Part shown: piece after piece, positions 1-64,000 of the stretch | Layout: every line of letters begins with the position of its first letter | Numbering within the stretch: the stretch's first letter is position 1 | DNA from: Pseudomonas sp. B21-028 | GTDB taxonomy: Bacteria > Pseudomonadota > Gammaproteobacteria > Pseudomonadales > Pseudomonadaceae | Length of the DNA stretch: 64,000 nt | Reading direction: 5' to 3' | NCBI RefSeq assembly: GCF_024749045.1 | Contig: NZ_CP087184.1 | Span: 3,596,001 to 3,660,000, forward strand | The notes under the pieces: model-generated | The model's input: the letters and a program-made list of their open reading frames with translations, nothing else | The model's database searches: none | What the model was told of the DNA's origin: nothing | Translations under genes and position numbers: made by a program

Positions 1-1
1 C

Positions 2-259
2 AACGCCGCCGGCAGCGTCGCGGTGACCGCTACCGGCAGCGGCATACAGATGGCGATCCAGGCCAGTCATAACCAGGGCAGCGCGTTGCAGCAAGTCGCC
101 CAGGGTGGCCTTTTGCAAAATACCCGCCTGCTGGGCAACAGCAACCTGGTCAACAACATGACCCAACTCAATGTGGTGCTGAACAACAACGGCCCCAGCG
201 CCGGAGCGCTGGACTGCAACCTGACGCAGCTGCGCGGCCTGCGCAACCTTGGGTATTGA
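2..259 (+). CDS. C-terminal end of a secreted Fap-like/adhesin-like protein (partial)
   Basis: An open frame enters from the left edge and stops at 257-259, giving about 85 residues. It is rich in Asn, Gln, Gly, Ala and Ser, with many short polar repeats and a single Cys near the end, and has no charged enzyme-like motifs. This composition suits a secreted fibre or adhesin subunit. It lies 45 bases upstream of a FapF-like outer-membrane barrel on the same strand, so it is probably the preceding gene of that operon. The GTG at 23 is internal to the frame and probably not the start. FapE-like or a minor fibre component is possible, but I cannot assign it to a subunit. The reading frame is well supported; the identity is inferred from context. 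Confidence 0.55.
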   Translation, partial: NAAGSVAVTATGSGIQMAIQASHNQGSALQQVAQGGLLQNTRLLGNSNLVNNMTQLNVVLNNNGPSAGALDCNLTQLRGLRNLGY

Positions 260-304
260 ACTACGCTGCCTTTCGACCACTGGGAAAATAGGGACGGCAT
301 TTTC

Positions 305-1564
305 ATGTATCGATCCGTATCGTTGCGCGCTGTAATGTGTCTAAGCACGTTGTTCCCGGCGACTCTGTTGCAAGCGGCACCGGATGCGGACGTAGAGGCA
401 TTGAAACGGGAGCTGCTTGAGCTCAGGCAACGATACGAGGTCCAGCAAAAAGCCCTGGCGGTACTCGAACAGCGGGTACGTCAGGTGGAAGACCAGCCCG
501 CCGCCCCACAGCCCAAGCGCCTGGTCAAATCCCCGGCCGACATGAAAGGCAACCAGAACGTGGCCGGCAGCGGCTACGGGCAGTCCCTGGCCGACGACTC
601 GCAACCGGCCCAGAGTGTCTCCAACCTCTATGACGAGGCCAGCGGCTTCTTCGGCGGCGGCAAATTCAGCTTCGAGACCGGCGTGACCTATTCGCGCTAC
701 GACACCCGGCAACTGATCCTCAACGGCTTCCTGGCCCTGGATTCGATTTTCCTGGGCAACATCAACCTGGACCGGATCAAGGCCGACACCTGGACGCTGG
801 ACCTCACCGGCCGCTACAACTTCGACAATCGCTGGCAGTTCGACCTCAATGTGCCGGTGGTCTACCGGGAATCCACGTACCAGTCCGGGGGTGCCAATAA
901 CGGCGCGGCCGGTGTCACCAGCGAAGAAACCGTCACCCGCGATCCCACCATCGGCGATGTCAATTTCGGCATTGCCTACAAGTTCATGGACGAATCGATC
1001 AACACTCCCGACGCGGTGGTGACCCTGCGCGTCAAGGCCCCTACCGGCAAGGATCCATTCGGCATCAAGCTGCGTCAGTCCCAGAGCAACACCAACCTGT
1101 TCGTACCCGAGGATCTACCCACCGGCAACGGCGTCTGGTCGATCACCCCCGGGCTTTCCCTGGTCAAGACCTTCGACCCGGCCGTGCTGTTCGGCACCCT
1201 GGCCTACACCCATAACTTCGAAGAATCGTTCGATGACATCAGTTCCACCGTCAACCAGAAAGTGCCGGGCAAGGTGCGGATCGGCGACAGCTTCCAGATC
1301 GGCGCAGGCCTGGCCTTTGCGTTGAACGAGAAAATGAGCATGTCGTTCTCGGTATCGGACCTGATCCAGAAGAAAAGCAAGCTCAAGCAGGACGGTGGGG
1401 ATTGGGAGTCAGTGGTCTCCAGTGATGCCAATGCCGGCTACTTCAATATCGGCATGACCATCGCCGCCTCCGACAACCTGACCATCGTGCCCAACCTGTC
1501 CATCGGCCTGACCGACGATGCGCCGGACTTCAGCTTCAGCCTCAAGTTTCCGTATTACTTCTAG
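305..1564 (+). CDS. FapF-like outer-membrane beta-barrel transporter
   Basis: The 419-residue product starts with a signal peptide (about 1-24, ending in LLQA). A Leu/Glu/Gln-rich coiled coil follows (about 28-63), then a Pro/Gly linker, then a region of alternating polar and aromatic strands to the C-terminal residues FPYYF. A terminal aromatic residue is usual for outer-membrane barrels. FapF, the export pore of Pseudomonas functional amyloid, has this order of coiled coil, linker and barrel; the barrel also resembles the family named after MetA phenol degradation. It should sit in the outer membrane and export or display the product of the upstream gene. The operon starts outside the window. 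It could be a Fap paralogue rather than the classical FapF. The family call is fairly sure, the substrate is inferred. Confidence 0.7.
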
Positions 1565-1572
1565 CGCGGAAC

Positions 1573-1665
1573 CCTGTGGGAGCGAGCCTGCTCGCGATAG
1601 CGGTGGATCAGTCACTAAACAGGTGTCTGCGCTACCGTCATCGCGAGCAGGCTCGCTTCCACAGG
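1573..1665. repeat. REPIN of family 1 (two inverted REP arms)
   Basis: The left arm GTGGGAGCGAGCCTGCTCGC and a near-perfect inverted right arm flank a short spacer. Each arm can fold on itself and the pair can fold into a long hairpin. It lies between the convergent FapF-like and sigma54-regulator genes and may also help terminate both transcripts. The same arm recurs at several other places in the window. Confidence 0.9.
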
Positions 1666-1696
1666 TTTTTCCAGTGACCTTGCTTCAGGGAGTGAT

Positions 1697-3022
1697 TCAG
1701 CGGATCTGATGCTTGTGCAGCAGGCGATAGAACGTTGGCCGGGACACGCCCAGCACGCGGGCCGCGACGCTCAGGTTGTCACTGTGACGGTTGAGCACAT
1801 CGCTCAGTGCCTGGCGCTCGGCACGGGTCTTGTAGTCTTCAAGGGTGCCCATCGGTGCCACGACCCCATGAGGGCTGGCCAGGCCGAGGTCCCGGGCTTC
1901 GATCTGCCGCCCCTCGGCCAGCACCAGGCCGCGACGGACACGATTGGCCAGTTCCCTGACGTTGCCCGGCCAGTCGTGCACGCCCATCGCCACCAGCGCA
2001 TCCTCGCTGAAGCTGCGGGGCCGGCGGCCGGTTTCCTGGCTGTAGAGATGGGAAAAGTGACTGGCGAGCATCGACAAGTCGCCGTGGCGTTCCCGCAGCG
2101 GCGCCATCACCACTTGCAGCACGTTCAGGCGATAGTACAGGTCTTCGCGAAACAGCCGATGCTCGATGGCCGCTTCGAGATCCACATGGGTGGCCGCCAG
2201 TACCCGGACATCGACGGCAATCGGCTGGCTGCCACCCACCCGCTCAATGTGCTTTTCCTGCAGGAATCGCAGCAGATTGGCCTGTAACTCCAGCGGCAGG
2301 TCGCCAATCTCATCCAGAAACAATGTCCCGCCGTGGGCCGCTTCGATGCGGCCGATCTTGCGCTGGTGAGCGCCGGTAAACGCCCCTTTTTCGTGACCGA
2401 ACAATTCGGACTGGATCAGATGTTCGGGGATGGCGCCACAGTTGATGGCAATGAACGGCTTGTTGCGACGCAGGGACTGCGAATGCAGGGTGCGCGCCAC
2501 CAGCTCCTTGCCGGTACCGCTCTCGCCACGAATCAATACCGGCGACTCGGTGGGCGCCAGCTTGCCCAACAACTTGCGCAGTTCACGAATCGGCTTGCTG
2601 TCGCCCAGCAGTTCATGCTCAGGGAGTTGGATATGAACCGAGCCCTGTCCGCGCAGGCGCGCCATGCCAAACGCCCGGCCCAGTGTCACCTGGACCCGTG
2701 ACACATCGAAGGGCAACGTATGGAAATCAAAAAACCATTCGCAGACAAAATCGCCCACATTCTTCAGGCGCAGCACTTCCTGGTTGAGCACCGCGATCCA
2801 CTCGGTACCGCTGCGGCTGATCAATTCCTTGACCGCCTCCGGACGCTCCAGGTGAAAAGGTTGCAACCTCAAAAGGCCTACGTCGCACGTTCGATCACCG
2901 GCATGTTCGAGCGAGCAACTCTCTACCGCCCAACCAGCGGTGCGTAGGCCCGGTAACAGGCGATGGCAATCATCGCAGGGATCAACCACGAGCAGACGAC
3001 GTGACGTACTGGCTTCGATCAT
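1697..3022 (-). CDS. sigma54-dependent enhancer-binding regulator, VpsR/FleQ-like
   Basis: The 441-residue protein has an atypical receiver-like N-terminal domain (about 1-130), a central AAA+ ATPase and a C-terminal Fis-type helix-turn-helix (about 414-441). The ATPase shows Walker A GESGTGKE (166-173), the sigma54-contact loop GAFTGA (213-218) and Walker B LFLDEIGD (234-241). It should activate sigma54 promoters. The N-terminal domain lacks an obvious phospho-acceptor pattern and resembles VpsR or FleQ, which sense cyclic di-GMP; that signal is inference here. The start at 3022 was chosen because AAGGAT precedes that ATG; the frame stays open further upstream, but those residues look non-coding. 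It converges on the Fap-like genes, making it a candidate regulator of that locus. Confidence 0.88.
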   Translation of the reverse strand: MIEASTSRRLLVVDPCDDCHRLLPGLRTAGWAVESCSLEHAGDRTCDVGLLRLQPFHLERPEAVKELISRSGTEWIAVLNQEVLRLKNVGDFVCEWFFDFHTLPFDVSRVQVTLGRAFGMARLRGQGSVHIQLPEHELLGDSKPIRELRKLLGKLAPTESPVLIRGESGTGKELVARTLHSQSLRRNKPFIAINCGAIPEHLIQSELFGHEKGAFTGAHQRKIGRIEAAHGGTLFLDEIGDLPLELQANLLRFLQEKHIERVGGSQPIAVDVRVLAATHVDLEAAIEHRLFREDLYYRLNVLQVVMAPLRERHGDLSMLASHFSHLYSQETGRRPRSFSEDALVAMGVHDWPGNVRELANRVRRGLVLAEGRQIEARDLGLASPHGVVAPMGTLEDYKTRAERQALSDVLNRHSDNLSVAARVLGVSRPTFYRLLHKHQIR

Positions 3023-3362
3023 GACTGATCCTTGGCGCCAAAAATAAGAAATATGATTAGAAACAGTCGTTTGGCGGACCTGCATGTAACAGTAGCAAGA
3101 AGTTGACACTTCCTTGTATCAATTGATTATTGAAATCACTTAAAAATGGTTATAAGCGAGCGTTTCGTTAGTTGTCGTGGCGCAAATCTTTCAAGATGCT
3201 TTCAAACAAAAGGCTTTTTACCGGGTCTGAAAGAAAATCGAAATTTATTCGAGGATTGTGTGACCTGACCCACGGTTCGGAACATCAGTACAAGTAACCC
3301 GCCGCACGGTCCGCCCAACCGACGGCACATCATCTGATTGGGCACTTTTATGAGAGAACGCC
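3023..3362. other. intergenic region between divergent regulator and small gene
   Basis: About 340 bases, more AT-rich than the neighbouring genes, with no supported gene. It must hold the promoters of the minus-strand regulator and the plus-strand gene at 3363. I see no sigma54 -24/-12 pair with correct spacing and no clear terminator. Confidence 0.6.
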
Positions 3363-3629
3363 ATGAACGCCCCGCTCCGTATCAACGAAGCTCTTTTGAT
3401 TGCCGACCGCGCATTTAAACCTTTCCAGTGCGTGGCCTGGGCCCCGCAGGATGGTAACGGCGAGTTGAGCCTTACCGTCGTCGACCGCACCAATACCCAT
3501 ATTGGCCGCACTCAGATTCCAAGCAGTGCCTATACCGATCCAGCCCAACTGGCCAACCTGTTGAAACAGGCCCGCGCCGAATTGAGCCAGGAAGGTTACA
3601 AGTTGCAATCCTGGTCGATGCCGGAATAA
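3363..3629 (+). CDS. conserved small protein of unknown function (88 aa)
   Basis: An ATG follows GAGAGAACGCC and opens an 88-residue soluble protein without signal peptide or membrane segment. It mixes beta-strand-like stretches with one Ala/Leu/Gln-rich helix near the end and carries no motif I can name. It stands alone between an intergenic region and the delta-60-repeat gene, and a short AGCCTG/CAGGCT hairpin follows it at 3656-3676. Proteins of this kind are commonly annotated as hypothetical in Pseudomonas. Codon use and the ribosome site support a real gene; I propose no function. Confidence 0.65.
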   Translation: MNAPLRINEALLIADRAFKPFQCVAWAPQDGNGELSLTVVDRTNTHIGRTQIPSSAYTDPAQLANLLKQARAELSQEGYKLQSWSMPE

Positions 3630-3827
3630 ACACCCTCTTTTCCGTATACAGTCCGAGCCTGTATTGATAGCAGGCTTGGCACTGAGTCGAAAAGCCATCG
3701 CTCTGGCACGATTCGCAGCTATTTGTGCAAGGTTTGACAGTTGTGCGCTGTCACATTCAGGGATTGAATGTTGCCCTCATGCAGTCATCGCCCCTCCGGG
3801 CCGGTCGACGCGCAAGGAGAGGCAGGC

Positions 3828-5117
3828 ATGCTCAATCAATTCGCGCCTGAGCTTCCAATGGCGGCGGTACACGCCGGCCAACTGGATGCTGGCTTTGCCA
3901 ACAACGGCAAGGCATTGGTTCAATTTTCCGGCAGCACTTCCAGCCTGACCACCGGGCTGACCCTCGACCGTACCGGAAAAATTCTGGTGGCGGCCAGGAT
4001 CGAGACACCTCATGGCAGCCGGTTCGGGCTCGCACGGCTCAACCACGACGGTTCGACCGATCCGGGCTTTGGAACCGGTGGCTGTGTAATCGGTTCTTTT
4101 GAGCCCGGCTTCGAAGCAACGGCAGCCAAAGTGACCGAGCTGCCCGACGGAAAAATTCTATTATCCGGCCTGCATTACGAAAGCACCGACCACACCCTCC
4201 CTGCCCTGGCCCTGTTCGATCAACAAGGCCACCCCGCTCCCGGTTTCGGCAACGCCGGGCAACAAGTCATCCGGATCGAAGGCAATCTCTCCCAAGGTCT
4301 GCGCGACCCCTGGCTGCCACCTGGCCTACCAGGCCTCGAAGCCTGCGACATGCGCGTGCAGGCTGACGGTCGGATTCTGTTACTGGCCAACCATCATTAC
4401 CAGCTGTCCGACCATGTCGGCATCCTGATCCGCCTGCTACCGGACGGCACACTGGACAGCTCATTCAACAGAGGCGGTTTTGTCATGGTCCGGCGCCTGT
4501 TGAAGAACACCTGGCTGAGCTGTCTCGCACTCCAGGCCGACGGCAACATCGTAGTGGGCGGCGCCATCGATCTGCCCCAGCAAGGCTTGATGGTGCGCTA
4601 TGACCCCAGCGGCAGACTCGATGACAGCTTCGGCGAGAACGGCTTCCTGTCCATCGCCGCCAAGGAGTGCAGCGTGATGATCAACCAGATCGTTCAACAT
4701 CAGAACGGTGATCTGCAAGCGTTCGGCAGCAGTCGCGACCCTATGTATTGCCTGTCCCTGAAGGTGCACCGGGACGGCAAGCCGGATCAACACTGCAACC
4801 AGGGACAGTGCCAGCTCCTGGAGATCGGACGCAACGCCAGCCAGTGGACCGCCGCCCAGGTTCAATCCGATGGAAAGCTGGTCACCGCCGGAGCCACCTT
4901 CGGTGGTATCGAGGCCGACTTCATTCTGGCCCGGCATCTGTCGGACGCCAACCTCGACCCGGCGTTCGGCCAGGGCAAAGGCTGGGTTCGCACGCGACTC
5001 GGCTACAGCCTGGACACCGCCACCTCCCTGGCGATACAGGCCAACGGAAAAATCCTGGTGGGAGGCCATTCCCTCCACGGTACCTACCAAGCCGTGGTGA
5101 CCGGATATTGGGCATGA
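3828..5117 (+). CDS. delta-60 repeat beta-propeller-like protein
   Basis: The 429-residue product contains about seven copies of a motif of the form D-x-x-F-G-x-x-G, each following a stretch such as ADGRILL or ANGKILVGG. This is the delta-60 repeat (about 55-60 residues per unit), thought to form a propeller-like fold. Visible units include DPGFGTGG, APGFGNAG, DSSFNRGG, DDSFGENG and DPAFGQGK. No signal peptide is evident, although members of this family are often exported. The ATG at 3828 has a strong AAGGAGAGGCAGGC in front, so upstream in-frame ATGs are rejected. Its role is unknown. The nhaB gene follows after about 100 bases, which does not imply shared function. Confidence 0.8.
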   Translation: MLNQFAPELPMAAVHAGQLDAGFANNGKALVQFSGSTSSLTTGLTLDRTGKILVAARIETPHGSRFGLARLNHDGSTDPGFGTGGCVIGSFEPGFEATAAKVTELPDGKILLSGLHYESTDHTLPALALFDQQGHPAPGFGNAGQQVIRIEGNLSQGLRDPWLPPGLPGLEACDMRVQADGRILLLANHHYQLSDHVGILIRLLPDGTLDSSFNRGGFVMVRRLLKNTWLSCLALQADGNIVVGGAIDLPQQGLMVRYDPSGRLDDSFGENGFLSIAAKECSVMINQIVQHQNGDLQAFGSSRDPMYCLSLKVHRDGKPDQHCNQGQCQLLEIGRNASQWTAAQVQSDGKLVTAGATFGGIEADFILARHLSDANLDPAFGQGKGWVRTRLGYSLDTATSLAIQANGKILVGGHSLHGTYQAVVTGYWA

Positions 5118-5126
5118 TCCGGAAAA

Positions 5127-5144
5127 CTTCAAGCGTGATTGAAG
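5127..5144. promoter_or_regulatory. perfect 6-bp inverted repeat upstream of nhaB
   Basis: CTTCAA and TTGAAG are separated by six bases, 76 bases before the nhaB start. It could be an operator or a weak stem-loop ending the delta-60-repeat transcript; there is no T-run. The role is not established. Confidence 0.3.
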
Positions 5145-5219
5145 CGGTATGAATTCCTACGCTTGATATTCCGCATTGCTTACGGCAAGTTGCGCGCTTC
5201 TAAATAAAAGGAGCAGCCG

Positions 5220-6722
5220 ATGTCCGGTTCTATGACTCAGGCGTTCGCCCACAACTTCCTTGGGCACTCACCACGCTGGTACAAGGCGTGCATCATCACC
5301 TTCCTGATCGTCAATGCCCTGGTATTGTGGACCCTCGGTCCGGTCGTGGCGGGCTGGATGCTGGTGGTGGAGTTTATCTTCACCCTCGCCATGGCCCTCA
5401 AGTGCTATCCGTTGATGCCCGGCGGCCTGTTGCTGATCGAAGCCCTGGCGCTGGGCATGACCACCCCCAAGGCGCTGTACGACGAGTTGCTGCACAACTT
5501 CCCGGTGATCCTGCTGCTGATGTTCATGGTGGCCGGGATCTACTTCATGAAGGATCTGCTGCTCTTCCTGTTCTCCCGCCTGCTGCTGGGCGTGCGCTCC
5601 AAGGCGCTGCTGGCCTTGATGTTCTGCTTTCTCTCGGCGTTCCTGTCGGCCTTTCTCGATGCGTTGACCGTCACCGCGGTGATCATCAGCGCCGCCGTGG
5701 GCTTCTATTCGGTTTATCACCGCGTCGCTTCGGGAAATGATCCACGCCAGGACAGCAGCGTCGATGAGGACCACGACCTGCCTTCCTTGCACCAGGGGGA
5801 TCTGGACCAGTTCCGGGCATTTTTGCGCAGCCTGTTGATGCACGGTGTCGTCGGCACCGCGCTGGGTGGTGTATGCACCTTGGTGGGAGAGCCACAGAAC
5901 CTGCTGATCGGCCATGAAATGGGCTGGCACTTCGCGGAGTTCTTCCTGAAAGTCGCCCCTGTCTCGCTGCCGGTACTGGTGGCCGGGCTGCTGACCTGCG
6001 TGGCACTGGAAAAGCTGCGCTGGTTCGGTTACGGCACGCTGCTGCCGGAAAACGTTCGTGCCGTGCTGGCCGACTACGCGGAGCAGGACAACCGCGAGCG
6101 CACCTCACGGCAGCGCGCGGCCCTGATCGTCCAGGGCATCGCCGCACTGATCCTGATCGTGGCCCTGGCCCTGCATATCGCCGAAGTCGGCCTGATCGGC
6201 CTGGCGGTGATCGTGCTGATTACCGCGTTCACCGGCATCACCGATGAGCACCGACTGGGCAATGCGTTCAAGGACGCGATGCCGTTCACCTCGCTGCTGG
6301 TGGTGTTCTTTGCGGTGGTGGCGGTAATTCATGACCAGCAGTTGTTCACACCGCTGATCCAATGGGTACTGGCCCTGCCCGCCAATCAACAGCCCGGCAT
6401 GTTGTTCATCGCCAACGGCCTGCTGTCGGCCATCAGCGACAATGTGTTCGTGGCAACCATTTACATCACCGAGGTGAAGCAAGCCTTCGTCTCCGGCCAC
6501 ATGAGCCGCGAACAGTTCGAGACCCTGGCGGTAGCCATCAATACCGGCACCAACCTGCCCAGCGTTGCCACGCCTAACGGCCAGGCCGCCTTCCTGTTCC
6601 TGCTGACCTCGGCCATTGCCCCGCTGATTCGCCTGTCCTATGGCCGGATGGTATGGATGGCACTGCCGTATACCGTGGTCATGGGTGGCTTGGGGTGGTT
6701 TGCGGTGACGTATTGGCTGTAG
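5220..6722 (+). CDS. nhaB: Na+/H+ antiporter NhaB
   Basis: A 500-residue integral membrane protein, the usual NhaB length. The N-terminus ([18 protein letters not shown]), a segment around [16 protein letters not shown] and a C-terminal [18 protein letters not shown] region are typical of NhaB. About a dozen hydrophobic segments are visible, with a hydrophilic loop at about 180-200. It exchanges cytoplasmic Na+ for external protons across the inner membrane and supports pH and sodium homeostasis. AAAGGAGCAGCCG precedes the ATG. It is probably transcribed alone and ends at a REP hairpin convergent with the HAD gene. Confidence 0.95.
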
Positions 6723-6751
6723 CCAGGGATCTTGCAGCCCAACGCGGAGCC

Positions 6752-6784
6752 CTTGTGGGAGCGAGCCTGCTCGCTCCCACAGGT
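6752..6784. repeat. single REP hairpin between convergent genes
   Basis: TGTGGGAGCGA and TCGCTCCCACA flank GCCTGC, forming one strong stem-loop. It has the family 1 arm but no partner arm. It lies between the ends of nhaB and the HAD gene and may stop transcription from both sides. Confidence 0.85.
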
Positions 6785-6794
6785 TCCGGTTCAG

Positions 6795-7616
6795 TTATCG
6801 CGGCAGGATGTAACGTTCGATCGCCAGCGCCGCGCCGTCTTCGGTAACAGATGCGGTAATCACGTCGGCCTGGCGCCTGATCGCCTCTTCCGCCTGCCCC
6901 ATGGCAATCGACAGGCCCGCGCGGTGGAACATCGCCGGGTCATTGCCGCCGTCTCCCATGGCCGCCGTCTGCTCCAGCGGCACACCCAGAAATGCCGCCA
7001 GGGTCGACAGTGCCTCTCCCTTGTTGGCGTGTATCGCCGTAACGTCCAGGTAGATCGGTTGCGAACGCGACACCTGGGCCTGGCCCTTGAGCAGCGGATG
7101 CAAGCGGGCCTCCAGCTCGACCAGCAGTTCCGTATTGGCGCTGGTGGCGACGATCTTGTCGATCCGCTCCAGGTAGGGCTCGAAACTTTCCACTTCAACG
7201 GGCGGATAGCCCAGGCCACGGGTTTCCACCGGCACCATCGGCCCGTGGGCGTCACGCACCAGCCAATGGCCGTCGGCAAACACCCAGACCTCGATGCCAG
7301 GCTGATCGGCGTACAGCGCCAGGGTCGTCAACGCCACCTCGGGTGGCAGGTAGTGCACGGCGAGGAAACTGCCGTCCGGATGAACCAGGGTACCGCCATT
7401 GAAGGCCGCCGTGGGCAAGTCGACACCCAGGGCTTCGATCTGTTGCAACATCGCCCGGGGCGGCCGTCCGGTGGCGAGGCTGAACAACACACCGGCCTCG
7501 CGCAGGGATCGAACGGCTTCGATGGTGCGCTGGTTGAGGCTGTGATCGGGCAGAAGCAGCGTGCCGTCCATATCGCTGAGCAAAAAACGGATGGGGCGTT
7601 TCACTTGATCACTCAT
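6795..7616 (-). CDS. Cof-type HAD-IIB phosphatase
   Basis: The 273-residue protein shows HAD motif I (LSDMDGTLL near the N-terminus, with the two Asp of the DxD catalytic pair), motif II region (ATGRPPRA) and motif IV (AMGDGGNDPAMF). The insert between motifs II and III suggests the Cof/IIB cap type, whose members dephosphorylate sugar phosphates and similar metabolites in the cytoplasm. Its start overlaps the zwf stop by four bases (ATGA), so it is translationally coupled and is the last gene of gnd-zwf-HAD. The operon context suggests a sugar-phosphate substrate from the pentose-phosphate route; this is inference. Confidence 0.88.
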   Translation of the reverse strand: MSDQVKRPIRFLLSDMDGTLLLPDHSLNQRTIEAVRSLREAGVLFSLATGRPPRAMLQQIEALGVDLPTAAFNGGTLVHPDGSFLAVHYLPPEVALTTLALYADQPGIEVWVFADGHWLVRDAHGPMVPVETRGLGYPPVEVESFEPYLERIDKIVATSANTELLVELEARLHPLLKGQAQVSRSQPIYLDVTAIHANKGEALSTLAAFLGVPLEQTAAMGDGGNDPAMFHRAGLSIAMGQAEEAIRRQADVITASVTEDGAALAIERYILPR

Positions 7617-9133
7617 CCGAGGTCATGCCAGGCGCGACCATCGCGTGCCAGCAGGTCATCGGCGGCCGCCGGGCCATCTTCTCCGGCCTTGTAGGGCTGG
7701 ACGGTCGCGTCCTGCTGCCAGGCGTCGAGAAACGGCTGCACGGCACGCCAGCCATTCTCGATGTTGTCGGCACGCTGGAACAGGGTCTGGTCGCCGGTCA
7801 GGCAATCGTAGATCAGGGTTTCGTAACCCGTGGATGGCTGCATTTCGAAGAAATCCTTGTAGGCGAAGCCCAATTCAATATTCGCCATTTTGAGGGCCGG
7901 TCCCGGCCGCTTGGCCAGCAGATCGAACCACATGCCTTCATTGGGCTGGATCTGAATCTTCAGGTAGGTAGGCTGCAATTCCTCGACTTCAGTATCGCGA
8001 AACTGCGCATACGGCGCCGGTTTGAAGCAGATGACGATTTCCGTGTCCCGCACGCTCATGCGCTTGCCGGTACGCAGATAAAACGGCACCCCGACCCAAC
8101 GCCAGTTGTCGATCATGACCTTCAGCGCGACGTAGGTTTCGGTGCCGCTGTCGGTCGCCACGTTGGCTTCATCGCGATAACCGTTCACCGGCTTGCCATC
8201 AATGGTGCCAGCGACGTACTGGCCGCGTACCGAATTGACGCGAGCCTGTTCCACCGACCAGGGGCGGATGGCCCCGACGACCTTGGCCTTCTCCCCTCGT
8301 ACCGCGTCGGCACCGAAGGCGGCCGGTGGCTCCATGGCCACCATCGCCAGCAGCTGGAACAGATGGTTGGGCACCATGTCCCGCAGGGCGCCGGTATGCT
8401 CGTAAAAACTGCCACGGGTTTCCACCCCCACCGTTTCGGCGGCGGTGATTTGCACGTGGTCGATGTAATGATTGTTCCAGAACGCTTCGAACAAGCTGTT
8501 GGAGAAACGGCTGACCAAGATGTTCTGTACGGTTTCCTTGCCCAGGTAATGATCGATCCGATAGATCTGCCTCTCGCTCATGACCTTGAGCAAGCAGGCA
8601 TTGAGCGCTTCGGCAGTGTGCAGATCCGAGCCGAACGGCTTTTCGATCACCACCCGCCGAAAGGCATCAGCCTGTTCCTCAAGCAACCCGGCCGCACCGA
8701 GGCGGCGGACCACTTCACTGAAAAAGCGCGGCGCGGTCGCCAGGTAGAACACCGCATTGCCGGTACCGCTGGCGGCGATCTTCGCTGCCAGCGCTGTGTA
8801 GGTGCTGTCGTCGAGGAAGTCACCCTGCACGTAGCTGATGCCCTTGGCCAAGCGGCCCCATAGCACCGGGTCGAGCGCACGGCCGGCATCGCCGCCCTTG
8901 CTCGCCGCTTCGTGACGGATGAAGTCCTCGAGTTTCCTGGCGAAGTCCACGTCGCTGATGGCGTTGTGATCAACGCCGATGATCTGCAGTCCATCCCCCA
9001 GCAACCCGTCACGGCTGAGGTGGTACAGCGCCGGCATCAGCAGGCGCTTGACCAGGTCACCATGGGCACCGAACAGGAACAACGTGGTCGGCGGTGCGGG
9101 TTCTGCCTTGGACTTCCTGCCGATCGAGGTCAT
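7613..9133 (-). CDS. zwf: glucose-6-phosphate 1-dehydrogenase
   Basis: The 506-residue enzyme oxidises glucose 6-phosphate to 6-phosphogluconolactone with NAD(P)+. The N-terminal Rossmann motif is GAHGDLVKR, where most family members have GASGDLAKR, and the substrate-binding and catalytic motif RIDHYLGKE lies mid-protein. Length is normal. It overlaps gnd upstream and the HAD phosphatase downstream by four bases each, so the three are co-translated. Pseudomonas usually has another zwf next to pgl and eda for the Entner-Doudoroff route. Pairing with gnd here suggests a copy dedicated to the oxidative pentose-phosphate pathway and NADPH supply. Confidence 0.96.
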
Positions 9134-10110
9134 TTTTTCGGCGTCTCCACATGGCCGCCGAAGCCGAAGCGCATGGCGGACAGCATTTTGTCGCCGTAGG
9201 TACTCTGCTGGCGGGAACGGAACCGGGCGAACAGCGAACTGGACAGCACCGGCACCGGCACCGCTTGCTCAATGGCCGCCTCGATGGTCCAGCGTCCTTC
9301 GCCGCTGTCGGCCACTTCGCCGGAAAAGCCGTCCAGCTTGGGATCGCTGGCCAGGGCATCGGCTGTCAGGTCCAGCAACCAGGACGAAACCACGCTGCCG
9401 CGCCGCCAGACTTCGGCGATGTCGGCCAGGTTGAGGTCGAAACGCTGTTCCGGTGGCAGGCTTTCGCTGGACTTGGTCTTGAGGATGTCGAAGCCCTCGG
9501 CGAAGGCCTGCATCATGCCGTACTCGATGCCGTTATGGATCATCTTCACGAAATGCCCGGAACCCGCGGGGCCGGCATGGATATAGCCACGCTCGGCGCG
9601 ATCGTCGTCGGACTTGCGGTCACGGGTGCGGGGAATATCGCCCATGCCCGGCGCCAGGCTGGCGAACAGCGGGTCCAGGCGCGTCACCACGTCGGCATCG
9701 CCGCCGATCATCATGCAATAACCGCGCTCCAGGCCCCAGACGCCGCCGGAAGTGCCCACATCCATGTAGCTCAGACCCTTTTCCGACAGGGATTGAGCGC
9801 GACGGATGTCATCCTTGTAATACGTATTACCGCCATCGATGATCACATCGCCTGGCTCCAGCAACTCGCTGAGCGCGTTGATGGTGTCTTCCGTGGGCGC
9901 GCCGGCCGGCAGCATGACCCAGACCGCTCGCGGTTTTTCCAGCCCGGCCACCAGTGCTGGCAAATCCGCCACGCCCGTGGCGCCTTCCTGGGCCAGGTTT
10001 TCGACGAACGCGGCATTGCGGTCATAGACCACCGTGGCATGCCCATTGAGCATCAGGCGCCGCGCAATATTGCCGCCCATGCGGCCCAGTCCAATAATCC
10101 CGAGTTGCAT
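9130..10110 (-). CDS. gnd: 6-phosphogluconate dehydrogenase, decarboxylating (short GntZ/YqeC type)
   Basis: The 326-residue protein is the short class of 6-phosphogluconate dehydrogenase, not the long form of about 470 residues. It begins with the Rossmann motif [13 protein letters not shown], followed by [12 protein letters not shown] and [19 protein letters not shown], and ends with the helical domain that binds 6-phosphogluconate. It makes ribulose 5-phosphate, CO2 and NAD(P)H. It is the first gene of gnd-zwf-HAD, overlapping zwf by four bases. The operon promoter should lie in the 288 bases upstream. I looked for a HexR-like TTGT/ACAA palindrome there and did not find a convincing one. 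Confidence 0.94.
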
Positions 10111-10398
10111 GTGCTGATGCTCCCTACTACAAATAAAGGTAAGTCAAAGGTTTAGCTTCAATATGATTTGGCTGCGACAAATGGAGGTTAGTCCAGAGCC
10201 TTGCTGCATAGTTTCCGGTTAATTCGTGCGATCACAAGGGGGTATCGCTTCAAACTCGGTTGAAGGCACGACGACCATGAAAAATAAAAAAGTTCCATTC
10301 ACGAGCAAAAGAAATCAGAATCGGCGCCGATAGTAGGGTGTCGACCAAAAAAGCTGGCGACATCTCTATAGTTGATGTAGCCATTTGCGAGGTGAGCA
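10111..10398. other. divergent intergenic region gnd / small coiled-coil gene
   Basis: 288 bases with A-rich runs around 10278-10312 and no supported gene. It should contain the gnd operon promoter on the minus strand and the promoter of the 57-residue gene on the plus strand. No operator could be assigned. Confidence 0.5.
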
Positions 10399-10572
10399 AT
10401 GGACCCAGTCGTTACCGCACGTCCTCCCCAAACCCTTTACGTGACCATTCGTCGCGACGAATTGCGCCTTCTCAAGGAAGAACGCGATCTGCTGCTCGAT
10501 GAAGTGACCCAGTTGCGCATGCAGCTGCAGCATGCCCAACTGTCTCATCAGGGCCAGGCCCTGGCTCGATAA
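10399..10572 (+). CDS. 57-residue coiled-coil protein
   Basis: An ATG preceded by GAGGTGAGCA opens a 57-codon frame ending in TAA. After a short N-terminal strand (TLYVTIRRDE) it is one charged amphipathic helix with regular Leu spacing (LRLLKEERDLLLDEVTQLRM), as in a small dimeric coiled coil. Codon use is typical of the neighbours. It is flanked by gnd (divergent) and a REP element. It may bind a partner protein as an adaptor or regulator, but nothing in the sequence shows which. The gene call is fairly good; the function is unknown. Confidence 0.6.
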   Translation: MDPVVTARPPQTLYVTIRRDELRLLKEERDLLLDEVTQLRMQLQHAQLSHQGQALAR

Positions 10573-10578
10573 TCACCT

Positions 10579-10668
10579 TAGGAGCCTGCGATCTTTTGAT
10601 CTTGATCTCGCTGAGATTCAAGTGTAAATGGAAAGATCGCAGCCTCGCTCCGCTTGGCAGCTCCTACG
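10579..10668. repeat. REP element of family 3 (GCTGCGATCTTTTGATC type)
   Basis: TAGGAG followed by CCTGCGATCTTTTGATCTT on the left, and AAGATCGCAG then GCTCCTAC on the right, form an imperfect inverted repeat of about 90 bases. This differs from the two other REP families in the window and is seen once. It lies just after the 57-residue gene. Confidence 0.8.
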
Positions 10669-10872
10669 ACAATATCCTTGCACCCGGCAGGGATACCCCT
10701 TCGCCACACGTGCTTTCGCACCCAGGCCAGCGTTCTCCAAGCGAGAAACTCACAAAGTTTTCACAACACTCTCGGGATACTCCCGACCTTTAGGGTGCTC
10801 GGCGCATGCCTGCGGTTACCAATCCGGTGCCAACAGCTTCGTCGGTGTAGATAAAAAAGGCTGGAGCGCTTG

Positions 10873-12612
10873 ATGAGTCTGTTCAAACGCAGCAAAACGA
10901 CTGCGAAAGGTTTCGACTGGGCCGGGTTCGGCTGGCTTTTCCTATTCTTCTGGTATTTCTCGGGCATTACTCAACTGCTTATCCTGTTGAGCGATACGTC
11001 CGGCTTCTCCGGATTTCGCCAGGCATTCATCATGAGTGCGGTGTGGCTGGCGCCCATGTTGCTTTTCCCTGCCCGGACCCGTCTGCTCGCCGCACTGATC
11101 GGTGTAGTGCTGTGGGCCTGCTCCATGGCCAGCCTGGGTTATTTCTTCATCTATCAGCAGGAATTCTCCCAAAGCGTCATCTTCATCATGTTCGAATCGA
11201 ACGTGGCTGAAGCCGGCGAGTACATGACGCAGTATTTTGCCTGGTGGATGGTGCCGGCGTTCCTCGCTCATACCGCAGTGGCTTATTTCCTCTGGACGCG
11301 CCTGCGTCCGGTGTACCTGCCTCGCGGCCAGGCTCTGGTAGCCGCAGTGGTGATCCTCGGCGCCGTCATCGGCTACCCGCTTGTCAAGCAGACCCAGCGC
11401 ACCGGTTCCCTGGCCGGCGGCCTGGAAAAATTCGAAGACCGTATCGAGCCGGCCGTGCCTTGGCAGATGCTGGTGGCATACCGTCGCTATGGCGAGCAGT
11501 TGGCCAACATGCAAGGCATGTTGCACAGTACCAGCAAGATCAAGCCGCTGCGCAACCTCAAGGACACCATGGCCAACCAGCCGGCGACCCTGGTGCTGGT
11601 GATCGGTGAGTCCACCAACCGTCAGCGCATGAGCTTGTATGGCTACCCGAGGGAGACTACGCCGGAGCTGGACAAGCTCAAGGACCAACTGGCGGTTTTC
11701 GACAATGTGATTACGCCACGCCCGTACACCATCGAGGCGCTGCAACAAGTGCTGACATTCGCCGACGAGCAGAATCCGGACCGGTACCTGACGACCCCTT
11801 CGCTGGTCAGCATGATGAAGCAGGCGGGCTACAAGACCTTCTGGATCACCAACCAGCAGACCATGACCAAGCGCAACACCATGCTCACCACGTTCTCCCA
11901 GCAGGCCGATGAGCAGGTGTACCTGAACAACAACCGCAACCAGAACGCCGCGCAGTACGATGGCGACGTGATTGCTCCGTTCAACAAGGCCCTGGCCGAT
12001 ACCGCACCGCGCAAGTTGATCGTGGTGCACCTGCTCGGCACTCACATGAGCTACCAGTACCGTTACCCACCAACCTTCAACAAGTTCACCGACCGCCAGG
12101 GCGTACCGGCGGGCCTGCGTGACGATCAGGTGCCTACCTACAACAGCTACGACAACGCAGTGCTGTACAACGATTTCGTGGTTTCCAGCCTGATCAAGGA
12201 CTACGCCAAGAGCGACCCCAACGGCTTCCTGTTGTACCTGTCGGACCACGGTGAAGACGTGTTCGACTCAGCGGGTCACTCCACCCTGGGCCGCAACGAA
12301 GGCAAGCCCACCGCGCCGATGTACACCATTCCATTCATGGCCTGGGCATCGCCCAAGTGGCGTGAAACCCATGACTGGAACTTTGCCGGCGACCTGTCAC
12401 GGCCTTACAGCAGTTCTGAGCTGATCCATACCTGGGCAGACCTGGCGGGCTTGAGTTTCGATGAACTGGACCGCAGCAAGAGCCTGGTCAGTACCGACTT
12501 CCTGGCCCGACCGCTGTTGATCGGCAATCCCTATCAACGCCAGCACAAGGCGCTGATCGACTTCAGCCTGATGCAGTCCAAGGCGCCAGCGGTCAAGGTG
12601 GTGCAGCAGTAA
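10873..12612 (+). CDS. cptA: CptA-type phosphoethanolamine transferase
   Basis: The 579-residue inner-membrane protein has about five N-terminal membrane segments (to about residue 170) and a periplasmic alkaline-phosphatase-like sulfatase domain. In the domain VIGESTNRQRMSLYGY gives a metal-ligand Glu (about 246), the RPYTIEALQQVL segment carries the likely phosphoryl-accepting Thr (about 286), and YLSDHGEDVFD is the distal metal site. This family moves phosphoethanolamine from phosphatidylethanolamine to lipopolysaccharide: EptA to lipid A, CptA to core heptose. The RPYTIE..LQQVLTFAD pattern fits CptA better than EptA. The ATG at 10873 follows GGAG at a normal distance and is preferred to the TTG one codon earlier. 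It stands alone, with a REPIN after its stop. Confidence 0.85.
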   Translation: MSLFKRSKTTAKGFDWAGFGWLFLFFWYFSGITQLLILLSDTSGFSGFRQAFIMSAVWLAPMLLFPARTRLLAALIGVVLWACSMASLGYFFIYQQEFSQSVIFIMFESNVAEAGEYMTQYFAWWMVPAFLAHTAVAYFLWTRLRPVYLPRGQALVAAVVILGAVIGYPLVKQTQRTGSLAGGLEKFEDRIEPAVPWQMLVAYRRYGEQLANMQGMLHSTSKIKPLRNLKDTMANQPATLVLVIGESTNRQRMSLYGYPRETTPELDKLKDQLAVFDNVITPRPYTIEALQQVLTFADEQNPDRYLTTPSLVSMMKQAGYKTFWITNQQTMTKRNTMLTTFSQQADEQVYLNNNRNQNAAQYDGDVIAPFNKALADTAPRKLIVVHLLGTHMSYQYRYPPTFNKFTDRQGVPAGLRDDQVPTYNSYDNAVLYNDFVVSSLIKDYAKSDPNGFLLYLSDHGEDVFDSAGHSTLGRNEGKPTAPMYTIPFMAWASPKWRETHDWNFAGDLSRPYSSSELIHTWADLAGLSFDELDRSKSLVSTDFLARPLLIGNPYQRQHKALIDFSLMQSKAPAVKVVQQ

Positions 12613-12634
12613 CCGCAAAACAATCGCGTAACTT

Positions 12635-12727
12635 ATGTGGGAGCGGGCTTGCTCGCGAAGGGGCCGCGTCAGTCAACCTAATCATTGGCTGACCTACCGC
12701 CTTCGCGAGCAAGCCCGCTCCCACAGG
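12635..12727. repeat. REPIN of family 1, GCGGGCTTGCTCGC variant
   Basis: Left arm TGTGGGAGCGGGCTTGCTCGC and matching inverted right arm ending GCTCCCACAGGG surround a spacer of about 50 bases. It lies between the ends of the convergent cptA and acetyltransferase genes. Confidence 0.88.
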
Positions 12728-12746
12728 GTCCGACACAGTCAGTTTT

Positions 12747-13241
12747 TTACAGAGGCTTGGTCCAGAACAGCATGCGACCGTGGGCCGGGTCGAACATGCC
12801 AGCGGCGAAGCCGAACTTCGAATAGCTGGCCTGGGCCACGGCATTGCCTTCCAGCACCTCCAGGGTGATCTTGCAGCAACCGCGCTGACGCGCGATGTCC
12901 TCGACTTTCTGCAGCATCTTCTGGCTCAGGCCCAACCCGCGAAACGCCTTCATGACAGCAACGTCATGGATATTCACCAGCGGACGGCAGGCAAAGGTCG
13001 AAAAACCTTCGAAACAATTGACCAGCCCCGCCGGCTCGCCGTTGACGAATGCCAGCACGCTGAACGCGTGGGGGCGCTTGGCCAGTTCCTCCGGCAGGTG
13101 CAGCAAGACTTCGGCCGACAGCGACTGGCCACCACCCATGGGGTCTTCCGCATAGCCGTTGAGGACGTGACAGATCGCTTCGGCGTGAACCGGATTGGTA
13201 TAGCTGGCTTGCAGTACGAGAACGTCCTTGGCTTCTTCCAT
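12747..13241 (-). CDS. GNAT family N-acetyltransferase
   Basis: The 164-residue protein has the GNAT fold. The acetyl-CoA pyrophosphate loop motif is seen as FRGLGLSQKML, followed by the C-terminal LEVLEGNAVAQASYSKFGF typical of GCN5-related acetyltransferases. The substrate is not visible. The start at 13241 follows AAGGTC; the frame continues upstream, but those residues overlap the upstream ATPase gene in composition unlike a protein. It lies 68 bases downstream of the ZapE-like ATPase on the same strand and may be co-transcribed. Ordinary length; no anomalies. Confidence 0.85.
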   Translation of the reverse strand: MEEAKDVLVLQASYTNPVHAEAICHVLNGYAEDPMGGGQSLSAEVLLHLPEELAKRPHAFSVLAFVNGEPAGLVNCFEGFSTFACRPLVNIHDVAVMKAFRGLGLSQKMLQKVEDIARQRGCCKITLEVLEGNAVAQASYSKFGFAAGMFDPAHGRMLFWTKPL

Positions 13242-13309
13242 GACCTTGCATCTCTCTTCGCGGATACGGCGGGTAGGTACCGACAGAGGGGGCCGTCGGT
13301 GGGTAGAGG

Positions 13310-14431
13310 TCAGGCGAACTGACCGAAACGTTGCATCTGCATTTCCTGGAGCCGACTGAGGGTACGGCGAAACGGAAATTGCAGGTAGCCCTGGGTATAC
13401 AACTGATCCATGGGCACCTCGGCCGACAGGTACAGCGGCACCTTGCGATCGTAGCATTCGTCGATCAGGGCAATGAAGCGTCGCACACCGTCATCGTGGA
13501 CCGACAGTTGCGGCAGCTCGCGATCCCCCGCCTCGACCCGCTCGACACCGTCTTCCGTACCACGGGCAATACGTCCTTCGCGCTGCTCGGCACTCAGGCA
13601 GGGCACGTCGCTGAGCAGGATAACCTTGTAGCGGTCGCACAGCCCCATGAAATCCAGGGCCGAGAACGGCTGCTCGCACAACTCCAGGTAGCGGCTCCAG
13701 AGCACTGTGTCGCTGGCCTTGAACGGCTCCAGCAGGCGATGGCCGACTTGCACCGGACCGGCGCTGGACTGCTGCCCTGCACTCAACCGTTCGAAAACCG
13801 CCCCCAACGGGTCCGGCTGTCCGGCTTCCCGTAGCCAATAGCGCTGCTGCACCGCGCCCGGGTGCTGGCGGTGATCCTGCCAGCCGTTCACCGGCACGAC
13901 TTGCATGTGTTGCTTGATCGCCGTGATGGTCGGCAGGAACCGTTCACGGTTGTGGCCGTTGGCATAGAGTTCCTCGGGTGGCAGGTTCGAGGTGCTCACT
14001 ATCACCATGCCCAGCTCGAACATGACCTGGAACAGGCGCCCGAGGATGATGGCATCACCAATGTCAGTGACGAACAACTCATCGAAACACAGTACCCGCA
14101 CTTCCCGGCTCAGCTCCCTGGCCAGGGCCTGCAACGGGTCCGGCGTGCCCGTGAGCTGGAACGAACGCTGGTGCACCCAGGCCATGAAGTGATGGAAATG
14201 CTGACGACGGGCCGGAACCTGGAGACTTTCATGGAAACGGTCCATCAGCCAGGTCTTGCCACGCCCCACGGGCCCCCAGAGATACACCCCCTTGATCGAC
14301 TTGCTTCCCTCATGCAGCGCCTTGTGGCATTGCTCCAGGGTCATGATCGCCAACTCCTGGGCCTCATCCTGGACAAAACCGTGATGTTCGATGGCGTGCT
14401 GCCAGGCACTCAAGGGGGAGTCGAAAGTCAT
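13310..14431 (-). CDS. ZapE/AFG1-type ATPase
   Basis: The 373-residue protein carries Walker A GPVGRGKT (53-60) and Walker B VLCFDELFVTD (about 113-123), with the AFG1 signature between them (HHFMAWVHQ). ZapE is a cell-division ATPase that binds FtsZ at the inner membrane; the AFG1 family also includes mitochondrial quality-control ATPases. Pseudomonads can carry two ZapE-like genes, and this one has no division genes around it, so it may be the second copy. The start at 14431 gives the expected N-terminus (MTFDSPLSAW); no strong ribosome site is visible. The family is sure, the exact role is not. Confidence 0.88.
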   Translation of the reverse strand: MTFDSPLSAWQHAIEHHGFVQDEAQELAIMTLEQCHKALHEGSKSIKGVYLWGPVGRGKTWLMDRFHESLQVPARRQHFHHFMAWVHQRSFQLTGTPDPLQALARELSREVRVLCFDELFVTDIGDAIILGRLFQVMFELGMVIVSTSNLPPEELYANGHNRERFLPTITAIKQHMQVVPVNGWQDHRQHPGAVQQRYWLREAGQPDPLGAVFERLSAGQQSSAGPVQVGHRLLEPFKASDTVLWSRYLELCEQPFSALDFMGLCDRYKVILLSDVPCLSAEQREGRIARGTEDGVERVEAGDRELPQLSVHDDGVRRFIALIDECYDRKVPLYLSAEVPMDQLYTQGYLQFPFRRTLSRLQEMQMQRFGQFA

Positions 14432-14510
14432 GCGGCCCGGGTCCGGAAGAGGAAGGGGCTGAGTATGCCATGCCGGACAATGAACGATCACGCGAACCGA
14501 GCATGGGACT

Positions 14511-14662
14511 TGTGGCGAGGGGATTTAGCGAAACGTCGCACCGCCCCGCTGGGTCGCGCAGCGGCCCTAAAACCTGGCAGCACGGTGTGTCAGGCAGTAT
14601 GTCTGGGGGCGCTTCGCACCCCAGCGGGGCGGTGCGACGTTTCGATAAATCCCCTCGCCACA
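14511..14662. repeat. REPIN of family 2 (GTGGCGAGGGGATTTAGCG type)
   Basis: The left arm GTGGCGAGGGGATTTAGCGA continues into AACGTCGCACCGCCCCGCTGGG; the inverted copy ends AAATCCCCTCGCCACA. The inner halves (AGCGGGGCGG) also pair. The whole can form a long interrupted hairpin of about 150 bases. Related copies are at 15883, 48124 and, reduced, at 56400. Confidence 0.9.
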
Positions 14663-14676
14663 GGAGCTGGCTCCTT

Positions 14677-15018
14677 TTAAATCGAGATATCCAGCCGGCT
14701 GATCTTGCCCTGCTCATCGAGCCGGAAGGTGTACCGCAACTCCAGCGGACTGCCAGGGAACGTCCCCGAGATCAGGTTGTGGACCAGCACCTTGCCCGTG
14801 CGTTGCTGCACGTTGAGCACTTCGACCCGTGGCTGGAAGCGGCGGGAAGTGTCTTCCATCCATTGGATGATGGCCTGGGTGCCAGCCCGGTGCTGGCCCT
14901 CATCGAACACATTGGCATCCTCGGCAAAGAAACGGGTCACCGCCGAGCTGTCACGGGCATTGGCGGCCGCGATGTAGCCAGCGATGGCCGGGGCCAGGGA
15001 AGAGACGGGATTGGACAT
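14677..15018 (-). CDS. SnoaL/NTF2-like small protein
   Basis: The 113-residue protein has the cone-like NTF2 pattern: an N-terminal helix (IAGYIAAANARD), FFAEDANVFDEG, then alternating strands ending RYTFRLDEQGKISRLDI. Members of this fold bind small hydrophobic ligands, and some are isomerases or hydrolases; no catalytic pair is obvious. AAGGAGCCGTACC precedes the ATG. It lies 51 bases downstream of a YafY-type regulator on the same strand and may be its target or partner. Function beyond the fold is not visible. Confidence 0.8.
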   Translation of the reverse strand: MSNPVSSLAPAIAGYIAAANARDSSAVTRFFAEDANVFDEGQHRAGTQAIIQWMEDTSRRFQPRVEVLNVQQRTGKVLVHNLISGTFPGSPLELRYTFRLDEQGKISRLDISI

Positions 15019-15069
15019 GGTACGGCTCCTTGTTTTATCGACCTGGCGCCATGCTAAAACAGCCTCATG

Positions 15070-15786
15070 TCAGTTCTTGTCAGGAGTGAAGCGCCCGGTG
15101 TCGTCCAGTTGCATCGACTTCATCCAGGCCCGCAGCAAGTCGCTGCGCCTGCCGGGATAACGCTCACCTTGCTCGGTTGCCGAGGCAATCCGGTCGGTGC
15201 GAAAGGTTCGATAGGCGCCCCGCAGTTCGCACCAGGCCACCACCACCCGCGCCTCGTTGAAAAAACCCAGGGCCAGGGGCCAGATCAGCCGCTGGCTCGG
15301 CGTGTTGTTCACGTCGGCGTAATCGATGTGCAACTTCGCCTGAGTACGGATTGCCTGGCGATACACGTTCAGTTCCACCGTATTCTGCGGATACCCATAC
15401 CCCGGCGGACCGGGCAACACCGTAGGATTGCGCAAGGCGTCCCGGACATCGGGGGCCAACACCGCGGCGACCTTCGCCAAGGCATCGGCGGCCGCTTTGC
15501 CCAACACCTCATCGCCGCGCTGATCCACGTAGCGCAAACCCAGGACAATGGCTTCGATTTCATCGGCGGTGAACATCAGTGGCGGCAGGAACAGGCCACT
15601 GCGCAATACGTAGCCGATGCCCGCCTCCCCCTGGATCGGCGCCCCAAGGGCGGTCAGCTCGGCAATGTCGCGGTAGAGCGTGCGCTCGGACACCTTCAAC
15701 TCTGCCGCCAATGTCGCTGCGGTGGCCGGGCAGCGCTTGCCGCGCAAGACTTGCAACAAAGTGAGCAGCCGAGTGGTACGGGACAC
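15070..15786 (-). CDS. YafY-type transcriptional regulator (HTH + WYL)
   Basis: The 238-residue regulator begins MSRTTRLLTLLQVLRGKR and has an N-terminal winged helix (HTH_11; VSERTLYRDIAEL is the recognition helix) and a C-terminal WYL-type ligand-binding domain (about 140-238). The GTG start at 15786 gives the usual family N-terminus and has GGAT upstream; a TTG three codons earlier is less likely. YafY regulators sense small ligands or nucleic acids and usually control adjacent genes. Here the next gene on the strand is the NTF2-like protein, so the two probably form a unit. Confidence 0.85.
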   Translation of the reverse strand: MSRTTRLLTLLQVLRGKRCPATAATLAAELKVSERTLYRDIAELTALGAPIQGEAGIGYVLRSGLFLPPLMFTADEIEAIVLGLRYVDQRGDEVLGKAAADALAKVAAVLAPDVRDALRNPTVLPGPPGYGYPQNTVELNVYRQAIRTQAKLHIDYADVNNTPSQRLIWPLALGFFNEARVVVAWCELRGAYRTFRTDRIASATEQGERYPGRRSDLLRAWMKSMQLDDTGRFTPDKN

Positions 15787-15882
15787 GATGGGCAATCCAG
15801 ATGAAAAAAGTTGCTGCAGATTAGCAGAGGCTGTTGTCAGAAACTGTCAGGAGCCCAGCGTCTATCTGGATTTGGAGTACTT

Positions 15883-16045
15883 GGTGGCGAGGGGATTTAG
15901 CGAAACGTCGCACCGCCCCGCTGGGCTGCGAAGCGGCCCTAAATACTCACGCCTCGATATACCAGACAGATTGAGTCGCCTGTTCTGGGGCTGCTGCGCA
16001 GCCCAGCGGGGCGGTGCGACGTTTCGCTAAATCCCCTCGCCACAG
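15883..16045. repeat. REPIN of family 2
   Basis: Two inverted arms GTGGCGAGGGGATTTAGCG / CGCTAAATCCCCTCGCCAC enclose inner inverted halves CCGCCCCGCTGGG / CCCAGCGGGGCGG and a central spacer. It is intact and very similar to the copy at 14511. It lies in the divergent gap between the YafY gene and the lipoprotein gene. Confidence 0.9.
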
Positions 16046-16107
16046 GGTTCTTCGCTTGCCTTTGGGTGTGAGTTATCGTGACCAAAATTTATCGTGAGAG
16101 TACGCCC

Positions 16108-16578
16108 ATGCGCAGAATCCCCGGCCTGTTCCTTTTACTGACACTGCTCAGCCTCAGTGCCTGCGCCCTCTTCCCGCACCGCGACCCGCTGAACATCAAC
16201 GTGGTCGGCATCGAACCCTTGCCCAGCCAGGACCTGGAGATGCGCTTTGCCGTGAAGCTGCGCCTGCAGAACCCCAACGAAACCGCTATCGAATACAACG
16301 GCGTGGCGCTGGACCTGGAGGTCAACGACCGCACGCTGGCGACCGGGGTCAGCGATCAGAGCGGCTCCATTCCACGCTACTCCGAAGCGGTCTTGAGCGT
16401 CCCCGTGAGCATTTCGGCCTTTTCGGTGCTGCGCCAGACCCTGGGCCTGAGCCAGGTCCAGGGCCTGGATAACCTGCCCTATGTGCTCAAGGGCAAACTC
16501 TCCGGAGGATTGTTCGGCACCATGCGCTTCGTCGACCGCGGAACCCTAGATTTGCCGGGGTCCGCGGCAACCTGGTGA
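16108..16578 (+). CDS. LEA type 2 (WHy domain) lipoprotein
   Basis: The 156-residue protein has a lipoprotein signal peptide with lipobox LSAC (cleavage before about Cys19), then a WHy/LEA-2 domain (NINVVGIEPLPSQDLEMRF, LRLQNPNETAIEYNGVALDL). The WHy domain is found in desiccation- and stress-related proteins and may protect envelope proteins. It should be lipid-anchored in the periplasm. The ATG at 16108 begins a clean signal peptide and is preferred to the GTG at 16078. It converges on the nitrilase gene, with one base between stops. Confidence 0.85.
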   Translation: MRRIPGLFLLLTLLSLSACALFPHRDPLNINVVGIEPLPSQDLEMRFAVKLRLQNPNETAIEYNGVALDLEVNDRTLATGVSDQSGSIPRYSEAVLSVPVSISAFSVLRQTLGLSQVQGLDNLPYVLKGKLSGGLFGTMRFVDRGTLDLPGSAATW

Positions 16579-16579
16579 T

Positions 16580-17503
16580 TCAAGCGGTGAACCGCACGCC
16601 GGGCCGGGCCCGCTCGTCCACCACCAGTTCGAACACGTCCGGCCTGGCGTAATGACCGACCACGTCATAGTCATAACGGGCCCGCACCAGCTCATCGGTG
16701 TCGATTTCGGCGGTCAATAACCCCGCCGCGTTTTTCAACGGCCCGGCCAGCACATCTCCCATGGGACCGATGATCACACTGCCACCAGCGATCAATGGAC
16801 GCTCCGCCGGCCAGTGCTCGACATCGATGCCCAGTGCCTGAGGCGAGGCCTGGACCTGACAGGCACTGACCACAAAGCATCGCCCCTCATGGGCTATGTG
16901 ACGCATGGTCACCTGCCACATCTCCCGCTCATCCACCGTTGGCGCACACCAGACCTCCACGCCCTTGGCATACATCGCGGTGCGCAGCAGCGGCATCATG
17001 TTTTCCCAGCACACCGCCGCGCCGACCCGCCCGACCTGGCTGTCGATCACCGGCAACGTCGAACCATCGCCCTTGCCCCAGATCAGCCGCTCGGTGCCGG
17101 TGGGCATCAGCTTGCGATGCTTGGCCACCAGCCCCGCATCGGGTTCGAAGTACAGCGCCGTGCAATACAGGGTGCTGCCGGCCCGTTCGATGACGCCCAG
17201 CACCAGACTGGCCCTCGTGCGCGCCGAAAGGCCGGCCAACGCCTCGGTTTCGACACCCGGTACGTCGATGGCGTTGGCAAAGTAGCGGGCGAATGCCTCA
17301 CGCCCCTCCGGCAGCCGGTAACCCAGTCGGGTCCCGAACCCCTCACCCTTGGGATAGCCACCCAACAGCGCTTCGGGCATCACCACCAGGCGAGCGCCGG
17401 CCTGGCGTATGGCGTCTTCGTAGGAAAGGATCTGCGCCAGTGTCTCCTCCTTGCCACCTGGCAAGGAACCGATCTGCAGGGCAGCCACAATGGATTTTGG
17501 CAT
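16580..17503 (-). CDS. nitrilase-superfamily carbon-nitrogen hydrolase
   Basis: The 307-residue enzyme shows the nitrilase catalytic triad: Glu44 in [14 protein letters not shown], Lys131 in KHRKLMPT and Cys165 in [11 protein letters not shown]. The CWEN sequence after the Cys fits true nitrilases (nitrile to acid plus ammonia) better than amidases (usual CYD or CWD). It is cytoplasmic and should form spiral oligomers. A LysR regulator is divergently transcribed from the 86-base gap upstream, the usual arrangement for an inducible enzyme and its activator. The natural substrate is not determined by the sequence. Confidence 0.88.
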
Positions 17504-17589
17504 GGGTGTTCAACTCCTTGGTCATCAGGTGTTGCTGATTCTCAGGCGTCGGCCGATCATGAATAAAGCCCAATACATTGCTAAACGAT

Positions 17590-18498
17590 ATGAGCCCCAT
17601 GAATATCGCCAATCTTGATCTCAACCTGCTCAAGACCTTCGAAGCCCTGCACGACGAATCCAGCGCCAGCCGCGCCGCGTTGCGCCTGGGGGTGACCCAG
17701 TCGGCCATCAGCGCGGCGCTGCGCAGGCTGCGCAATGTGTATGGCGATCAACTGTTCGTGCGCACCGGTCGAGGCCTGGCGCCGACGCTGCGAGCCAATC
17801 AACTCAAGCCCGTGATCAGCGAGGCCTTGGACAAGTGCCGCCAGAGCCTGGCGATGATCGATCCGGATACCAATCATTACGACGGCCGCTCGGTCATCGT
17901 CGGCCTGTCCGACGACTTCGAACTGGCCTACGGGCGTCGGCTGATCGAGGAAGTGGCGCGACGGGCGCCGGGGTTACGCCTGATCTTTCGCCAGACCCAC
18001 AGCCAGATCGTCGGTCGCAACCTGATGGAGCGCAATTTCGACCTGGCGATCACGGCGGGTGGTTTCACGGAACGGCTGCTCAGCCGCCAGGTATTGGGTG
18101 AAGGCGATTATGCCTGCCTGGTCGACCCGGCCAGCCTGGAGGAAGACCAGCAGACCCTCAGCCTGGAGGCGTTCGTGGGCCGCGAACATCTGCTGGTGTC
18201 ATCGGGTGGCTTCATCGGCATCACCGACGAGGGACTGGCCGGGCTCGGTTTGAGCCGGAAGGTGTGTGCCTCGACCACGCATTTTGCCGCGTTGCCGTTT
18301 CTGCTCAAGGGCAGCCGCGCCGTGGCGACCATTCCGGGGCATGCGGCGCGGGCCATTGCCGCGTTCGGTGGCCTGGCGTTGCTGCCCTGCCCCCTCGCCT
18401 TGCCACGTTATCCCATCGAACTGGGATGGCGCACCCACACCCAGATGGATCCGGCGGTGGTCAAGGTTCGCGAGGCCATCGTCAGGACCTTTGCGTGA
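17590..18498 (+). CDS. LysR-type transcriptional regulator
   Basis: About 302 residues: an N-terminal winged helix-turn-helix (LNLLKTFEALHDESSASRAA, then GVTQSAISAALRRLR) and a C-terminal LysR substrate-binding domain (about 95-302). ATGs at 17590 and 17599 are both possible; neither has a strong ribosome site. It is divergent from the nitrilase gene, and the shared 86-base gap should hold the LysR box. It probably controls the nitrilase in response to its substrate or product (inference from arrangement). Confidence 0.9.
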   Translation: MSPMNIANLDLNLLKTFEALHDESSASRAALRLGVTQSAISAALRRLRNVYGDQLFVRTGRGLAPTLRANQLKPVISEALDKCRQSLAMIDPDTNHYDGRSVIVGLSDDFELAYGRRLIEEVARRAPGLRLIFRQTHSQIVGRNLMERNFDLAITAGGFTERLLSRQVLGEGDYACLVDPASLEEDQQTLSLEAFVGREHLLVSSGGFIGITDEGLAGLGLSRKVCASTTHFAALPFLLKGSRAVATIPGHAARAIAAFGGLALLPCPLALPRYPIELGWRTHTQMDPAVVKVREAIVRTFA

Positions 18499-18501
18499 GG
18501 T

Positions 18502-18762
18502 CTATTTGTTGGTGGCCATCAGCCGATTGACCTCACTGCGCACCATGTTGGCGTATTCCGGAGGCGACATGCCGTCCAGTTCGGCACGTACCCATTCGGC
18601 CCATTTGCCTTTGCGCTTGGAGCGCTCGCCAAACAACCGGGCAGCGTCGCCCTTGGCCTTGCCCAGGTTGTTCTGCCACAACTCGAACAGTCGGGATTTT
18701 TCGTCTTCCAGCGCGGCACGCTCGGCCAGCGGCTTGTCAGCCAGATTGAAACTCATGGACAT
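18502..18762 (-). CDS. conserved small charged protein (86 aa)
   Basis: The 86-residue product is highly charged and helical (ERAALEDEKSRLFELWQNN, GERSKRKGKWAEWVRAEL) with no signal peptide. A second in-frame ATG two codons after the first is an equally good start. It converges on the LysR gene with only three bases between stops, and faces the DUF883 gene divergently. I do not recognise a named family; small proteins of this kind are usually annotated as hypothetical in Pseudomonas. Codon use is normal. Confidence 0.6.
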   Translation of the reverse strand: MSMSFNLADKPLAERAALEDEKSRLFELWQNNLGKAKGDAARLFGERSKRKGKWAEWVRAELDGMSPPEYANMVRSEVNRLMATNK

Positions 18763-18915
18763 TACCTGTTGCGTAAATAGGCGACATCTTACACCTTGCG
18801 GGATAACGTCTTAACCCTCATTTAGACTTGGCCTACTGACAACACCGGTCACTGCAACTTTTGCACAAGCGCAACACTCCACTGTTCACGGTAATCATCA
18901 GCAAGGAGTAACCCG

Positions 18916-19233
18916 ATGGCTCGTAGACCCACCGCGCAAGCGAACGGAGAGCAGATCAAGGATCAAGTGTTCAGTGAATTGAAGGCCTTGATCGAAGAGT
19001 CGGAAAAACTGCTCAAGAGCAGCGAGTCACTGGTCGGTGAAGATGCCGAAAGCCTGCGGGGTCAGATCTCCCAGAAACTGCAGCAGGCCCTGGATTCGGT
19101 CTCCAGCGCACGAGAACGTACCCGGCCCATGGTCGATGCCACTGAACTCTACATCGGCGGCCATCCCTGGCAAACCGTGGCGGTTTCCGCCGGTTTCGGG
19201 CTGGTGGTGGGCTTGTTGCTCGGAAGGCGTTAA
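18916..19233 (+). CDS. DUF883 (ElaB/YqjD-type) membrane-anchored protein
   Basis: The 105-residue protein has a long charged helical region (about 10-75) and one C-terminal membrane helix (VAVSAGFGLVVGLLLGRR) ending in two Arg. This is the DUF883 plan; ElaB and YqjD of E. coli bind ribosomes at the inner membrane in stationary phase. AAGGAGTAACCCG is a strong ribosome site. The spaced Gly in the membrane segment may allow helix packing. The gene stands alone and is followed directly by a REPIN. Confidence 0.88.
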   Translation: MARRPTAQANGEQIKDQVFSELKALIEESEKLLKSSESLVGEDAESLRGQISQKLQQALDSVSSARERTRPMVDATELYIGGHPWQTVAVSAGFGLVVGLLLGRR

Positions 19234-19240
19234 GCAACAA

Positions 19241-19335
19241 GCCTGTGGGAGCAAAGCTTGCTCGCGATAGCGGCGGACCAGCCGATACAGTTCGACTGAC
19301 TGGCCTACTCGCGAGCAAGCTTTGCTCCCACAGGC
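19241..19335. repeat. REPIN of family 1, GCAAAGCTTGCTCGC variant
   Basis: Arms CCTGTGGGAGCAAAGCTTGCTCGCG and the inverse ending TTTGCTCCCACAGG flank a spacer. The inner AAGCTT differs from the other copies and is matched on both arms, so arm changes are compensated. It lies between the ends of the convergent DUF883 and dpkA genes. Confidence 0.88.
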
Positions 19336-19379
19336 TTGAGGCTTGAAACCGACTGTTATCAGGCAGCAATTCCTTCGGA

Positions 19380-20411
19380 TTACAGCCCCGCCAAATCCCG
19401 CAGCTGTTGCAATGTCTGCTCATCCAGCGCAATCCCATGCTCATCGGAATGACTTCGTTCCCGATGGCGGCGATCCCCCGGCAACCGCTGCAACCCCACC
19501 CCCTGCATTTGCCTGACCAGCTCCTGGCTGCGCTCGGCAAAGTTCTGTCCGGCGGCCTTGCTCGGGTCGATCACGATCAACAATTGCCCGGTCCACGGCG
19601 TCTTGGCCCCCGGATGGTTGTTCCAGTCGAACTCGAACGAGAAATTGCCGCCGGTCAGGGCCGCCGCCAGCAGTTCGACCATCATCGACAACGCCGACCC
19701 CTTGTGCCCGCCAAACGGCAGGAGCGCGCCGCCTTCAAGAATCGCCTTCGGGTCGCAGGTCGGTTGGCCGAGGTTGTCCACCCCCATGCCTGGCGGTAAC
19801 AACTCGCCCTTGCGCGCGGCAATCTGTACGTCGCCATGGGCGATGGCGCTGGTGGCCAGGTCAAATACAATCGGCTCGCCGCCGGCCCGTGGCGCGGCGA
19901 AGGCAATGGGATTGGTGCCGAACAACGGACGGTCCGCGCCATGGGGTACCACGCACGTCATGCTGTTGACCACGCTCAACGCCACCAAGCCTTCGTAGGC
20001 AAACGGCTCGACGTCCGGCCAGAGGGCCGCGAAGTGATGGGAATTGCGGATAGCCAACACCGCGATACCGGCGCTGCGCGCCTTCGCCACCAATAACGGC
20101 CGTGCCGCAGCCAGGGCCGGCTGGGCAAAACCGTTTCCGGCGTCCACCCGGACGAATCCCGATGCGACGTCTTCAACCACCGGCACCGCCTGGCCGTTGA
20201 CCCAGCCGCTGTTCAGCGTCGAGACATAGCCAGGCATACGAAACACCCCATGGCTGTGGGCCCCGTCGCGTTCCGCGCGGGCGCAGTTTTCAGCCAGGGT
20301 ACGGGCGACCTCGGCCGAGGTGCCATGTCGCAGGAAAATTTTCTCCAGCAGCTCCACCAAGGCATCTAAAGAGAGGGGGCCGGAACCGGCATGATCGGAT
20401 AGCGCAGACAT
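19380..20411 (-). CDS. dpkA: Delta1-piperideine-2-carboxylate / Delta1-pyrroline-2-carboxylate reductase
   Basis: The 343-residue protein belongs to the malate/L-lactate dehydrogenase-like (Ldh/DpkA) family. Recognisable segments are RDGAHSHGVFRMPGYV, LAIRNSHHFAALWPDVEPF, VVPHGADRPLFGTNPIAFAAP and FGGHKGSALSMMVELLAAALTGG, all close to the P. putida DpkA pattern. It reduces cyclic imines with NADPH, giving L-pipecolate or L-proline in D-lysine and D-proline breakdown. The ATG at 20411 has CTGGAG upstream; upstream in-frame residues are rejected. It is divergent from the large toxin-like gene, 243 bases away. Other lysine-catabolic genes are not nearby. Confidence 0.9.
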   Translation of the reverse strand: MSALSDHAGSGPLSLDALVELLEKIFLRHGTSAEVARTLAENCARAERDGAHSHGVFRMPGYVSTLNSGWVNGQAVPVVEDVASGFVRVDAGNGFAQPALAAARPLLVAKARSAGIAVLAIRNSHHFAALWPDVEPFAYEGLVALSVVNSMTCVVPHGADRPLFGTNPIAFAAPRAGGEPIVFDLATSAIAHGDVQIAARKGELLPPGMGVDNLGQPTCDPKAILEGGALLPFGGHKGSALSMMVELLAAALTGGNFSFEFDWNNHPGAKTPWTGQLLIVIDPSKAAGQNFAERSQELVRQMQGVGLQRLPGDRRHRERSHSDEHGIALDEQTLQQLRDLAGL

Positions 20412-20654
20412 CTGAAGCTCCAGAATGATTGTTGGAGGTAGCCGCAGTGAGGGGGGACAAAGCCGGATTAAACACCGCTTCAGGCGCGTGCTGTCAATCT
20501 TTTCACCGCAGGCATGTCCCGAGCGCCTCAGCCTGAAAGCTCTGAAGCTTCGCGTGCGGTAACTATGTACCACCTTTGCCCTTTCATCGTTCTCTAGGCT
20601 GGCCGCTTCATCCACGTACGGGCTGCCTCATGGCGCCTTGATCGAGAAGCAACG

Positions 20655-23600
20655 ATGCCCCGTGAGACCACGCCACTGCTATTCCCCGACGTCCTGGATG
20701 CCATCCGCCTGGACGAATTGAGCGCAACCGATGGGTTGACGCAAACCGACCTCGACTGGCTGCACCATGCAGCCCTGCCCAGCCACATGCTGCGCGCTGC
20801 GCAAACGCCATCAATGTCTGCCGAAACCGTTCTGCTCCAGGCCGAGGGCCAGGCGCCGATTCCGCTGGCCGGCTGCTTTACGCTGACTACCTTGCCAGAC
20901 GTCGACACCTCGAACTCCAAGCCGGCATTCCTCTACACGCCGCAGGGTGGGATCGAGAAATTCGACACCCCGCAGGCGCTGGAAACCCGGATTGATCAAA
21001 TGCTCGCAACCCCTGCCGAGCGTGACGGCCTGTTCCAGCTCCTGTCCATTTCCCAACGCGCCGAACTGAACACCGGCGCCATTATCAGCCAGGCCCGGCG
21101 GACCATAGACGGCGATGTGTTCAAGGCCCAGGTCGACTCCATCGAGCACGCTCAAAGCCTCAACGCGCTGACCATGGTCAATGAGCTGATCGAATTGCCC
21201 TCGCTGACCTCGATGCTGGACCAGGTATTGAAAGAAGTGCTGGCGAACTTTGACCCTCAACAGACCCGCGTCACAATCACCGCCGATGCAGGGCTGGGTG
21301 ATCCGACCATGGGCAAAGTGACCAACAACCTGTCACTGTCCGAAGCGGTCCTGGTGTACTTCCACCATCAGGGCCGGCCAGCACGACATGACGTCGATTT
21401 CATCCATCCGGACATCACGGCAGCGCCACACAATTCGCGGCAGTGGGAAAGCCTGCTGCGGGTCACCTCTGGGAACCTGATCCCCAAGCTCACCGATTGC
21501 ATCAATGCCTATTGGAGCGCCACCGGCCCGTTCCATATTTCACGCCGGGAGCTACTTTCGCAGGTTCTCAGCGATGCCCTGCGCGCAACCATCCTGGGTA
21601 AACGGGAGCAAAGGCAACTGACCGATGCGCAAAGCCAGGAGCTGCTCCGATTGTTCGGGCCATCCCGCCAGGACGAAACGCCTCTGTTCATCGAAACGAT
21701 TCGCCTCTGGGAATATGAGCCGCTCCATGTGGAGCTTGCCGGGTCGCTGATGATCAGTGGCAAAGAGCACTATCTCTACAGGCCCGGTCATGACCTGCAG
21801 AAAGTCGACCATTACCGCGGCTTCAAGGACGCGCTGCTGGCTACGCCGACAAGCCTGGCACGCAAGGAGGAACTCTACAGCCTGCTGAGCCTGGAAGAGC
21901 GCAACCGATTTCTGCGCCTTGATGAGCCACAGGTCTCAGGACGTTCAGTGACGCTGCCGCTATTCGAGTCCCTGGCGGATGCAATCATCGGTAAGCAGAT
22001 CAGCAACCTTCACTACGCCCTGGAGATGTCCCGCCAGGGCACCGTGAACATCCATGCCCTGGTCGACAAGGCACTGGATATCCGCTCCCTGATCAACAGG
22101 AACCTGCTGGAACATGGAACCGATGGGCACTGGGGCACCCTGCCAGCCTTCTATGGCGACTCGCGGCCGTCCAACTTCATGGCCGATCAACTGACGAGAA
22201 GGATCAAGAGCTATACCACCGTCGAAGAGGCTTTCAACACACTGTTCGCCCAACTGCCACTCTCCAACGAAATCTCACTGCACAGCCGACTCAGAGCCCT
22301 GCTGCCTGAACTCAGCAACGTTTTTTCCCTGGGAATACGGGCCGAAGCCGAACTCAGGAAACTCAACGGGACACTGCCGCCCGCCGCAGACGATCTCATC
22401 AACAGTGTGTTTGTCTACGATGGCGACTATCCGAATCGCGAGCAGCGCATTGGCCTCAAAGGCTTTCGGCCCGATGCCTATTCACTGAGGCTTGCCTGCA
22501 CCACGGAGGACAACACAACCTCCTTTCCCCTCGCCAATTGTTTTTTCCTGACCGAGCGCGGAGGACTGGACACGCCCTACTCAGGCCTGGGAGTCCTCTG
22601 GACGCCAACCGACGGCTTGCAGGTATTTCCCTCCGTCGACGTCGCGACGAAACAATTGAACCGAAACCTGCTCGACTCCCGCAAACGCTTTGGCCTGCTC
22701 GCCAACCTGCCCAGTGCCCAACGCAAGCCTCACGGGCGTTACCAGCTCGAGACCTTTGAGTTGATTGAAGACAACGTGTTGCTCGATCGGATGAATTCGT
22801 TCATCAGGTTGTTCGAGACCGAACACGGCTACTTGAAGACCTTGAGAACCCGGGACTGGCAACTGACCGGGACGGCACTGGTCAGGAGCCTTGAAGCATT
22901 GCTGAACAAGGGCGCCCCTACCAACCTGGCCCGTGCCAAACGCATCGCCCAGGCGGACTGGTGGCAACAGAAGCTGCCTGCCTGGCTCGGCATGGCTTCT
23001 CTCGAGGAGCAGCGCCTGCATATCGATCTGCTTGAGCAATATCGAAACAGCGTGATCGATGGCAAGGACTACCTGGACGGTATCGAGCCCTTGCAGACCT
23101 ATACCCGTAAAAAACTGAAAGCGCTGCTGGATGCGCGCTTTACCGAAAAGGACCTGGACCCGACGACCATCCAGATCACACCGAACCTCGCGCTGGCGGG
23201 GCCTCCCAGCTCCCTGGACGCGTTCGCCCTGAACCCTATCGATGTCACCCGGAAAACCGGATTCAAGGTGTCGTCGACGTCCAGACGCAAGCTGCCTGAC
23301 AGCCTGAACGAGGCAGCGGTCAAACAGTTGCTGCTGTCATTGGATATTTCCACCTCGTATAAACGACATGTGCTGGACAAGCTGTCTGGTACGACAGAGG
23401 ACGTTCAACAGAGAAAACAGCGCTTCGGCCAACAGCTACCCTGGCAACTGTTGCAATACGCTCACGCACGGTGCCTACAACAGTACCTCTCCCCTTCGGC
23501 CTTCGACTTGATTCGCCAGGTGCTGGACATGCCGGACGCCATTGCCCGTCAGGCGGTAAAAGGCGCCAGCGCGCTGATCCGTCCCCTGGAGCTGATCAAG

Positions 23601-25469
23601 ACCGATGGTGCTGCGGCGATCAAGGCCCTAGGGCTTTACCTGATCGGGTCAAGCACCGATGCGAAAGCGCCCCACGTTCTGTACGCCCCCTACCATACAG
23701 GCCCGGGTTTCACCGAGTTCAAGGACGAAGCGAGTGTCGTGGACGCCTTCAACAGGCCAGGACCGCTACAAGACTTGTTAATCAGTCGCCTGCCTGCCAA
23801 CCAGCGAAGCACGTTCAAAAATCTGTTCATCTCCACCCTCGGGCAGCGATCGGAAATTACCCTCGCTTCGAAACCGGTCCGAACGAACATCCTCGATACA
23901 TTGTTCGATGACAATACCCATTTGTTAGCGGACCTGCTCACCACTCAAACAGACAGGCAACGTCAGTTCGACTGGGAAGCCGTGCGGCATCTGCTCAGCG
24001 TCGGTGCCAGGTTCGTGGGCAGGCAACTGCCGGGCAAACTGAATTTTTTCGAAACACTGTGGGAAAGCTATCAAGACTTCAAATCTTCTTCCGAAGCGTT
24101 GCAGCAACATGACTGGAAAACCGGCCTGCATGACTTCATTGCCGGTGCCGCGGAAATGGTGTCGCTCGGCTTCATGAACAGGGAGGATACGTTCGGGCTG
24201 CTCGACCCCGTCGGCGCTGCCTCGCAAAACACACCCGCGGCTCCGATCCATTGGAAGGACATCGCTTCCACAGCCCCTATCCGCACCAACCTCCAAGCCT
24301 TCGAAGCCACGGGCGTAAGCCTCCAGGATCTGCACAAGAACCCCGCTGACGGCACCTACAAGGCCGCAGGCTCCGGCAAGCTGTATGTCAGCGTTGTTGG
24401 CAAAGTCTTTCAAGTGGCGAAGGTCAATCAGGTCTGGCGCGTGGTCCATGACAAGGGAGAGGGACCGATACTGGAAAGATTGCCTGGGAGCCAGGAGTGG
24501 ACCATTGACCCACAACGACAGACCATTCGTTACGGCAAGGTGATGTCGACCCTTGCGAACAGGTACAGCGACTACAAGGCCGCAGATACGCTGAATATCG
24601 AAGCCAGAGGCATGGCTGAGATACGCAGGAAATACCCCCACCATGCAAACGTCATTGTGCAGGCGCTGGAGACAGCCAGGTATTATTCCCTCAATGCGCT
24701 CCATAATCTCGATCAGGCCAGGCAACGGGTTTCATCGGGTTCCCGGCTGGATACTTACCTCAAGGTCTTTTTCGGCGTCGCACAGGTCGATGCCAGCTTG
24801 ATCGCCAGGATACAAGCCACGGTTGCTCCGATATGCCAGGTGCTGGCCGACCCATCCTGGGAAACGCTGAACGAAAAACGCATCGTGATCGGCAACCTCA
24901 AAAGTGCCGACGATACGGCGACTGCATTCGTGCTCGAACCCAATGCAGCCGGAAAAATCTACCTCACGCAATTTTTCTTCAACGCAGGACTGGACGCGTA
25001 CAAGGCCATCGTTCCCGAGTCCTTCAATGTCGACGCTCATGCCCAGGGAGCGACCCTCATCCACGAATTGACCCATCAGTTGCTCGACACACATGACATC
25101 GCTTACCTGGACGCGTTATTGCCATTTCCCGACCTGATTTCGCAAATCACTCATTACGGACGAACCCGGTATGAAGCGCAGAAGGACCAGCAACTCAATG
25201 GGCTCTCGCTGACCACGCCACGTTCAAGGTTGTTCTTGGGGTGGGATACCACAGCCAGCACGTTCAAGAGCCTGGAGTTGCTTCCCGAGTTCAAGGCTAC
25301 CGCCAGGGAAATCCTCAAAGTGACCGGCGCCAGAACCATGAACGAGGCGCGTGATGTCTTTCTGAATCCCAGCTCGGCGGACCAGCGCATCGACGTCATC
25401 CTTCGAAACGCCGACTCGCTGACCCTGCTCATCTGTGAGTTGGGACGCCAGCTCGACTCGCCCTCCTGA
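20655..25469 (+). CDS. giant DUF6543/dermonecrotic-toxin-like protein with HExxH metallopeptidase motif
   Basis: The 1604-residue protein has no signal peptide or strong membrane segment. Long helical repeats dominate, with two similar units (residues about 60-200 and 620-760) of the form ADCFxLT...GxxVLYTP...ThxxLexRI...R..L, seen as the PAFLYTPQGGIEKF and GVLWTPTDGLQVF segments, and again near LYAPYHTGPGFTEF. This suits the toxin-like DUF6543 family common in Pseudomonas. Near the C-terminus is HELTH (His1470, Glu1471, His1474) followed by DTHDIAY, close to the aspzincin (M35) pattern HExxH..GTxD, so a zinc peptidase is likely. GAGAAGCAACG precedes the ATG. No immunity, VgrG, Hcp or PAAR gene is adjacent. 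The delivery route and target are unknown. Confidence 0.72.
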   Translation: MPRETTPLLFPDVLDAIRLDELSATDGLTQTDLDWLHHAALPSHMLRAAQTPSMSAETVLLQAEGQAPIPLAGCFTLTTLPDVDTSNSKPAFLYTPQGGIEKFDTPQALETRIDQMLATPAERDGLFQLLSISQRAELNTGAIISQARRTIDGDVFKAQVDSIEHAQSLNALTMVNELIELPSLTSMLDQVLKEVLANFDPQQTRVTITADAGLGDPTMGKVTNNLSLSEAVLVYFHHQGRPARHDVDFIHPDITAAPHNSRQWESLLRVTSGNLIPKLTDCINAYWSATGPFHISRRELLSQVLSDALRATILGKREQRQLTDAQSQELLRLFGPSRQDETPLFIETIRLWEYEPLHVELAGSLMISGKEHYLYRPGHDLQKVDHYRGFKDALLATPTSLARKEELYSLLSLEERNRFLRLDEPQVSGRSVTLPLFESLADAIIGKQISNLHYALEMSRQGTVNIHALVDKALDIRSLINRNLLEHGTDGHWGTLPAFYGDSRPSNFMADQLTRRIKSYTTVEEAFNTLFAQLPLSNEISLHSRLRALLPELSNVFSLGIRAEAELRKLNGTLPPAADDLINSVFVYDGDYPNREQRIGLKGFRPDAYSLRLACTTEDNTTSFPLANCFFLTERGGLDTPYSGLGVLWTPTDGLQVFPSVDVATKQLNRNLLDSRKRFGLLANLPSAQRKPHGRYQLETFELIEDNVLLDRMNSFIRLFETEHGYLKTLRTRDWQLTGTALVRSLEALLNKGAPTNLARAKRIAQADWWQQKLPAWLGMASLEEQRLHIDLLEQYRNSVIDGKDYLDGIEPLQTYTRKKLKALLDARFTEKDLDPTTIQITPNLALAGPPSSLDAFALNPIDVTRKTGFKVSSTSRRKLPDSLNEAAVKQLLLSLDISTSYKRHVLDKLSGTTEDVQQRKQRFGQQLPWQLLQYAHARCLQQYLSPSAFDLIRQVLDMPDAIARQAVKGASALIRPLELIKTDGAAAIKALGLYLIGSSTDAKAPHVLYAPYHTGPGFTEFKDEASVVDAFNRPGPLQDLLISRLPANQRSTFKNLFISTLGQRSEITLASKPVRTNILDTLFDDNTHLLADLLTTQTDRQRQFDWEAVRHLLSVGARFVGRQLPGKLNFFETLWESYQDFKSSSEALQQHDWKTGLHDFIAGAAEMVSLGFMNREDTFGLLDPVGAASQNTPAAPIHWKDIASTAPIRTNLQAFEATGVSLQDLHKNPADGTYKAAGSGKLYVSVVGKVFQVAKVNQVWRVVHDKGEGPILERLPGSQEWTIDPQRQTIRYGKVMSTLANRYSDYKAADTLNIEARGMAEIRRKYPHHANVIVQALETARYYSLNALHNLDQARQRVSSGSRLDTYLKVFFGVAQVDASLIARIQATVAPICQVLADPSWETLNEKRIVIGNLKSADDTATAFVLEPNAAGKIYLTQFFFNAGLDAYKAIVPESFNVDAHAQGATLIHELTHQLLDTHDIAYLDALLPFPDLISQITHYGRTRYEAQKDQQLNGLSLTTPRSRLFLGWDTTASTFKSLELLPEFKATAREILKVTGARTMNEARDVFLNPSSADQRIDVILRNADSLTLLICELGRQLDSPS

Positions 25470-25599
25470 ACATGCTCGCCCCAGCCCGAACGCAAAAAAA
25501 ATCGCCTGTACCCGAACAATCACAAGGGTTTAACGACATCCCGGCGAATTTTTCACATCACGGCCCGCATGATTGGCCGTTCCTCTTGAAGGAGCACGC

Positions 25600-25668
25600 G
25601 TGACTATTTCAGATCAGGCTGGTAAGGACCTCTTGCATGCAAAACGCGCAACTGCCCATGGAGAATAA
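25600..25668 (+). CDS. possible 22-codon leader peptide overlapping the Fur-like gene
   Basis: A GTG preceded by AAGGAGCACGC opens 22 codons ending in TAA. The frame runs over the start of the next gene (ATG at 25637) in another phase. The strong ribosome site and tight overlap suggest translational coupling or a leader, but so short a frame may be chance. Confidence 0.3.
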   Translation: MTISDQAGKDLLHAKRATAHGE

Positions 25669-26023
25669 GCCGAGGCCGGACGGCGTCTCGATGACAACCC
25701 CGAATAACCTGCTCGCCAACGCGACGGAACGAGGCAGTAACGAACACATCAGGCGCCTGCTCAAGAGCTTCGGACTCAGGACCAGCCTGATTCGCCTCAA
25801 GATCATCGACGTATTGCTCACGGCTACGGTGGAGAACCATTGCCTGGGCGTGCGAGGCGTGCACAGTCAGCTGTTGGGGCTGGACATTCCCTTGTCCTTT
25901 CTCAGTGTTCGCGAGGTATTGAAGCGCCTGTGCAGCGAAGGGGTGGTGACACTCAATCCCGACAAGAGCTACAGCCTGCACCCCAGGGCCATGGCCGTGC
26001 TCGCCGCCGGGGAATACCCTTAG
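25637..26023 (+). CDS. Fur-like winged-helix protein lacking the metal-binding domain
   Basis: The 128-residue product has a winged-helix pattern like the Fur DNA-binding domain: LLKSFGLRTSLIRLKIIDVL, then GVRGVHSQLLGLDIPLSFLSVREVLKRLCSEGVV, then SYSLHP. Fur proteins continue into a His/Cys-rich dimerisation and metal-binding half; here the protein ends after the wing. Similar genes are sometimes annotated as Fe2+/Zn2+ uptake regulation proteins. AAGGACCTCTTGC precedes the ATG at 25637. It converges on the next minus-strand gene, overlapping by four bases at the stops. It probably binds DNA without metal sensing; targets are unknown. Confidence 0.65.
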   Translation: MQNAQLPMENKPRPDGVSMTTPNNLLANATERGSNEHIRRLLKSFGLRTSLIRLKIIDVLLTATVENHCLGVRGVHSQLLGLDIPLSFLSVREVLKRLCSEGVVTLNPDKSYSLHPRAMAVLAAGEYP

Positions 26024-26208
26024 GGCTTGACCTTGCGCCGCATCACACCGTTGATCACCACCACGATCACCGCCACGGCAATGGCGATGTATTGAAACAG
26101 CTGCTCGCTGATCATGCCTTTGTTCTGCATCCACGACAGCCCCAGCATGATCGCCAGGACCACGAGGACAATCAGAATCGAGTATTTCAAACGTTGCGAA
26201 TGAGTCAT
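26020..26208 (-). CDS. small two-helix membrane protein (62 aa)
   Basis: The 62-residue protein starts MTHSQRLKYS and has two hydrophobic segments (about 10-27 and 39-56), with positive charges at both ends (RRKVKP). This gives both termini inside under the positive-inside rule. AGGAATTGGCA precedes the ATG at 26208. The longer upstream frame lacks protein-like composition. It overlaps the stop of the Fur-like gene by four bases. Function unknown; the gene is supported by ribosome site and composition. Confidence 0.65.
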   Translation of the reverse strand: MTHSQRLKYSILIVLVVLAIMLGLSWMQNKGMISEQLFQYIAIAVAVIVVVINGVMRRKVKP

Positions 26209-26360
26209 TGCCAATTCCTGAATGTATCCGTTCTGTATCCGTTCGCTTGCCAACTGCCTACCCGGTTCCAGGGACAAGCGGCAGCCAATGGGGGTCCCCA
26301 TGGTACAACCGAAGGAGCGCTGCCGCGCAACCATGGTTTTCAATCATGAGGATTCTATTT

Positions 26361-26498
26361 ATGTTTCGTCACATGTCACTGCTACTGCCGCTGTTAGCGA
26401 TCCTGCCGCTGAGCGGTTGTCTTTTTTCCCCCCCTGGCCACGGTCATGGGGACGGATCGGGACATCCTGAGGGGCCTGGTTTCGACCAGCACCGCTAG
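26361..26498 (+). CDS. tiny histidine/glycine-rich lipoprotein (45 aa)
   Basis: The 45-residue product has a full lipoprotein signal with lipobox LSGC (Cys about 20), then only about 25 residues, very rich in Gly and His (GHGHGDGSGHPEGPG). GAGGATTCTATTT precedes the ATG. It should be lipid-anchored in the envelope; the His-rich tail could bind metal ions (inference). It lies 150 bases downstream of the divergent two-helix membrane gene. Such small lipoproteins are common and poorly studied. Confidence 0.6.
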   Translation: MFRHMSLLLPLLAILPLSGCLFSPPGHGHGDGSGHPEGPGFDQHR

Positions 26499-26749
26499 GA
26501 CTTTCTCGTTGCGCCGCGGGCGAAGCGTCTGCAGCGCGCCCATCAACGCTACGATTTCTCCTACTTATCAACCTGTAATTTACTGACTTCCTTCGGAAAT
26601 AAATGTCCGCATCTGCTGGCATTTTTCTTACGCCTGCCAAACATATTTCCGTCGTCAACATCGGAGAACTCTGTCTTTCAAGCCTTATGCCCCCCAACGT
26701 ACTCTCGAATAAGAGGCGCTTACCTCTCCACTCGAAATAAACGTTGGGA
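26499..26749. promoter_or_regulatory. upstream region of the lux-like cluster with an inverted repeat
   Basis: About 250 AT-richer bases between the tiny lipoprotein and the MFS gene, with no supported gene. CGGAAATAAATGT at 26594-26606 and ACATATTTCCG at 26641-26651 form an imperfect inverted repeat with a loop of about 34 bases. It could be an operator or part of a leader. A -35/-10 pair could not be fixed with confidence. Confidence 0.45.
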
Positions 26750-27976
26750 ATGCCAAACTTGCGGACCACTTTCTCGCCTGAACGATTGACAGGTTTTTGC
26801 CTGGCTATCGCACTCTTCGAATTATTAACGTACATGGCCAGTGACTTGATCATGCCCGCCATGCTCGCCGTCACCGAAGAGCTCGGGGCCACTGCGGATC
26901 AGATTCCCTACGCATTCAATCTCTACCTGCTGGGTGGCGTCCTGCTGCCCTGGTTGATCGGGCCATTGTCGGATCGTCATGGACGTCGGCCGTTCATGCT
27001 CGCCGGTTGCGCCGGGTTCGTGCTGGCTTGCGCGGCGGCCACCCAGGTCAGCCAGATGCAGGGGTTCAATGGCCTTCGCCTTGTCCAGGGCATGGGCCTG
27101 GGCTTCGTGATTGCGGTCAGCTATCCCGCCATACAGGACATGTTCAACGAGTCGGATGCCGTGAAAATCATGGCACTGCTGGGGAACCTGGCCCTCCTGT
27201 CGCCCCTGCTGGGCCCCTTGCTGGGAGGGTTGCTTCTGCAATGGCTGTCCTGGCGCGAACTGTTTCTGCTGCTGGCCGGCCTCGGGGCATTGAGCTGGTT
27301 GGCTCTCTGGGGATTCATGCCACGCCACTCGAGGCCGGGCAGCCAACAGCCGCCACCTGCTCCTGTCGAACTGCGTGCACTGATCAAGCGCTATGGCGCC
27401 TTGCTCGGCCACCCCGGATTCATGGCGGCCAGCGTCGCGCTGGGGCTGATGAGCCTGCCATTGATCGCCTGGATCGGCCTGTCGCCCCTGCTGCTGATAC
27501 AGGGACAGGGCGTTTCTCCACTGGTGTATGGGCTCTGGCAGATCCCGGTGTTCGCCGCCGTGATCCTCGGCAATCTTCTGCTCAATGCCCTGGTGGAACG
27601 GATCGGCGTACGCGGCGTGCTCCGTTGCAGCCTATGGCCTCTGTGCGCCGGCCTGCTCGCCTTGGTCATCTTCAGCCGATTCCCCCTTCCCCTGCCTGCG
27701 CTGGTCGGCGGCCTTTCGCTGTATGCCCTCGGCCTCGGCCTGGGTAATGCGGCTCTGTATCGACTGGCGTTGTTTGCCAGCGACGACAGCAAGGGGTTGG
27801 TCTCGGCCATGGTCGGGATGATCTCCATCGCCGTGATGACCGCTGCCGGTTCGCTGCTGGCGTTGCTGGGTGCCGGCACCAGCCTGGAATCCTTTGCCTT
27901 GATGGCCGGTATCGCCGGGCTCAGTTGTCCTGTTGCGTTGTGCCTGTTCATGTCGCGACCGGTCGCTCCCGTTTGA
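26750..27976 (+). CDS. MFS exporter (DHA1, MdfA/Bcr-like)
   Basis: The 408-residue protein has about 12 membrane helices. MFS motif A is seen as GPLSDRHGRRPFML between helices 2 and 3, and the sequence near ELLTYMASDLIMPAML resembles drug:H+ antiporters of the MdfA/Bcr type, with an acidic residue in helix 1 (FELLTYMASDLIMP). The ATG at 26750 is preferred to a TTG two codons earlier. It is the first gene of a same-strand run: LuxE-type synthetase 29 bases later, then reductase-ligase, ligase and acetyltransferase. The position suggests it exports the product of that cluster or protects the cell from it. Substrate unknown. Confidence 0.85.
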   Translation: MPNLRTTFSPERLTGFCLAIALFELLTYMASDLIMPAMLAVTEELGATADQIPYAFNLYLLGGVLLPWLIGPLSDRHGRRPFMLAGCAGFVLACAAATQVSQMQGFNGLRLVQGMGLGFVIAVSYPAIQDMFNESDAVKIMALLGNLALLSPLLGPLLGGLLLQWLSWRELFLLLAGLGALSWLALWGFMPRHSRPGSQQPPPAPVELRALIKRYGALLGHPGFMAASVALGLMSLPLIAWIGLSPLLLIQGQGVSPLVYGLWQIPVFAAVILGNLLLNALVERIGVRGVLRCSLWPLCAGLLALVIFSRFPLPLPALVGGLSLYALGLGLGNAALYRLALFASDDSKGLVSAMVGMISIAVMTAAGSLLALLGAGTSLESFALMAGIAGLSCPVALCLFMSRPVAPV

Positions 27977-28005
27977 ATTTTTCCGCTCCCGAGGAAAGTT
28001 AACCA

Positions 28006-29133
28006 ATGATTCATTTTCCCCACGCCGATGCGCTGTGTGCATTGCCCCAGCCCTATAGCCCCGAATCGATACCCTCCGGGCTGTTCGATCGGGCCATGGC
28101 CGAGATCAGCCTGTTCCATAGCCATCACACCCCCGGCTACGAAGACTGGCTCAACGCCAACGGACTCGCCGTCGAGGACCTGGAACACCTGACGGACTGG
28201 TCGCGCCTGCCGCCCATCTACGCCAACTACTTCAAACAACGCTTGTTGATCAGTCCTACGGGCGAGGAGGCCCTGGAACTCACTTCATCCGGTACCGGCG
28301 GCCAGAAAAGCCGCATGCGTTATGACGAACGCAGCATGACGGCGGCCCAGGGGATGGTGGCGCGCATCTTCGATCATTACGGCTGGTCCACGCCGGACGC
28401 GCCCTGCAACTACCTGTTGCTCAGCCATGAACCCGAACCGGACAATCGCCTCGGTACGGCCTATACCGATCAGTTCCTGTGTCGCTTCGCCCCGGTCAAC
28501 AGCCTGATCTATGCCTTGCGACACACCGGCAACGGTCATGAGTTCGACGTTTTCGGCGTCATCCGCGCCCTGCAGACGTTCGCTGAGCAAGGCCTGCCGG
28601 TGAGGATCTTCGGCTTTCCGGCGCTGCTCTGGCACGTACTTGAGCGCATGCGCGAGAGCGGCGTCCCGAATCTGACGCTCGCGCCTGATTCCCTGGTGTT
28701 CCTGGGCGGCGGCTGGAAGAAACAGGCTGACCGGGAAATACCCCGCCACCAAGTCTATGAGCGCATCACCCGGCAACTGGGCATCGAAGCCCATCGCTGC
28801 CGCGACGGCTACGGTGCAGTCGAGCACGCCGTGCCCTACATCGAATGTGCTGAGCACCGGTTTCATGTACCGGTCTATTCGAAAGTCTTCATCCGTCACC
28901 CCTCGAACTTCGACGTGCAGCCGCTCGGCGAGGCCGGATTGCTGTCATTCGTTTCGCCCTATATCTCTTCCAGCCCCGCCCATGCCGTGGTGATGAGCGA
29001 CCTGGCGACCCTGCACCCCGCCGACTGTGAATGCGGTTCGAGCACCCAATGGTTCGAACTGCATGGTCGCGCCGGCACCAGCGCCAGCCGAAGCTGCGCC
29101 ATGGCCGCCGCGGAACTGATCAAGGAGCAATGA
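28006..29133 (+). CDS. LuxE-type acyl-protein synthetase
   Basis: The 375-residue protein matches the LuxE family in length and motifs: an AMP-binding loop TSSGTGGQKS (93-102), LVFLGGGWKK in the middle and RDGYGAVEHAVPYIEC after it. LuxE of luminous bacteria activates a fatty acid as acyl-AMP and passes it to a Cys close to its own C-terminus, then to LuxC. Here Cys364 lies 11 residues from the end, in the expected place. GAGGAAAGTTAACC precedes the ATG. The LuxC-type gene begins one base after this stop, so the two are coupled. The acyl chain is unknown, and no luciferase genes are present. Confidence 0.85.
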   Translation: MIHFPHADALCALPQPYSPESIPSGLFDRAMAEISLFHSHHTPGYEDWLNANGLAVEDLEHLTDWSRLPPIYANYFKQRLLISPTGEEALELTSSGTGGQKSRMRYDERSMTAAQGMVARIFDHYGWSTPDAPCNYLLLSHEPEPDNRLGTAYTDQFLCRFAPVNSLIYALRHTGNGHEFDVFGVIRALQTFAEQGLPVRIFGFPALLWHVLERMRESGVPNLTLAPDSLVFLGGGWKKQADREIPRHQVYERITRQLGIEAHRCRDGYGAVEHAVPYIECAEHRFHVPVYSKVFIRHPSNFDVQPLGEAGLLSFVSPYISSSPAHAVVMSDLATLHPADCECGSSTQWFELHGRAGTSASRSCAMAAAELIKEQ

Positions 29134-29134
29134 T

Positions 29135-31546
29135 ATGTACCTCATCAACGGCCAGCTGCACGCGAGCCTGACACTCGACCAGGCCCTCGAACGCCTGCAA
29201 GCGCAACTGCCCGCCCTCCTGGCGTCGTCGCCCCCCAGCGACAGCGTGCTCGACTGCGCCGAGGCGTTCGCCCAAGGACTGCGCGCGGGACGGGAAGCGT
29301 TCCTCGACGAGGACCAACGCCAGGCGCTGATCGCATTCTGCGGGCGCGAGCAATTGAGCTTGAAACTCGCGCGGGAGCTGGGAGCGGATCCTCGCTCGCT
29401 GCGGCGCATCGACTACAGCGACGGCCCCTTTGAAAGCTGGCAGCCCTTGGGCTTGGTGGTGCACGTCACGCCGAGCAATGCGCCCTTGCTGGCGTTCTGC
29501 GCGGCCCTGGAAAGCCTGCTGGCCGGCAATATCAACTGGATACGCCCGAGCACACAGGATGGCGCATTGACAGCGCGCCTGTTGGCGGCTTTTCTGGCAT
29601 GCGACAGCAGTGGCCGGCTCTGCGATTATCTGGCGGTGTTGCCGGTTCCCCACCATGACAGCCAGCGCCTTTTCGCCCTGGCACAAGGTGTCAGCGCCTG
29701 GGGTGGCGAGACGGCACTCAAGGCCCTGCGCGAGCAGGTCCCGAGCGGGTGTCGCTGGATCGACTGGGGGCATCGCGTCAGCTTCGCCTACCTCTCGCCT
29801 CACGCGGCCACCCCCCAGGCAATGGATGACCTGGTGGATGAAATCTGCCGCCTCAACCAGCAAGCCTGCTCCAGCCCGCAATGGCTGCTGGTCGACACTG
29901 ACGAACCCGTCGTGATGGAGCAAGTGGGTAGCGCCCTGGCCGCCGCATTCGAGCGAAGGGCCGGACGCTGGCCCGCCCTGGCGCTCACCACTGCCGAAGC
30001 CTGTGAAATCACCACCCGAACGGCACTCACCCGGCTGGACCACAGCTTCGCGGGACATGCAGGCCAGGTCTGGACCGGTGAGGGTTGGCGCATCCTCTGG
30101 GAACATCATCGCGACCTGTCGCCGTCGCCACTGTTTCGCACCCTGCTGTTGCGGCCCGTCCCCCAAGCACGGTTGACCGAGACACTGTTGCCCTGGCGGA
30201 ACGTCTTGCAGAGCTGCGCACTCATCTGTGAACCGGAACAGGCGCCAGGGCTGACACGTCGCCTGATAGCCGCCGGCGTCTCCCGCCTCTCGACAACCCG
30301 TGAGATTCAGCAGGGCTATGACGGCGAGCCCCATGACGGCGTCTATGCACTGCAACGCTTGAGCAGGCGGGTGTCGGTCGGCCTTGAACCCCACGTCGCG
30401 AGTCATCGTGTCACCCTGGACGCCTCTCCGGCGCCGATATCGATGACTCCTTCAACACCGATAATGGGCAAGGCCGATTTCATGGCCCTCCCCATCGCAG
30501 CCCAGGCACAACTGTTCTTCCGTTCCGGTGGCAGCAGTGGCGCCCCCGTGCTGTCGTGCTACAGCTATCGCGATTTCGACCGCCACATGCGTGCCGCCGC
30601 CGACGGACTGCGTGCAGCCGGCCTGGACCCCGCACACGACCGGGTGATGAACCTGTTCTACGGGGGCAACCTCTACGGCGGTTTTTTCAGTTTCTCGAAA
30701 ATACTCGAACAGATGAACGTCGTGCATTACCCCATGGGCGCGCCGACAGACAAGGCGTTCGACGAAATCGCCCGGATGATCGTCGCCCATGGCATCAATA
30801 CGTTGATCGGCATGCCGAGCACACTGCACCGTCTGTTTTCCAGCCAGAGGAGCCTCCTTCAGGACTACGGCGGTGTGTGCAAAATCCTTTTGGGCGGCGA
30901 GCACCTGGGACAAGCCACTCGACAGTTGTTCCAGGCTTGCGGCGTCACGCGCATTCGCTCGGCCCTGTACGGCAGCGTGGACGCAGGCCCTCTCGGCCAT
31001 GCCTGCGCCGCCAGCGAGGATGGCGTGTTCCATCTGATGGACGACATTCAATACCTGGAAGTCATCGACCTGGATCAGGATACGCCGGTCGCGCCGGGGG
31101 AAACCGGGCGCTTGCTGTTCACTTCCCGACAGCGCCAGGCGCAACCTCTGCAGCGCTACGACGTCGGCGATTGCGGACGCTGGCTGCCGGGCCCCTGCCC
31201 TTGTGGCCTGGAATCACCCAGGTTCGAGCTGCGCCAGCGCCACGGCCGCGTGCTGCGCGTTGCCACGGAATCCATCAATAGCCAGGAGCTGGCCGAACTG
31301 GCCCAGGTGGCCATTCAAATCGTCCTCGATCACCACAGCAGCGGCTGCGAGCGCATGCTGATCCGCGCCGATGGCGACGCCGAAACGGTACGGCGCAGGG
31401 TCCTGGCACTGCAACCGCTGTGCGCATCCGTCGATGCCGCACTGCTGGTACTGGAAGTCCAACCCTGTACGCCCGAATGTTTCGAACATAACAGACACAG
31501 CGGCAAAGTCCCGCTGGTGATTGATGACAGAAGCCCTGGCTTATAG
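29135..31546 (+). CDS. LuxC-type acyl reductase fused to an adenylate-forming ligase
   Basis: 803 residues in two parts. Residues 1-430 resemble LuxC, the NADPH-dependent acyl-CoA/acyl-enzyme reductase: LVVHVTPSNAPLL in the nucleotide-binding fold and the nucleophile Cys245 in NQQACSSPQ. Residues about 445-803 form an AMP-forming ligase of the PaaK/LuxE-related type: loop FFRSGGSSGAPV (462-472), LLGGEHLG, YGSVDAGPLG and YDVGDCGRW. LuxC proteins usually lack this second domain, so the fusion is unusual. It may activate an acid and reduce it to an aldehyde in one polypeptide. Its ribosome site AAGGAG lies inside the end of luxE. A separate ligase similar to the second half follows 49 bases later. 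Confidence 0.85.
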   Translation: MYLINGQLHASLTLDQALERLQAQLPALLASSPPSDSVLDCAEAFAQGLRAGREAFLDEDQRQALIAFCGREQLSLKLARELGADPRSLRRIDYSDGPFESWQPLGLVVHVTPSNAPLLAFCAALESLLAGNINWIRPSTQDGALTARLLAAFLACDSSGRLCDYLAVLPVPHHDSQRLFALAQGVSAWGGETALKALREQVPSGCRWIDWGHRVSFAYLSPHAATPQAMDDLVDEICRLNQQACSSPQWLLVDTDEPVVMEQVGSALAAAFERRAGRWPALALTTAEACEITTRTALTRLDHSFAGHAGQVWTGEGWRILWEHHRDLSPSPLFRTLLLRPVPQARLTETLLPWRNVLQSCALICEPEQAPGLTRRLIAAGVSRLSTTREIQQGYDGEPHDGVYALQRLSRRVSVGLEPHVASHRVTLDASPAPISMTPSTPIMGKADFMALPIAAQAQLFFRSGGSSGAPVLSCYSYRDFDRHMRAAADGLRAAGLDPAHDRVMNLFYGGNLYGGFFSFSKILEQMNVVHYPMGAPTDKAFDEIARMIVAHGINTLIGMPSTLHRLFSSQRSLLQDYGGVCKILLGGEHLGQATRQLFQACGVTRIRSALYGSVDAGPLGHACAASEDGVFHLMDDIQYLEVIDLDQDTPVAPGETGRLLFTSRQRQAQPLQRYDVGDCGRWLPGPCPCGLESPRFELRQRHGRVLRVATESINSQELAELAQVAIQIVLDHHSSGCERMLIRADGDAETVRRRVLALQPLCASVDAALLVLEVQPCTPECFEHNRHSGKVPLVIDDRSPGL

Positions 31547-31595
31547 CCCTTCGCCTGCGCCTTAACCAGCGAACTTCATAGCCCGAGAGTCCCTG

Positions 31596-32870
31596 ATGAG
31601 CACTTCCTTTCCATTCGAACAATGGCTCGCCCACGTGCGCCTGCATTCAAAGTATTACCAGAAACACTGGAAGCATTTACCCGCGCAAGGCTGTGCGTTC
31701 GAGGACCTGCCGATTGTCGACGCCAACGATTACTGGAGCGGCAGCCATGACCTGGACACCTGGGATGTACTGACCGGTCCCGTCACGGACGCACTGATCT
31801 ATAAAACCGGTGGCACGACCAGCCAGGGAAAGCTGTCGGTGTACACCCATGAGGAATGGCAGCGAATGCTCGATGGCTTCGCAGGCGGCCTGTCCACCCA
31901 GCTTGATACAGGCGATCGAATTGCCAATCTGTTCTTCTCGGGGGACCTGTATGCGAGTTTCCTGTTCATCCACGGTGCCCTTTGCCAGGTTGACCTGCCG
32001 ATTACCGAGTTCCCCTTCACCGGGTCGATCGATCCGGATGTGTTGGCCGATGCCGTCACTGCACACCGCATCAATGTGCTGGCGGGTGTACCGGCCCATC
32101 TGCTGGCCATTGCCAGTCATCTGGACCGGCAGGGCCGAACGCTGTCCGGTATCACCACCGTGCTGTTCGGTGGGGAGCACCTGTTCGAGCGTCAACTTCC
32201 AATGTTGAGACAAGTCTTCCCCCAGGCACGCTTCGCGTCCATCGGTTATGCCAGCGTGGACGCCGGACTGGTCGGGGCCAGCACCCCTGATTGCTTGCCC
32301 GGCGAGCACCGCGTATTCGACGAACAGACGCGGCTGGAGATCATCGATGAAGTGAGCGGCGAGGTTATCGAAGCCTGTGACCGCCCAGGCAACCTGGTGG
32401 TGACCAACTTCACCCGGACCCTGATGCCGATGGTGCGTTATCCCGTGGGGGACCGGGCCTGTTGGCGAGAGCCTGTCGGCACTCCACGACGCAAGTTCGA
32501 ACTGGCGGGACGTAGCGCGCAGAGCCAGCGGGTACGGGTCGGCGTGGTTTCGCTGTTTCCGCAGCGGATCAGCGAGATCATTCGGGACATTGGCGGCGAA
32601 CTCCAATGGCAACTGATCATCGAGCCCGTCGAAAACAATGACCGTGTGGTGCTCAAATGGGTACCCGATCATCCGTCGAGCCTCTGCGGGTCATTGTCCC
32701 AGGCGCTGGAACTCGCTTTGATCCAGCAGCATCCGGGCATCGATCAACTCGTTCTGCATGTCCAAGCCTGCCAGGCGCAGGATCTGGAGCGCCACCCACG
32801 CTCCGGCAAACACTTGCAGGTCGTCGATCGCCGGGGCTATGGCCCGATGGCAGCGAGGCACGTCAGATGA
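31596..32870 (+). CDS. PaaK-like adenylate-forming ligase
   Basis: The 424-residue protein has the AMP-binding loop KTGGTTSQGK (70-79), FGGEHLFERQ, YASVDAGLVG and VRYPVGDRACW. These correspond one by one to motifs in the second half of the preceding 803-residue protein, so the two ligases are probably an ancient duplication. The enzyme should make an acyl-AMP and pass the acyl group to a thiol. The start follows a weak GAGAG. The next gene overlaps by four bases (ATGA). Substrate unknown; CoA ligase or carrier-protein ligase are both possible. Confidence 0.8.
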   Translation: MSTSFPFEQWLAHVRLHSKYYQKHWKHLPAQGCAFEDLPIVDANDYWSGSHDLDTWDVLTGPVTDALIYKTGGTTSQGKLSVYTHEEWQRMLDGFAGGLSTQLDTGDRIANLFFSGDLYASFLFIHGALCQVDLPITEFPFTGSIDPDVLADAVTAHRINVLAGVPAHLLAIASHLDRQGRTLSGITTVLFGGEHLFERQLPMLRQVFPQARFASIGYASVDAGLVGASTPDCLPGEHRVFDEQTRLEIIDEVSGEVIEACDRPGNLVVTNFTRTLMPMVRYPVGDRACWREPVGTPRRKFELAGRSAQSQRVRVGVVSLFPQRISEIIRDIGGELQWQLIIEPVENNDRVVLKWVPDHPSSLCGSLSQALELALIQQHPGIDQLVLHVQACQAQDLERHPRSGKHLQVVDRRGYGPMAARHVR

Positions 32871-33823
32871 GTGCCCTGGTCATCAGGCCGTTCAGGCCCG
32901 CCGACGCCATTGGAATCAGCGAACTGTTCCGCCGGGTATACGGGGATCACTATGTTTCGCCAGACGTCTACGTGCCCCACATGATTTGCCAGCACCACCA
33001 GCATCGACACTGGTTTTCCATGGTCGCCGTGCTGGAGGAGCGGGTGGTTGGCCACGCCGCGTTGTGCCGACCTGCGGCGAACCGGGAGGATGCCGAGCTG
33101 GCGCTGATGGCAGTGGACCCGGCGCTGCAAGGCAGTCAGATTGCTACCCGCCTGGGCCGGCAGCTACTGGATCGCTGCAAGGATCTCGGCCTCGTCAGGC
33201 TGTCCATCAAACAGGTCACCAGCCACCTCTATAGCCAACGACTGGCACAACGACTCGGTTTCCATGACATGGGACTGATGCCCGACCATGTGCCCTCGCC
33301 ATTCTCCGCGACCCAAACCGAGGCCCAAACCGAGACCATAGTGGTCGGCTGTCAGGTGATGGGCGACCATCGCCGGCCGTTGCCCGACGTGCAATGGCCT
33401 GCCCCGTGCCAATGGCTGATGGCGCCCCTGGCTGCACAATTCGGCACCACCTTCGACGACGCACCTGCCCCGATGCAGCCGCTGCAGATCAGCTCATTAC
33501 CCGGGCGCATCGACGTCATCGCCGGACACATGAGCCGGCACCTGGCCAGACAACTGCAACGCTTGCCGGCCCACTGGTCGATCGCGGTACGACTCGGACT
33601 GCGCCGCCAATTTCCCGAGGACTACCGACGGTTGATGACTGCCGGATTCATTTTTACCGGCATGGTGCCCGCCGAAGGCGAGCTGAACTGGCAGGCGCTG
33701 TTTCACCGTGGCGCGCTGGCTCGCCACCTGGACTTGCATGCGGAGCCGATGCAACGACTGCACGATGAGTTGCAGTTCCATACGCGGAACTGGAGAGGCA
33801 GGCAGTCCAGTTCGGCAGCGTGA
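32867..33823 (+). CDS. GNAT acetyltransferase, probably tandem
   Basis: The 318-residue protein begins [20 protein letters not shown], a standard GNAT first strand and helix, and has the acetyl-CoA loop region [20 protein letters not shown] and [13 protein letters not shown] at about 85-135. The second half (about 150-318) has similar strand and helix alternation and may be a degenerate second GNAT domain. It overlaps the upstream ligase by four bases, so it is part of the cluster. It could N- or O-acylate the product or use the acyl-thioester made by the ligases; this is inference from position. Confidence 0.78.
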
Positions 33824-33947
33824 CAGGGGCAACGTTGGCGACGAACGGTCCCCTCTGTCAAGCATGGAACATTCAAGCGCAATGGCGAGGAGCCGATACA
33901 GACATGTCTACCGTCCCAAAAGATGCCTTCGAGCAAGGAACTGTCCA

Positions 33948-35942
33948 ATGCCCTCATTCCGCACCATTCAGGCTCGCTACACGCTGTTCCTGATCTTATT
34001 CATCCTGGTGTTGTCCTTCCTGACCGTCGTGGGCATCAGCTATCTGGTCGCGCCCAAGCTGCGCCAGACCGAAGAACAAGTCGCGCTCAATCGCATCGGC
34101 GAAGTCGCGGAGCAGATCCAGGGCGAGCTGAACAAAGTGCAGGCCCAGCAACGCAGCATTACCCAGACCATTCCGTTGCTCGACAGCGATGCCATCGACA
34201 AGGTACTCCCCGGCCTGGTGGATCAATATGGCGAACCGAAAGTCTTCGGTGGCGGGATCTGGCCGCTGCCCAACCAGCGAGCCGAAGGACGAAACAAATT
34301 CAGCACGTTCTGGCATCGCGACGGCTCCGGCAAACTGGTAGTCAACACGTTCTGGAACAGCGACGCCGCGCCGAACTATTACGAGCAGCCCTGGCACAAG
34401 GGCGGCATGGCCACCCCGCCCGGCAAATGCGCCTGGGCCGCCGCCTATAAAGATGACGCCAGCGCCGAACCGCGCACCAACTGTGCCATGGCCATCCAGA
34501 AAAACGGTGTGCCTTACGGCGTCTCCACCATCGACGTGACCCTGGGCTTCTTCAATGACCTGGTGGCGCGCAAGGAAGCCGACCTGAACGCCGAAATGCT
34601 GATTGTCGAAGGCGACGGCAAGATCATCAGCAACAGCTCGCGCATCAGCGGTCCGATCGTCCTCAAGAACATCAGCGAACTGGCGGCCACTTTGCCGTTT
34701 GCCGCTCAGGTCAAGGCGGGCCTGGCTCAGCGCGACCAGCCGTTGCAGCGGGTCGAATTCGACAACAAGGGCGAAGCCAGCACGTTCTTCATGCGCCCCA
34801 TCGAAGGCACGCCCTGGTTCCTCGCCACCGCCTTGCCAACCCGCCTGATCACCGCTCAGCGCGATGATGTACTGAATACGCTCAGCCTGCTGCAGATCCC
34901 GATGGTCATCCTGCTGGTGCTGATGCAGTTGTACGCAATCCGCCAACTGACCGGCCGCATGAAGGTACTCAAGGGCAACATCGATGCGCTGTCCACCGGC
35001 GATGCCGACCTGACCCGACGCATCACCGTCCGCGCCGAGGACGAACTGGGAGCGATTGGTCATTCGGTCAACCGCTTCATCGTCTACCTGCAAGACATGA
35101 TCAGTGAGGTTACCCAGGCCACCGGCGCCATGGCGTCGAGCCTGGACAACCTGCAGCGGACCTCGGCCCATACCAGCGAGATCCTGATGCGCCACGCCTC
35201 GGAAACCGACCAGACCGTGACCGCCATTACCCAGATGAGCTCGACGGCCGAGAGCGTGGCCCAGAACGCCGCCGAAACGGCTGCGTTCACCCAACGCGCC
35301 AACGAACACGCCGATCGCTCTCGTGTCGTGGTGGGCGAAGCCTCCAACAGCGTGGTGGCGTTGATCGATGAAGTCGCCGGCGCCACCCGCAAGGTCGAGA
35401 GCATGCAGCAGGACGCGCAACGCATCACCGAGATTCTCGGCGTGATCGGTGCCATTGCCGGACAGACCAACCTGCTGGCACTCAACGCCGCCATCGAAGC
35501 CGCCCGGGCCGGCGAACAAGGCCGCGGGTTTGCAGTAGTGGCCGACGAGGTCCGTGCCCTCGCCGCCCGCACCCAGGCCAGCACCTCGGAAATCAACGAA
35601 ATGCTGACCCGCCTGACCCAAGGCGTGAGCTCGTCGGTTTTGGCGATGGAAAATACCCAGGCCAGTTGCCAGTCGGCTGCCGACGCGACCTCCCGGGTCA
35701 ACAGCGGCCTGGATGAAATGGCCGGCTCCGTCGGCCAGATCAACAGCCTGAGCACCCAGATCGCCACTGCCGCCGAACAACAGAGCGCCGTGACCGAAGA
35801 AATCAACCGCAGCATGGTGCAGATCCGCCATATGGTGGAGGAACTGGTAGAAGGCGGACTGGCCAGCGAAAACAACACCCGACAACTGCTGGAAGCCAAC
35901 AGTCGGGTGAATGCGATCATGGGACGGTTCAAGCTTCGCTGA
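33948..35942 (+). CDS. methyl-accepting chemotaxis protein (Cache-type sensor)
   Basis: The 664-residue receptor has a membrane helix near 8-30, a long periplasmic region (about 31-290) of Cache type, a second membrane helix ([18 protein letters not shown]), a HAMP linker ([26 protein letters not shown]) and a cytoplasmic signalling domain with hairpin [20 protein letters not shown]. It should sense a ligand in the periplasm and control CheA. The ATG at 33948 follows AAGGA and starts the membrane helix; the longer upstream frame is rejected. It lies 124 bases after the acetyltransferase and is probably a separate unit. Ligand unknown. Confidence 0.93.
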
Positions 35943-35950
35943 GAACGGTT

Positions 35951-35983
35951 GCTCCCATGCAGCCCTGAAGGGCTCATGGGAGC
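35951..35983 (+). terminator. strong stem-loop after the chemoreceptor gene
   Basis: GCTCCCATG, one bulged C and AGCCCT pair with AGGGCT and CATGGGAGC around a two-base loop, starting nine bases after the stop. The 15-pair stem has no T-run after it, so it may stabilise the mRNA end or work with Rho. The adjoining REPIN starts six bases later. Confidence 0.55.
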
Positions 35984-35988
35984 ACTCC

Positions 35989-36080
35989 CCTGTGGGAGCG
36001 AGCCTGCTCGCGATGGCGGTGGATCAGCTTGCATTGATGTCGAATGTTAAACCGCTATCGCGAGCAGGCTCGCTCCCACA
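35989..36080. repeat. REPIN of family 1
   Basis: Two inverted arms CCTGTGGGAGCGAGCCTGCTCGC and GCGAGCAGGCTCGCTCCCACA flank a spacer with TGGCGGTGGATCAG, as in the copies at 1573 and 38892. Confidence 0.9.
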
Positions 36081-36229
36081 CTGGATCTTCAGTGGGCGAG
36101 CTGGCGAGCGGTGGCGACTATTCATTCCATCCACCTGACAATTCTGTCATCCGCCCCTCAGCACCCCGTCAGCTCGCAACCGCTACTCTGTTATCCTCCC
36201 GCCAACCTGCTCCACACGAGACCGCTTCC

Positions 36230-36676
36230 ATGGCCAATCCCCTGCACCTGCTCGCCCTGAGCGCCCTGTTCGTCACCACCCTGGCCCAGGCGGCCACACC
36301 GACCACCATCGATGTGCACCGCGATGCCAACTGCGGCTGCTGCAAGAAATGGATTGCTCATCTGCAAGAGAACGGCTTCAAGGTCAACGACCATGTCGAA
36401 ACCGATATGAGTTCAGTCAAGCAACGCCTGGGCGTGGCGCCCAACATGCGTTCCTGCCATACCGCCGAGATCAACGGCAAATTCGTCGAGGGCCACGTCC
36501 CTGCCGATCAGGTACGGGCGTTGAGCCAACGGGACGACTTGCTCGGCGTGGCCGCACCCGGCATGCCCATGGGGTCGCCCGGCATGGAAATGGACGGCAT
36601 GAGCGACGCCTACCAGGTGATCGGCCTGAAGAAAGACGGAACGCAGACCGTGGTGGCGGATTACCCGGCCCACTGA
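36230..36676 (+). CDS. DUF411 metal-binding periplasmic protein
   Basis: The 148-residue protein has a signal peptide (about 1-20, ending AQA) and the DUF411 pattern: NCGCCKKW near residue 35, SVKQRLGVAPNMRSCHTAEI, FVEGHVPADQV. The three Cys in NCGCC plus the SCH sequence can bind copper or another metal. Some relatives sit next to copper-resistance genes; no such gene is beside this one. It should be periplasmic. Met/Gly-rich residues near GMPMGSPGMEMDGM might add copper ligands (inference). No strong ribosome site is visible. Confidence 0.85.
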   Translation: MANPLHLLALSALFVTTLAQAATPTTIDVHRDANCGCCKKWIAHLQENGFKVNDHVETDMSSVKQRLGVAPNMRSCHTAEINGKFVEGHVPADQVRALSQRDDLLGVAAPGMPMGSPGMEMDGMSDAYQVIGLKKDGTQTVVADYPAH

Positions 36677-36809
36677 CGGAGATCGCCGCGCCGCGTCAGT
36701 TGCATTTTTCCTGGGTCGGTTGAACATTCCGGCCTGTCGATTGCCTGTGGTTAATGTCGCCATAACCGGGCCGCTCCAGGATCGGCCGGCTGCCACAAGG
36801 AGATCGACC

Positions 36810-37841
36810 ATGCCGCGCCCCACCCTTCGCTGGTTATCCAGCCTGTTCCTTTCCGCCGCCCTGCCGCTGGCCGCCCATGCCGAAAGCCTTGTGCAAGGGC
36901 CGGCCTACGGGCCGGAACTCCAGGGTTTCGAGTACCCCTATACCCTCAAGCACTTCACCTTCCAGTCCCAGGGCAAGTCCCTGCAGATGGGCTACATGGA
37001 CGTACCGGCCCAGCGCAAGGTCAATGGCCGTAGCGTCGTGCTGATGCACGGCAAGAACTTCTGCGCCGCCACCTGGGGCGACTCGATCAAGACCCTCAGC
37101 GAGGCTGGTTACCGGGTGATTGCGGCGGACCAGATCGGCTTCTGCACGTCCAGCAAACCGGACCACTACCAGTACAGCTTCCAGCAACTGGCTAGCAACA
37201 CCCAGGCGCTGCTCAAGGCCCTTGGCATACAGAAAGCAGTCATCCTGGGACACTCCACCGGCGGTATGCTCGCCACCCGTTATGCCTTGCAGTTTCCCGA
37301 TCAGGTAGAGCGCCTGGCCATGGTCAACCCTATCGGCCTGGAGGATTGGAAGGCCCTTGGCGTGCCCTACCGCACCGTGGACCAATGGTACGCACGGGAG
37401 CTGAAGCTCAACGCCGACGGTATTCGCAATTACGAGCGCACGACCTACTACGGCGGCCGCTGGAAACCGGAGTTCGAGCGCTGGGTGGACATGCTCGCCG
37501 GCTTGAACAAGGGGCCCGGACACACCCAGGTCGCCTGGAACTCGGCGCTGATCTACGACATGATCTTCACCCAGCCGGTCTACTACGAATTCAAGGACCT
37601 GAAGATGCCGACCCTGCTGCTGATCGGTACCGCCGATACCACGGCCATCGGCAGCGACATCGCCCCACCGGCGGTAAAAGCCAGGCTCGGCCGCTACGAG
37701 GTACTGGGCAAGCAGGCCGCCCAGCTCATCCCGCGCTCGACCCTGGTGGAGTTCCCTCATCTGGGGCACGCTCCGCAGATGGAAGAGCCGGACCGCTTCC
37801 ATGAAGCGTTGCTGAACTGGCTGAACAAACCCATTCCCTGA
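36810..37841 (+). CDS. secreted alpha/beta hydrolase
   Basis: The 343-residue protein has a signal peptide (about 1-24, ending AHA). The alpha/beta hydrolase fold shows the oxyanion region LMHGKNFCAATW and the nucleophile elbow GHSTGGM (Ser149), with a late His in FPHLGHAPQMEEPDRF. The pattern fits haloperoxidase/epoxide-hydrolase-like esterases, with the acid residue probably in IGTADTTAIG. It is probably periplasmic or exported. AAGGAGATCGACC precedes the ATG at 36810. The 2-hydroxyacid dehydrogenase starts 11 bases after its stop, so they are likely co-transcribed. Substrate unknown. Confidence 0.85.
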   Translation: MPRPTLRWLSSLFLSAALPLAAHAESLVQGPAYGPELQGFEYPYTLKHFTFQSQGKSLQMGYMDVPAQRKVNGRSVVLMHGKNFCAATWGDSIKTLSEAGYRVIAADQIGFCTSSKPDHYQYSFQQLASNTQALLKALGIQKAVILGHSTGGMLATRYALQFPDQVERLAMVNPIGLEDWKALGVPYRTVDQWYARELKLNADGIRNYERTTYYGGRWKPEFERWVDMLAGLNKGPGHTQVAWNSALIYDMIFTQPVYYEFKDLKMPTLLLIGTADTTAIGSDIAPPAVKARLGRYEVLGKQAAQLIPRSTLVEFPHLGHAPQMEEPDRFHEALLNWLNKPIP

Positions 37842-37852
37842 CGAGGTGTTCC

Positions 37853-38815
37853 ATGGCGGTGCAAATAGCGGTCATCGACGATTGGCAAGACGTGGCACGG
37901 GACGTGGTGGACTGGTCGGCCCTGGACAGCATCGGCCAGGTCACGTTCCTGCGTGACTACCCTGCCGACCGCGACACCCTCGCCGAACGTCTGGCACCCT
38001 TCGAGGTGATTTGCGTGATGCGCGAACGCACGGCATTCGACGCAGGCCTGCTGCGTCGCCTGCCGAATCTCAAGCTGGTACTCACCGGCGGCATGCGCAA
38101 TGCCGCCCTCGACCTCAAGGCCGCTGCCGAGCTGGGCATCCAGGTGTGCGGCACCGAAAGCTACAAGCACGCGGCCCCCGAACTGACCTGGGCGCTGGTG
38201 ATGGCCCTGAGCCGCAATCTTGTCCAGGAAGCCAATGCCCTGCGTGCGGGCCTGTGGCAGCAGGGCCTCGGTGGCGACTTGCACGGCAAGACCCTCGCCA
38301 TCCTCGGCCTGGGCAGCATCGGCAAGCGAGTGGCACAGTTCGGCCAGGTGTTCGGCATGCGGGTGATCGCCTGGAGCCAGAACCTCACCGCCGAGCAGGC
38401 CGCCGAGGTGGGCGTGACCTACGTGAGCAAACAGCAGTTGTTCGAGCAGGCAGACATTCTCTCGATCCATCTGGTGCTGGGTGAACGTACCCGAGGCCTG
38501 GTGGACGCCCAGGCGCTGGCGTGGATGAAACCCGAGGCGCTGCTGGTCAACACCGCACGGGGGCCAATCGTCGATGAAAACGCGCTGATCGATGCCCTGC
38601 GCCACAAACGCCTGGCCGGCGCCGCCCTGGATGTATTCGCCCAGGAACCCCTGCCTGTCGATCACCCGTTCCGAACGCTGGACAACGTACTGGCCACGCC
38701 GCACGTGGGTTATGTCAGCCGGCAGAACTACAGGCAGTTCTATGGGCAGATGATCGAAGACCTGCAAGCCTGGGCGGCCGGCGCACCGATCCGCTTGCTG
38801 ACCTCGACCGGCTGA
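37853..38815 (+). CDS. D-2-hydroxyacid dehydrogenase family oxidoreductase
   Basis: The 320-residue protein has the Rossmann motif LGLGSIGKRVAQF, the catalytic-domain signature HLVLGERTRGLVD, the NTARGPIVDE loop and a late catalytic His in ATPHVGYVSRQN. These fit NAD-dependent 2-hydroxyacid dehydrogenases (reversible reduction of a 2-oxo acid). It is cytoplasmic. It lies 11 bases after the hydrolase gene, a plausible two-gene operon. The exact substrate cannot be read from the sequence. Confidence 0.88.
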   Translation: MAVQIAVIDDWQDVARDVVDWSALDSIGQVTFLRDYPADRDTLAERLAPFEVICVMRERTAFDAGLLRRLPNLKLVLTGGMRNAALDLKAAAELGIQVCGTESYKHAAPELTWALVMALSRNLVQEANALRAGLWQQGLGGDLHGKTLAILGLGSIGKRVAQFGQVFGMRVIAWSQNLTAEQAAEVGVTYVSKQQLFEQADILSIHLVLGERTRGLVDAQALAWMKPEALLVNTARGPIVDENALIDALRHKRLAGAALDVFAQEPLPVDHPFRTLDNVLATPHVGYVSRQNYRQFYGQMIEDLQAWAAGAPIRLLTSTG

Positions 38816-38824
38816 CAGATCGTT

Positions 38825-38984
38825 ATCACGAGCAGGCTCGCTCCCACATGGGCTCTCCTGTGATAGCAAGATCCGAAGCCACTGCAGATCTCCTGTGGGA
38901 GCGAGCCTGCTCGCGATAGCGGTGGATCAGTCGATGAAGATCTTGACTGTGCTGACGCTATCGCGAGCAGGCTCGCTCCCACAA
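38825..38984. repeat. family 1 REP arm plus a full REPIN
   Basis: A single arm CACGAGCAGGCTCGCTCCCACA (38825-38849) is followed after 42 bases by a two-arm REPIN (38892-38984). The sequence between the two matches nothing else I can name. It lies after the dehydrogenase gene. Confidence 0.88.
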
Positions 38985-39494
38985 AAAACAGAATTTCCTT
39001 CATCGGAAGAGCTATCAAAACGCCTCTATTTCGCGCGCACTCCAATGGTGCATCCCGTCACCCGGTCGCGCACGTCGATGAAACCACTCCTCCCCCTTAC
39101 CGCATTTTTATTTCAGATAAGTGCACTTCGTCGGCGCGTATCTCCCGCCGTCATGTAAGACATTGCCGACAAAAAACGTGATTGTCCGACAAATCGACGA
39201 AGCGCACCGCACCGCTCTAGGTTCTGTCCTAGACTGCCGATCCCGGAGGAAAACCGACCGGTCATTTCGACGAAAAAAAGTCGAAACTTTTCGCAACGGC
39301 GACGGGTCAGGTTAGAGGTAGGGCAACAGCGGCTGGTGCAGTCCTTGCACAGTCCCATTACCTGATTCGCTTAGCCGCATTGGGCAGCGCTTCGCTCTCC
39401 TTGCGTAGCGCTTGTGCGCCTGGCCGCAGGATTCGGCCAATGAAACAACAGCTCTGGCGCGTGCCGGAAACAGATCGAGATACAGGAGATACTT
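38985..39494. promoter_or_regulatory. long leader/upstream region of the glgA operon with two hairpins
   Basis: About 510 bases with no supported gene. Two clear small palindromes are CTAGG/CCTAG (39217-39232) and TTTCGAC/GTCGAAA (39265-39286, loop of A's). They lie before the glgA start and could be operators or leader hairpins. AT-rich runs around 39105-39180 are the most likely promoter area. The length suggests regulation worth testing. Confidence 0.45.
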
Positions 39495-41066
39495 ATGATC
39501 AGTGCTGCCTTGGAACCCCAGCAAGTCCGTTCACAACTACCGCCGGCGGCTGAATCGCCGACGGCACCGGTGCTGTCCACCGGAGGCAAGGCACTGCTCC
39601 CCGTCGTCCGCCAGAACCCCAACCGCAAGAAAGTTTTATTCGTCACTTCGGAAATCGCCGACCTGGTGAAGACCGGGGGGCTGGGCGACGTCTCGTCCGC
39701 ACTGCCCCGGGCGATGGCCGGCCTGCATGATGTCCGGGTGCTGATCCCCGGTTATCCGCAGGTGATGAACAGCGGTAATCCGATCCACATCGTTGGTGAA
39801 CTCGGCGGCCATGCGGCCCTGCCACCCTGCAAGATCGGACGCATGGACATGGCCGACGGCCTGGTGATCTACGTGCTGATCTGCCCCGAACTCTTTGCCC
39901 GCGAAGGCTCGCCCTACGGCGCCAACAATGGCCGCGACTGGCCGGATAACCACATCCGCTTCGCACGCCTGGGCCTGGCCGCTGCGGACATCGCCGCCAA
40001 CCTGGCACAGATCCACTGGTGCCCCGACCTGGTCCATGCCCATGACTGGCCGGCCGGGCTGGCACCCGCCTACATGCACTGGCGCGGACAACGCACACCG
40101 ACCCTGTTCACCATCCATAACCTGGCGTACCAGGGCGTCGTGAGCCTGGCCTCCTGCCCTGAGCTGGGCATTCCCGAGCACGCGCTGCAGCAGGAAGGCA
40201 TGGAGTTCTACGGCAAGCTGTCGTTTCTCAAGGCGGGCATGGCCTATTCCAGCCATATCACCACGGTCAGCGCCACCTATGCCCAGGAAATCACCACCCC
40301 GGCGTTCGGCTGCGGGCTCGACGGTTTCCTCGCGGCCAAGACCCAACAAGGCTTGCTCAGCGGGATCCCCAACGGCATCGACGAAAGCTGGGATTCGGCC
40401 ACCGACACGCACCTGTTCCGCAAATTCGCCATTGGCGACTGGGAGGGCAAGGCGGTGAACGCCGCCCACGTGCGTGAACTGTTCGGCCTCGATGAATCCA
40501 AGGGCCCGTTGTTCGCCGTGGTATCGCGCCTGGTGTACCAGAAAGGCCTGGACCTGACCGAAGCCGTGGCCGAATTCATCGTCGAGTCCGGCGGCCAGAT
40601 CGCCATCATCGGCCGTGGCGAACCGGAAGAAGAACAGGCCATGCGCGAGCTGGCGCTGCGTTTCCCCGGTCGGATCGGCGTGCGCATCGGCTTCAACGAG
40701 ACCGACGCACGGCGGATGTTCGCCGGCAGCGACTTCCTGCTGATGCCATCGCGCTATGAACCCTGCGGCCTGAGCCAGATGTACGCCCAGCGCTTCGGCT
40801 CGCTGCCGGTGGCGCGCAATACCGGCGGCCTGGCGGACACCATCGAAGACGGCATTACCGGCTTTCTGTTCGCCGAGTCCACCGTGGACAGCTACAAGCA
40901 GGCACTGAGCCGGGCCTTCAAGGTCTTCGCCTTCCCCGAACTGCTCAACGCCATGCGCTGCCGGGCGATGTCGGCGCCTTTCAACTGGTGCCAGGCGGTC
41001 GAACCCTACGCCGAACTCTACGAACAACTGGTGGCGAAATCCCTGGGTAAATCGGCCAGACAATGA
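39495..41066 (+). CDS. glgA: glycogen synthase, ADP-glucose type
   Basis: The 523-residue GT5 enzyme adds glucose from ADP-glucose to alpha-1,4-glucan. The ADP-glucose loop KTGGLGDV is near residue 55, preceded by an extra N-terminal segment of about 35 residues. The C-terminal half has VVSRLVYQKGLDLT, PSRYEPCGLSQMYAQRFG and NTGGLADTI. AGGAGATACTT precedes the ATG. It is the first gene of glgA-treZ-malQ-treY-DUF2934-glgX, with treZ starting eight bases after its stop. No ADP-glucose pyrophosphorylase gene (glgC) is visible in the window. Confidence 0.95.
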   Translation: MISAALEPQQVRSQLPPAAESPTAPVLSTGGKALLPVVRQNPNRKKVLFVTSEIADLVKTGGLGDVSSALPRAMAGLHDVRVLIPGYPQVMNSGNPIHIVGELGGHAALPPCKIGRMDMADGLVIYVLICPELFAREGSPYGANNGRDWPDNHIRFARLGLAAADIAANLAQIHWCPDLVHAHDWPAGLAPAYMHWRGQRTPTLFTIHNLAYQGVVSLASCPELGIPEHALQQEGMEFYGKLSFLKAGMAYSSHITTVSATYAQEITTPAFGCGLDGFLAAKTQQGLLSGIPNGIDESWDSATDTHLFRKFAIGDWEGKAVNAAHVRELFGLDESKGPLFAVVSRLVYQKGLDLTEAVAEFIVESGGQIAIIGRGEPEEEQAMRELALRFPGRIGVRIGFNETDARRMFAGSDFLLMPSRYEPCGLSQMYAQRFGSLPVARNTGGLADTIEDGITGFLFAESTVDSYKQALSRAFKVFAFPELLNAMRCRAMSAPFNWCQAVEPYAELYEQLVAKSLGKSARQ

Positions 41067-41074
41067 GGTGATCG

Positions 41075-42877
41075 ATGCCGTCAAGGACGCCTGACACCTG
41101 GACCCACGGCGCGACCATGCTTGATGCCGAGCACACGCGTTTCGCCCTGTGGGCCCCGGATGCGTTTTACGTCAGTGTCGAATTCGACACTGGCGAATCA
41201 ATACCACTGCTGCCCCAAGCCAACGGCTGGTTCATGATCCAGACCCGTTGCCCTGCTGGTACTCGCTACCGCTACAACATCGACGGAGAATTGGAGGTAC
41301 CCGACCCCGCCTCCCGTGCCCAGGCCGGAGACATCGACCGCCCCAGCGTGGTGGTCGATCCCCACGCTTATCAATGGCGCCACACCCAATGGTCCGGCCG
41401 CCCCTGGTACGAAGCGGTGATCTATGAATTGCACGTCGGCACCCTCGGTGGCTTCGAGGGGGTCGAGCAGCAACTGGCACGCCTGGCCGGGCTGGGTGTC
41501 ACCGCCATCGAACTGATGCCCCTGGCGCAGTTCCCCGGTGATCGCAACTGGGGTTATGACGGCGTCCTGCCCTATGCGCCCCAGGCGTCCTACGGCACGC
41601 CGGAACAGCTCAAGCACCTGATCGACAGCGCCCACGGTCATGGCCTGGCGGTGATCCTGGATGTGGTCTACAACCACTTCGGCCCCGATGGCAATTACCT
41701 GCATCGCTACGCCAAGGGTTTCTTTCGCGAAGACAAGCACACGCCCTGGGGCGCGGCCATCGATTTCCGTCGCCGCGAAGTGCGGGACTTCTTCATCGAC
41801 AATGCGCTCATGTGGTTGCTGGAATACCGCTTCGACGGCTTGCGCCTGGATGCCGTGCACGCGATTGAAGACCCGGACTTTCTCCAGGAGCTGGCCGCCA
41901 GGGTGCGTCAACAGGTCGACCCGGCGCGGCATGTCTGGCTGACCGTGGAAAACGAACACAACCAGGCCAGCCTGCTCGAGCAGGGTTACGACGCCCAGTG
42001 GAACGACGACGGCCATAACGCCCTGCACGTGTTGCTCACCGGGGAAACCGACGCCTATTACGCCGACTATGCCGAACAGCCCACGGAAAAACTGGCACGC
42101 TGCCTCAGCCAGGGCTTCGTGTTCCAGGGCCATCTCAACCGCCACGGCGAGCCCCGGGGCGAACCCAGCGGTCATTTGCCCGCCAACGCCTTCGTGCTGT
42201 TTCTGCAGAATCATGACCAGATCGGCAACCGGGCCCTGGGCGAACGCCTGCACCAATTGGCCCCGCCCCAAGCCCTGCAGGCGGCGACAGTGCTTCTTCT
42301 ACTGAGTCCGATGATTCCGTTGCTGTTCATGGGTGACGAAGTGCTCGCCGAACAGCCGTTCCTGTTTTTCACCAGCCACCACGGTGAGCTGGCGGAGCTG
42401 GTGCGTGAGGGTCGGCGCAACGAGTTCAAGGCCTTCAGCGCCTTTGCCGATCCCGAGAAACGCGAACGCATTCCCGATCCCAACGCAGCCGCCACGTTCG
42501 ATGCTTCACGGCCGAATCTGGAGTCCCGTAGGCCGGAGCAGCAAGCCAGCGAGGCGCTGTACCGTCAGTTGCTGAAAATCCGTCGCGAAGAGATCGTCCC
42601 GCGCCTGCCCGCGATCCAGGCATTGGGGGCCGACGTGCTGGGCCACGGCGCGATCAGTGCACGCTGGCGGATGGAGGATGGCAGCGTGCTGCGCATCGAC
42701 CTGAACCTCAGCGAGCAGCCGGTTGAACACAGCGCCCCGGAGGAGGCGCGCATTCTTTTCGAACATCCGCAGCAAGCCATGGGTCTGTTGGAACAGGGTG
42801 CTCTTGCGCCCTACAGCGCGCTGGTCACTCTGACGCAAGCGGCAACGTTGCCCAACATTATTGGAGAGCGCCCATGA
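41075..42877 (+). CDS. treZ: malto-oligosyltrehalose trehalohydrolase
   Basis: The 600-residue GH13 enzyme releases trehalose from maltooligosyltrehalose. It has an N-terminal carbohydrate-binding beta-domain (to about 110), then the (beta/alpha)8 domain: DVVYNHFGPDGNY, DGLRLDAVHAIED (nucleophile Asp) and VENEHNQ (acid Glu), with LQNHDQIGNR late in the barrel. GAGGTGATCG precedes the ATG. It overlaps malQ by four bases and works with TreY further down the operon. Length and motifs are normal. Confidence 0.95.
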   Translation: MPSRTPDTWTHGATMLDAEHTRFALWAPDAFYVSVEFDTGESIPLLPQANGWFMIQTRCPAGTRYRYNIDGELEVPDPASRAQAGDIDRPSVVVDPHAYQWRHTQWSGRPWYEAVIYELHVGTLGGFEGVEQQLARLAGLGVTAIELMPLAQFPGDRNWGYDGVLPYAPQASYGTPEQLKHLIDSAHGHGLAVILDVVYNHFGPDGNYLHRYAKGFFREDKHTPWGAAIDFRRREVRDFFIDNALMWLLEYRFDGLRLDAVHAIEDPDFLQELAARVRQQVDPARHVWLTVENEHNQASLLEQGYDAQWNDDGHNALHVLLTGETDAYYADYAEQPTEKLARCLSQGFVFQGHLNRHGEPRGEPSGHLPANAFVLFLQNHDQIGNRALGERLHQLAPPQALQAATVLLLLSPMIPLLFMGDEVLAEQPFLFFTSHHGELAELVREGRRNEFKAFSAFADPEKRERIPDPNAAATFDASRPNLESRRPEQQASEALYRQLLKIRREEIVPRLPAIQALGADVLGHGAISARWRMEDGSVLRIDLNLSEQPVEHSAPEEARILFEHPQQAMGLLEQGALAPYSALVTLTQAATLPNIIGERP

Positions 42878-44952
42878 GCGATGCGCAACTGGAAATCCTC
42901 GCCGGCCGCGCGGGCCTGGCGGTGGACTGGATCGACGCCAATGGCCGGGCCCAGAAAGTCTCGCCGGCGGTATTGCGCTCGGTCCTGACGGGCCTGGGCC
43001 ATCCGGCCGGCAGTGCCCAGGAAATCGACGCCAGTCTTTTGCAATTGCAGGAAGATCAGCAGAACCATCGTCTACCCCCCTTGATCACCGCCGACGTCGG
43101 CGCCAGCGTCGACCTGAGCCGCTATTTCGAAGGCTCGATGCCCTGCGAAATCCAGCTCGAAGACGGCGCGACGCTGAACCTGAAGCTCGACGCCGACGCG
43201 AAGCTGCCGGGGATGGTCCCGGTGGGCTACCAGCAGGTCCGCATCCAGGACCAGCATTTCACCCTGGCCGTCGCGCCCGCCCGCTGCTACAGCGTGGCCG
43301 AGGCCGTCGACGACCCGACGCCCCGGGCCTGGGGCTTGAGCGCACAGCTGTATGCGCTGCGCCGCCCTGGCGACGGCGGCTTCGGCGACACCCAGGCGCT
43401 GGAAGAACTGGCACGGGTGGCCGGCGAGCGCGGTGCCGAAGCCCTGGCTATCAGCCCGATACACGCGATGTTCAGCAGCGACACCGGGCGCTATAGCCCC
43501 TACTCGCCATCGAGCCGCCTGTTCCTCAACAGCCTGTATGCCGCGCCAGGCACGATCCTGGGTGAACGCGCCTTGCGCACGGCGATCGACGCCACGGGCC
43601 TGGTCAATCAACTGCGCCATCTCGAAGAACAGCCCCTGGTTGACTGGCCGGTGGCGGCCGAGGCCAAGCAGAAAATCCTCCGTGCCCTGTACGACGGCTT
43701 CAGCCAGGGCGAGCATCCGCTACATGAAGACTTCAGCAGTTTCCGCCACACCAGCGGCGAAGCCCTGGAAAACCACTGCCGTTTCGAGGCCCTGCAAGCG
43801 GATCGCGCCGCTCGCGGCGAAAGCCTCGATTGGCGCCAATGGCCCGAAGAGTGGCGCAACCCGCGCAGTGCGGCGCTGGCGCGTTTCGCCGAGGAAAACG
43901 CCGACGAAATCGGTTACTACGCCTTTTGCCAATGGCTGATTGCACGATGCCTGGAGCGGGCCCAGAGCGCCGCCAGATCCAGCGGCATGGGCATCGGCCT
44001 GATCGCCGACCTGGCGGTGGGTGCCGACGGCGCCGGCAGCCAGGCCTGGAGCCGCCAGGATGAGTTGCTGGCCGCGCTGACCGTGGGCGCGCCACCGGAC
44101 ATCCTCAATCGTTCCGGCCAGGGCTGGGGCATCTCGGCGTTTTCACCGGAAGGCCTGGTGCGCAACGGCTTTCGCGCCTTCATTGAAATGTTGCGGGCCA
44201 ACTTTGCCCATGCCGGCGGCTTGCGCATCGATCACGTCATGGGCCTGCAACGACTGTGGGTGATCCCCAACGACGCGCCGCCCTCCGAAGGCGCCTACCT
44301 GTATTATCCGGTGGACGACTTACTGCGCCTGCTGGCCCTCGAATCCCATCGTCATCAAGCCATCGTGCTCGGCGAAGACCTCGGCACCGTGCCCGATGGG
44401 CTGCGGGAGAAGCTCAGCGCCCGCTCGATCCTGGGCATGCGGGTGCTGTTGTTCGAACAAGACAACACCCGCTTCAAGCCCATTCTCGATTGGCCGGACA
44501 ACGCCCTGGCGACCACCAGCACCCATGACCTGCCGACCCTCAACGGCTGGTGGCATGGTCATGACATCGACTGGAACGCCCGGCTGGACCTGATCGACTC
44601 CCACACCGAAATGGATTGGCGTCGTCACCGCGAACGTGAGCGCGAGGGCCTGCGCGACGTGTTGAACCAGGACCCGCAGAACTTTCGCGAAGAACATCGC
44701 GAGACCGATCAGGTACTGGACGCCAGCGTGCGCTTTCTTGGCCATACCCGTGCGCCGCTGGTGCTGCTGCCGCTCGAAGACGCCCTGGGCATCGACGAGC
44801 AGGCCAACCTGCCCGGCACCACCGACACTCATCCCAATTGGCGCAGGCGCCTGCCCGGCGAGAGCCAGGCGCTGCTGGATGGCCCGGACGCCGCCCGGCG
44901 TCTGGAAATACTCGCCTGCGCGAGGCTTCAGGCGAACGAGCGTGACCAATGA
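42874..44952 (+). CDS. malQ: 4-alpha-glucanotransferase (amylomaltase)
   Basis: The 692-residue GH77 enzyme moves alpha-1,4-glucan segments between acceptors. The catalytic Asp is in GLRIDHVMGLQRL and the acid Glu in GEDLGTVP; TSTHDLPTLNGWW is a later conserved block. An N-terminal extension of about 140 residues is normal for proteobacterial MalQ. It overlaps treZ upstream and treY downstream by four bases each, so the three are translationally coupled. It probably recycles short maltodextrins left by the trehalose and glycogen enzymes. Confidence 0.95.
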   Translation: MSDAQLEILAGRAGLAVDWIDANGRAQKVSPAVLRSVLTGLGHPAGSAQEIDASLLQLQEDQQNHRLPPLITADVGASVDLSRYFEGSMPCEIQLEDGATLNLKLDADAKLPGMVPVGYQQVRIQDQHFTLAVAPARCYSVAEAVDDPTPRAWGLSAQLYALRRPGDGGFGDTQALEELARVAGERGAEALAISPIHAMFSSDTGRYSPYSPSSRLFLNSLYAAPGTILGERALRTAIDATGLVNQLRHLEEQPLVDWPVAAEAKQKILRALYDGFSQGEHPLHEDFSSFRHTSGEALENHCRFEALQADRAARGESLDWRQWPEEWRNPRSAALARFAEENADEIGYYAFCQWLIARCLERAQSAARSSGMGIGLIADLAVGADGAGSQAWSRQDELLAALTVGAPPDILNRSGQGWGISAFSPEGLVRNGFRAFIEMLRANFAHAGGLRIDHVMGLQRLWVIPNDAPPSEGAYLYYPVDDLLRLLALESHRHQAIVLGEDLGTVPDGLREKLSARSILGMRVLLFEQDNTRFKPILDWPDNALATTSTHDLPTLNGWWHGHDIDWNARLDLIDSHTEMDWRRHREREREGLRDVLNQDPQNFREEHRETDQVLDASVRFLGHTRAPLVLLPLEDALGIDEQANLPGTTDTHPNWRRRLPGESQALLDGPDAARRLEILACARLQANERDQ

Positions 44953-47735
44953 AACAGACGTCGACCCAACCGCTGCGGGCAACCCTGCGCCTGCAGTTCC
45001 ATAAAGGCTTCACCCTGGACGATGCGGTACCGCTGGTGCCGTACTTCGCCTCGCTGGGCATCAGTCACGTGTATGCCTCGCCCCTGCTCAAGGCCCGCGC
45101 CGGCTCGATGCACGGCTACGACGTGGTCGACCCGACCCTGGTCAACCCCGAACTGGGGGGCGAAGCCGCGCTCAAGCGCCTGGTGGCAACTTTGCGCGAG
45201 CATCGGATGGGCCTGATCCTCGACATCGTGTCCAATCACATGGCCGTCGGTGGTAACGACAACCCCTGGTGGCTTGACCTGCTGGAGTGGGGGCGCCTGA
45301 GCCCCTATGGCCAGTTCTTCGATATCCAGTGGCACTCTCCCGATCCGCTGATGGAAGGCCAGCTGCTGCTGCCATTCCTGGGCAGCGACTACGGCGTGGC
45401 ATTGCAGGAAGGAACGCTGAAGCTGCGCTTCGATCCTGCCCTGGGCCGCTTCTATGTCGAGCACTACGAGCATCACTTTCCCATCTGTCCGATGCAGTAC
45501 GGCGAACTGCTCAGGCCCGCCGACACCTTGCCGGCCGAACAGGCCGATTCCCTCAAGGCCCTGGCGGAGCGTTTCACCACGCTGAACTACCAGACCGACG
45601 CCCATAGCCTCGCCCGCCCGCTCCAGCAGGAATTGAGCGAACTGGCTACGCAGGCGCAAATCCTGAGCGCCATCGAAGACAACCTGCGCGGTTACGATTC
45701 CGAGCAGCCCGAGGGTTTCCAGCGCCTGCATGAATTGCTGGAACGCCAGAGCTACCGCCTCGCCAGTTGGCGCACGGCGGCGGACGACATCAACTGGCGG
45801 CGGTTTTTCGATGTCAACGAACTGGGTGGCCTGCGGGTCGAACGCCCGGCGGTGTTTGAAGCCACTCACGCAAAGATTTTCGAGCTGATCCGCGACGGAC
45901 TGGTAGACGGGCTGCGGATCGACCACATCGATGGCCTGGCCGACCCTCGCGGTTACTGTCGCAAATTGCGCAGGCGCGTCGATGCGCTGTCCCCGTCACG
46001 ACACTTGCCGATCTTCGTCGAGAAAATCCTCGGCGATGGCGAGACGTTGCGCCGGGATTGGAACATCGATGGCAGCACCGGCTACGAATTCATGAACCAG
46101 GTTTCGCTGCTGCAGCATGATCCAAGCGGTGCCGCCCTCCTCGCCGAATTCTGGAACCGCCATAGCGAACGGCCGGCGCACTTCATCGAAGAAGCCCGCC
46201 TGGCCCGCCAGCAGATTCTCAATGGTTCCCTGGCTGGGGACTTCGAGAGCGTCGCCCAGGCCCTGCTCCAAGTCGCCCGGGATGACGTGATGACCCGCGA
46301 CCTGACCCTCGGCGCGATTCGCCGGGCGTTGCAGGAGCTCATCGTGCACTTCCCGGTGTACCGCACCTACATCAGCCCCTTGGGCCGTGGCGCCGAGGAC
46401 GAGGTTTTTTTCCGCCAGGCCCTGGAAGGCGCCAGGCAGACCCTCGGCGAAGCCGACTGGCCAGTGCTCGACTGCCTGGCCGACTGGCTCGGCGGGATGC
46501 CATGGCGACAACGCCCGCGAGGGAGCCAGCGCAAGCGGCTGCGCCATGCCTGTGTGCGCTTCCAGCAGTTGACCTCGCCCGCTGCCGCCAAGGCCGTGGA
46601 GGACACGGCCCTGTATCGTTCGGCGGTCCTGCTGTCGCGCAATGACGTGGGCTACAACACCGAACGCTTCAGCGCACCGCTGCAGCAATTCCATGACGCT
46701 TGCCTGGAACGGCAGGCGCATTTTCCCGACAACCTGATCACGACTGCCACCCACGACCACAAGCGTGGTGAAGACACCCGGGCACGGCTGGCCGTGCTCA
46801 GCGAACGCGCCGACTGGTACACCGCGTGCGTCGAGCAATGGCGGATTCTGTCGCCGTCGCTGCACAGCGACCCGGCCGCGCCCTCGGCCGGCGATGAGCT
46901 GATCATGTACCAGGCGCTGCTCGGAAGCTGGCCGCTGGACCTCGATCTCAATGATCACCAGGCACTCTCGAACTACAACGAACGCCTGTGGCAGTGGCAG
47001 CGCAAGGCGTTGCGTGAAGCCAAGTTGCAAAGCAGTTGGGCGGCCGTCAACGACGCCTATGAACAGGCGACCCAAATGTTCCTCGAACGATTGTTGCTCT
47101 GCGATGAAGGATTGCCGCTGCGCAGCGCCCTCGCCGAGGCTGTCCAGTCCATCGCTCCGGCGGGCGCCCTCAACAGCCTGGCGCAGACCTTGTTGCGCAT
47201 GACCGTACCCGGCGTGCCGGATTTGTACCAGGGTGCCGAGTTCTGGGATTTCAGCCTGGTGGACCCGGATAACCGTCGCCCGGTGGACTTCGACGCGCGC
47301 CGTCAGGCGATCCAGGCCGACAGCCCTCCTGCCGAGCTGATACGCGACTGGCGCGATGGTCGGGTCAAGCAGGCCCTGATCGCCAGGACGCTGGCCTTGC
47401 GGGCCGAATACCCGCAGCTGTTCCGCCAGGGCAGCTACCAGCCCTTACCAGTGACCGGCGAACACGCGGACCGGGTCCTGGCCTTCATGCGTGAGCACGA
47501 GCAACAGCGGGCCATCGTCGTGGTACCGATCCACGCCGCCCGCCTGCTGGGCAACGGTACCGAACCCTGGGTGACCGCTTCGAACTGGGGCGATACCCGC
47601 GTTTCGTTACCGTTCGCCGTGGAGGATGGAAAACTGAAGGGACTTTTTACACGTGCAGCAGTCACACCCCAAGGGGAGTTGATGGTCAGCACCGCGCTGG
47701 GGGATTTCCCGGTCAACGTCTTTATCCCGTCTTGA
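44949..47735 (+). CDS. treY: malto-oligosyltrehalose synthase
   Basis: The 928-residue GH13 enzyme turns the reducing-end glucose of maltodextrin into an alpha,alpha-1,1 linkage, giving maltooligosyltrehalose for TreZ. It has YRLQFHKGFTLDDA-like first strand (seen as LRLQFHKGFTLDDAVPLVPY), SHVYASPLLKARAGSMHGYD, DIVSNHMAV, DGLRIDHIDGLADP (nucleophile Asp) and FVEKILGDGE (acid Glu). The large insert between strands and a late TTATHDHKRGED block are typical of TreY. It is the longest gene of the operon and overlaps malQ by four bases. Confidence 0.95.
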   Translation: MKQTSTQPLRATLRLQFHKGFTLDDAVPLVPYFASLGISHVYASPLLKARAGSMHGYDVVDPTLVNPELGGEAALKRLVATLREHRMGLILDIVSNHMAVGGNDNPWWLDLLEWGRLSPYGQFFDIQWHSPDPLMEGQLLLPFLGSDYGVALQEGTLKLRFDPALGRFYVEHYEHHFPICPMQYGELLRPADTLPAEQADSLKALAERFTTLNYQTDAHSLARPLQQELSELATQAQILSAIEDNLRGYDSEQPEGFQRLHELLERQSYRLASWRTAADDINWRRFFDVNELGGLRVERPAVFEATHAKIFELIRDGLVDGLRIDHIDGLADPRGYCRKLRRRVDALSPSRHLPIFVEKILGDGETLRRDWNIDGSTGYEFMNQVSLLQHDPSGAALLAEFWNRHSERPAHFIEEARLARQQILNGSLAGDFESVAQALLQVARDDVMTRDLTLGAIRRALQELIVHFPVYRTYISPLGRGAEDEVFFRQALEGARQTLGEADWPVLDCLADWLGGMPWRQRPRGSQRKRLRHACVRFQQLTSPAAAKAVEDTALYRSAVLLSRNDVGYNTERFSAPLQQFHDACLERQAHFPDNLITTATHDHKRGEDTRARLAVLSERADWYTACVEQWRILSPSLHSDPAAPSAGDELIMYQALLGSWPLDLDLNDHQALSNYNERLWQWQRKALREAKLQSSWAAVNDAYEQATQMFLERLLLCDEGLPLRSALAEAVQSIAPAGALNSLAQTLLRMTVPGVPDLYQGAEFWDFSLVDPDNRRPVDFDARRQAIQADSPPAELIRDWRDGRVKQALIARTLALRAEYPQLFRQGSYQPLPVTGEHADRVLAFMREHEQQRAIVVVPIHAARLLGNGTEPWVTASNWGDTRVSLPFAVEDGKLKGLFTRAAVTPQGELMVSTALGDFPVNVFIPS

Positions 47736-47755
47736 GTCATGTCAGGAGCATTGCG

Positions 47756-48097
47756 ATGAGTACCGACGATAAACGCATTCGTGAATTCGCCTATCAGATC
47801 TGGGAATCCGAAGGTAAGCCTGCCGGGCAGGAAGAGCGTCATTGGGAGATGGCGCGCAAACTGGCCGAAGCCGAAGCGCTGGCGCCGAGCAAGCCAGCCA
47901 AGGCCGCCGGCAAACCAGCCGCCAGCAAGGCCGATGGCATCAAGCCTGTGGCGGCCAAGAGCACCCCGGCCAAGGCGCCGCCAAAAAGCGCTGCGCCCAA
48001 GGCCAAGCCAGCGGCTAAACCCGCTGCGGCGGCGCCAGCGGCTGGCAAGCCGGCTGACAAAAAACCACGAGCGGCACGCAAGCCACCGGCGGTTTGA
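47756..48097 (+). CDS. DUF2934 protein with Ala/Lys/Pro tail
   Basis: The 113-residue protein starts with a DUF2934 domain (about 1-42, RIREFAYQIWESEGKPAGQEERHW), then has a low-complexity tail rich in Ala, Lys and Pro to the end. The tail resembles histone-H1-like nucleoid proteins. AGGAGCATTGCG precedes the ATG at 47756. It lies 20 bases after treY and before glgX, a position DUF2934 genes commonly hold in such glycogen clusters. A role in stress or DNA/polysaccharide binding is only a guess. Confidence 0.82.
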   Translation: MSTDDKRIREFAYQIWESEGKPAGQEERHWEMARKLAEAEALAPSKPAKAAGKPAASKADGIKPVAAKSTPAKAPPKSAAPKAKPAAKPAAAAPAAGKPADKKPRAARKPPAV

Positions 48098-48123
48098 TCC
48101 TCGGGATCAAGCAGACCGCATTT

Positions 48124-48246
48124 ATGGCGAGGGGATTCAGCGAGACGTCGCACCGCCCCACTGGGCTGCGTAGCAGCCCCAAGAAAACAGGGCCGCTGCG
48201 CGCCCCAGCGGGGCGGTGCGACGTTTCGCTAAATCCCCTCGCCACA
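48124..48246. repeat. REPIN of family 2 within the glycogen operon
   Basis: Arms ATGGCGAGGGGATTCAGCG and the inverse CGCTAAATCCCCTCGCCAC enclose CCGCCCCACTGGG / CCCAGCGGGGCGG. One arm has changes (TTCAGCGAGACG). It separates the DUF2934 gene from glgX and could attenuate or stabilise the transcript. Confidence 0.88.
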
Positions 48247-48359
48247 GGGTTCTGTGTCAGCTCTAGTCACACTGGAGCGCCAGCTCTGGCCACACTGGAA
48301 CCAATGATTTCTGAACCACCCGCTTTGCCGTATCTGTCTGTCTTTTGCAGGAGCAACCC

Positions 48360-50513
48360 ATGACCCGTCCAAAGAAAACCACCCCGCCGCCTGTTATCGA
48401 GGCCTCGCGGATTCGTGAAGGGCTGCCATTCCCGCTCGGCGCGACCTGGGATGGCCTGGGGGTCAATTTCGCGTTGTTCTCAGCCAACGCCACCAAGGTC
48501 GAACTGTGCATTTTCGATGACACCGGCGAGGTCGAAGTCGAACGCATCGAGCTGCCGGAGTACACCGATGAGATCTACCACGGCTATCTGCCCGATGCCC
48601 ATCCGGGGTTGATCTACGGCTACCGGGTCTACGGTCCCTACGATCCGGAGAACGGTCATCGTTTCAATCCCAATAAACTGCTGATCGATCCCTACGCCAA
48701 ACAACTGGTCGGCCAATTGAAATGGTCCGAGGCGCTGTTCGGCTACACCATCGGCCACCCCGACGGCGACCTCAGCTTCGATGAGCGCGACAGCGCCCCG
48801 TTCGTGCCCAAGTGCAAGGTCATCGACCCTGCCCACACCTGGGGCCATGACCATCGCGTCAGCGTGCCTTGGGACAAGACCATCCTGTACGAGACCCATG
48901 TGCGCGGCATCAGCATGCGCCACCCCGCCGTACCGGAAAACCTGCGCGGGACCTTCGCCGGGCTGATGGTCGATGACGTGCTTGAACACATTCGCAAGCT
49001 GGGGGTGTCGTCGGTGGAGCTCTTGCCCATCCATGCGTTCGTCAACGACCAGCACCTGTTGCACAAGGGCATGACCAACTACTGGGGCTACAACAGCATC
49101 GCGTTCTTTGCCCCCGACCCGCGCTACCTGGCCAGCGGCAAGATCGCCGAGTTCAAGGAAATGGTCGCGCACCTGCACGATGCCAACCTGGAGGTCATTC
49201 TCGACGTGGTCTACAACCACACCGCCGAAGGCAACGAGCAGGGCCCGACCCTGTCCATGCGCGGTATCGACAATGCCTCCTACTACCGGCTGATGCCCGA
49301 CGACAAACGCTACTACATCAACGATTCGGGCACTGGCAACACCCTGGACCTGAGCCATCCGTGCGTGTTGCAGATGGTCACCGACTCCCTGCGCTACTGG
49401 GCCACGGAGATGCACGTCGACGGGTTCCGCTTCGACCTTGCCACCATCCTCGGCCGGTATCACGACGGGTTCGATGAGCGCCACAGTTTCCTCGTCGCCT
49501 GCCGCCAGGACCCGGTGCTGCGCCAGGTGAAAATGATCGCCGAACCCTGGGACTGTGGCCCCGGTGGCTATCAGGTGGGGCGCTTCCCGCCGGGCTGGGT
49601 CGAGTGGAACGACAAGTTCCGCGACACCGTGCGCGCCTTCTGGAAAGGCGATGACGGCCAGCTGGCTGATTTCGCCAGCCGCATGACCGCCTCGGGCGAG
49701 ATGTTCAACCAGCGCGGGCGCCGTCCCTATGCCTCGGTGAATTTCGTCACCGCCCACGACGGTTTTACCCTGCATGACCTGGTGTCCTACAACGACAAGC
49801 ACAACGAAGCCAACGATGAAAACAACCAGGACGGCAGCAACAACAACCTGTCCTGGAACCACGGCGTCGAAGGTCCGACGGACGATCCGCAGATCAACGC
49901 CCTGCGCCATCGGCAGATGCGCAACTTCTTCGCGACCCTGCTGTTGGCCCAGGGCACGCCAATGATCGTCGCCGGGGACGAGTTCGCCCGCACCCAGCAT
50001 GGCAACAACAATGCTTATTGCCAGGACAGCGAGATCGGCTGGGTCAACTGGGACCTGAGCGAAGACGGCGCGGCATTGCTCGAGTTCGTCAAACGCCTGA
50101 TCAAGTTGCGCCTGGCCTACCCGATCCTGCGGCGCGGACGGTTCCTGGTGGGTAATTACAACGAGGACATCGGCGTCAAGGACGTGACCTGGCTGGCACC
50201 GGACGGTAGCGAGATGACCATTGAACAGTGGCAGGACAGCCATGGTCGCTGCCTGGGGATGTTGATGGACGGCCGCGCCCAGGAGACCGGCATCCGCCGC
50301 AAGGGCGGTGACGCGACGTTGCTGCTGGTGGTCAACGCGCACCATGACATCGTCAATTTCCGCCTGCCGGAAGTACCTGAAGGCAGCTTCTGGACCTGCA
50401 TGGTAGACACCAACCAGCCCAAGGTGCGGGGCCAGGAGCGTTTCGACTTCGATTCCGAGTACTCCGTCACGGGCCGCTCCTTGCTGTTGTTCGAGTTGCA
50501 ACGCGAAGAATAG
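48360..50513 (+). CDS. glgX: glycogen debranching enzyme GlgX (isoamylase type)
   Basis: The 717-residue GH13 enzyme hydrolyses alpha-1,6 branches of glycogen limit dextrin. An N-terminal CBM48-like domain (FPLGATWDGLGVNFALFSANATKV) precedes the barrel, with DVVYNHTAEGNEQGPT, DGFRFDLATILGR (nucleophile Asp) and IAEPWDCGPGGYQVG (acid Glu), then VTAHDGFTLHDLVSYNDKHN. GCAGGAGCAACCC precedes the ATG at 48360. It ends the glgA-to-glgX run; a long open frame exists on the opposite strand but is an antisense shadow. Product: maltodextrin that TreY, TreZ and MalQ can use. Confidence 0.95.
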   Translation: MTRPKKTTPPPVIEASRIREGLPFPLGATWDGLGVNFALFSANATKVELCIFDDTGEVEVERIELPEYTDEIYHGYLPDAHPGLIYGYRVYGPYDPENGHRFNPNKLLIDPYAKQLVGQLKWSEALFGYTIGHPDGDLSFDERDSAPFVPKCKVIDPAHTWGHDHRVSVPWDKTILYETHVRGISMRHPAVPENLRGTFAGLMVDDVLEHIRKLGVSSVELLPIHAFVNDQHLLHKGMTNYWGYNSIAFFAPDPRYLASGKIAEFKEMVAHLHDANLEVILDVVYNHTAEGNEQGPTLSMRGIDNASYYRLMPDDKRYYINDSGTGNTLDLSHPCVLQMVTDSLRYWATEMHVDGFRFDLATILGRYHDGFDERHSFLVACRQDPVLRQVKMIAEPWDCGPGGYQVGRFPPGWVEWNDKFRDTVRAFWKGDDGQLADFASRMTASGEMFNQRGRRPYASVNFVTAHDGFTLHDLVSYNDKHNEANDENNQDGSNNNLSWNHGVEGPTDDPQINALRHRQMRNFFATLLLAQGTPMIVAGDEFARTQHGNNNAYCQDSEIGWVNWDLSEDGAALLEFVKRLIKLRLAYPILRRGRFLVGNYNEDIGVKDVTWLAPDGSEMTIEQWQDSHGRCLGMLMDGRAQETGIRRKGGDATLLLVVNAHHDIVNFRLPEVPEGSFWTCMVDTNQPKVRGQERFDFDSEYSVTGRSLLLFELQREE

Positions 50514-50782
50514 AACAGGCTCGGTGATAAACGGTTACAGAGAATCAGGTGCCGCAAGGACGCGGCCCAGGAGCCGTGTCACCCGCTTGTACAGTTCAGT
50601 TCGAATAAGAAATTGCAGTTCAGATACACAAGTGACGCGACGAATCGAGCGTCATGGTCAATACTTCGCAGGCGGTATTCCAGGATTCGGAGCACTGCGG
50701 ATCGCAGCCAGCCCTTTCGAGGGCACCCGGGCAGTCGGCTCGAGGCGTGGCTGAAAGATTGAATACAACAAGGACGTATCCC

Positions 50783-51547
50783 ATGAAACTTGCCTCTCGC
50801 TTGCACGGCCGGCAGCACCCGCAAATCTGGAACAGCTCGCCCCGGCTGGCCGACATTCCCATCATCAGCACCCAGACACTCATCCCCGCCGGCGCCCGTG
50901 CCGTCATCCTCTCCCCGCACCCTGGCGATGAGATCGGTGCCTGTGGCGGGTTGCTGCAGTTACTCAGCAACCTGGACTATCCGATGTTGCTGATCTCGGT
51001 CACCGACGGTGACCTCAACCACCCTGCTTCGCCGTTGTGGACCGATGAGCGCCTGCGCATCTATCGGCCCCACCCCCAGGAAAGCGTGGATGCCCTGCAT
51101 CGCCTGGGCATATCGACCCACGGCTTGCAGTGGGTGCGCGGCGGCTTTCCGGAAAAAGCCTTGACCGAACATGAGGCACAGCTGACCGCCTTCATCGGCC
51201 ATTACTTGCGACCGGGCGACGTGGTGTTCGGCACCTGGCGCAAGGACGGCGACAGTGATCACGAGACCGTCGGCCGCGCAGGAGCACTGGCAGCCGAAAG
51301 CGTGGGCGCGACGTTCAACGAACTGCCTGTGTGGGCCTGGCACTGGCCGGTTCGCGAGCAGAACAAGATCCCCTGGCATCGTGCGCGAAAACTGCGCCTG
51401 GACGTCTGGACCACCGCCCGCAAACGCCATGCGATGCACGCCTATGCCAGCCAGCTCAACGGTGAACCCGCCAGTGGTATCGCCCCGCTGGTGCCGCGGG
51501 TCATCCTGGACCGCATGGGGTTGCCGTATGAGATTGTGTTCATCTGA
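50783..51547 (+). CDS. PIG-L-like protein with an altered active site
   Basis: The 254-residue protein has the PIG-L/LmbE fold. The N-terminal zinc motif normally written HPDDE is HPGDE here (His46, Gly48, Asp49, Glu50), and the third zinc-ligand His is His160 in DGDSDHETVGRA. In the family, the first Asp of HPDDE is the general base; a Gly there would be expected to lose normal deacetylase activity while leaving the zinc ligands. AAGGACGTATCCC precedes the ATG at 50783; the frame open further upstream is rejected. It may act on a sugar, peptide or cofactor conjugate (unknown). It follows glgX by 269 bases. Confidence 0.82.
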   Translation: MKLASRLHGRQHPQIWNSSPRLADIPIISTQTLIPAGARAVILSPHPGDEIGACGGLLQLLSNLDYPMLLISVTDGDLNHPASPLWTDERLRIYRPHPQESVDALHRLGISTHGLQWVRGGFPEKALTEHEAQLTAFIGHYLRPGDVVFGTWRKDGDSDHETVGRAGALAAESVGATFNELPVWAWHWPVREQNKIPWHRARKLRLDVWTTARKRHAMHAYASQLNGEPASGIAPLVPRVILDRMGLPYEIVFI

Positions 51548-51581
51548 AGCACCACGAAAGCGTTGGGTCAGGTAGGGCCTC

Positions 51582-51673
51582 TTCGCGAGCAGGCTCGCTC
51601 CCACATTGGCTTCGGATGGTCACACAATACAGTGTCGCTACAAATCTCCTGTGGGAGCGAGCCTGCTCGCGAA
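51582..51673. repeat. family 1 REP pair, arms pointing outward
   Basis: An arm GCGAGCAGGCTCGCTCCCACA (51582-51605) and an arm CCTGTGGGAGCGAGCCTGCTCGC (51648-51673) face in the opposite sense to the usual REPIN order. It lies between the PIG-L-like and nuclease-like genes. Confidence 0.85.
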
Positions 51674-51777
51674 ATCGGTGATGGATCAACATGAAAACTG
51701 GCTGAAACAGTAAATATCCGGAACTGCCAATGCCCCCATCAGTCGCATGAACAGGTACCTCTGATTCAGGAGTGAAT

Positions 51778-52578
51778 GTGACTCGCGATCCCGACTGGCG
51801 GGCTGTCGAATCGGTGCCATTGGACTCGCCTGTGGCGGTCCATCGGCTGCAGGTGCTGACGGTCAATACCCATAAGGGCTTCACCGCCCTCAATCGCCGT
51901 TTCATCCTGCCGGAACTCCGTGAAGCGGTGCGAAGTACCGGTGCCGACCTGGTTTTCCTGCAGGAAGTACTGGGTGAGCACGACCGCCATGCCTCGCGCT
52001 ACGACAATTGGCCACAGACGTCCCAGTACGAGTTCCTTGCCGACAGCATGTGGAGCGACTTCGCCTACGGCCGTAACGCGGTGTACCCCGACGGCCATCA
52101 CGGCAACGCGCTGCTGTCCAAGTACCCGATCCGCCAGTTCCGCAACCTCGACGTTTCAATCACCGGCCCGGAGCGGCGTGGTTTGCTGCATTGCGTGCTG
52201 GACGTGCCAGGCCATGCCGAAGTCCATGGGATCTGCGTGCACTTGAGCCTGCTGGAAAGCCATCGTCAATTACAACTCAAACTGCTCTGCCAATTGCTCG
52301 AATCCTTGCCCGAGGACGCTCCGGTGATCATCGCCGGCGACTTCAACGACTGGCAGTTGCGCGGCAACATCACCCTCGCCCAGCGTCAGTATCTGCACGA
52401 GGCCTTCGAGCACCACCACGGCCGCCCGGCCAGGACCTACCCGGCCCGTTTCCCCCTGCTGCGCCTGGACCGCATCTACCTGCGTAACGCCACCAGCCAT
52501 GCCCCGAAAATCCTCGGCAGCAAGCCCTGGACGCATCTGAGCGACCACCTGCCATTGTCAGTGGAAGTGCATCTGTGA
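51778..52578 (+). CDS. endonuclease/exonuclease/phosphatase family protein (YbhP-like)
   Basis: The 266-residue protein shows the EEP fold: [18 protein letters not shown] (metal-ligand Glu), [10 protein letters not shown] and a late [10 protein letters not shown] (catalytic Asp-His). It hydrolyses phosphodiester or phosphate bonds, either in nucleic acids or in lipids and phosphoinositides. YbhP of E. coli is a close structural relative and sits beside a cardiolipin synthase; no such gene is here. GTG at 51778 has AGGAG at correct distance. Cellular substrate unknown. Confidence 0.85.
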
Positions 52579-52758
52579 AGCCGACGACGGGTCGCTAATG
52601 ACAACGTGCCACCTGTAAGTTCTGACAGTAGCGACGCCTACCTTTCATTGTTACGGTGCCATCCCATACAGCGAGCGTTGCCAGGCCCTGTGTGCCAGCT
52701 GTCGTGCAGCCGATGCTGAAACCGGCATTCCCCGAATGCCGATGCAGAGGGATAGCGC

Positions 52759-55182
52759 ATGAGCTCGCACGATCATGGTTTCAAGCGGCTGTTCAACGCC
52801 TTATGGGTATCCACACCCTTCCTGTTCCCCGTTCCCAACGTCATGGCGGCCTGTACGCTGACGCCAACCGCCGGTAACGACACCTATGTCTGCGACAGCG
52901 GCACCAGCCCCGGGCTGACGGACCTTTCTGGCAACAACAGCCTGACCATGCCCGCCAGTGGCAGTGGCGTCATTCAAGGCGACGTCACGTTTGACGAAGG
53001 CGTCGATCACATCGAAATCCATGCCAACGGCGTGATTGACGGTGACGTGAGCCAGGGCTCGGAGGCCGACGATTTTCTCATGACCGGCGGCCGCATCCTG
53101 TCCCTGTCCCAGGGCGATGGCCTCGATACGTTCACGATGTCCGGCGGCACCATTGTCGATGCCTTCGAGGACGGCGATATCGCGCACATGAGCGGCGGTA
53201 CGATCGGGCGGGTCGATATGAAGCTCGACGACAACCTTTTCGACATGTCGGGCGGCCAGATCATCGGTAACCTGGTGACCGGCTTCGGCCAGGACACCAT
53301 CATCCTTTCGGCGGGACGCATCGGCGGCAACGTCAGTGTCAGTGGCGGCAATGACAGCATTACCGTCAGCGGTGGCGAAATCATCGGCGAGGTCCGTGCC
53401 AGTGCCGGCAATGACCAATTGCAGTGGAGCGGTGGCCTGATCCACTCTGCCATTTCGATGGGTGATGGCAATGACACGGCGCTGTTGCGCGGTCTCGATG
53501 AAACCGCGCTGGCCGTCACCCCAAGCCTGAACGGCGGATTGGGCCAGGACGTCCTGACCCTTGAAGGCAGCACCTCCGGCACGGGCGCCCGTTACGTCAA
53601 TTGGGAGAACGTCAACCTCACCCAGAGTTCGCGCCTGGACCTGAATGACACCCTGGTCCTGGGCGACAGCGCCACGGCCACGGGCACCCTCACCCTCGAC
53701 AGCAGCAGCGTGTTGACCTCGACCCAGGGCAGCCTCACACCGTTCACCGCCGGCCAGTTGGCAACGCTCAACAACGGTGGAACGGTGGACCTTGCCCGGG
53801 ACAATACCCGCACCAACGACACCCTCACCGTGCAGGGTCACTACGTCGGTACCAACGGCCAGCTACGCCTGCAATCGGTTCTGGGAGCCGATGACTCGCC
53901 CAGTGACAAGCTGGTGGTCAATGGAGGAACGCTCACGGGAACCACCGCCATCACTGTGACGAATGTGGGGGGCGCGGGCGCACTGACCACGCAAGACGGT
54001 ATCGAGCTGGTCCAGGCCCAGGGCGGCGCGGTCAGCGACAGCGGTGCGTTTTCGCTGGCCAATGCAGTGTCGGCCGGCGCCTTCGATTACCGCCTGTTCA
54101 AGGGGGGCGTGAACGGCAATGAAAACAACTGGTACCTGCGCTCGACCGTGGTCGCCGGACCGGTGGCGGCACCCAGCCCGGGTTTGCCGTCGTTGCCGGC
54201 GGCAGTGCCGGGCGCCGCGCCCATTCCCTTGTATCGCCCCGAAGTGCCCACCTGGTCGGTGTTGCCTCCCGCGGCGGCGCAACTGACCCTGATGGCCCTG
54301 GGCACCTTCCATGACCGCCAGGGCGACCAGCGCCTGCTCACCGAAACCGGCGCGTTTGGCGCGGGTTGGGGACGGGTCTATGGCAAGGATCTGGACCAGA
54401 GCTGGGCCGGTACGGTTTCGCCTCGGTTCGACGGCTCCATCAAAGGCTTCCAGGTGGGCAACGACCTGTACGGCTCGCAGATGTCGGGCGGCCAGACCCA
54501 ACGCATCGGTTTCTTCGTCGGCCACACCGAACTGAACGGTAATGTCGACGGCTTCAACCTGGGCCTCCAGGACCGACGCGCCGGCAAGATAGAGCTCGAT
54601 GGCGACAGCTACGGGCTCTACTGGACACTCACCGATCCCACCGGCGGTTATGTCGACGCGGTCGTGATGGGCACGCGGCTGGATGGCGACAACCGCTCCG
54701 AGCGCGGTCTCAAGATCGACAACCGTGGGCACGCCCTGACCCTCTCCGCGGAGGCCGGCTACCCATTCGCCGTGGCCACTGACTGGGTCCTGGAACCCCA
54801 GGTCCAGGTGATCCACCAGAAAATCTCCCTGGACAGCCAGGACGACGGTGTCTCCAGGGTCGAATTCGATTCCGACAGCGCCTGGACCGGCCGCCTCGGC
54901 GCCCGGCTCAAGGGCCGTTATCAAGTCAGTGGCATGCCTGTCGAGCCGTATCTGCGGGCAAACCTGTGGCACACCTTTTCCGGCACCGACACGGTGACAT
55001 TCGACAACACCGAACGGGTCGAAACCCAACAGCGCGCCTCCACTGGCGATCTGGGCGTTGGCGTGATCGTAAGCCTGGCCCCCTCCGTCAGCGTCTATGC
55101 CAGCGCGGACTACAGCAACAATCTGGACAGCAACCAACAACGCAGCGTGGCGGGCAATCTTGGTGTGCGGGTCAGTTGGTGA
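52759..55182 (+). CDS. autotransporter with asparagine/glycine-rich passenger and beta-barrel
   Basis: The 807-residue protein has a long signal peptide (about 1-31), a passenger of short repeats of the type SGG(x)I(x)G(x)V (about 60-270), and a C-terminal barrel (about 500-807) ending VRVSW, with the terminal aromatic expected for outer-membrane assembly. Repeats such as FTMSGGTIVD, HMSGGTIGR, DMSGGQIIG and TVSGGEIIGE suggest a right-handed beta-helix stalk. A Pro/Ala-rich linker (about 470-500) joins the parts. AGAGGGATAGCGC precedes the ATG. It should display or release the passenger outside the cell. The barrel resembles the next gene's product. Confidence 0.88.
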   Translation: MSSHDHGFKRLFNALWVSTPFLFPVPNVMAACTLTPTAGNDTYVCDSGTSPGLTDLSGNNSLTMPASGSGVIQGDVTFDEGVDHIEIHANGVIDGDVSQGSEADDFLMTGGRILSLSQGDGLDTFTMSGGTIVDAFEDGDIAHMSGGTIGRVDMKLDDNLFDMSGGQIIGNLVTGFGQDTIILSAGRIGGNVSVSGGNDSITVSGGEIIGEVRASAGNDQLQWSGGLIHSAISMGDGNDTALLRGLDETALAVTPSLNGGLGQDVLTLEGSTSGTGARYVNWENVNLTQSSRLDLNDTLVLGDSATATGTLTLDSSSVLTSTQGSLTPFTAGQLATLNNGGTVDLARDNTRTNDTLTVQGHYVGTNGQLRLQSVLGADDSPSDKLVVNGGTLTGTTAITVTNVGGAGALTTQDGIELVQAQGGAVSDSGAFSLANAVSAGAFDYRLFKGGVNGNENNWYLRSTVVAGPVAAPSPGLPSLPAAVPGAAPIPLYRPEVPTWSVLPPAAAQLTLMALGTFHDRQGDQRLLTETGAFGAGWGRVYGKDLDQSWAGTVSPRFDGSIKGFQVGNDLYGSQMSGGQTQRIGFFVGHTELNGNVDGFNLGLQDRRAGKIELDGDSYGLYWTLTDPTGGYVDAVVMGTRLDGDNRSERGLKIDNRGHALTLSAEAGYPFAVATDWVLEPQVQVIHQKISLDSQDDGVSRVEFDSDSAWTGRLGARLKGRYQVSGMPVEPYLRANLWHTFSGTDTVTFDNTERVETQQRASTGDLGVGVIVSLAPSVSVYASADYSNNLDSNQQRSVAGNLGVRVSW

Positions 55183-55218
55183 CCCCAGCGCGACCGCGTC
55201 CGACGGTGATTTGACGCC

Positions 55219-55270
55219 AATCAGGCCCATCGATAACCGAAAAGAATCAGTTATTTATCGGGCCTGATTT
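55219..55270 (+). terminator. terminator-like inverted repeat after the autotransporter gene
   Basis: AATCAGGCCC at 55219-55228 pairs with GGGCCTGATT at 55260-55269, and inner AT-rich bases extend the stem imperfectly. A short T-run follows. It lies 37 bases after the stop codon. Confidence 0.6.
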
Positions 55271-55482
55271 CATAACGCCATTCATCGCACAGTTTCTTGA
55301 CGCGATGACATCGGTCTTCTTGACTACACCGTACTACCCCCGGAAATACAGTCAGGGGCAGGCCTCGGGAACCCGTTACGGCGGGCCGCCCGAGACTTGC
55401 CTCAATCCATTCGGTCGCCCCTCATTCGGGGTAGGAGAGACGCCCAAAGCGAGAGACGCATGCGATTGCAAGGCAGACCCCC

Positions 55483-56388
55483 ATGAGAACTTCCCCCCGC
55501 CCACAAGAAATCACCACCACCTTCTATACCGTGTCGACTTCGTTGTTGCTGTGCTCATCCATGGAGGTCATGGCCTGGCCCGTCGAGCAATCCTGGTATG
55601 GCCGAACACCCTCCGACGACTCGAATGCCACCCTCATCAATCCCGAGCCTGCATCCGACAAGAGCCCCGCCCTGTTCACGCTTCGCAACGACAACGGCCA
55701 TACCCAGCGCATGGGCCTGATCGGTGGCCAGAGCCAGATCATCGCCAATACCGGCGGCATGCTGGTAAGCCCGGTCATGGCCGAACCGGGCAAAGACGCG
55801 TTGAACCTGCAGGGAACGAACCTGGGCGCCTACTGGAGCCTCACCGGCCCCGCTGGCTGGCATGTGGACCTGAGCGCCAGTGGCGGCCGGGTCAACGGTT
55901 ACAGCCGTACCGAGCAGGGCCAGCGCCAGGCAGCCGAAGGCAATGCCGTCACGCTGTCGGTCGAAGGTGGCTTTCCCATCGGCATCAGTGACAACTGGGT
56001 GGTCGAACCCCAGGCGCAATTGATCAACCAGCGCGTGACCCTCGACACCGGTAACACCGAGGACGGCAGCAGCAGTGCACTGAGTACCTGGAGCGGGCGT
56101 GTGGGGGCACGGCTCAAAGGTACTTATGAAGTCAACGGCCTGGGCGTGGAGCCCTACGTGCGGACCAACCTGTGGCACACCGTCCAGAGCGCAGACACCC
56201 TTTCCCTGGACAAGGTCGACAAGATCAGCAGTAGCCGCAAATCCTCCACCGTCGAGCTGGGCCTGGGCCTGGTGGCTCGGGTCACGCCGGTGGTGAGCCT
56301 GTACGTCAGCGCCGATTACAGCAGCGACGTCGACGACAACGACCTCAATGGCGTGATTGCCAGCCTGGGCGTACGGATGCGCTGGTGA
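55483..56388 (+). CDS. orphan autotransporter beta-barrel without a passenger
   Basis: The 301-residue protein has a short N-terminal region with a likely signal sequence (TTFYTVSTSLLLCSSMEVMA), about 60 further residues, and a barrel of about 230 residues ending VRMRW. Blocks such as AYWSLTGPAGWHVDL, FPIGISDNWVVEPQAQL and VRTNLWHTVQSAD match, in order, blocks of the preceding autotransporter's barrel, so it is probably a truncated duplicate. Several strands fewer than a normal 12-strand barrel may be present. AAGGCAGACCCCC precedes the ATG. Without a passenger it may be inactive, or work with a partner. Confidence 0.75.
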   Translation: MRTSPRPQEITTTFYTVSTSLLLCSSMEVMAWPVEQSWYGRTPSDDSNATLINPEPASDKSPALFTLRNDNGHTQRMGLIGGQSQIIANTGGMLVSPVMAEPGKDALNLQGTNLGAYWSLTGPAGWHVDLSASGGRVNGYSRTEQGQRQAAEGNAVTLSVEGGFPIGISDNWVVEPQAQLINQRVTLDTGNTEDGSSSALSTWSGRVGARLKGTYEVNGLGVEPYVRTNLWHTVQSADTLSLDKVDKISSSRKSSTVELGLGLVARVTPVVSLYVSADYSSDVDDNDLNGVIASLGVRMRW

Positions 56389-56399
56389 AACACCGAACT

Positions 56400-56428
56400 G
56401 TGGCGAGGGGATTTATCCCCTCGCCACA
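56400..56428. repeat. minimal family 2 REP hairpin
   Basis: GTGGCGAGGGG and CCCCTCGCCAC flank ATTTAT: only the outer arm of family 2 remains, as a perfect 11-pair hairpin. It lies directly after the barrel gene. Confidence 0.85.
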
Positions 56429-56593
56429 ACGAACTGCGCAAGTCTCAAGTGAGCAGCATTGCGCATCCGGGTCGGCAAAAACGCAGTTGCCGGCCCCTGC
56501 CACTTAAAAACTCCCCCCATTAAGGCGTATAACCCTGGAAGCGAAGACGACGGCTAGTCGTCGCAGGGTTCATTTCTTTGAGGGAGTAACGAC

Positions 56594-58219
56594 ATGACCA
56601 CAGCCAACCTTCTCGCCAATCTGTTTCCCAGTGCCGCTGATATCCCCCTGGCCTATCGCCTCGAAGAGCGGATCGAGCAGCGTGAATACCTGGTCGATGG
56701 CGTCCTGAAGACCTGGCCGGGACCGCTGGCCGTCGTGCGTAGTCCGGTGTATCTGGCCGGTGAACAAGGCGATGAACAGGTGGTGTTGGGCAGCACGCCG
56801 CTGCTCGATGCAGAAACCGCCCTTACCGCCCTCGATGCCGCCGTCCGCGCCTATGACCGCGGCCAGGGCCTGTGGCCGACGATGCGGGTGGCCGAACGCA
56901 TCCGCCACGTGGAAACCTTCCTGGCGCGCATGCGCGAACAACGCGACGCCGTCGTCAAGCTGCTGATGTGGGAGATCGGCAAGAACCTCAAGGACTCCCA
57001 GAAGGAGTTCGACCGCACCTGCGACTACATCGTCGACACCATCAATGCCCTCAAGGAACTCGACCGGCGCTCCAGCCGCTTCGAGCTGGAGCAGGACACC
57101 CTCGGCCAGATCCGTCGCGTGCCCCTGGGCGTGGCCCTGTGCATGGGGCCTTACAACTACCCGCTGAACGAAACCTTCACCACCCTGATCCCCGCCTTGA
57201 TCATGGGCAACACCGTGGTATTCAAGCCGGCCAAGCTCGGCGTGCTGCTGGTGCGTCCACTGCTGGAAGCCTTCCGTGACAGTTTCCCGGCAGGAGTGAT
57301 CAATGTGATCTACGGCAGCGGCCGGGAAACCGTCAGCGCGTTGATGGCCAGCGGCAAGATCGACATCTTCGCCTTCATCGGCACCAACAAAGCCGCCAGC
57401 GACCTGAAGAAACTCCACCCGCGCCCACACCGCCTGCGCGCCGCCCTGGGGCTGGATGCAAAAAACCCGGGGCTGGTGCTGCCCGACGTCGACCTCGACA
57501 ATGCCGTCAGCGAAGCGCTGACCGGCTCGCTGTCATTCAATGGCCAGCGCTGCACCGCGTTGAAAATCCTCTTCGTCCATGAGGACGTGGCACCGGCGTT
57601 CATCGAGAAATTCAATGCCAGGCTCGCCGCCCTCAAGCCGGGCATGCCCTGGGAGGACGGTGTGGCGCTGACGCCGCTGCCCGAGGCCGGCAAGATCGAT
57701 TACCTGCGGTCCCTGGTGGACGACGCGGTGGCCAAGGGTGCATCGGTGACCAATGCACACGGCGGCGAATCCCGCAGCTCATTCTTCTACCCCGCCGTGC
57801 TCTATCCGGTAAACACCGCGATGCGGGTCTATCACGAGGAACAGTTCGGCCCGGTGGTCCCCATCGTGCCCTATCGCGACCTCAATACCGTGGTCGACTA
57901 CGTGCTGGAGTCGGACTTCGGCCAGCAACTGAGTATTTTCGGCACCCATCCGGCTGAAGTCGGCAAGCTGGTGGACACGTTCGCCAACCAGGTCGGGCGC
58001 ATCAACATCAACGCCCAATGCCAGCGCGGGCCGGACACCTTCCCGTTCAACGGCCGGAAAAACTCGGCCGAGGGCACCTTGTCCGTGCACGATGCGTTGC
58101 GTACTTTTTCGATCCGCACCCTGGTGGCGACCAAATTCCAGGAGAGCAACAAGGCGCTGATCAGCGACATCATCCGCGAGCGGGACTCGAACTTCCTGAC
58201 CACCGACTACATCTTCTGA
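56594..58219 (+). CDS. gapN: NADP-dependent glyceraldehyde-3-phosphate dehydrogenase-like ALDH (GapN-like)
   Basis: The 541-residue protein is an aldehyde dehydrogenase of the non-phosphorylating GAPDH type: PYNYP (Asn187), nucleophile Cys320 in FNGQRCTA and late EEQFGPVVPIV. The canonical catalytic Glu lies 34 residues before Cys in the sequence ELGGK; at that place this protein has Gly286 in LGLDAKNP, with Asp288 nearby. If the alignment is correct, deacylation by the usual Glu is not possible, and CoA-acylating or other chemistry should be considered. GGGAGTAACGAC precedes the ATG. It converges on the EamA gene. The GapN name comes from overall similarity; the altered residue makes the exact reaction uncertain. 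Confidence 0.8.
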   Translation: MTTANLLANLFPSAADIPLAYRLEERIEQREYLVDGVLKTWPGPLAVVRSPVYLAGEQGDEQVVLGSTPLLDAETALTALDAAVRAYDRGQGLWPTMRVAERIRHVETFLARMREQRDAVVKLLMWEIGKNLKDSQKEFDRTCDYIVDTINALKELDRRSSRFELEQDTLGQIRRVPLGVALCMGPYNYPLNETFTTLIPALIMGNTVVFKPAKLGVLLVRPLLEAFRDSFPAGVINVIYGSGRETVSALMASGKIDIFAFIGTNKAASDLKKLHPRPHRLRAALGLDAKNPGLVLPDVDLDNAVSEALTGSLSFNGQRCTALKILFVHEDVAPAFIEKFNARLAALKPGMPWEDGVALTPLPEAGKIDYLRSLVDDAVAKGASVTNAHGGESRSSFFYPAVLYPVNTAMRVYHEEQFGPVVPIVPYRDLNTVVDYVLESDFGQQLSIFGTHPAEVGKLVDTFANQVGRININAQCQRGPDTFPFNGRKNSAEGTLSVHDALRTFSIRTLVATKFQESNKALISDIIRERDSNFLTTDYIF

Positions 58220-58225
58220 CCCGCA

Positions 58226-59119
58226 TTACAGCAGGGCTGGGCGACGCCTCTTGATGCCCCAGCCCTGCTGCATGCCAGCGGCCGCCAGCAGGATCGCCGC
58301 CACACCCAGCCATTGCAGTGGTTCGAGGCGATGGCCGAAGGCGAACCAGTCGACGAAGATCGCCGCGATCGGATAGATGAATGACAGTGCGCCGGTGATT
58401 GCGGTCGGCAAGCGCTGGATCGCGCTGTACAACAACACATACATGACCCCGGTGTGGACCATGCCGAGGGTGACGAGGCTGGCCCAGGCCTCGGGCTGTT
58501 GCGGCAAGGCCGAGAAGTTCGCCCAGGGTGCCAGCAGCAATACACCGGTGCTGACCTGCACCAGCGCAATCAGGTGCGGCGGGGTGCCGGTCAGGCGCTT
58601 GATGATCAGCGCGGCAATCGCGTACAGCAATGCCGCCCCGAGTGCCAGGGCGATGCCCACCAGATACTCCCCGCTGCCCTGCCCTTGTTCACCGTGGGCG
58701 CTGACAATTGCCAGCATCCCGAGAAACGACACCATTAGCCAGAACAGCTTTTGCGCGGTGATTTTCTCCCCCAGGAACAGCGCCGCCAACCCCACCAGCA
58801 TGAACGGCTGGACGTTGTACACCGCCGTGCCGATGGCAATCGAGGCCCGCGAGTAAGAGGCGAACAACAACACCCAGTTGCCAACGATCGCCACGCCGCT
58901 GAGCACCGCCAGCAGAAATGTCGTGCGGGTCAGGATGTCCCGGCGTAAAAAACCGAAACCGGCGCAAATCAGCAACAAGGTGACCGCGCCGAACACGCAG
59001 CGCCAGAACACCACATCCAGCACCGGCAGGCCGGAAACCAGCACGAACCAGCCTATGGTTCCGGAAATCAGCATGGCGGCGGTCATTTCCAGCGAACCGC
59101 GACGTAAGGTCTTGTCCAT
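58226..59119 (-). CDS. EamA-family (DMT) permease
   Basis: The 297-residue membrane protein has about ten hydrophobic helices in two similar halves, the EamA plan (VLDVVFWRCVFGAVTLL in the first half, SFIYPIAAIFVDWFAFG in the second). Members export or import amino acids and related metabolites. ATGs at 59122 and 59119 are both possible; the second has GGAG at better distance. An Lrp/AsnC regulator is divergently transcribed from the 133-base gap, the common layout for an amino-acid exporter under Lrp-type control. Substrate unknown. Confidence 0.85.
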   Translation of the reverse strand: MDKTLRRGSLEMTAAMLISGTIGWFVLVSGLPVLDVVFWRCVFGAVTLLLICAGFGFLRRDILTRTTFLLAVLSGVAIVGNWVLLFASYSRASIAIGTAVYNVQPFMLVGLAALFLGEKITAQKLFWLMVSFLGMLAIVSAHGEQGQGSGEYLVGIALALGAALLYAIAALIIKRLTGTPPHLIALVQVSTGVLLLAPWANFSALPQQPEAWASLVTLGMVHTGVMYVLLYSAIQRLPTAITGALSFIYPIAAIFVDWFAFGHRLEPLQWLGVAAILLAAAGMQQGWGIKRRRPALL

Positions 59120-59252
59120 CATCAGGCTCCTTCAGCAAGTGGGCACAGTATGACAAGCCGGTGAAGGGGTTCTCCATGAGCCGAAAAAGGCTAAACTGCC
59201 ATTCGACCTTTTTTATCAAGGCAACTTCAGACATTCGCCTAACGGAGTCGAA

Positions 59253-59690
59253 ATGACCGACGATATTGACCAGATTCTCATCAGTGCGCTGATGGAAGAT
59301 TCCCGGCGCTCGCTCAAGGCCCTGGCGAACCTGAGCGGCCTCTCCTCTCCCAGCGTGGCCGAGCGCCTGCGGCGGCTGGAGGAGCGCGGCGTGCTCAGGG
59401 CGTATACCGTTGAGGTAGACCCGAAGTGCTTTGGCTACCAGCTCCAGGCCATTGTCCGCATCCGCCCGTTACCGGGGCAGTTGCAGGAAGTGGAGCGGCA
59501 GATCCAGGCCATCGCCGAATTTACCGAATGCGACAAGGTGACCGGCGACGATTGCTTCATCGCCCGACTGCACGTGCGCTCGATGGAACAGCTGGATACC
59601 TTGCTGGACAAGCTCAATATTCTTGCCGAAACCAATACCGCCATCGTCAAGAAGACCCCGGTCAAGCGGCGTCTGCCACCGATGATGTGA
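59253..59690 (+). CDS. Lrp/AsnC-type transcriptional regulator
   Basis: The 145-residue protein has an N-terminal helix-turn-helix (LIS ALMEDSRRSLKALANLSGLSSPSVAERLRRLEERGVLRAY region, about 8-45) and a C-terminal RAM ligand-binding domain (about 60-140). It is divergent from the EamA permease and probably controls it in response to an amino acid. ATG follows GGAG. A terminator-type hairpin between it and the next, convergent gene serves the latter's strand. Length is normal. Confidence 0.9.
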   Translation: MTDDIDQILISALMEDSRRSLKALANLSGLSSPSVAERLRRLEERGVLRAYTVEVDPKCFGYQLQAIVRIRPLPGQLQEVERQIQAIAEFTECDKVTGDDCFIARLHVRSMEQLDTLLDKLNILAETNTAIVKKTPVKRRLPPMM

Positions 59691-59711
59691 GTCGAGACAG
59701 AAACGGGGACG

Positions 59712-59737
59712 AAAAAAAGCCCGCCGAAGCGGGCTTT
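59712..59737 (-). terminator. Rho-independent terminator of the Bax-inhibitor-like gene
   Basis: Read on the minus strand, AAAGCCCGC-TTCG-GCGGGCTTT is a perfect 9-pair hairpin followed by more T's. It lies 16 bases after the stop at 59753 and may also serve the plus strand, where the T-run is shorter. Confidence 0.85.
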
Positions 59738-59752
59738 GAATAGCGTGTGCAT

Positions 59753-60424
59753 TCAGTCGTCGCGGCCCATCAGGCCAAACAGCTGCAACAGGCTGACGAA
59801 CAGGTTGTAGATCGATACATACAGGCTGATGGTCGCCATGATGTAGTTGCGCTCGCCGCCATGAATGATGGCGCTGGTCTGGTACAGGATCATCAGCGCG
59901 GAGAACAGTACGACACCGGCGCTGATTACCAATTGCAGGCCGCTGATCTGGAAGAAGATGCTGACCAGCATCGCCCCCACCAGTACGAAGAACCCGGCGG
60001 TGAGGAAACCGCCCAGGAAGCTCATGTCCTTGCGGGTGATCAGCACATAGGCCGACAGCCCACCGAACACCAGTGCGGTCATGGCAAAGGCCGAGCTGAC
60101 CAGTTCGGCGCCGCCCTGCATCTTGAGGTAAAGATTGAGGATCGGCCCGAGTATGAAGCCCATGAAGCCGGTCAGGGCGAACGCCGAAACCAGGCCCCAG
60201 CCCGAATCGCGAAGTTTGTTGGTCAGGAAGAAAAGCCCATAGAAGCCGATCAGCACCACGAACACGTTCGGGTAGCCGACATTCATTTGCTGGGCGACGT
60301 AGGCCATCACACCGCTGAAAGCCAGCGTGAGTGCCAGCAGGCCATAAGTGTTGCGCAGGACGCGGCTAACCTCTAGCTGCTCGGCCTGCACGCTGTTGTT
60401 CACTGCGTAATCCTGTTCGCGCAT
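59753..60424 (-). CDS. Bax inhibitor-1/YccA family membrane protein
   Basis: The 223-residue protein has seven hydrophobic helices typical of the BI-1 family, with a charged N-terminus (MREQDYAVNNS) and an acidic C-terminal end (GRDD). YccA of E. coli modulates the FtsH protease; BI-1 relatives are calcium-leak channels. GGAGGAGTGTCGCC is a strong ribosome site before the ATG at 60424; upstream in-frame residues are rejected. It is transcribed alone and ends at the hairpin at 59712. The family is sure; the role in this organism is inference. Confidence 0.9.
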   Translation of the reverse strand: MREQDYAVNNSVQAEQLEVSRVLRNTYGLLALTLAFSGVMAYVAQQMNVGYPNVFVVLIGFYGLFFLTNKLRDSGWGLVSAFALTGFMGFILGPILNLYLKMQGGAELVSSAFAMTALVFGGLSAYVLITRKDMSFLGGFLTAGFFVLVGAMLVSIFFQISGLQLVISAGVVLFSALMILYQTSAIIHGGERNYIMATISLYVSIYNLFVSLLQLFGLMGRDD

Positions 60425-60500
60425 GGCGACACTCCTCCGGTTTGAAACATTCAGTGGCAAGGATCATAACAGACGCCCTGTAACAAGCTACGCAGAGAGT

Positions 60501-60528
60501 TTGACAGTGTGTTTCATTCGGGTATTAT
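60501..60528 (+). promoter_or_regulatory. sigma70-type promoter of the tRNA-Ser gene
   Basis: TTGACA (60501-60506), a 16-base spacer and TATTAT (60523-60528) precede the tRNA by about 20 bases. The sequence after the -10 box is GC-rich (GGCGCCCGC), as in stringently controlled stable-RNA promoters. Confidence 0.8.
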
Positions 60529-60547
60529 GGCGCCCGCAACGCAATAC

Positions 60548-60635
60548 GGAGGTGTGGCCGAGTGGTTTAAGGCAACGGTCTTGAAAACCGTCGACTGTAA
60601 CAGGTCCATGAGTTCGAATCCCATCGCCTCCGCCA
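60548..60635 (+). tRNA. tRNA-Ser (anticodon TGA)
   Basis: 88 bases including CCA. Acceptor stem GGAGGTG pairs with CGCCTCC (one T-G pair), the anticodon loop CTTGAAA contains TGA, a long variable arm is present as expected for serine tRNA, and TTCGAATC forms the T-loop. CCA is encoded. It has its own promoter and terminator. Confidence 0.96.
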
Positions 60636-60647
60636 TATTTGTACGTT

Positions 60648-60674
60648 AAAGCCCTGATCATTCAGGGCTTTTTC
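60648..60674 (+). terminator. Rho-independent terminator after tRNA-Ser
   Basis: AAAGCCCTGA and TCAGGGCTTT form a 10-pair hairpin followed by T's, 13 bases after the tRNA end. Confidence 0.9.
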
Positions 60675-60758
60675 GTGTCTGGCGTTCAGAAAAACAGCTG
60701 TCGACTTTAGTGCTGGATACGGCACATCGCCCCCCGCTCTCATTCAAAGGAAAGAACA

Positions 60759-61613
60759 GTGACCAGCAAAACCATCGGCTCTCTCGTTGCAGCAATCATG
60801 GGCATCCTCTTGCTCTGCGTACTCTTTGGCAGTTGGTACACGGTCGACGAAACCGAACGCGGCGTACTGCTGCGCAACGGTGCGTTGGTCGGGGTCGTGG
60901 AACCGGGATTGTCGTTCAAGATGCCCTTCATCGAGTCCGTACGCCTGATCAGCGTACAAAGCCAAGTCACTTCCTATGAAGACCTCCAGGCGTACAGCAA
61001 GGATCAACAGTCCGCCCAACTGAAGGTATCGGTGTCCTGGCACATTGCGCCAGCGGACGTGGCGAAGGTCTACAGCCAGTTCAAGGATATAGAAGGCATC
61101 CGCGACCGGATGATCAGCCGGCAGGTGCCAACCCAGGTAGAGAACGTGTTCGGCAGGTTCAATGCCGTGGCCGCGGTGCAGAACCGCGTCCAGCTGGTCA
61201 ACGACATTTCGAGCGCCATCAAGTCCACCATCACCGGCCCGGTGATCATCGACAGCGTCCAGGTCGAGAACATCGACTTCAGTGACGCTTACGAAAAAGC
61301 GATCGAAGCGCGCATGGCAGCGGAAGTCCAGGTCAAGACCCGCGAGCAACAGCTCGCCACTGAGCAGGTCCAGGCACAGATTCGCGTAACCCAGGCCCAG
61401 GCGGAAGCCGACTCGCAGATCGCCCAGGCGAAGGCGGATGCACTGGCCACCGAACTGCGTGGCAAGGCCGAAGCCGAGGCGATCAAGGCGCGGGCCCAAG
61501 CCCTGGCCAGCAACCAGAATCTGGTGGAACTGACCAAGGCCGAGCGCTGGAACGGGGTCTTGCCGACCACCGTGCTACCCAATAGCACCCTGCCCTTCAT
61601 CGACACCAAGTAA
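60759..61613 (+). CDS. SPFH/prohibitin-type membrane protein
   Basis: The 284-residue protein has one N-terminal membrane helix (about 8-26), an SPFH domain (GVLLRNGALVGVVEPGLSFKMPFIESV and following) and a long charged, Ala/Gln-rich coiled coil (about 185-255), with a short C-terminal segment. HflC, prohibitin and flotillin-like proteins have this plan; they scaffold membrane domains or regulate FtsH. GTG at 60759 follows AAAGGAAAGAACA. The gene is not in an hflK-hflC pair, so it is probably a stand-alone prohibitin-like protein. Confidence 0.85.
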   Translation: MTSKTIGSLVAAIMGILLLCVLFGSWYTVDETERGVLLRNGALVGVVEPGLSFKMPFIESVRLISVQSQVTSYEDLQAYSKDQQSAQLKVSVSWHIAPADVAKVYSQFKDIEGIRDRMISRQVPTQVENVFGRFNAVAAVQNRVQLVNDISSAIKSTITGPVIIDSVQVENIDFSDAYEKAIEARMAAEVQVKTREQQLATEQVQAQIRVTQAQAEADSQIAQAKADALATELRGKAEAEAIKARAQALASNQNLVELTKAERWNGVLPTTVLPNSTLPFIDTK

Positions 61614-61859
61614 TCGCGCTGGCGCGGCCTGCCCTGGCCGCGCCTGTTCCCAAACAGGGAAAATCGCCCCATTTCCCGTTAGCGCTACACTGGCCTGAAT
61701 GACGAACCCGCAGCTCAGCGTCAGCAGGGAGCTCAACGTGTACCCACCACAGCCAATCCGCTCCAGACAGCCTCAGCCCATCGTTTCACACCCTGAAACC
61801 CTCGCCCGACTCGTAAACCCAGCGACTCCGTCGATCGACATCCCGGACAGGAGAACAGC

Positions 61860-63653
61860 GTGACCACGATTATCCAAAAATATAAGTGGCCTGCCTTGTT
61901 GGCCGTCGCGCTGGCCGTTTTCTCGGCCTTGATATTCTTTCTGATCAAATCCTATACCTATGACACCACGACCTACTTCGAGTCTCGTGATTTCATCCGG
62001 CAACTCAAGCAGTCCGACGCCGACTGGAACGTCAAGATTCTGAGGAAAAAGATCGGCGCCAATAACAACCTGTCGCTGGCCCCACCGGCGGAAGCGGACA
62101 ATCGCTGGGCTCAACTGGAACGGCTCAACAATGCCGGGCCCTTGGCCGCTCTTTGGAACTCCAGGCGCCAGGGTTATGTGGATGCGATCAAGAACAAGAC
62201 CCTGCTGGTAGAAGAGTTCGAACGGCACAATGCGAACTTGCGTACGGCCCTGGATGCGTTGCCCACGGCCGAAAATGACATTCAGGCGCGGCTCAAGGAG
62301 TTGATGATTGGCAGTGCGACGGAGCGTCTGACAACAGCCTCCAATGTCCTTGAGCTGACACTGACGACACTGGAGTACGCCACCTATGTCACATCAGACA
62401 AGGCCAAGGAAGTAGAGAGTCAACTAACCGAGCTGGAAGATTTCATCAATGGGTTACCCGCCCCTTACCAGCCGCCCTTTGTCATGCTGAAGCAGCATGT
62501 CCGGTCGATTATCGAGGAACAGCCGATCGTCAATGATCTGCTTGACCGCATCAATGTGATGCCGGTGGCCCGGGAGCTGGACAACATCAATGAGCTGTTG
62601 AATGAGACACAGCGCCGGACGGCTGCAACCGACCGTCAATATCATATCTATTTGGCCGTATGCGCCACCCTCATGGCGCTGTTGATGATCTACCTGGCCG
62701 TGCGGCTGGTGCGCAGCTACGCCGTCATCAACCTGATCAACCACGCGCTGCAGTTGTCCAATGAACGGCTGGAGGAGCGGGTGGAGGAACGTACTCGCGA
62801 GTTGCGAGAGGCCGAGCGCGAACTGGTGGACGCGGCACGGATGGCGGGCATGGCCGAGATTGCCACGAACGTACTGCACAACGTTGGAAACGTGCTTAAC
62901 AGCGTGAACATTTCCGCCGAGCTCGTCACCCGCAAATTGAAGAACAGCAAGACACTGGGGCTCGGAAAAGCGGTAAAGATGATGAATGAACACGCCGAAG
63001 ACCTTGGCCAGTTCATGACCCTCGATGAAAAGGGTAGATTGCTTCCCCGTTACTTCAATGAGTTGGTCGATTCCATCGCTGCCGAGCAGGCACTGTTGAT
63101 CGATGAACTGGCGCAATTGACCAAGAGCGTCGACCACATCAAGGAAATTGTCACCACCCAGCAATCCTATGCCGGGGCGGCCAGGCTGGTCGAGCCGCTC
63201 AATGTCAGTGACTTGTTCGAAGATGCGTTGCGCATGAACTCGGGCGCACTGAACCGGCATCACGTCACTGTCATCAAGGACTATCAGGACGCCCCCACGA
63301 TCATGGGCGACAAACACCGGCTCCTGCTGGTCCTGATCAACCTGATCAGTAATGCAAAATTCGCGATGTCCCATGTTTCCGAACCACGGGAGATGATCCT
63401 GGGCATACGGATCGTCGACCGGACAACGTTATGCCTCAGCGTCAAGGACCGAGGTGAAGGCATCGCCCCCGATAATCTGGCTCGCATCTTCAACCACGGG
63501 TTCACGACTCGCAAGGACGGCCATGGGTTCGGTTTGCACAGCTGCGCCTTGGCAGCGGTCGAGATGAATGGTCGCCTCCATGTCCATAGCGATGGACTAG
63601 GTCAGGGCGCCCTCTTCACGCTGGAGATTCCGCTGGAACTGGCACAGTCTTGA
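61860..63653 (+). CDS. membrane sensor histidine kinase with all-helical sensor (DAHL-like)
   Basis: The 597-residue protein has two membrane helices (about 12-30 and 264-281) enclosing a periplasmic all-helical region (31-262) resembling the DAHL sensor type (SDADWNVKIL). A coiled-coil linker (about 300-325), the phosphoacceptor region NVLHNVGNVLNSV (His340) and a HATPase domain with N-box LINLISNAKFAM and G1/G2 boxes VKDRGEGI and DGHGFGLHS follow. His340 is in an NVLHNVGN context, not the classical SHELRTP. GTG at 61860 follows CAGGAGAACAGC. No response regulator is adjacent in this window, so its partner is unknown. Confidence 0.9.
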   Translation: MTTIIQKYKWPALLAVALAVFSALIFFLIKSYTYDTTTYFESRDFIRQLKQSDADWNVKILRKKIGANNNLSLAPPAEADNRWAQLERLNNAGPLAALWNSRRQGYVDAIKNKTLLVEEFERHNANLRTALDALPTAENDIQARLKELMIGSATERLTTASNVLELTLTTLEYATYVTSDKAKEVESQLTELEDFINGLPAPYQPPFVMLKQHVRSIIEEQPIVNDLLDRINVMPVARELDNINELLNETQRRTAATDRQYHIYLAVCATLMALLMIYLAVRLVRSYAVINLINHALQLSNERLEERVEERTRELREAERELVDAARMAGMAEIATNVLHNVGNVLNSVNISAELVTRKLKNSKTLGLGKAVKMMNEHAEDLGQFMTLDEKGRLLPRYFNELVDSIAAEQALLIDELAQLTKSVDHIKEIVTTQQSYAGAARLVEPLNVSDLFEDALRMNSGALNRHHVTVIKDYQDAPTIMGDKHRLLLVLINLISNAKFAMSHVSEPREMILGIRIVDRTTLCLSVKDRGEGIAPDNLARIFNHGFTTRKDGHGFGLHSCALAAVEMNGRLHVHSDGLGQGALFTLEIPLELAQS

Positions 63654-63696
63654 AGAAGCTTGGTGTAGGGCAAGCACTGGTGGTGAATGTGCCGAC

Positions 63697-63855
63697 GCCA
63701 TCGCGAGCAGGCTCGCTCCCACAAGGGGTCTGCGCGGTCACATAATCCTTGGCTTCCAGCAATAACCTGTGGGAGCGAGCCTGCTCGCGATGGCGGTGGG
63801 TCAGACATTGATATGACGCCTGAGACGCCGCGTTCGCGGGCAAGCCCGCTCCCAC
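63697..63855. repeat. cluster of three family 1 REP arms
   Basis: Arms at 63697-63723, 63766-63800 and 63831-63855 alternate in direction; the third has GCGGGCAAGCCCGCTCCCAC as in the 12635 copy. It lies between the sensor kinase and the partial gene at the right edge. Confidence 0.88.
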
Positions 63856-63878
63856 TGGACGGTTAGCGTCCGCCCCGG

Positions 63879-64000
63879 TTACTTGGCGTTCGTCGCCCGC
63901 GCCTCGCGGTTTCTCCTGGCTGGCAACGCCGCCGCGTAAGCCAGTGCTTCTTCACGCGAAGCGAAAGAACCCAGCCGGTCAGCCTGGGTACAGACCCTCC
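63879..64000 (-). CDS. C-terminal end of a protein (partial)
   Basis: A minus-strand frame is open from the right edge to a TAA at 63881-63879, giving 39 residues: RVCTQADRLGSFASREE followed by an Ala-rich, Arg-rich end. Helical and basic at the terminus. Too short to assign; the start is outside the window. It may be a small regulatory or hypothetical protein. Confidence 0.45.
   Translation of the reverse strand, partial: RVCTQADRLGSFASREEALAYAAALPARRNREARATNAK

Follow-up and report, generated by a model that had tools for sequence, protein, structure and literature searches.

Leupeptin (Ac-Leu-Leu-argininal) is a small peptide-aldehyde protease inhibitor that, in the work of Li et al. in 2020, was reportedly found to be built by discrete ligases and accessory enzymes. 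PMC8283571 and PMC11480411 both refer to Li et al. 2020 as the source of the pathway. The former locates leupABCD together with a transporter at a single site of Klebsiella michiganensis, gives leupABCD of strain CAV1374 as nucleotides 315,353-321,183 (5,831 nt), and describes PCR primers, leupA_f and leupB_r, that yield a 1,235-bp product (PMC8283571). The latter assigns leupeptin, a lysine analogue, and derived pyrazinones to the Klebsiella oxytoca operon, a pyrazinone to that of Photorhabdus luminescens, and a homoarginine form to the operons of Photorhabdus and Xenorhabdus, with derived pyrazinones from Xenorhabdus operons as well; it gives m/z 427.30 for leupeptin and describes the Klebsiella operon as silent in typical laboratory culture (PMC11480411). 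The present study identifies five genes at 26750..33823 of a 64,000-nucleotide stretch of the Pseudomonas sp. B21-028 genome (hereafter, the window) as a leupeptin-type operon, leupABCD plus an MFS exporter, and thus as a pathway of known kind. This NRPS-free operon very probably directs the formation of an N-acetylated short peptide aldehyde, either leupeptin or an analogue. The assignment rests on exact primer matches to a Klebsiella locus, on the length of the block, on homology along all of the proteins, and on conserved cysteines.

All five reading frames are open and intact on the plus strand. The transporter gene of the operon (26750..27976; PF07690, E = 7.9e-37) encodes an MFS exporter of the MdfA/Bcr-CflA type, for which the top NCBIfam model was MdfA-family efflux, with a score under the cut-off; its earliest possible start is a TTG at 26744. 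It is followed on the same strand by the leupA homolog (28006..29133; PF04443, E = 1e-25), which encodes a LuxE-like acyl-adenylating protein with a C-terminal Cys364, and by the leupB homolog (29135..31546), in which an N-terminal LuxC reductase domain (PF05893, E = 6.4e-101) is joined to a C-terminal PaaK-like ligase (PF00501, E = 2.1e-08). The leupC homolog (31596..32870; PF00501, E = 2.5e-10) encodes a stand-alone PaaK-like AMP-forming ligase, and the leupD homolog (32867..33823; PF00583, E = 7.5e-12) a GNAT N-acyltransferase that carries an additional C-terminal half. The Pfam families over the five genes, MFS_1, LuxE, LuxC plus AMP-binding, AMP-binding, and Acetyltransf_1, bear out the gene content originally predicted, with the exception that the "tandem GNAT" is less secure, as Pfam recognizes only the N-terminal half of LeupD. 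The tight packing that had been described also holds on the coordinates: the gap between luxE and the luxC-ligase gene is one base, and an ATGA at 32867-32870 combines the start of the GNAT with the stop of the second ligase. For the GNAT, the longest reading frame runs from an ATG at 32657; translation from there would share 214 bases with the ligase, and this ATG is an unlikely start. A promoter scan of 26350-34100 identified no promoter: its one promoter-like site lies on the minus strand, and shuffled sequences gave a mean of 1.8. A small reading frame gave a weak GtrII Pfam match, below the cut-off, and was disregarded. The LuxE family occurs once in the B21-028 genome, and the closest named LuxE proteins in the database are those of P. 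mediterranea (95%) and Pseudomonas sp. B21-056 (93%).

Leupeptin was considered as a candidate on the basis of the species distribution of the operon (Klebsiella michiganensis, Photorhabdus, and Xenorhabdus) together with the pathway reported in 2020 by Li et al.; the published primers were then used as a test. Both match the locus of K. michiganensis DSM 25444 (L078) with 0 mismatches, leupA_f at 10053-10073 on the plus strand and leupB_r at 11268-11287 on the minus strand, and they delimit a product of 1,235 bp end to end, equal to the size given in PMC8283571. The two sites fall within the LuxE-like (9992-11128) and LuxC-like (11130-13538) genes. Measured from 10001, where the LuxE match starts (the longest reading frame begins at 9992), to the GNAT stop at 15828, the block is 5,828 nt long, compared with 5,831 nt in PMC8283571. 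An MFS gene lies upstream of this leup block as well. Between the window and L078, identity is 63% for LeupA (367 residues), 50% for LeupB (803), 50% for LeupC (414), 39% for LeupD (288), and 49% for the MFS protein (376), while the four core proteins show 62-63, 51-52, 47, and 39-40% identity (LeupA to LeupD) to those of P. luminescens and X. bovienii. Thus, whereas the original prediction matched the cluster to no known pathway, each gene of the block has its counterpart by homology in leupABCD plus its transporter, a characterized pathway whose products in Klebsiella, Photorhabdus, and Xenorhabdus are leupeptin and derivatives.

The arrangement recurs widely. Full-length LuxC-ligase was found in 15 of the 95 genomes searched (B21-028 included), and the other 14 all carry the five genes in identical order (14/14). 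A scan of genome contigs with a LuxE alignment recovered 173 relatives, the best 80 of which were kept; contig ends truncate seven of these 80 loci, and one (L095, from Rosenbergiella) has a shortened block. Some genomes appear twice, as with G015 and L108, whose contigs have the same length of 190,978, such that the number of loci is not the number of independent genomes. Among the best 80 of 173, 73 loci were of sufficient length to be judged; 72 of them carry the four-gene core in order, and an MFS gene precedes it in 40 of these 72; the 32 core loci that lack an upstream MFS gene comprise 13 from Photorhabdus, 17 from Xenorhabdus, one from P. entomophila, and one from Pantoea. The best 80 of 173 also include Chromobacterium, Rugamonas, Iodobacter, Chitinimonas, Parachitinimonas, Burkholderia multivorans, Klebsiella michiganensis, Mixta, Erwinia, Cedecea, and many Pseudomonas, and the operon spans several families of Beta- and Gammaproteobacteria. 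Retention of the core order, both within the genus and across the judged loci, upholds the proposal that the genes act as one unit. The search for the same order in other genomes, which had been suggested at the outset, found it to be recurrent, and an order arising by chance or confined to one genome was ruled out. In 14 loci laid out side by side, the outer flanks mostly differ between genera (the P. entomophila/Pantoea pair excepted), and the block therefore looks self-contained. In a class-wide sample, a LuxE-like match was found in 5 of 369 genomes besides B21-028, all of them distant, at 19-111 bits versus 733 for its own copy; matches so few and so distant suggest that close copies are patchily distributed.

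Within Pseudomonas, a LuxE-like match is present in 34 of 149 genomes (B21-028 included), at an identity of at least 68% in 30, 58-61% in 3, and 26% in 1. A leupA-type gene is accordingly counted in 33 of the 149 sampled genomes, with 30 close copies at one site and 3 (58-61%) elsewhere; the whole operon was checked in B21-028 plus 14 of the 33. The site is marked by a conserved neighbor gene (25637..26023, plus strand) encoding a 128-aa protein that is helix-turn-helix-like by eye only and has no Pfam match. This gene lies 1.8-2.1 kb upstream of luxE in all 30 genomes with LuxE at 68% or more, and it is absent from that position in the three genomes with LuxE at 58-61%. It was matched in 126 of the 149 genomes, hence mostly without the operon, and is probably not part of the pathway. 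An operon-sized stretch of the window, 26498..33918 (ends as given by blastn blocks), is absent from one relative (G526, locus L119), where ~115 bp replaces it between blastn blocks 25526-26497 and 33919-36679, and these flanks are collinear with the window at 78% and 86% identity. In another genome (G525, locus L122), 21935-36025 is collinear throughout, at 90%. L119 is the one clean empty site among the four operon-lacking relatives read (L118-L121): the chemoreceptor gene is missing along with the operon in L118, ~1.5 kb of other sequence fills the gap in L120, and neither the operon nor the chemoreceptor gene lies between the matching blocks in L121. A maximum-likelihood tree of LeupB with a midpoint root, comprising 37 rows (the window and 36 of 37 chosen loci, L095 being too short), grouped the 12 fluorescens-group copies together (support 100/100), and paired the P. 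entomophila copy with that of Pantoea, inside a group of Enterobacterales plus Parachitinimonas. Collectively, the tree placement and the presence or absence of the operon at one site suggest that it has probably moved between lineages and that Pseudomonas gains or loses it as a whole. The midpoint root splits the fluorescens-group clade from the characterized copies, and leupeptin itself is therefore not bracketed by phylogeny.

Conservation of the cysteines was assessed across 94 loci, of which length filtering retained 94 for LuxE, 89 for LuxC-ligase, 90 for the ligase, and 89 for the GNAT. LuxE Cys364 is invariant (95 of 95 rows), as is LuxC Cys245 (90 of 90). The window LuxE aligns with LuxE of PDB 7xc6, a solved LuxC-LuxE complex, Cys364 included, and Cys245 aligns with a cysteine of LuxC in the same structure. 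On these grounds the expected chemistry is formation of an acyl-AMP, transfer of the acyl group to LuxE, and reduction of the thioester by LuxC to an aldehyde; the pair thus points to the aldehyde output that had been proposed from the start. For both PaaK-like ligase domains, the nearest NCBIfam model was the DVU_1553-type AMP ligase, under its cut-off. The AlphaFold model of LeupD (mean pLDDT 90.0, pTM 0.86) has a clear GNAT fold at about residues 2-172. Its best structural matches include acetyltransferases of the amino-acid-like and small-molecule kinds and also protein N-terminal acetyltransferases, which fits a role in N-acetylation. In the C-terminal half of the model, strands and helices alternate; the fold comparison covered mainly residues 2-172, and none of four pieces tried from this half gave an acetyltransferase match.

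In the pathway that we propose, LeupD would acetylate the N-terminal amino acid, while the two PaaK-like ligases, LeupC and the C-terminal domain of LeupB, would adenylate carboxyls and form the amide bonds. The LuxE-like LeupA would then adenylate the C-terminal carboxyl and hold the peptide as a thioester on Cys364, from which the LuxC domain of LeupB would release it as the aldehyde by reduction with NAD(P)H. The MFS protein would export the aldehyde, which may inhibit proteases outside the cell. The step order, the substrate of each ligase, the exact product, and its export are predicted; acetylation and export, both anticipated by the original prediction, are plausible. In luminous bacteria, fatty acids are freed by an acyltransferase, LuxD. 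In the proposed pathway the ligases would supply a free peptide acid, which would explain why no LuxD lies beside the operon. A search for luxD (PF02273) gave no match in the B21-028 genome, nor in 14 control genomes, and is thus a search without a working control. As had been noted for the cluster, no luciferase was seen: Pfam found neither luxA nor luxB among the operon genes and scanned neighbors.

Three other products have to be weighed against this assignment. The cluster had at first been read as a fatty-acid reductase yielding a long-chain aldehyde or a derivative of it, and the LuxE and LuxC Pfam families are indeed present, cysteines included. However, LuxE scored 61.7 bits against an NCBIfam Lux equivalog cut-off of 550, and LuxC 50.5 against 750; moreover, LuxE-LuxC stands together with ligases and a GNAT in all but one of the 73 judged loci (best 80 of 173), and the homologous block is the leupeptin operon. 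The fatty-acid substrate class has therefore been abandoned as highly improbable, and with scores so far below the cut-offs a bioluminescence-type or fatty-aldehyde function was ruled out. GriC and GriD of the grixazone pathway are LuxC/LuxE-like, and PaaK-like ligases often accept aryl acids. Both points would favor a GriC/GriD-like reductase of aromatic carboxylic acids that makes an aryl aldehyde, but none of the five genes (0/5) is an aryl-acid biosynthesis gene by Pfam and the homologous operon yields a peptide aldehyde; this reading was rejected, and we regard it as scarcely credible.

The third product lies within the leup-type pathway, namely, a peptide aldehyde other than leupeptin in the fluorescens group, with different residues, a different N-acyl group, or a different length. 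It is proposed because the ligases and LeupD of this group have diverged, with LeupD at 39% and the ligase proteins at about 47-52% identity to the characterized copies, and it agrees with the separate clade formed by the fluorescens-group LeupB proteins. A residue that varies by genus has precedent in PMC11480411, which describes a lysine analogue in Klebsiella and a homoarginine derivative in Photorhabdus/Xenorhabdus. Against it, LeupA, which handles the C-terminal residue in our model, is 62-63% identical to the characterized copies and highly conserved across genera, and the gene order is unaltered. On balance, we consider a non-leupeptin product a serious possibility, but one less likely than not. 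It overlaps the analogue branch of the leupeptin-type explanation. A broader proposal, that the fluorescens-group operons make a peptide-aldehyde protease inhibitor chemically distinct from leupeptin, and that the operon, gained and lost as a whole at a single chromosomal site, gives pseudomonads of soil and plants a common but unrecognized antiprotease trait, is tentative and rather unlikely.

Under the preferred, leupeptin-type assignment, the pathway is one already known, and the fluorescens-group operon would be a further member of it, with leupeptin or an analogue as its predicted peptide. Among the matches listed in the literature for leupeptin and Pseudomonas, no Pseudomonas leup operon was recognized, which does not prove absence, and no product report was found for the fluorescens-group copy; among those listed for LuxC/LuxE, no description of this cluster was recognized. 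The assignment replaces an orphan annotation, "LuxE/LuxC without luciferase," with a concrete and testable product class, and it indicates that the database names "long-chain-fatty-acyl-CoA reductase" and "acyl-protein synthase" are misleading for these proteins.

Comparison with the known systems places the operon as follows. With the Lux fatty-acid reductase (LuxC, LuxD, and LuxE) it shares the expected LuxE adenylation and acyl transfer, the LuxC thioester reduction, and both cysteines. In contrast to the Lux complex, however, its LuxC is fused to a ligase and is accompanied by a second ligase and a GNAT, and neither luxAB nor luxD adjoins it. With the leup operons of Photorhabdus and Xenorhabdus it has in common the four-gene core, the order of these genes, and a LeupA identity of 62-63%, although in those genera 30 of 30 judgeable loci lack an MFS homolog within 2.5 kb upstream of leupA. 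Relative to leupABCD of Klebsiella michiganensis/oxytoca, the Pseudomonas operon occupies another genomic site and falls in its own clade, yet the two are alike in all five genes, in their order, in the conserved cysteines, and in homology over the full length of the proteins.

A short distance upstream of the leupeptin-type operon, which comprises leupABCD and an MFS exporter gene, a gene at 20655-25469 encodes a protein of 1604 aa that contains a ToxA_N (dermonecrotic toxin N-terminal) domain. Of the 14 operon-bearing loci from other Pseudomonas genomes, at least 11 have ORFs related to this protein, located on that side of the operon as well. In 13 of these 14 loci, a FecR-family gene, a penicillin-amidase-family gene, or both, is situated between the ToxA_N-type gene and the conserved neighbor encoding a 128-aa protein (1715-5159 in locus L017, where alone the family assignment was checked, with equivalents in the other same-genus loci); the fourteenth, L023, stops too early. 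Unlike these 13 loci, the window contains neither a FecR-family nor a penicillin-amidase-family gene.

REP-like repeats of ~100 bases each are present in the window at 19238-19339, 35986-36097, and 38885-38986, and several copies also occur in L118, a relative that lacks the operon. The window additionally carries a glycogen/trehalose-type gene run (39495-50513), which includes genes for a starch synthase, an alpha-amylase family protein, a 4-alpha-glucanotransferase, and an isoamylase-like protein.

Outside the genus, two copies of the operon appear to contain altered genes. In Rosenbergiella (L095) the block is shortened, with a LuxC ORF of 481 aa followed by a ligase fragment of 160 aa and then the GNAT gene; this copy is possibly a decaying operon. 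In an uncultured Cedecea locus (L100), the MFS gene appears as two short ORFs (9319-9943) and may be broken.

Within Pseudomonas, 4 of the 14 loci (L017, L018, L019, and L021) possess extra genes immediately 3′ of the GNAT gene, the leupD homolog, encoding a LysR regulator and an aldo/keto reductase (13608-15648 in L017, the locus in which these families were checked). It is possible that these represent accessory or self-protection genes for an aldehyde product.
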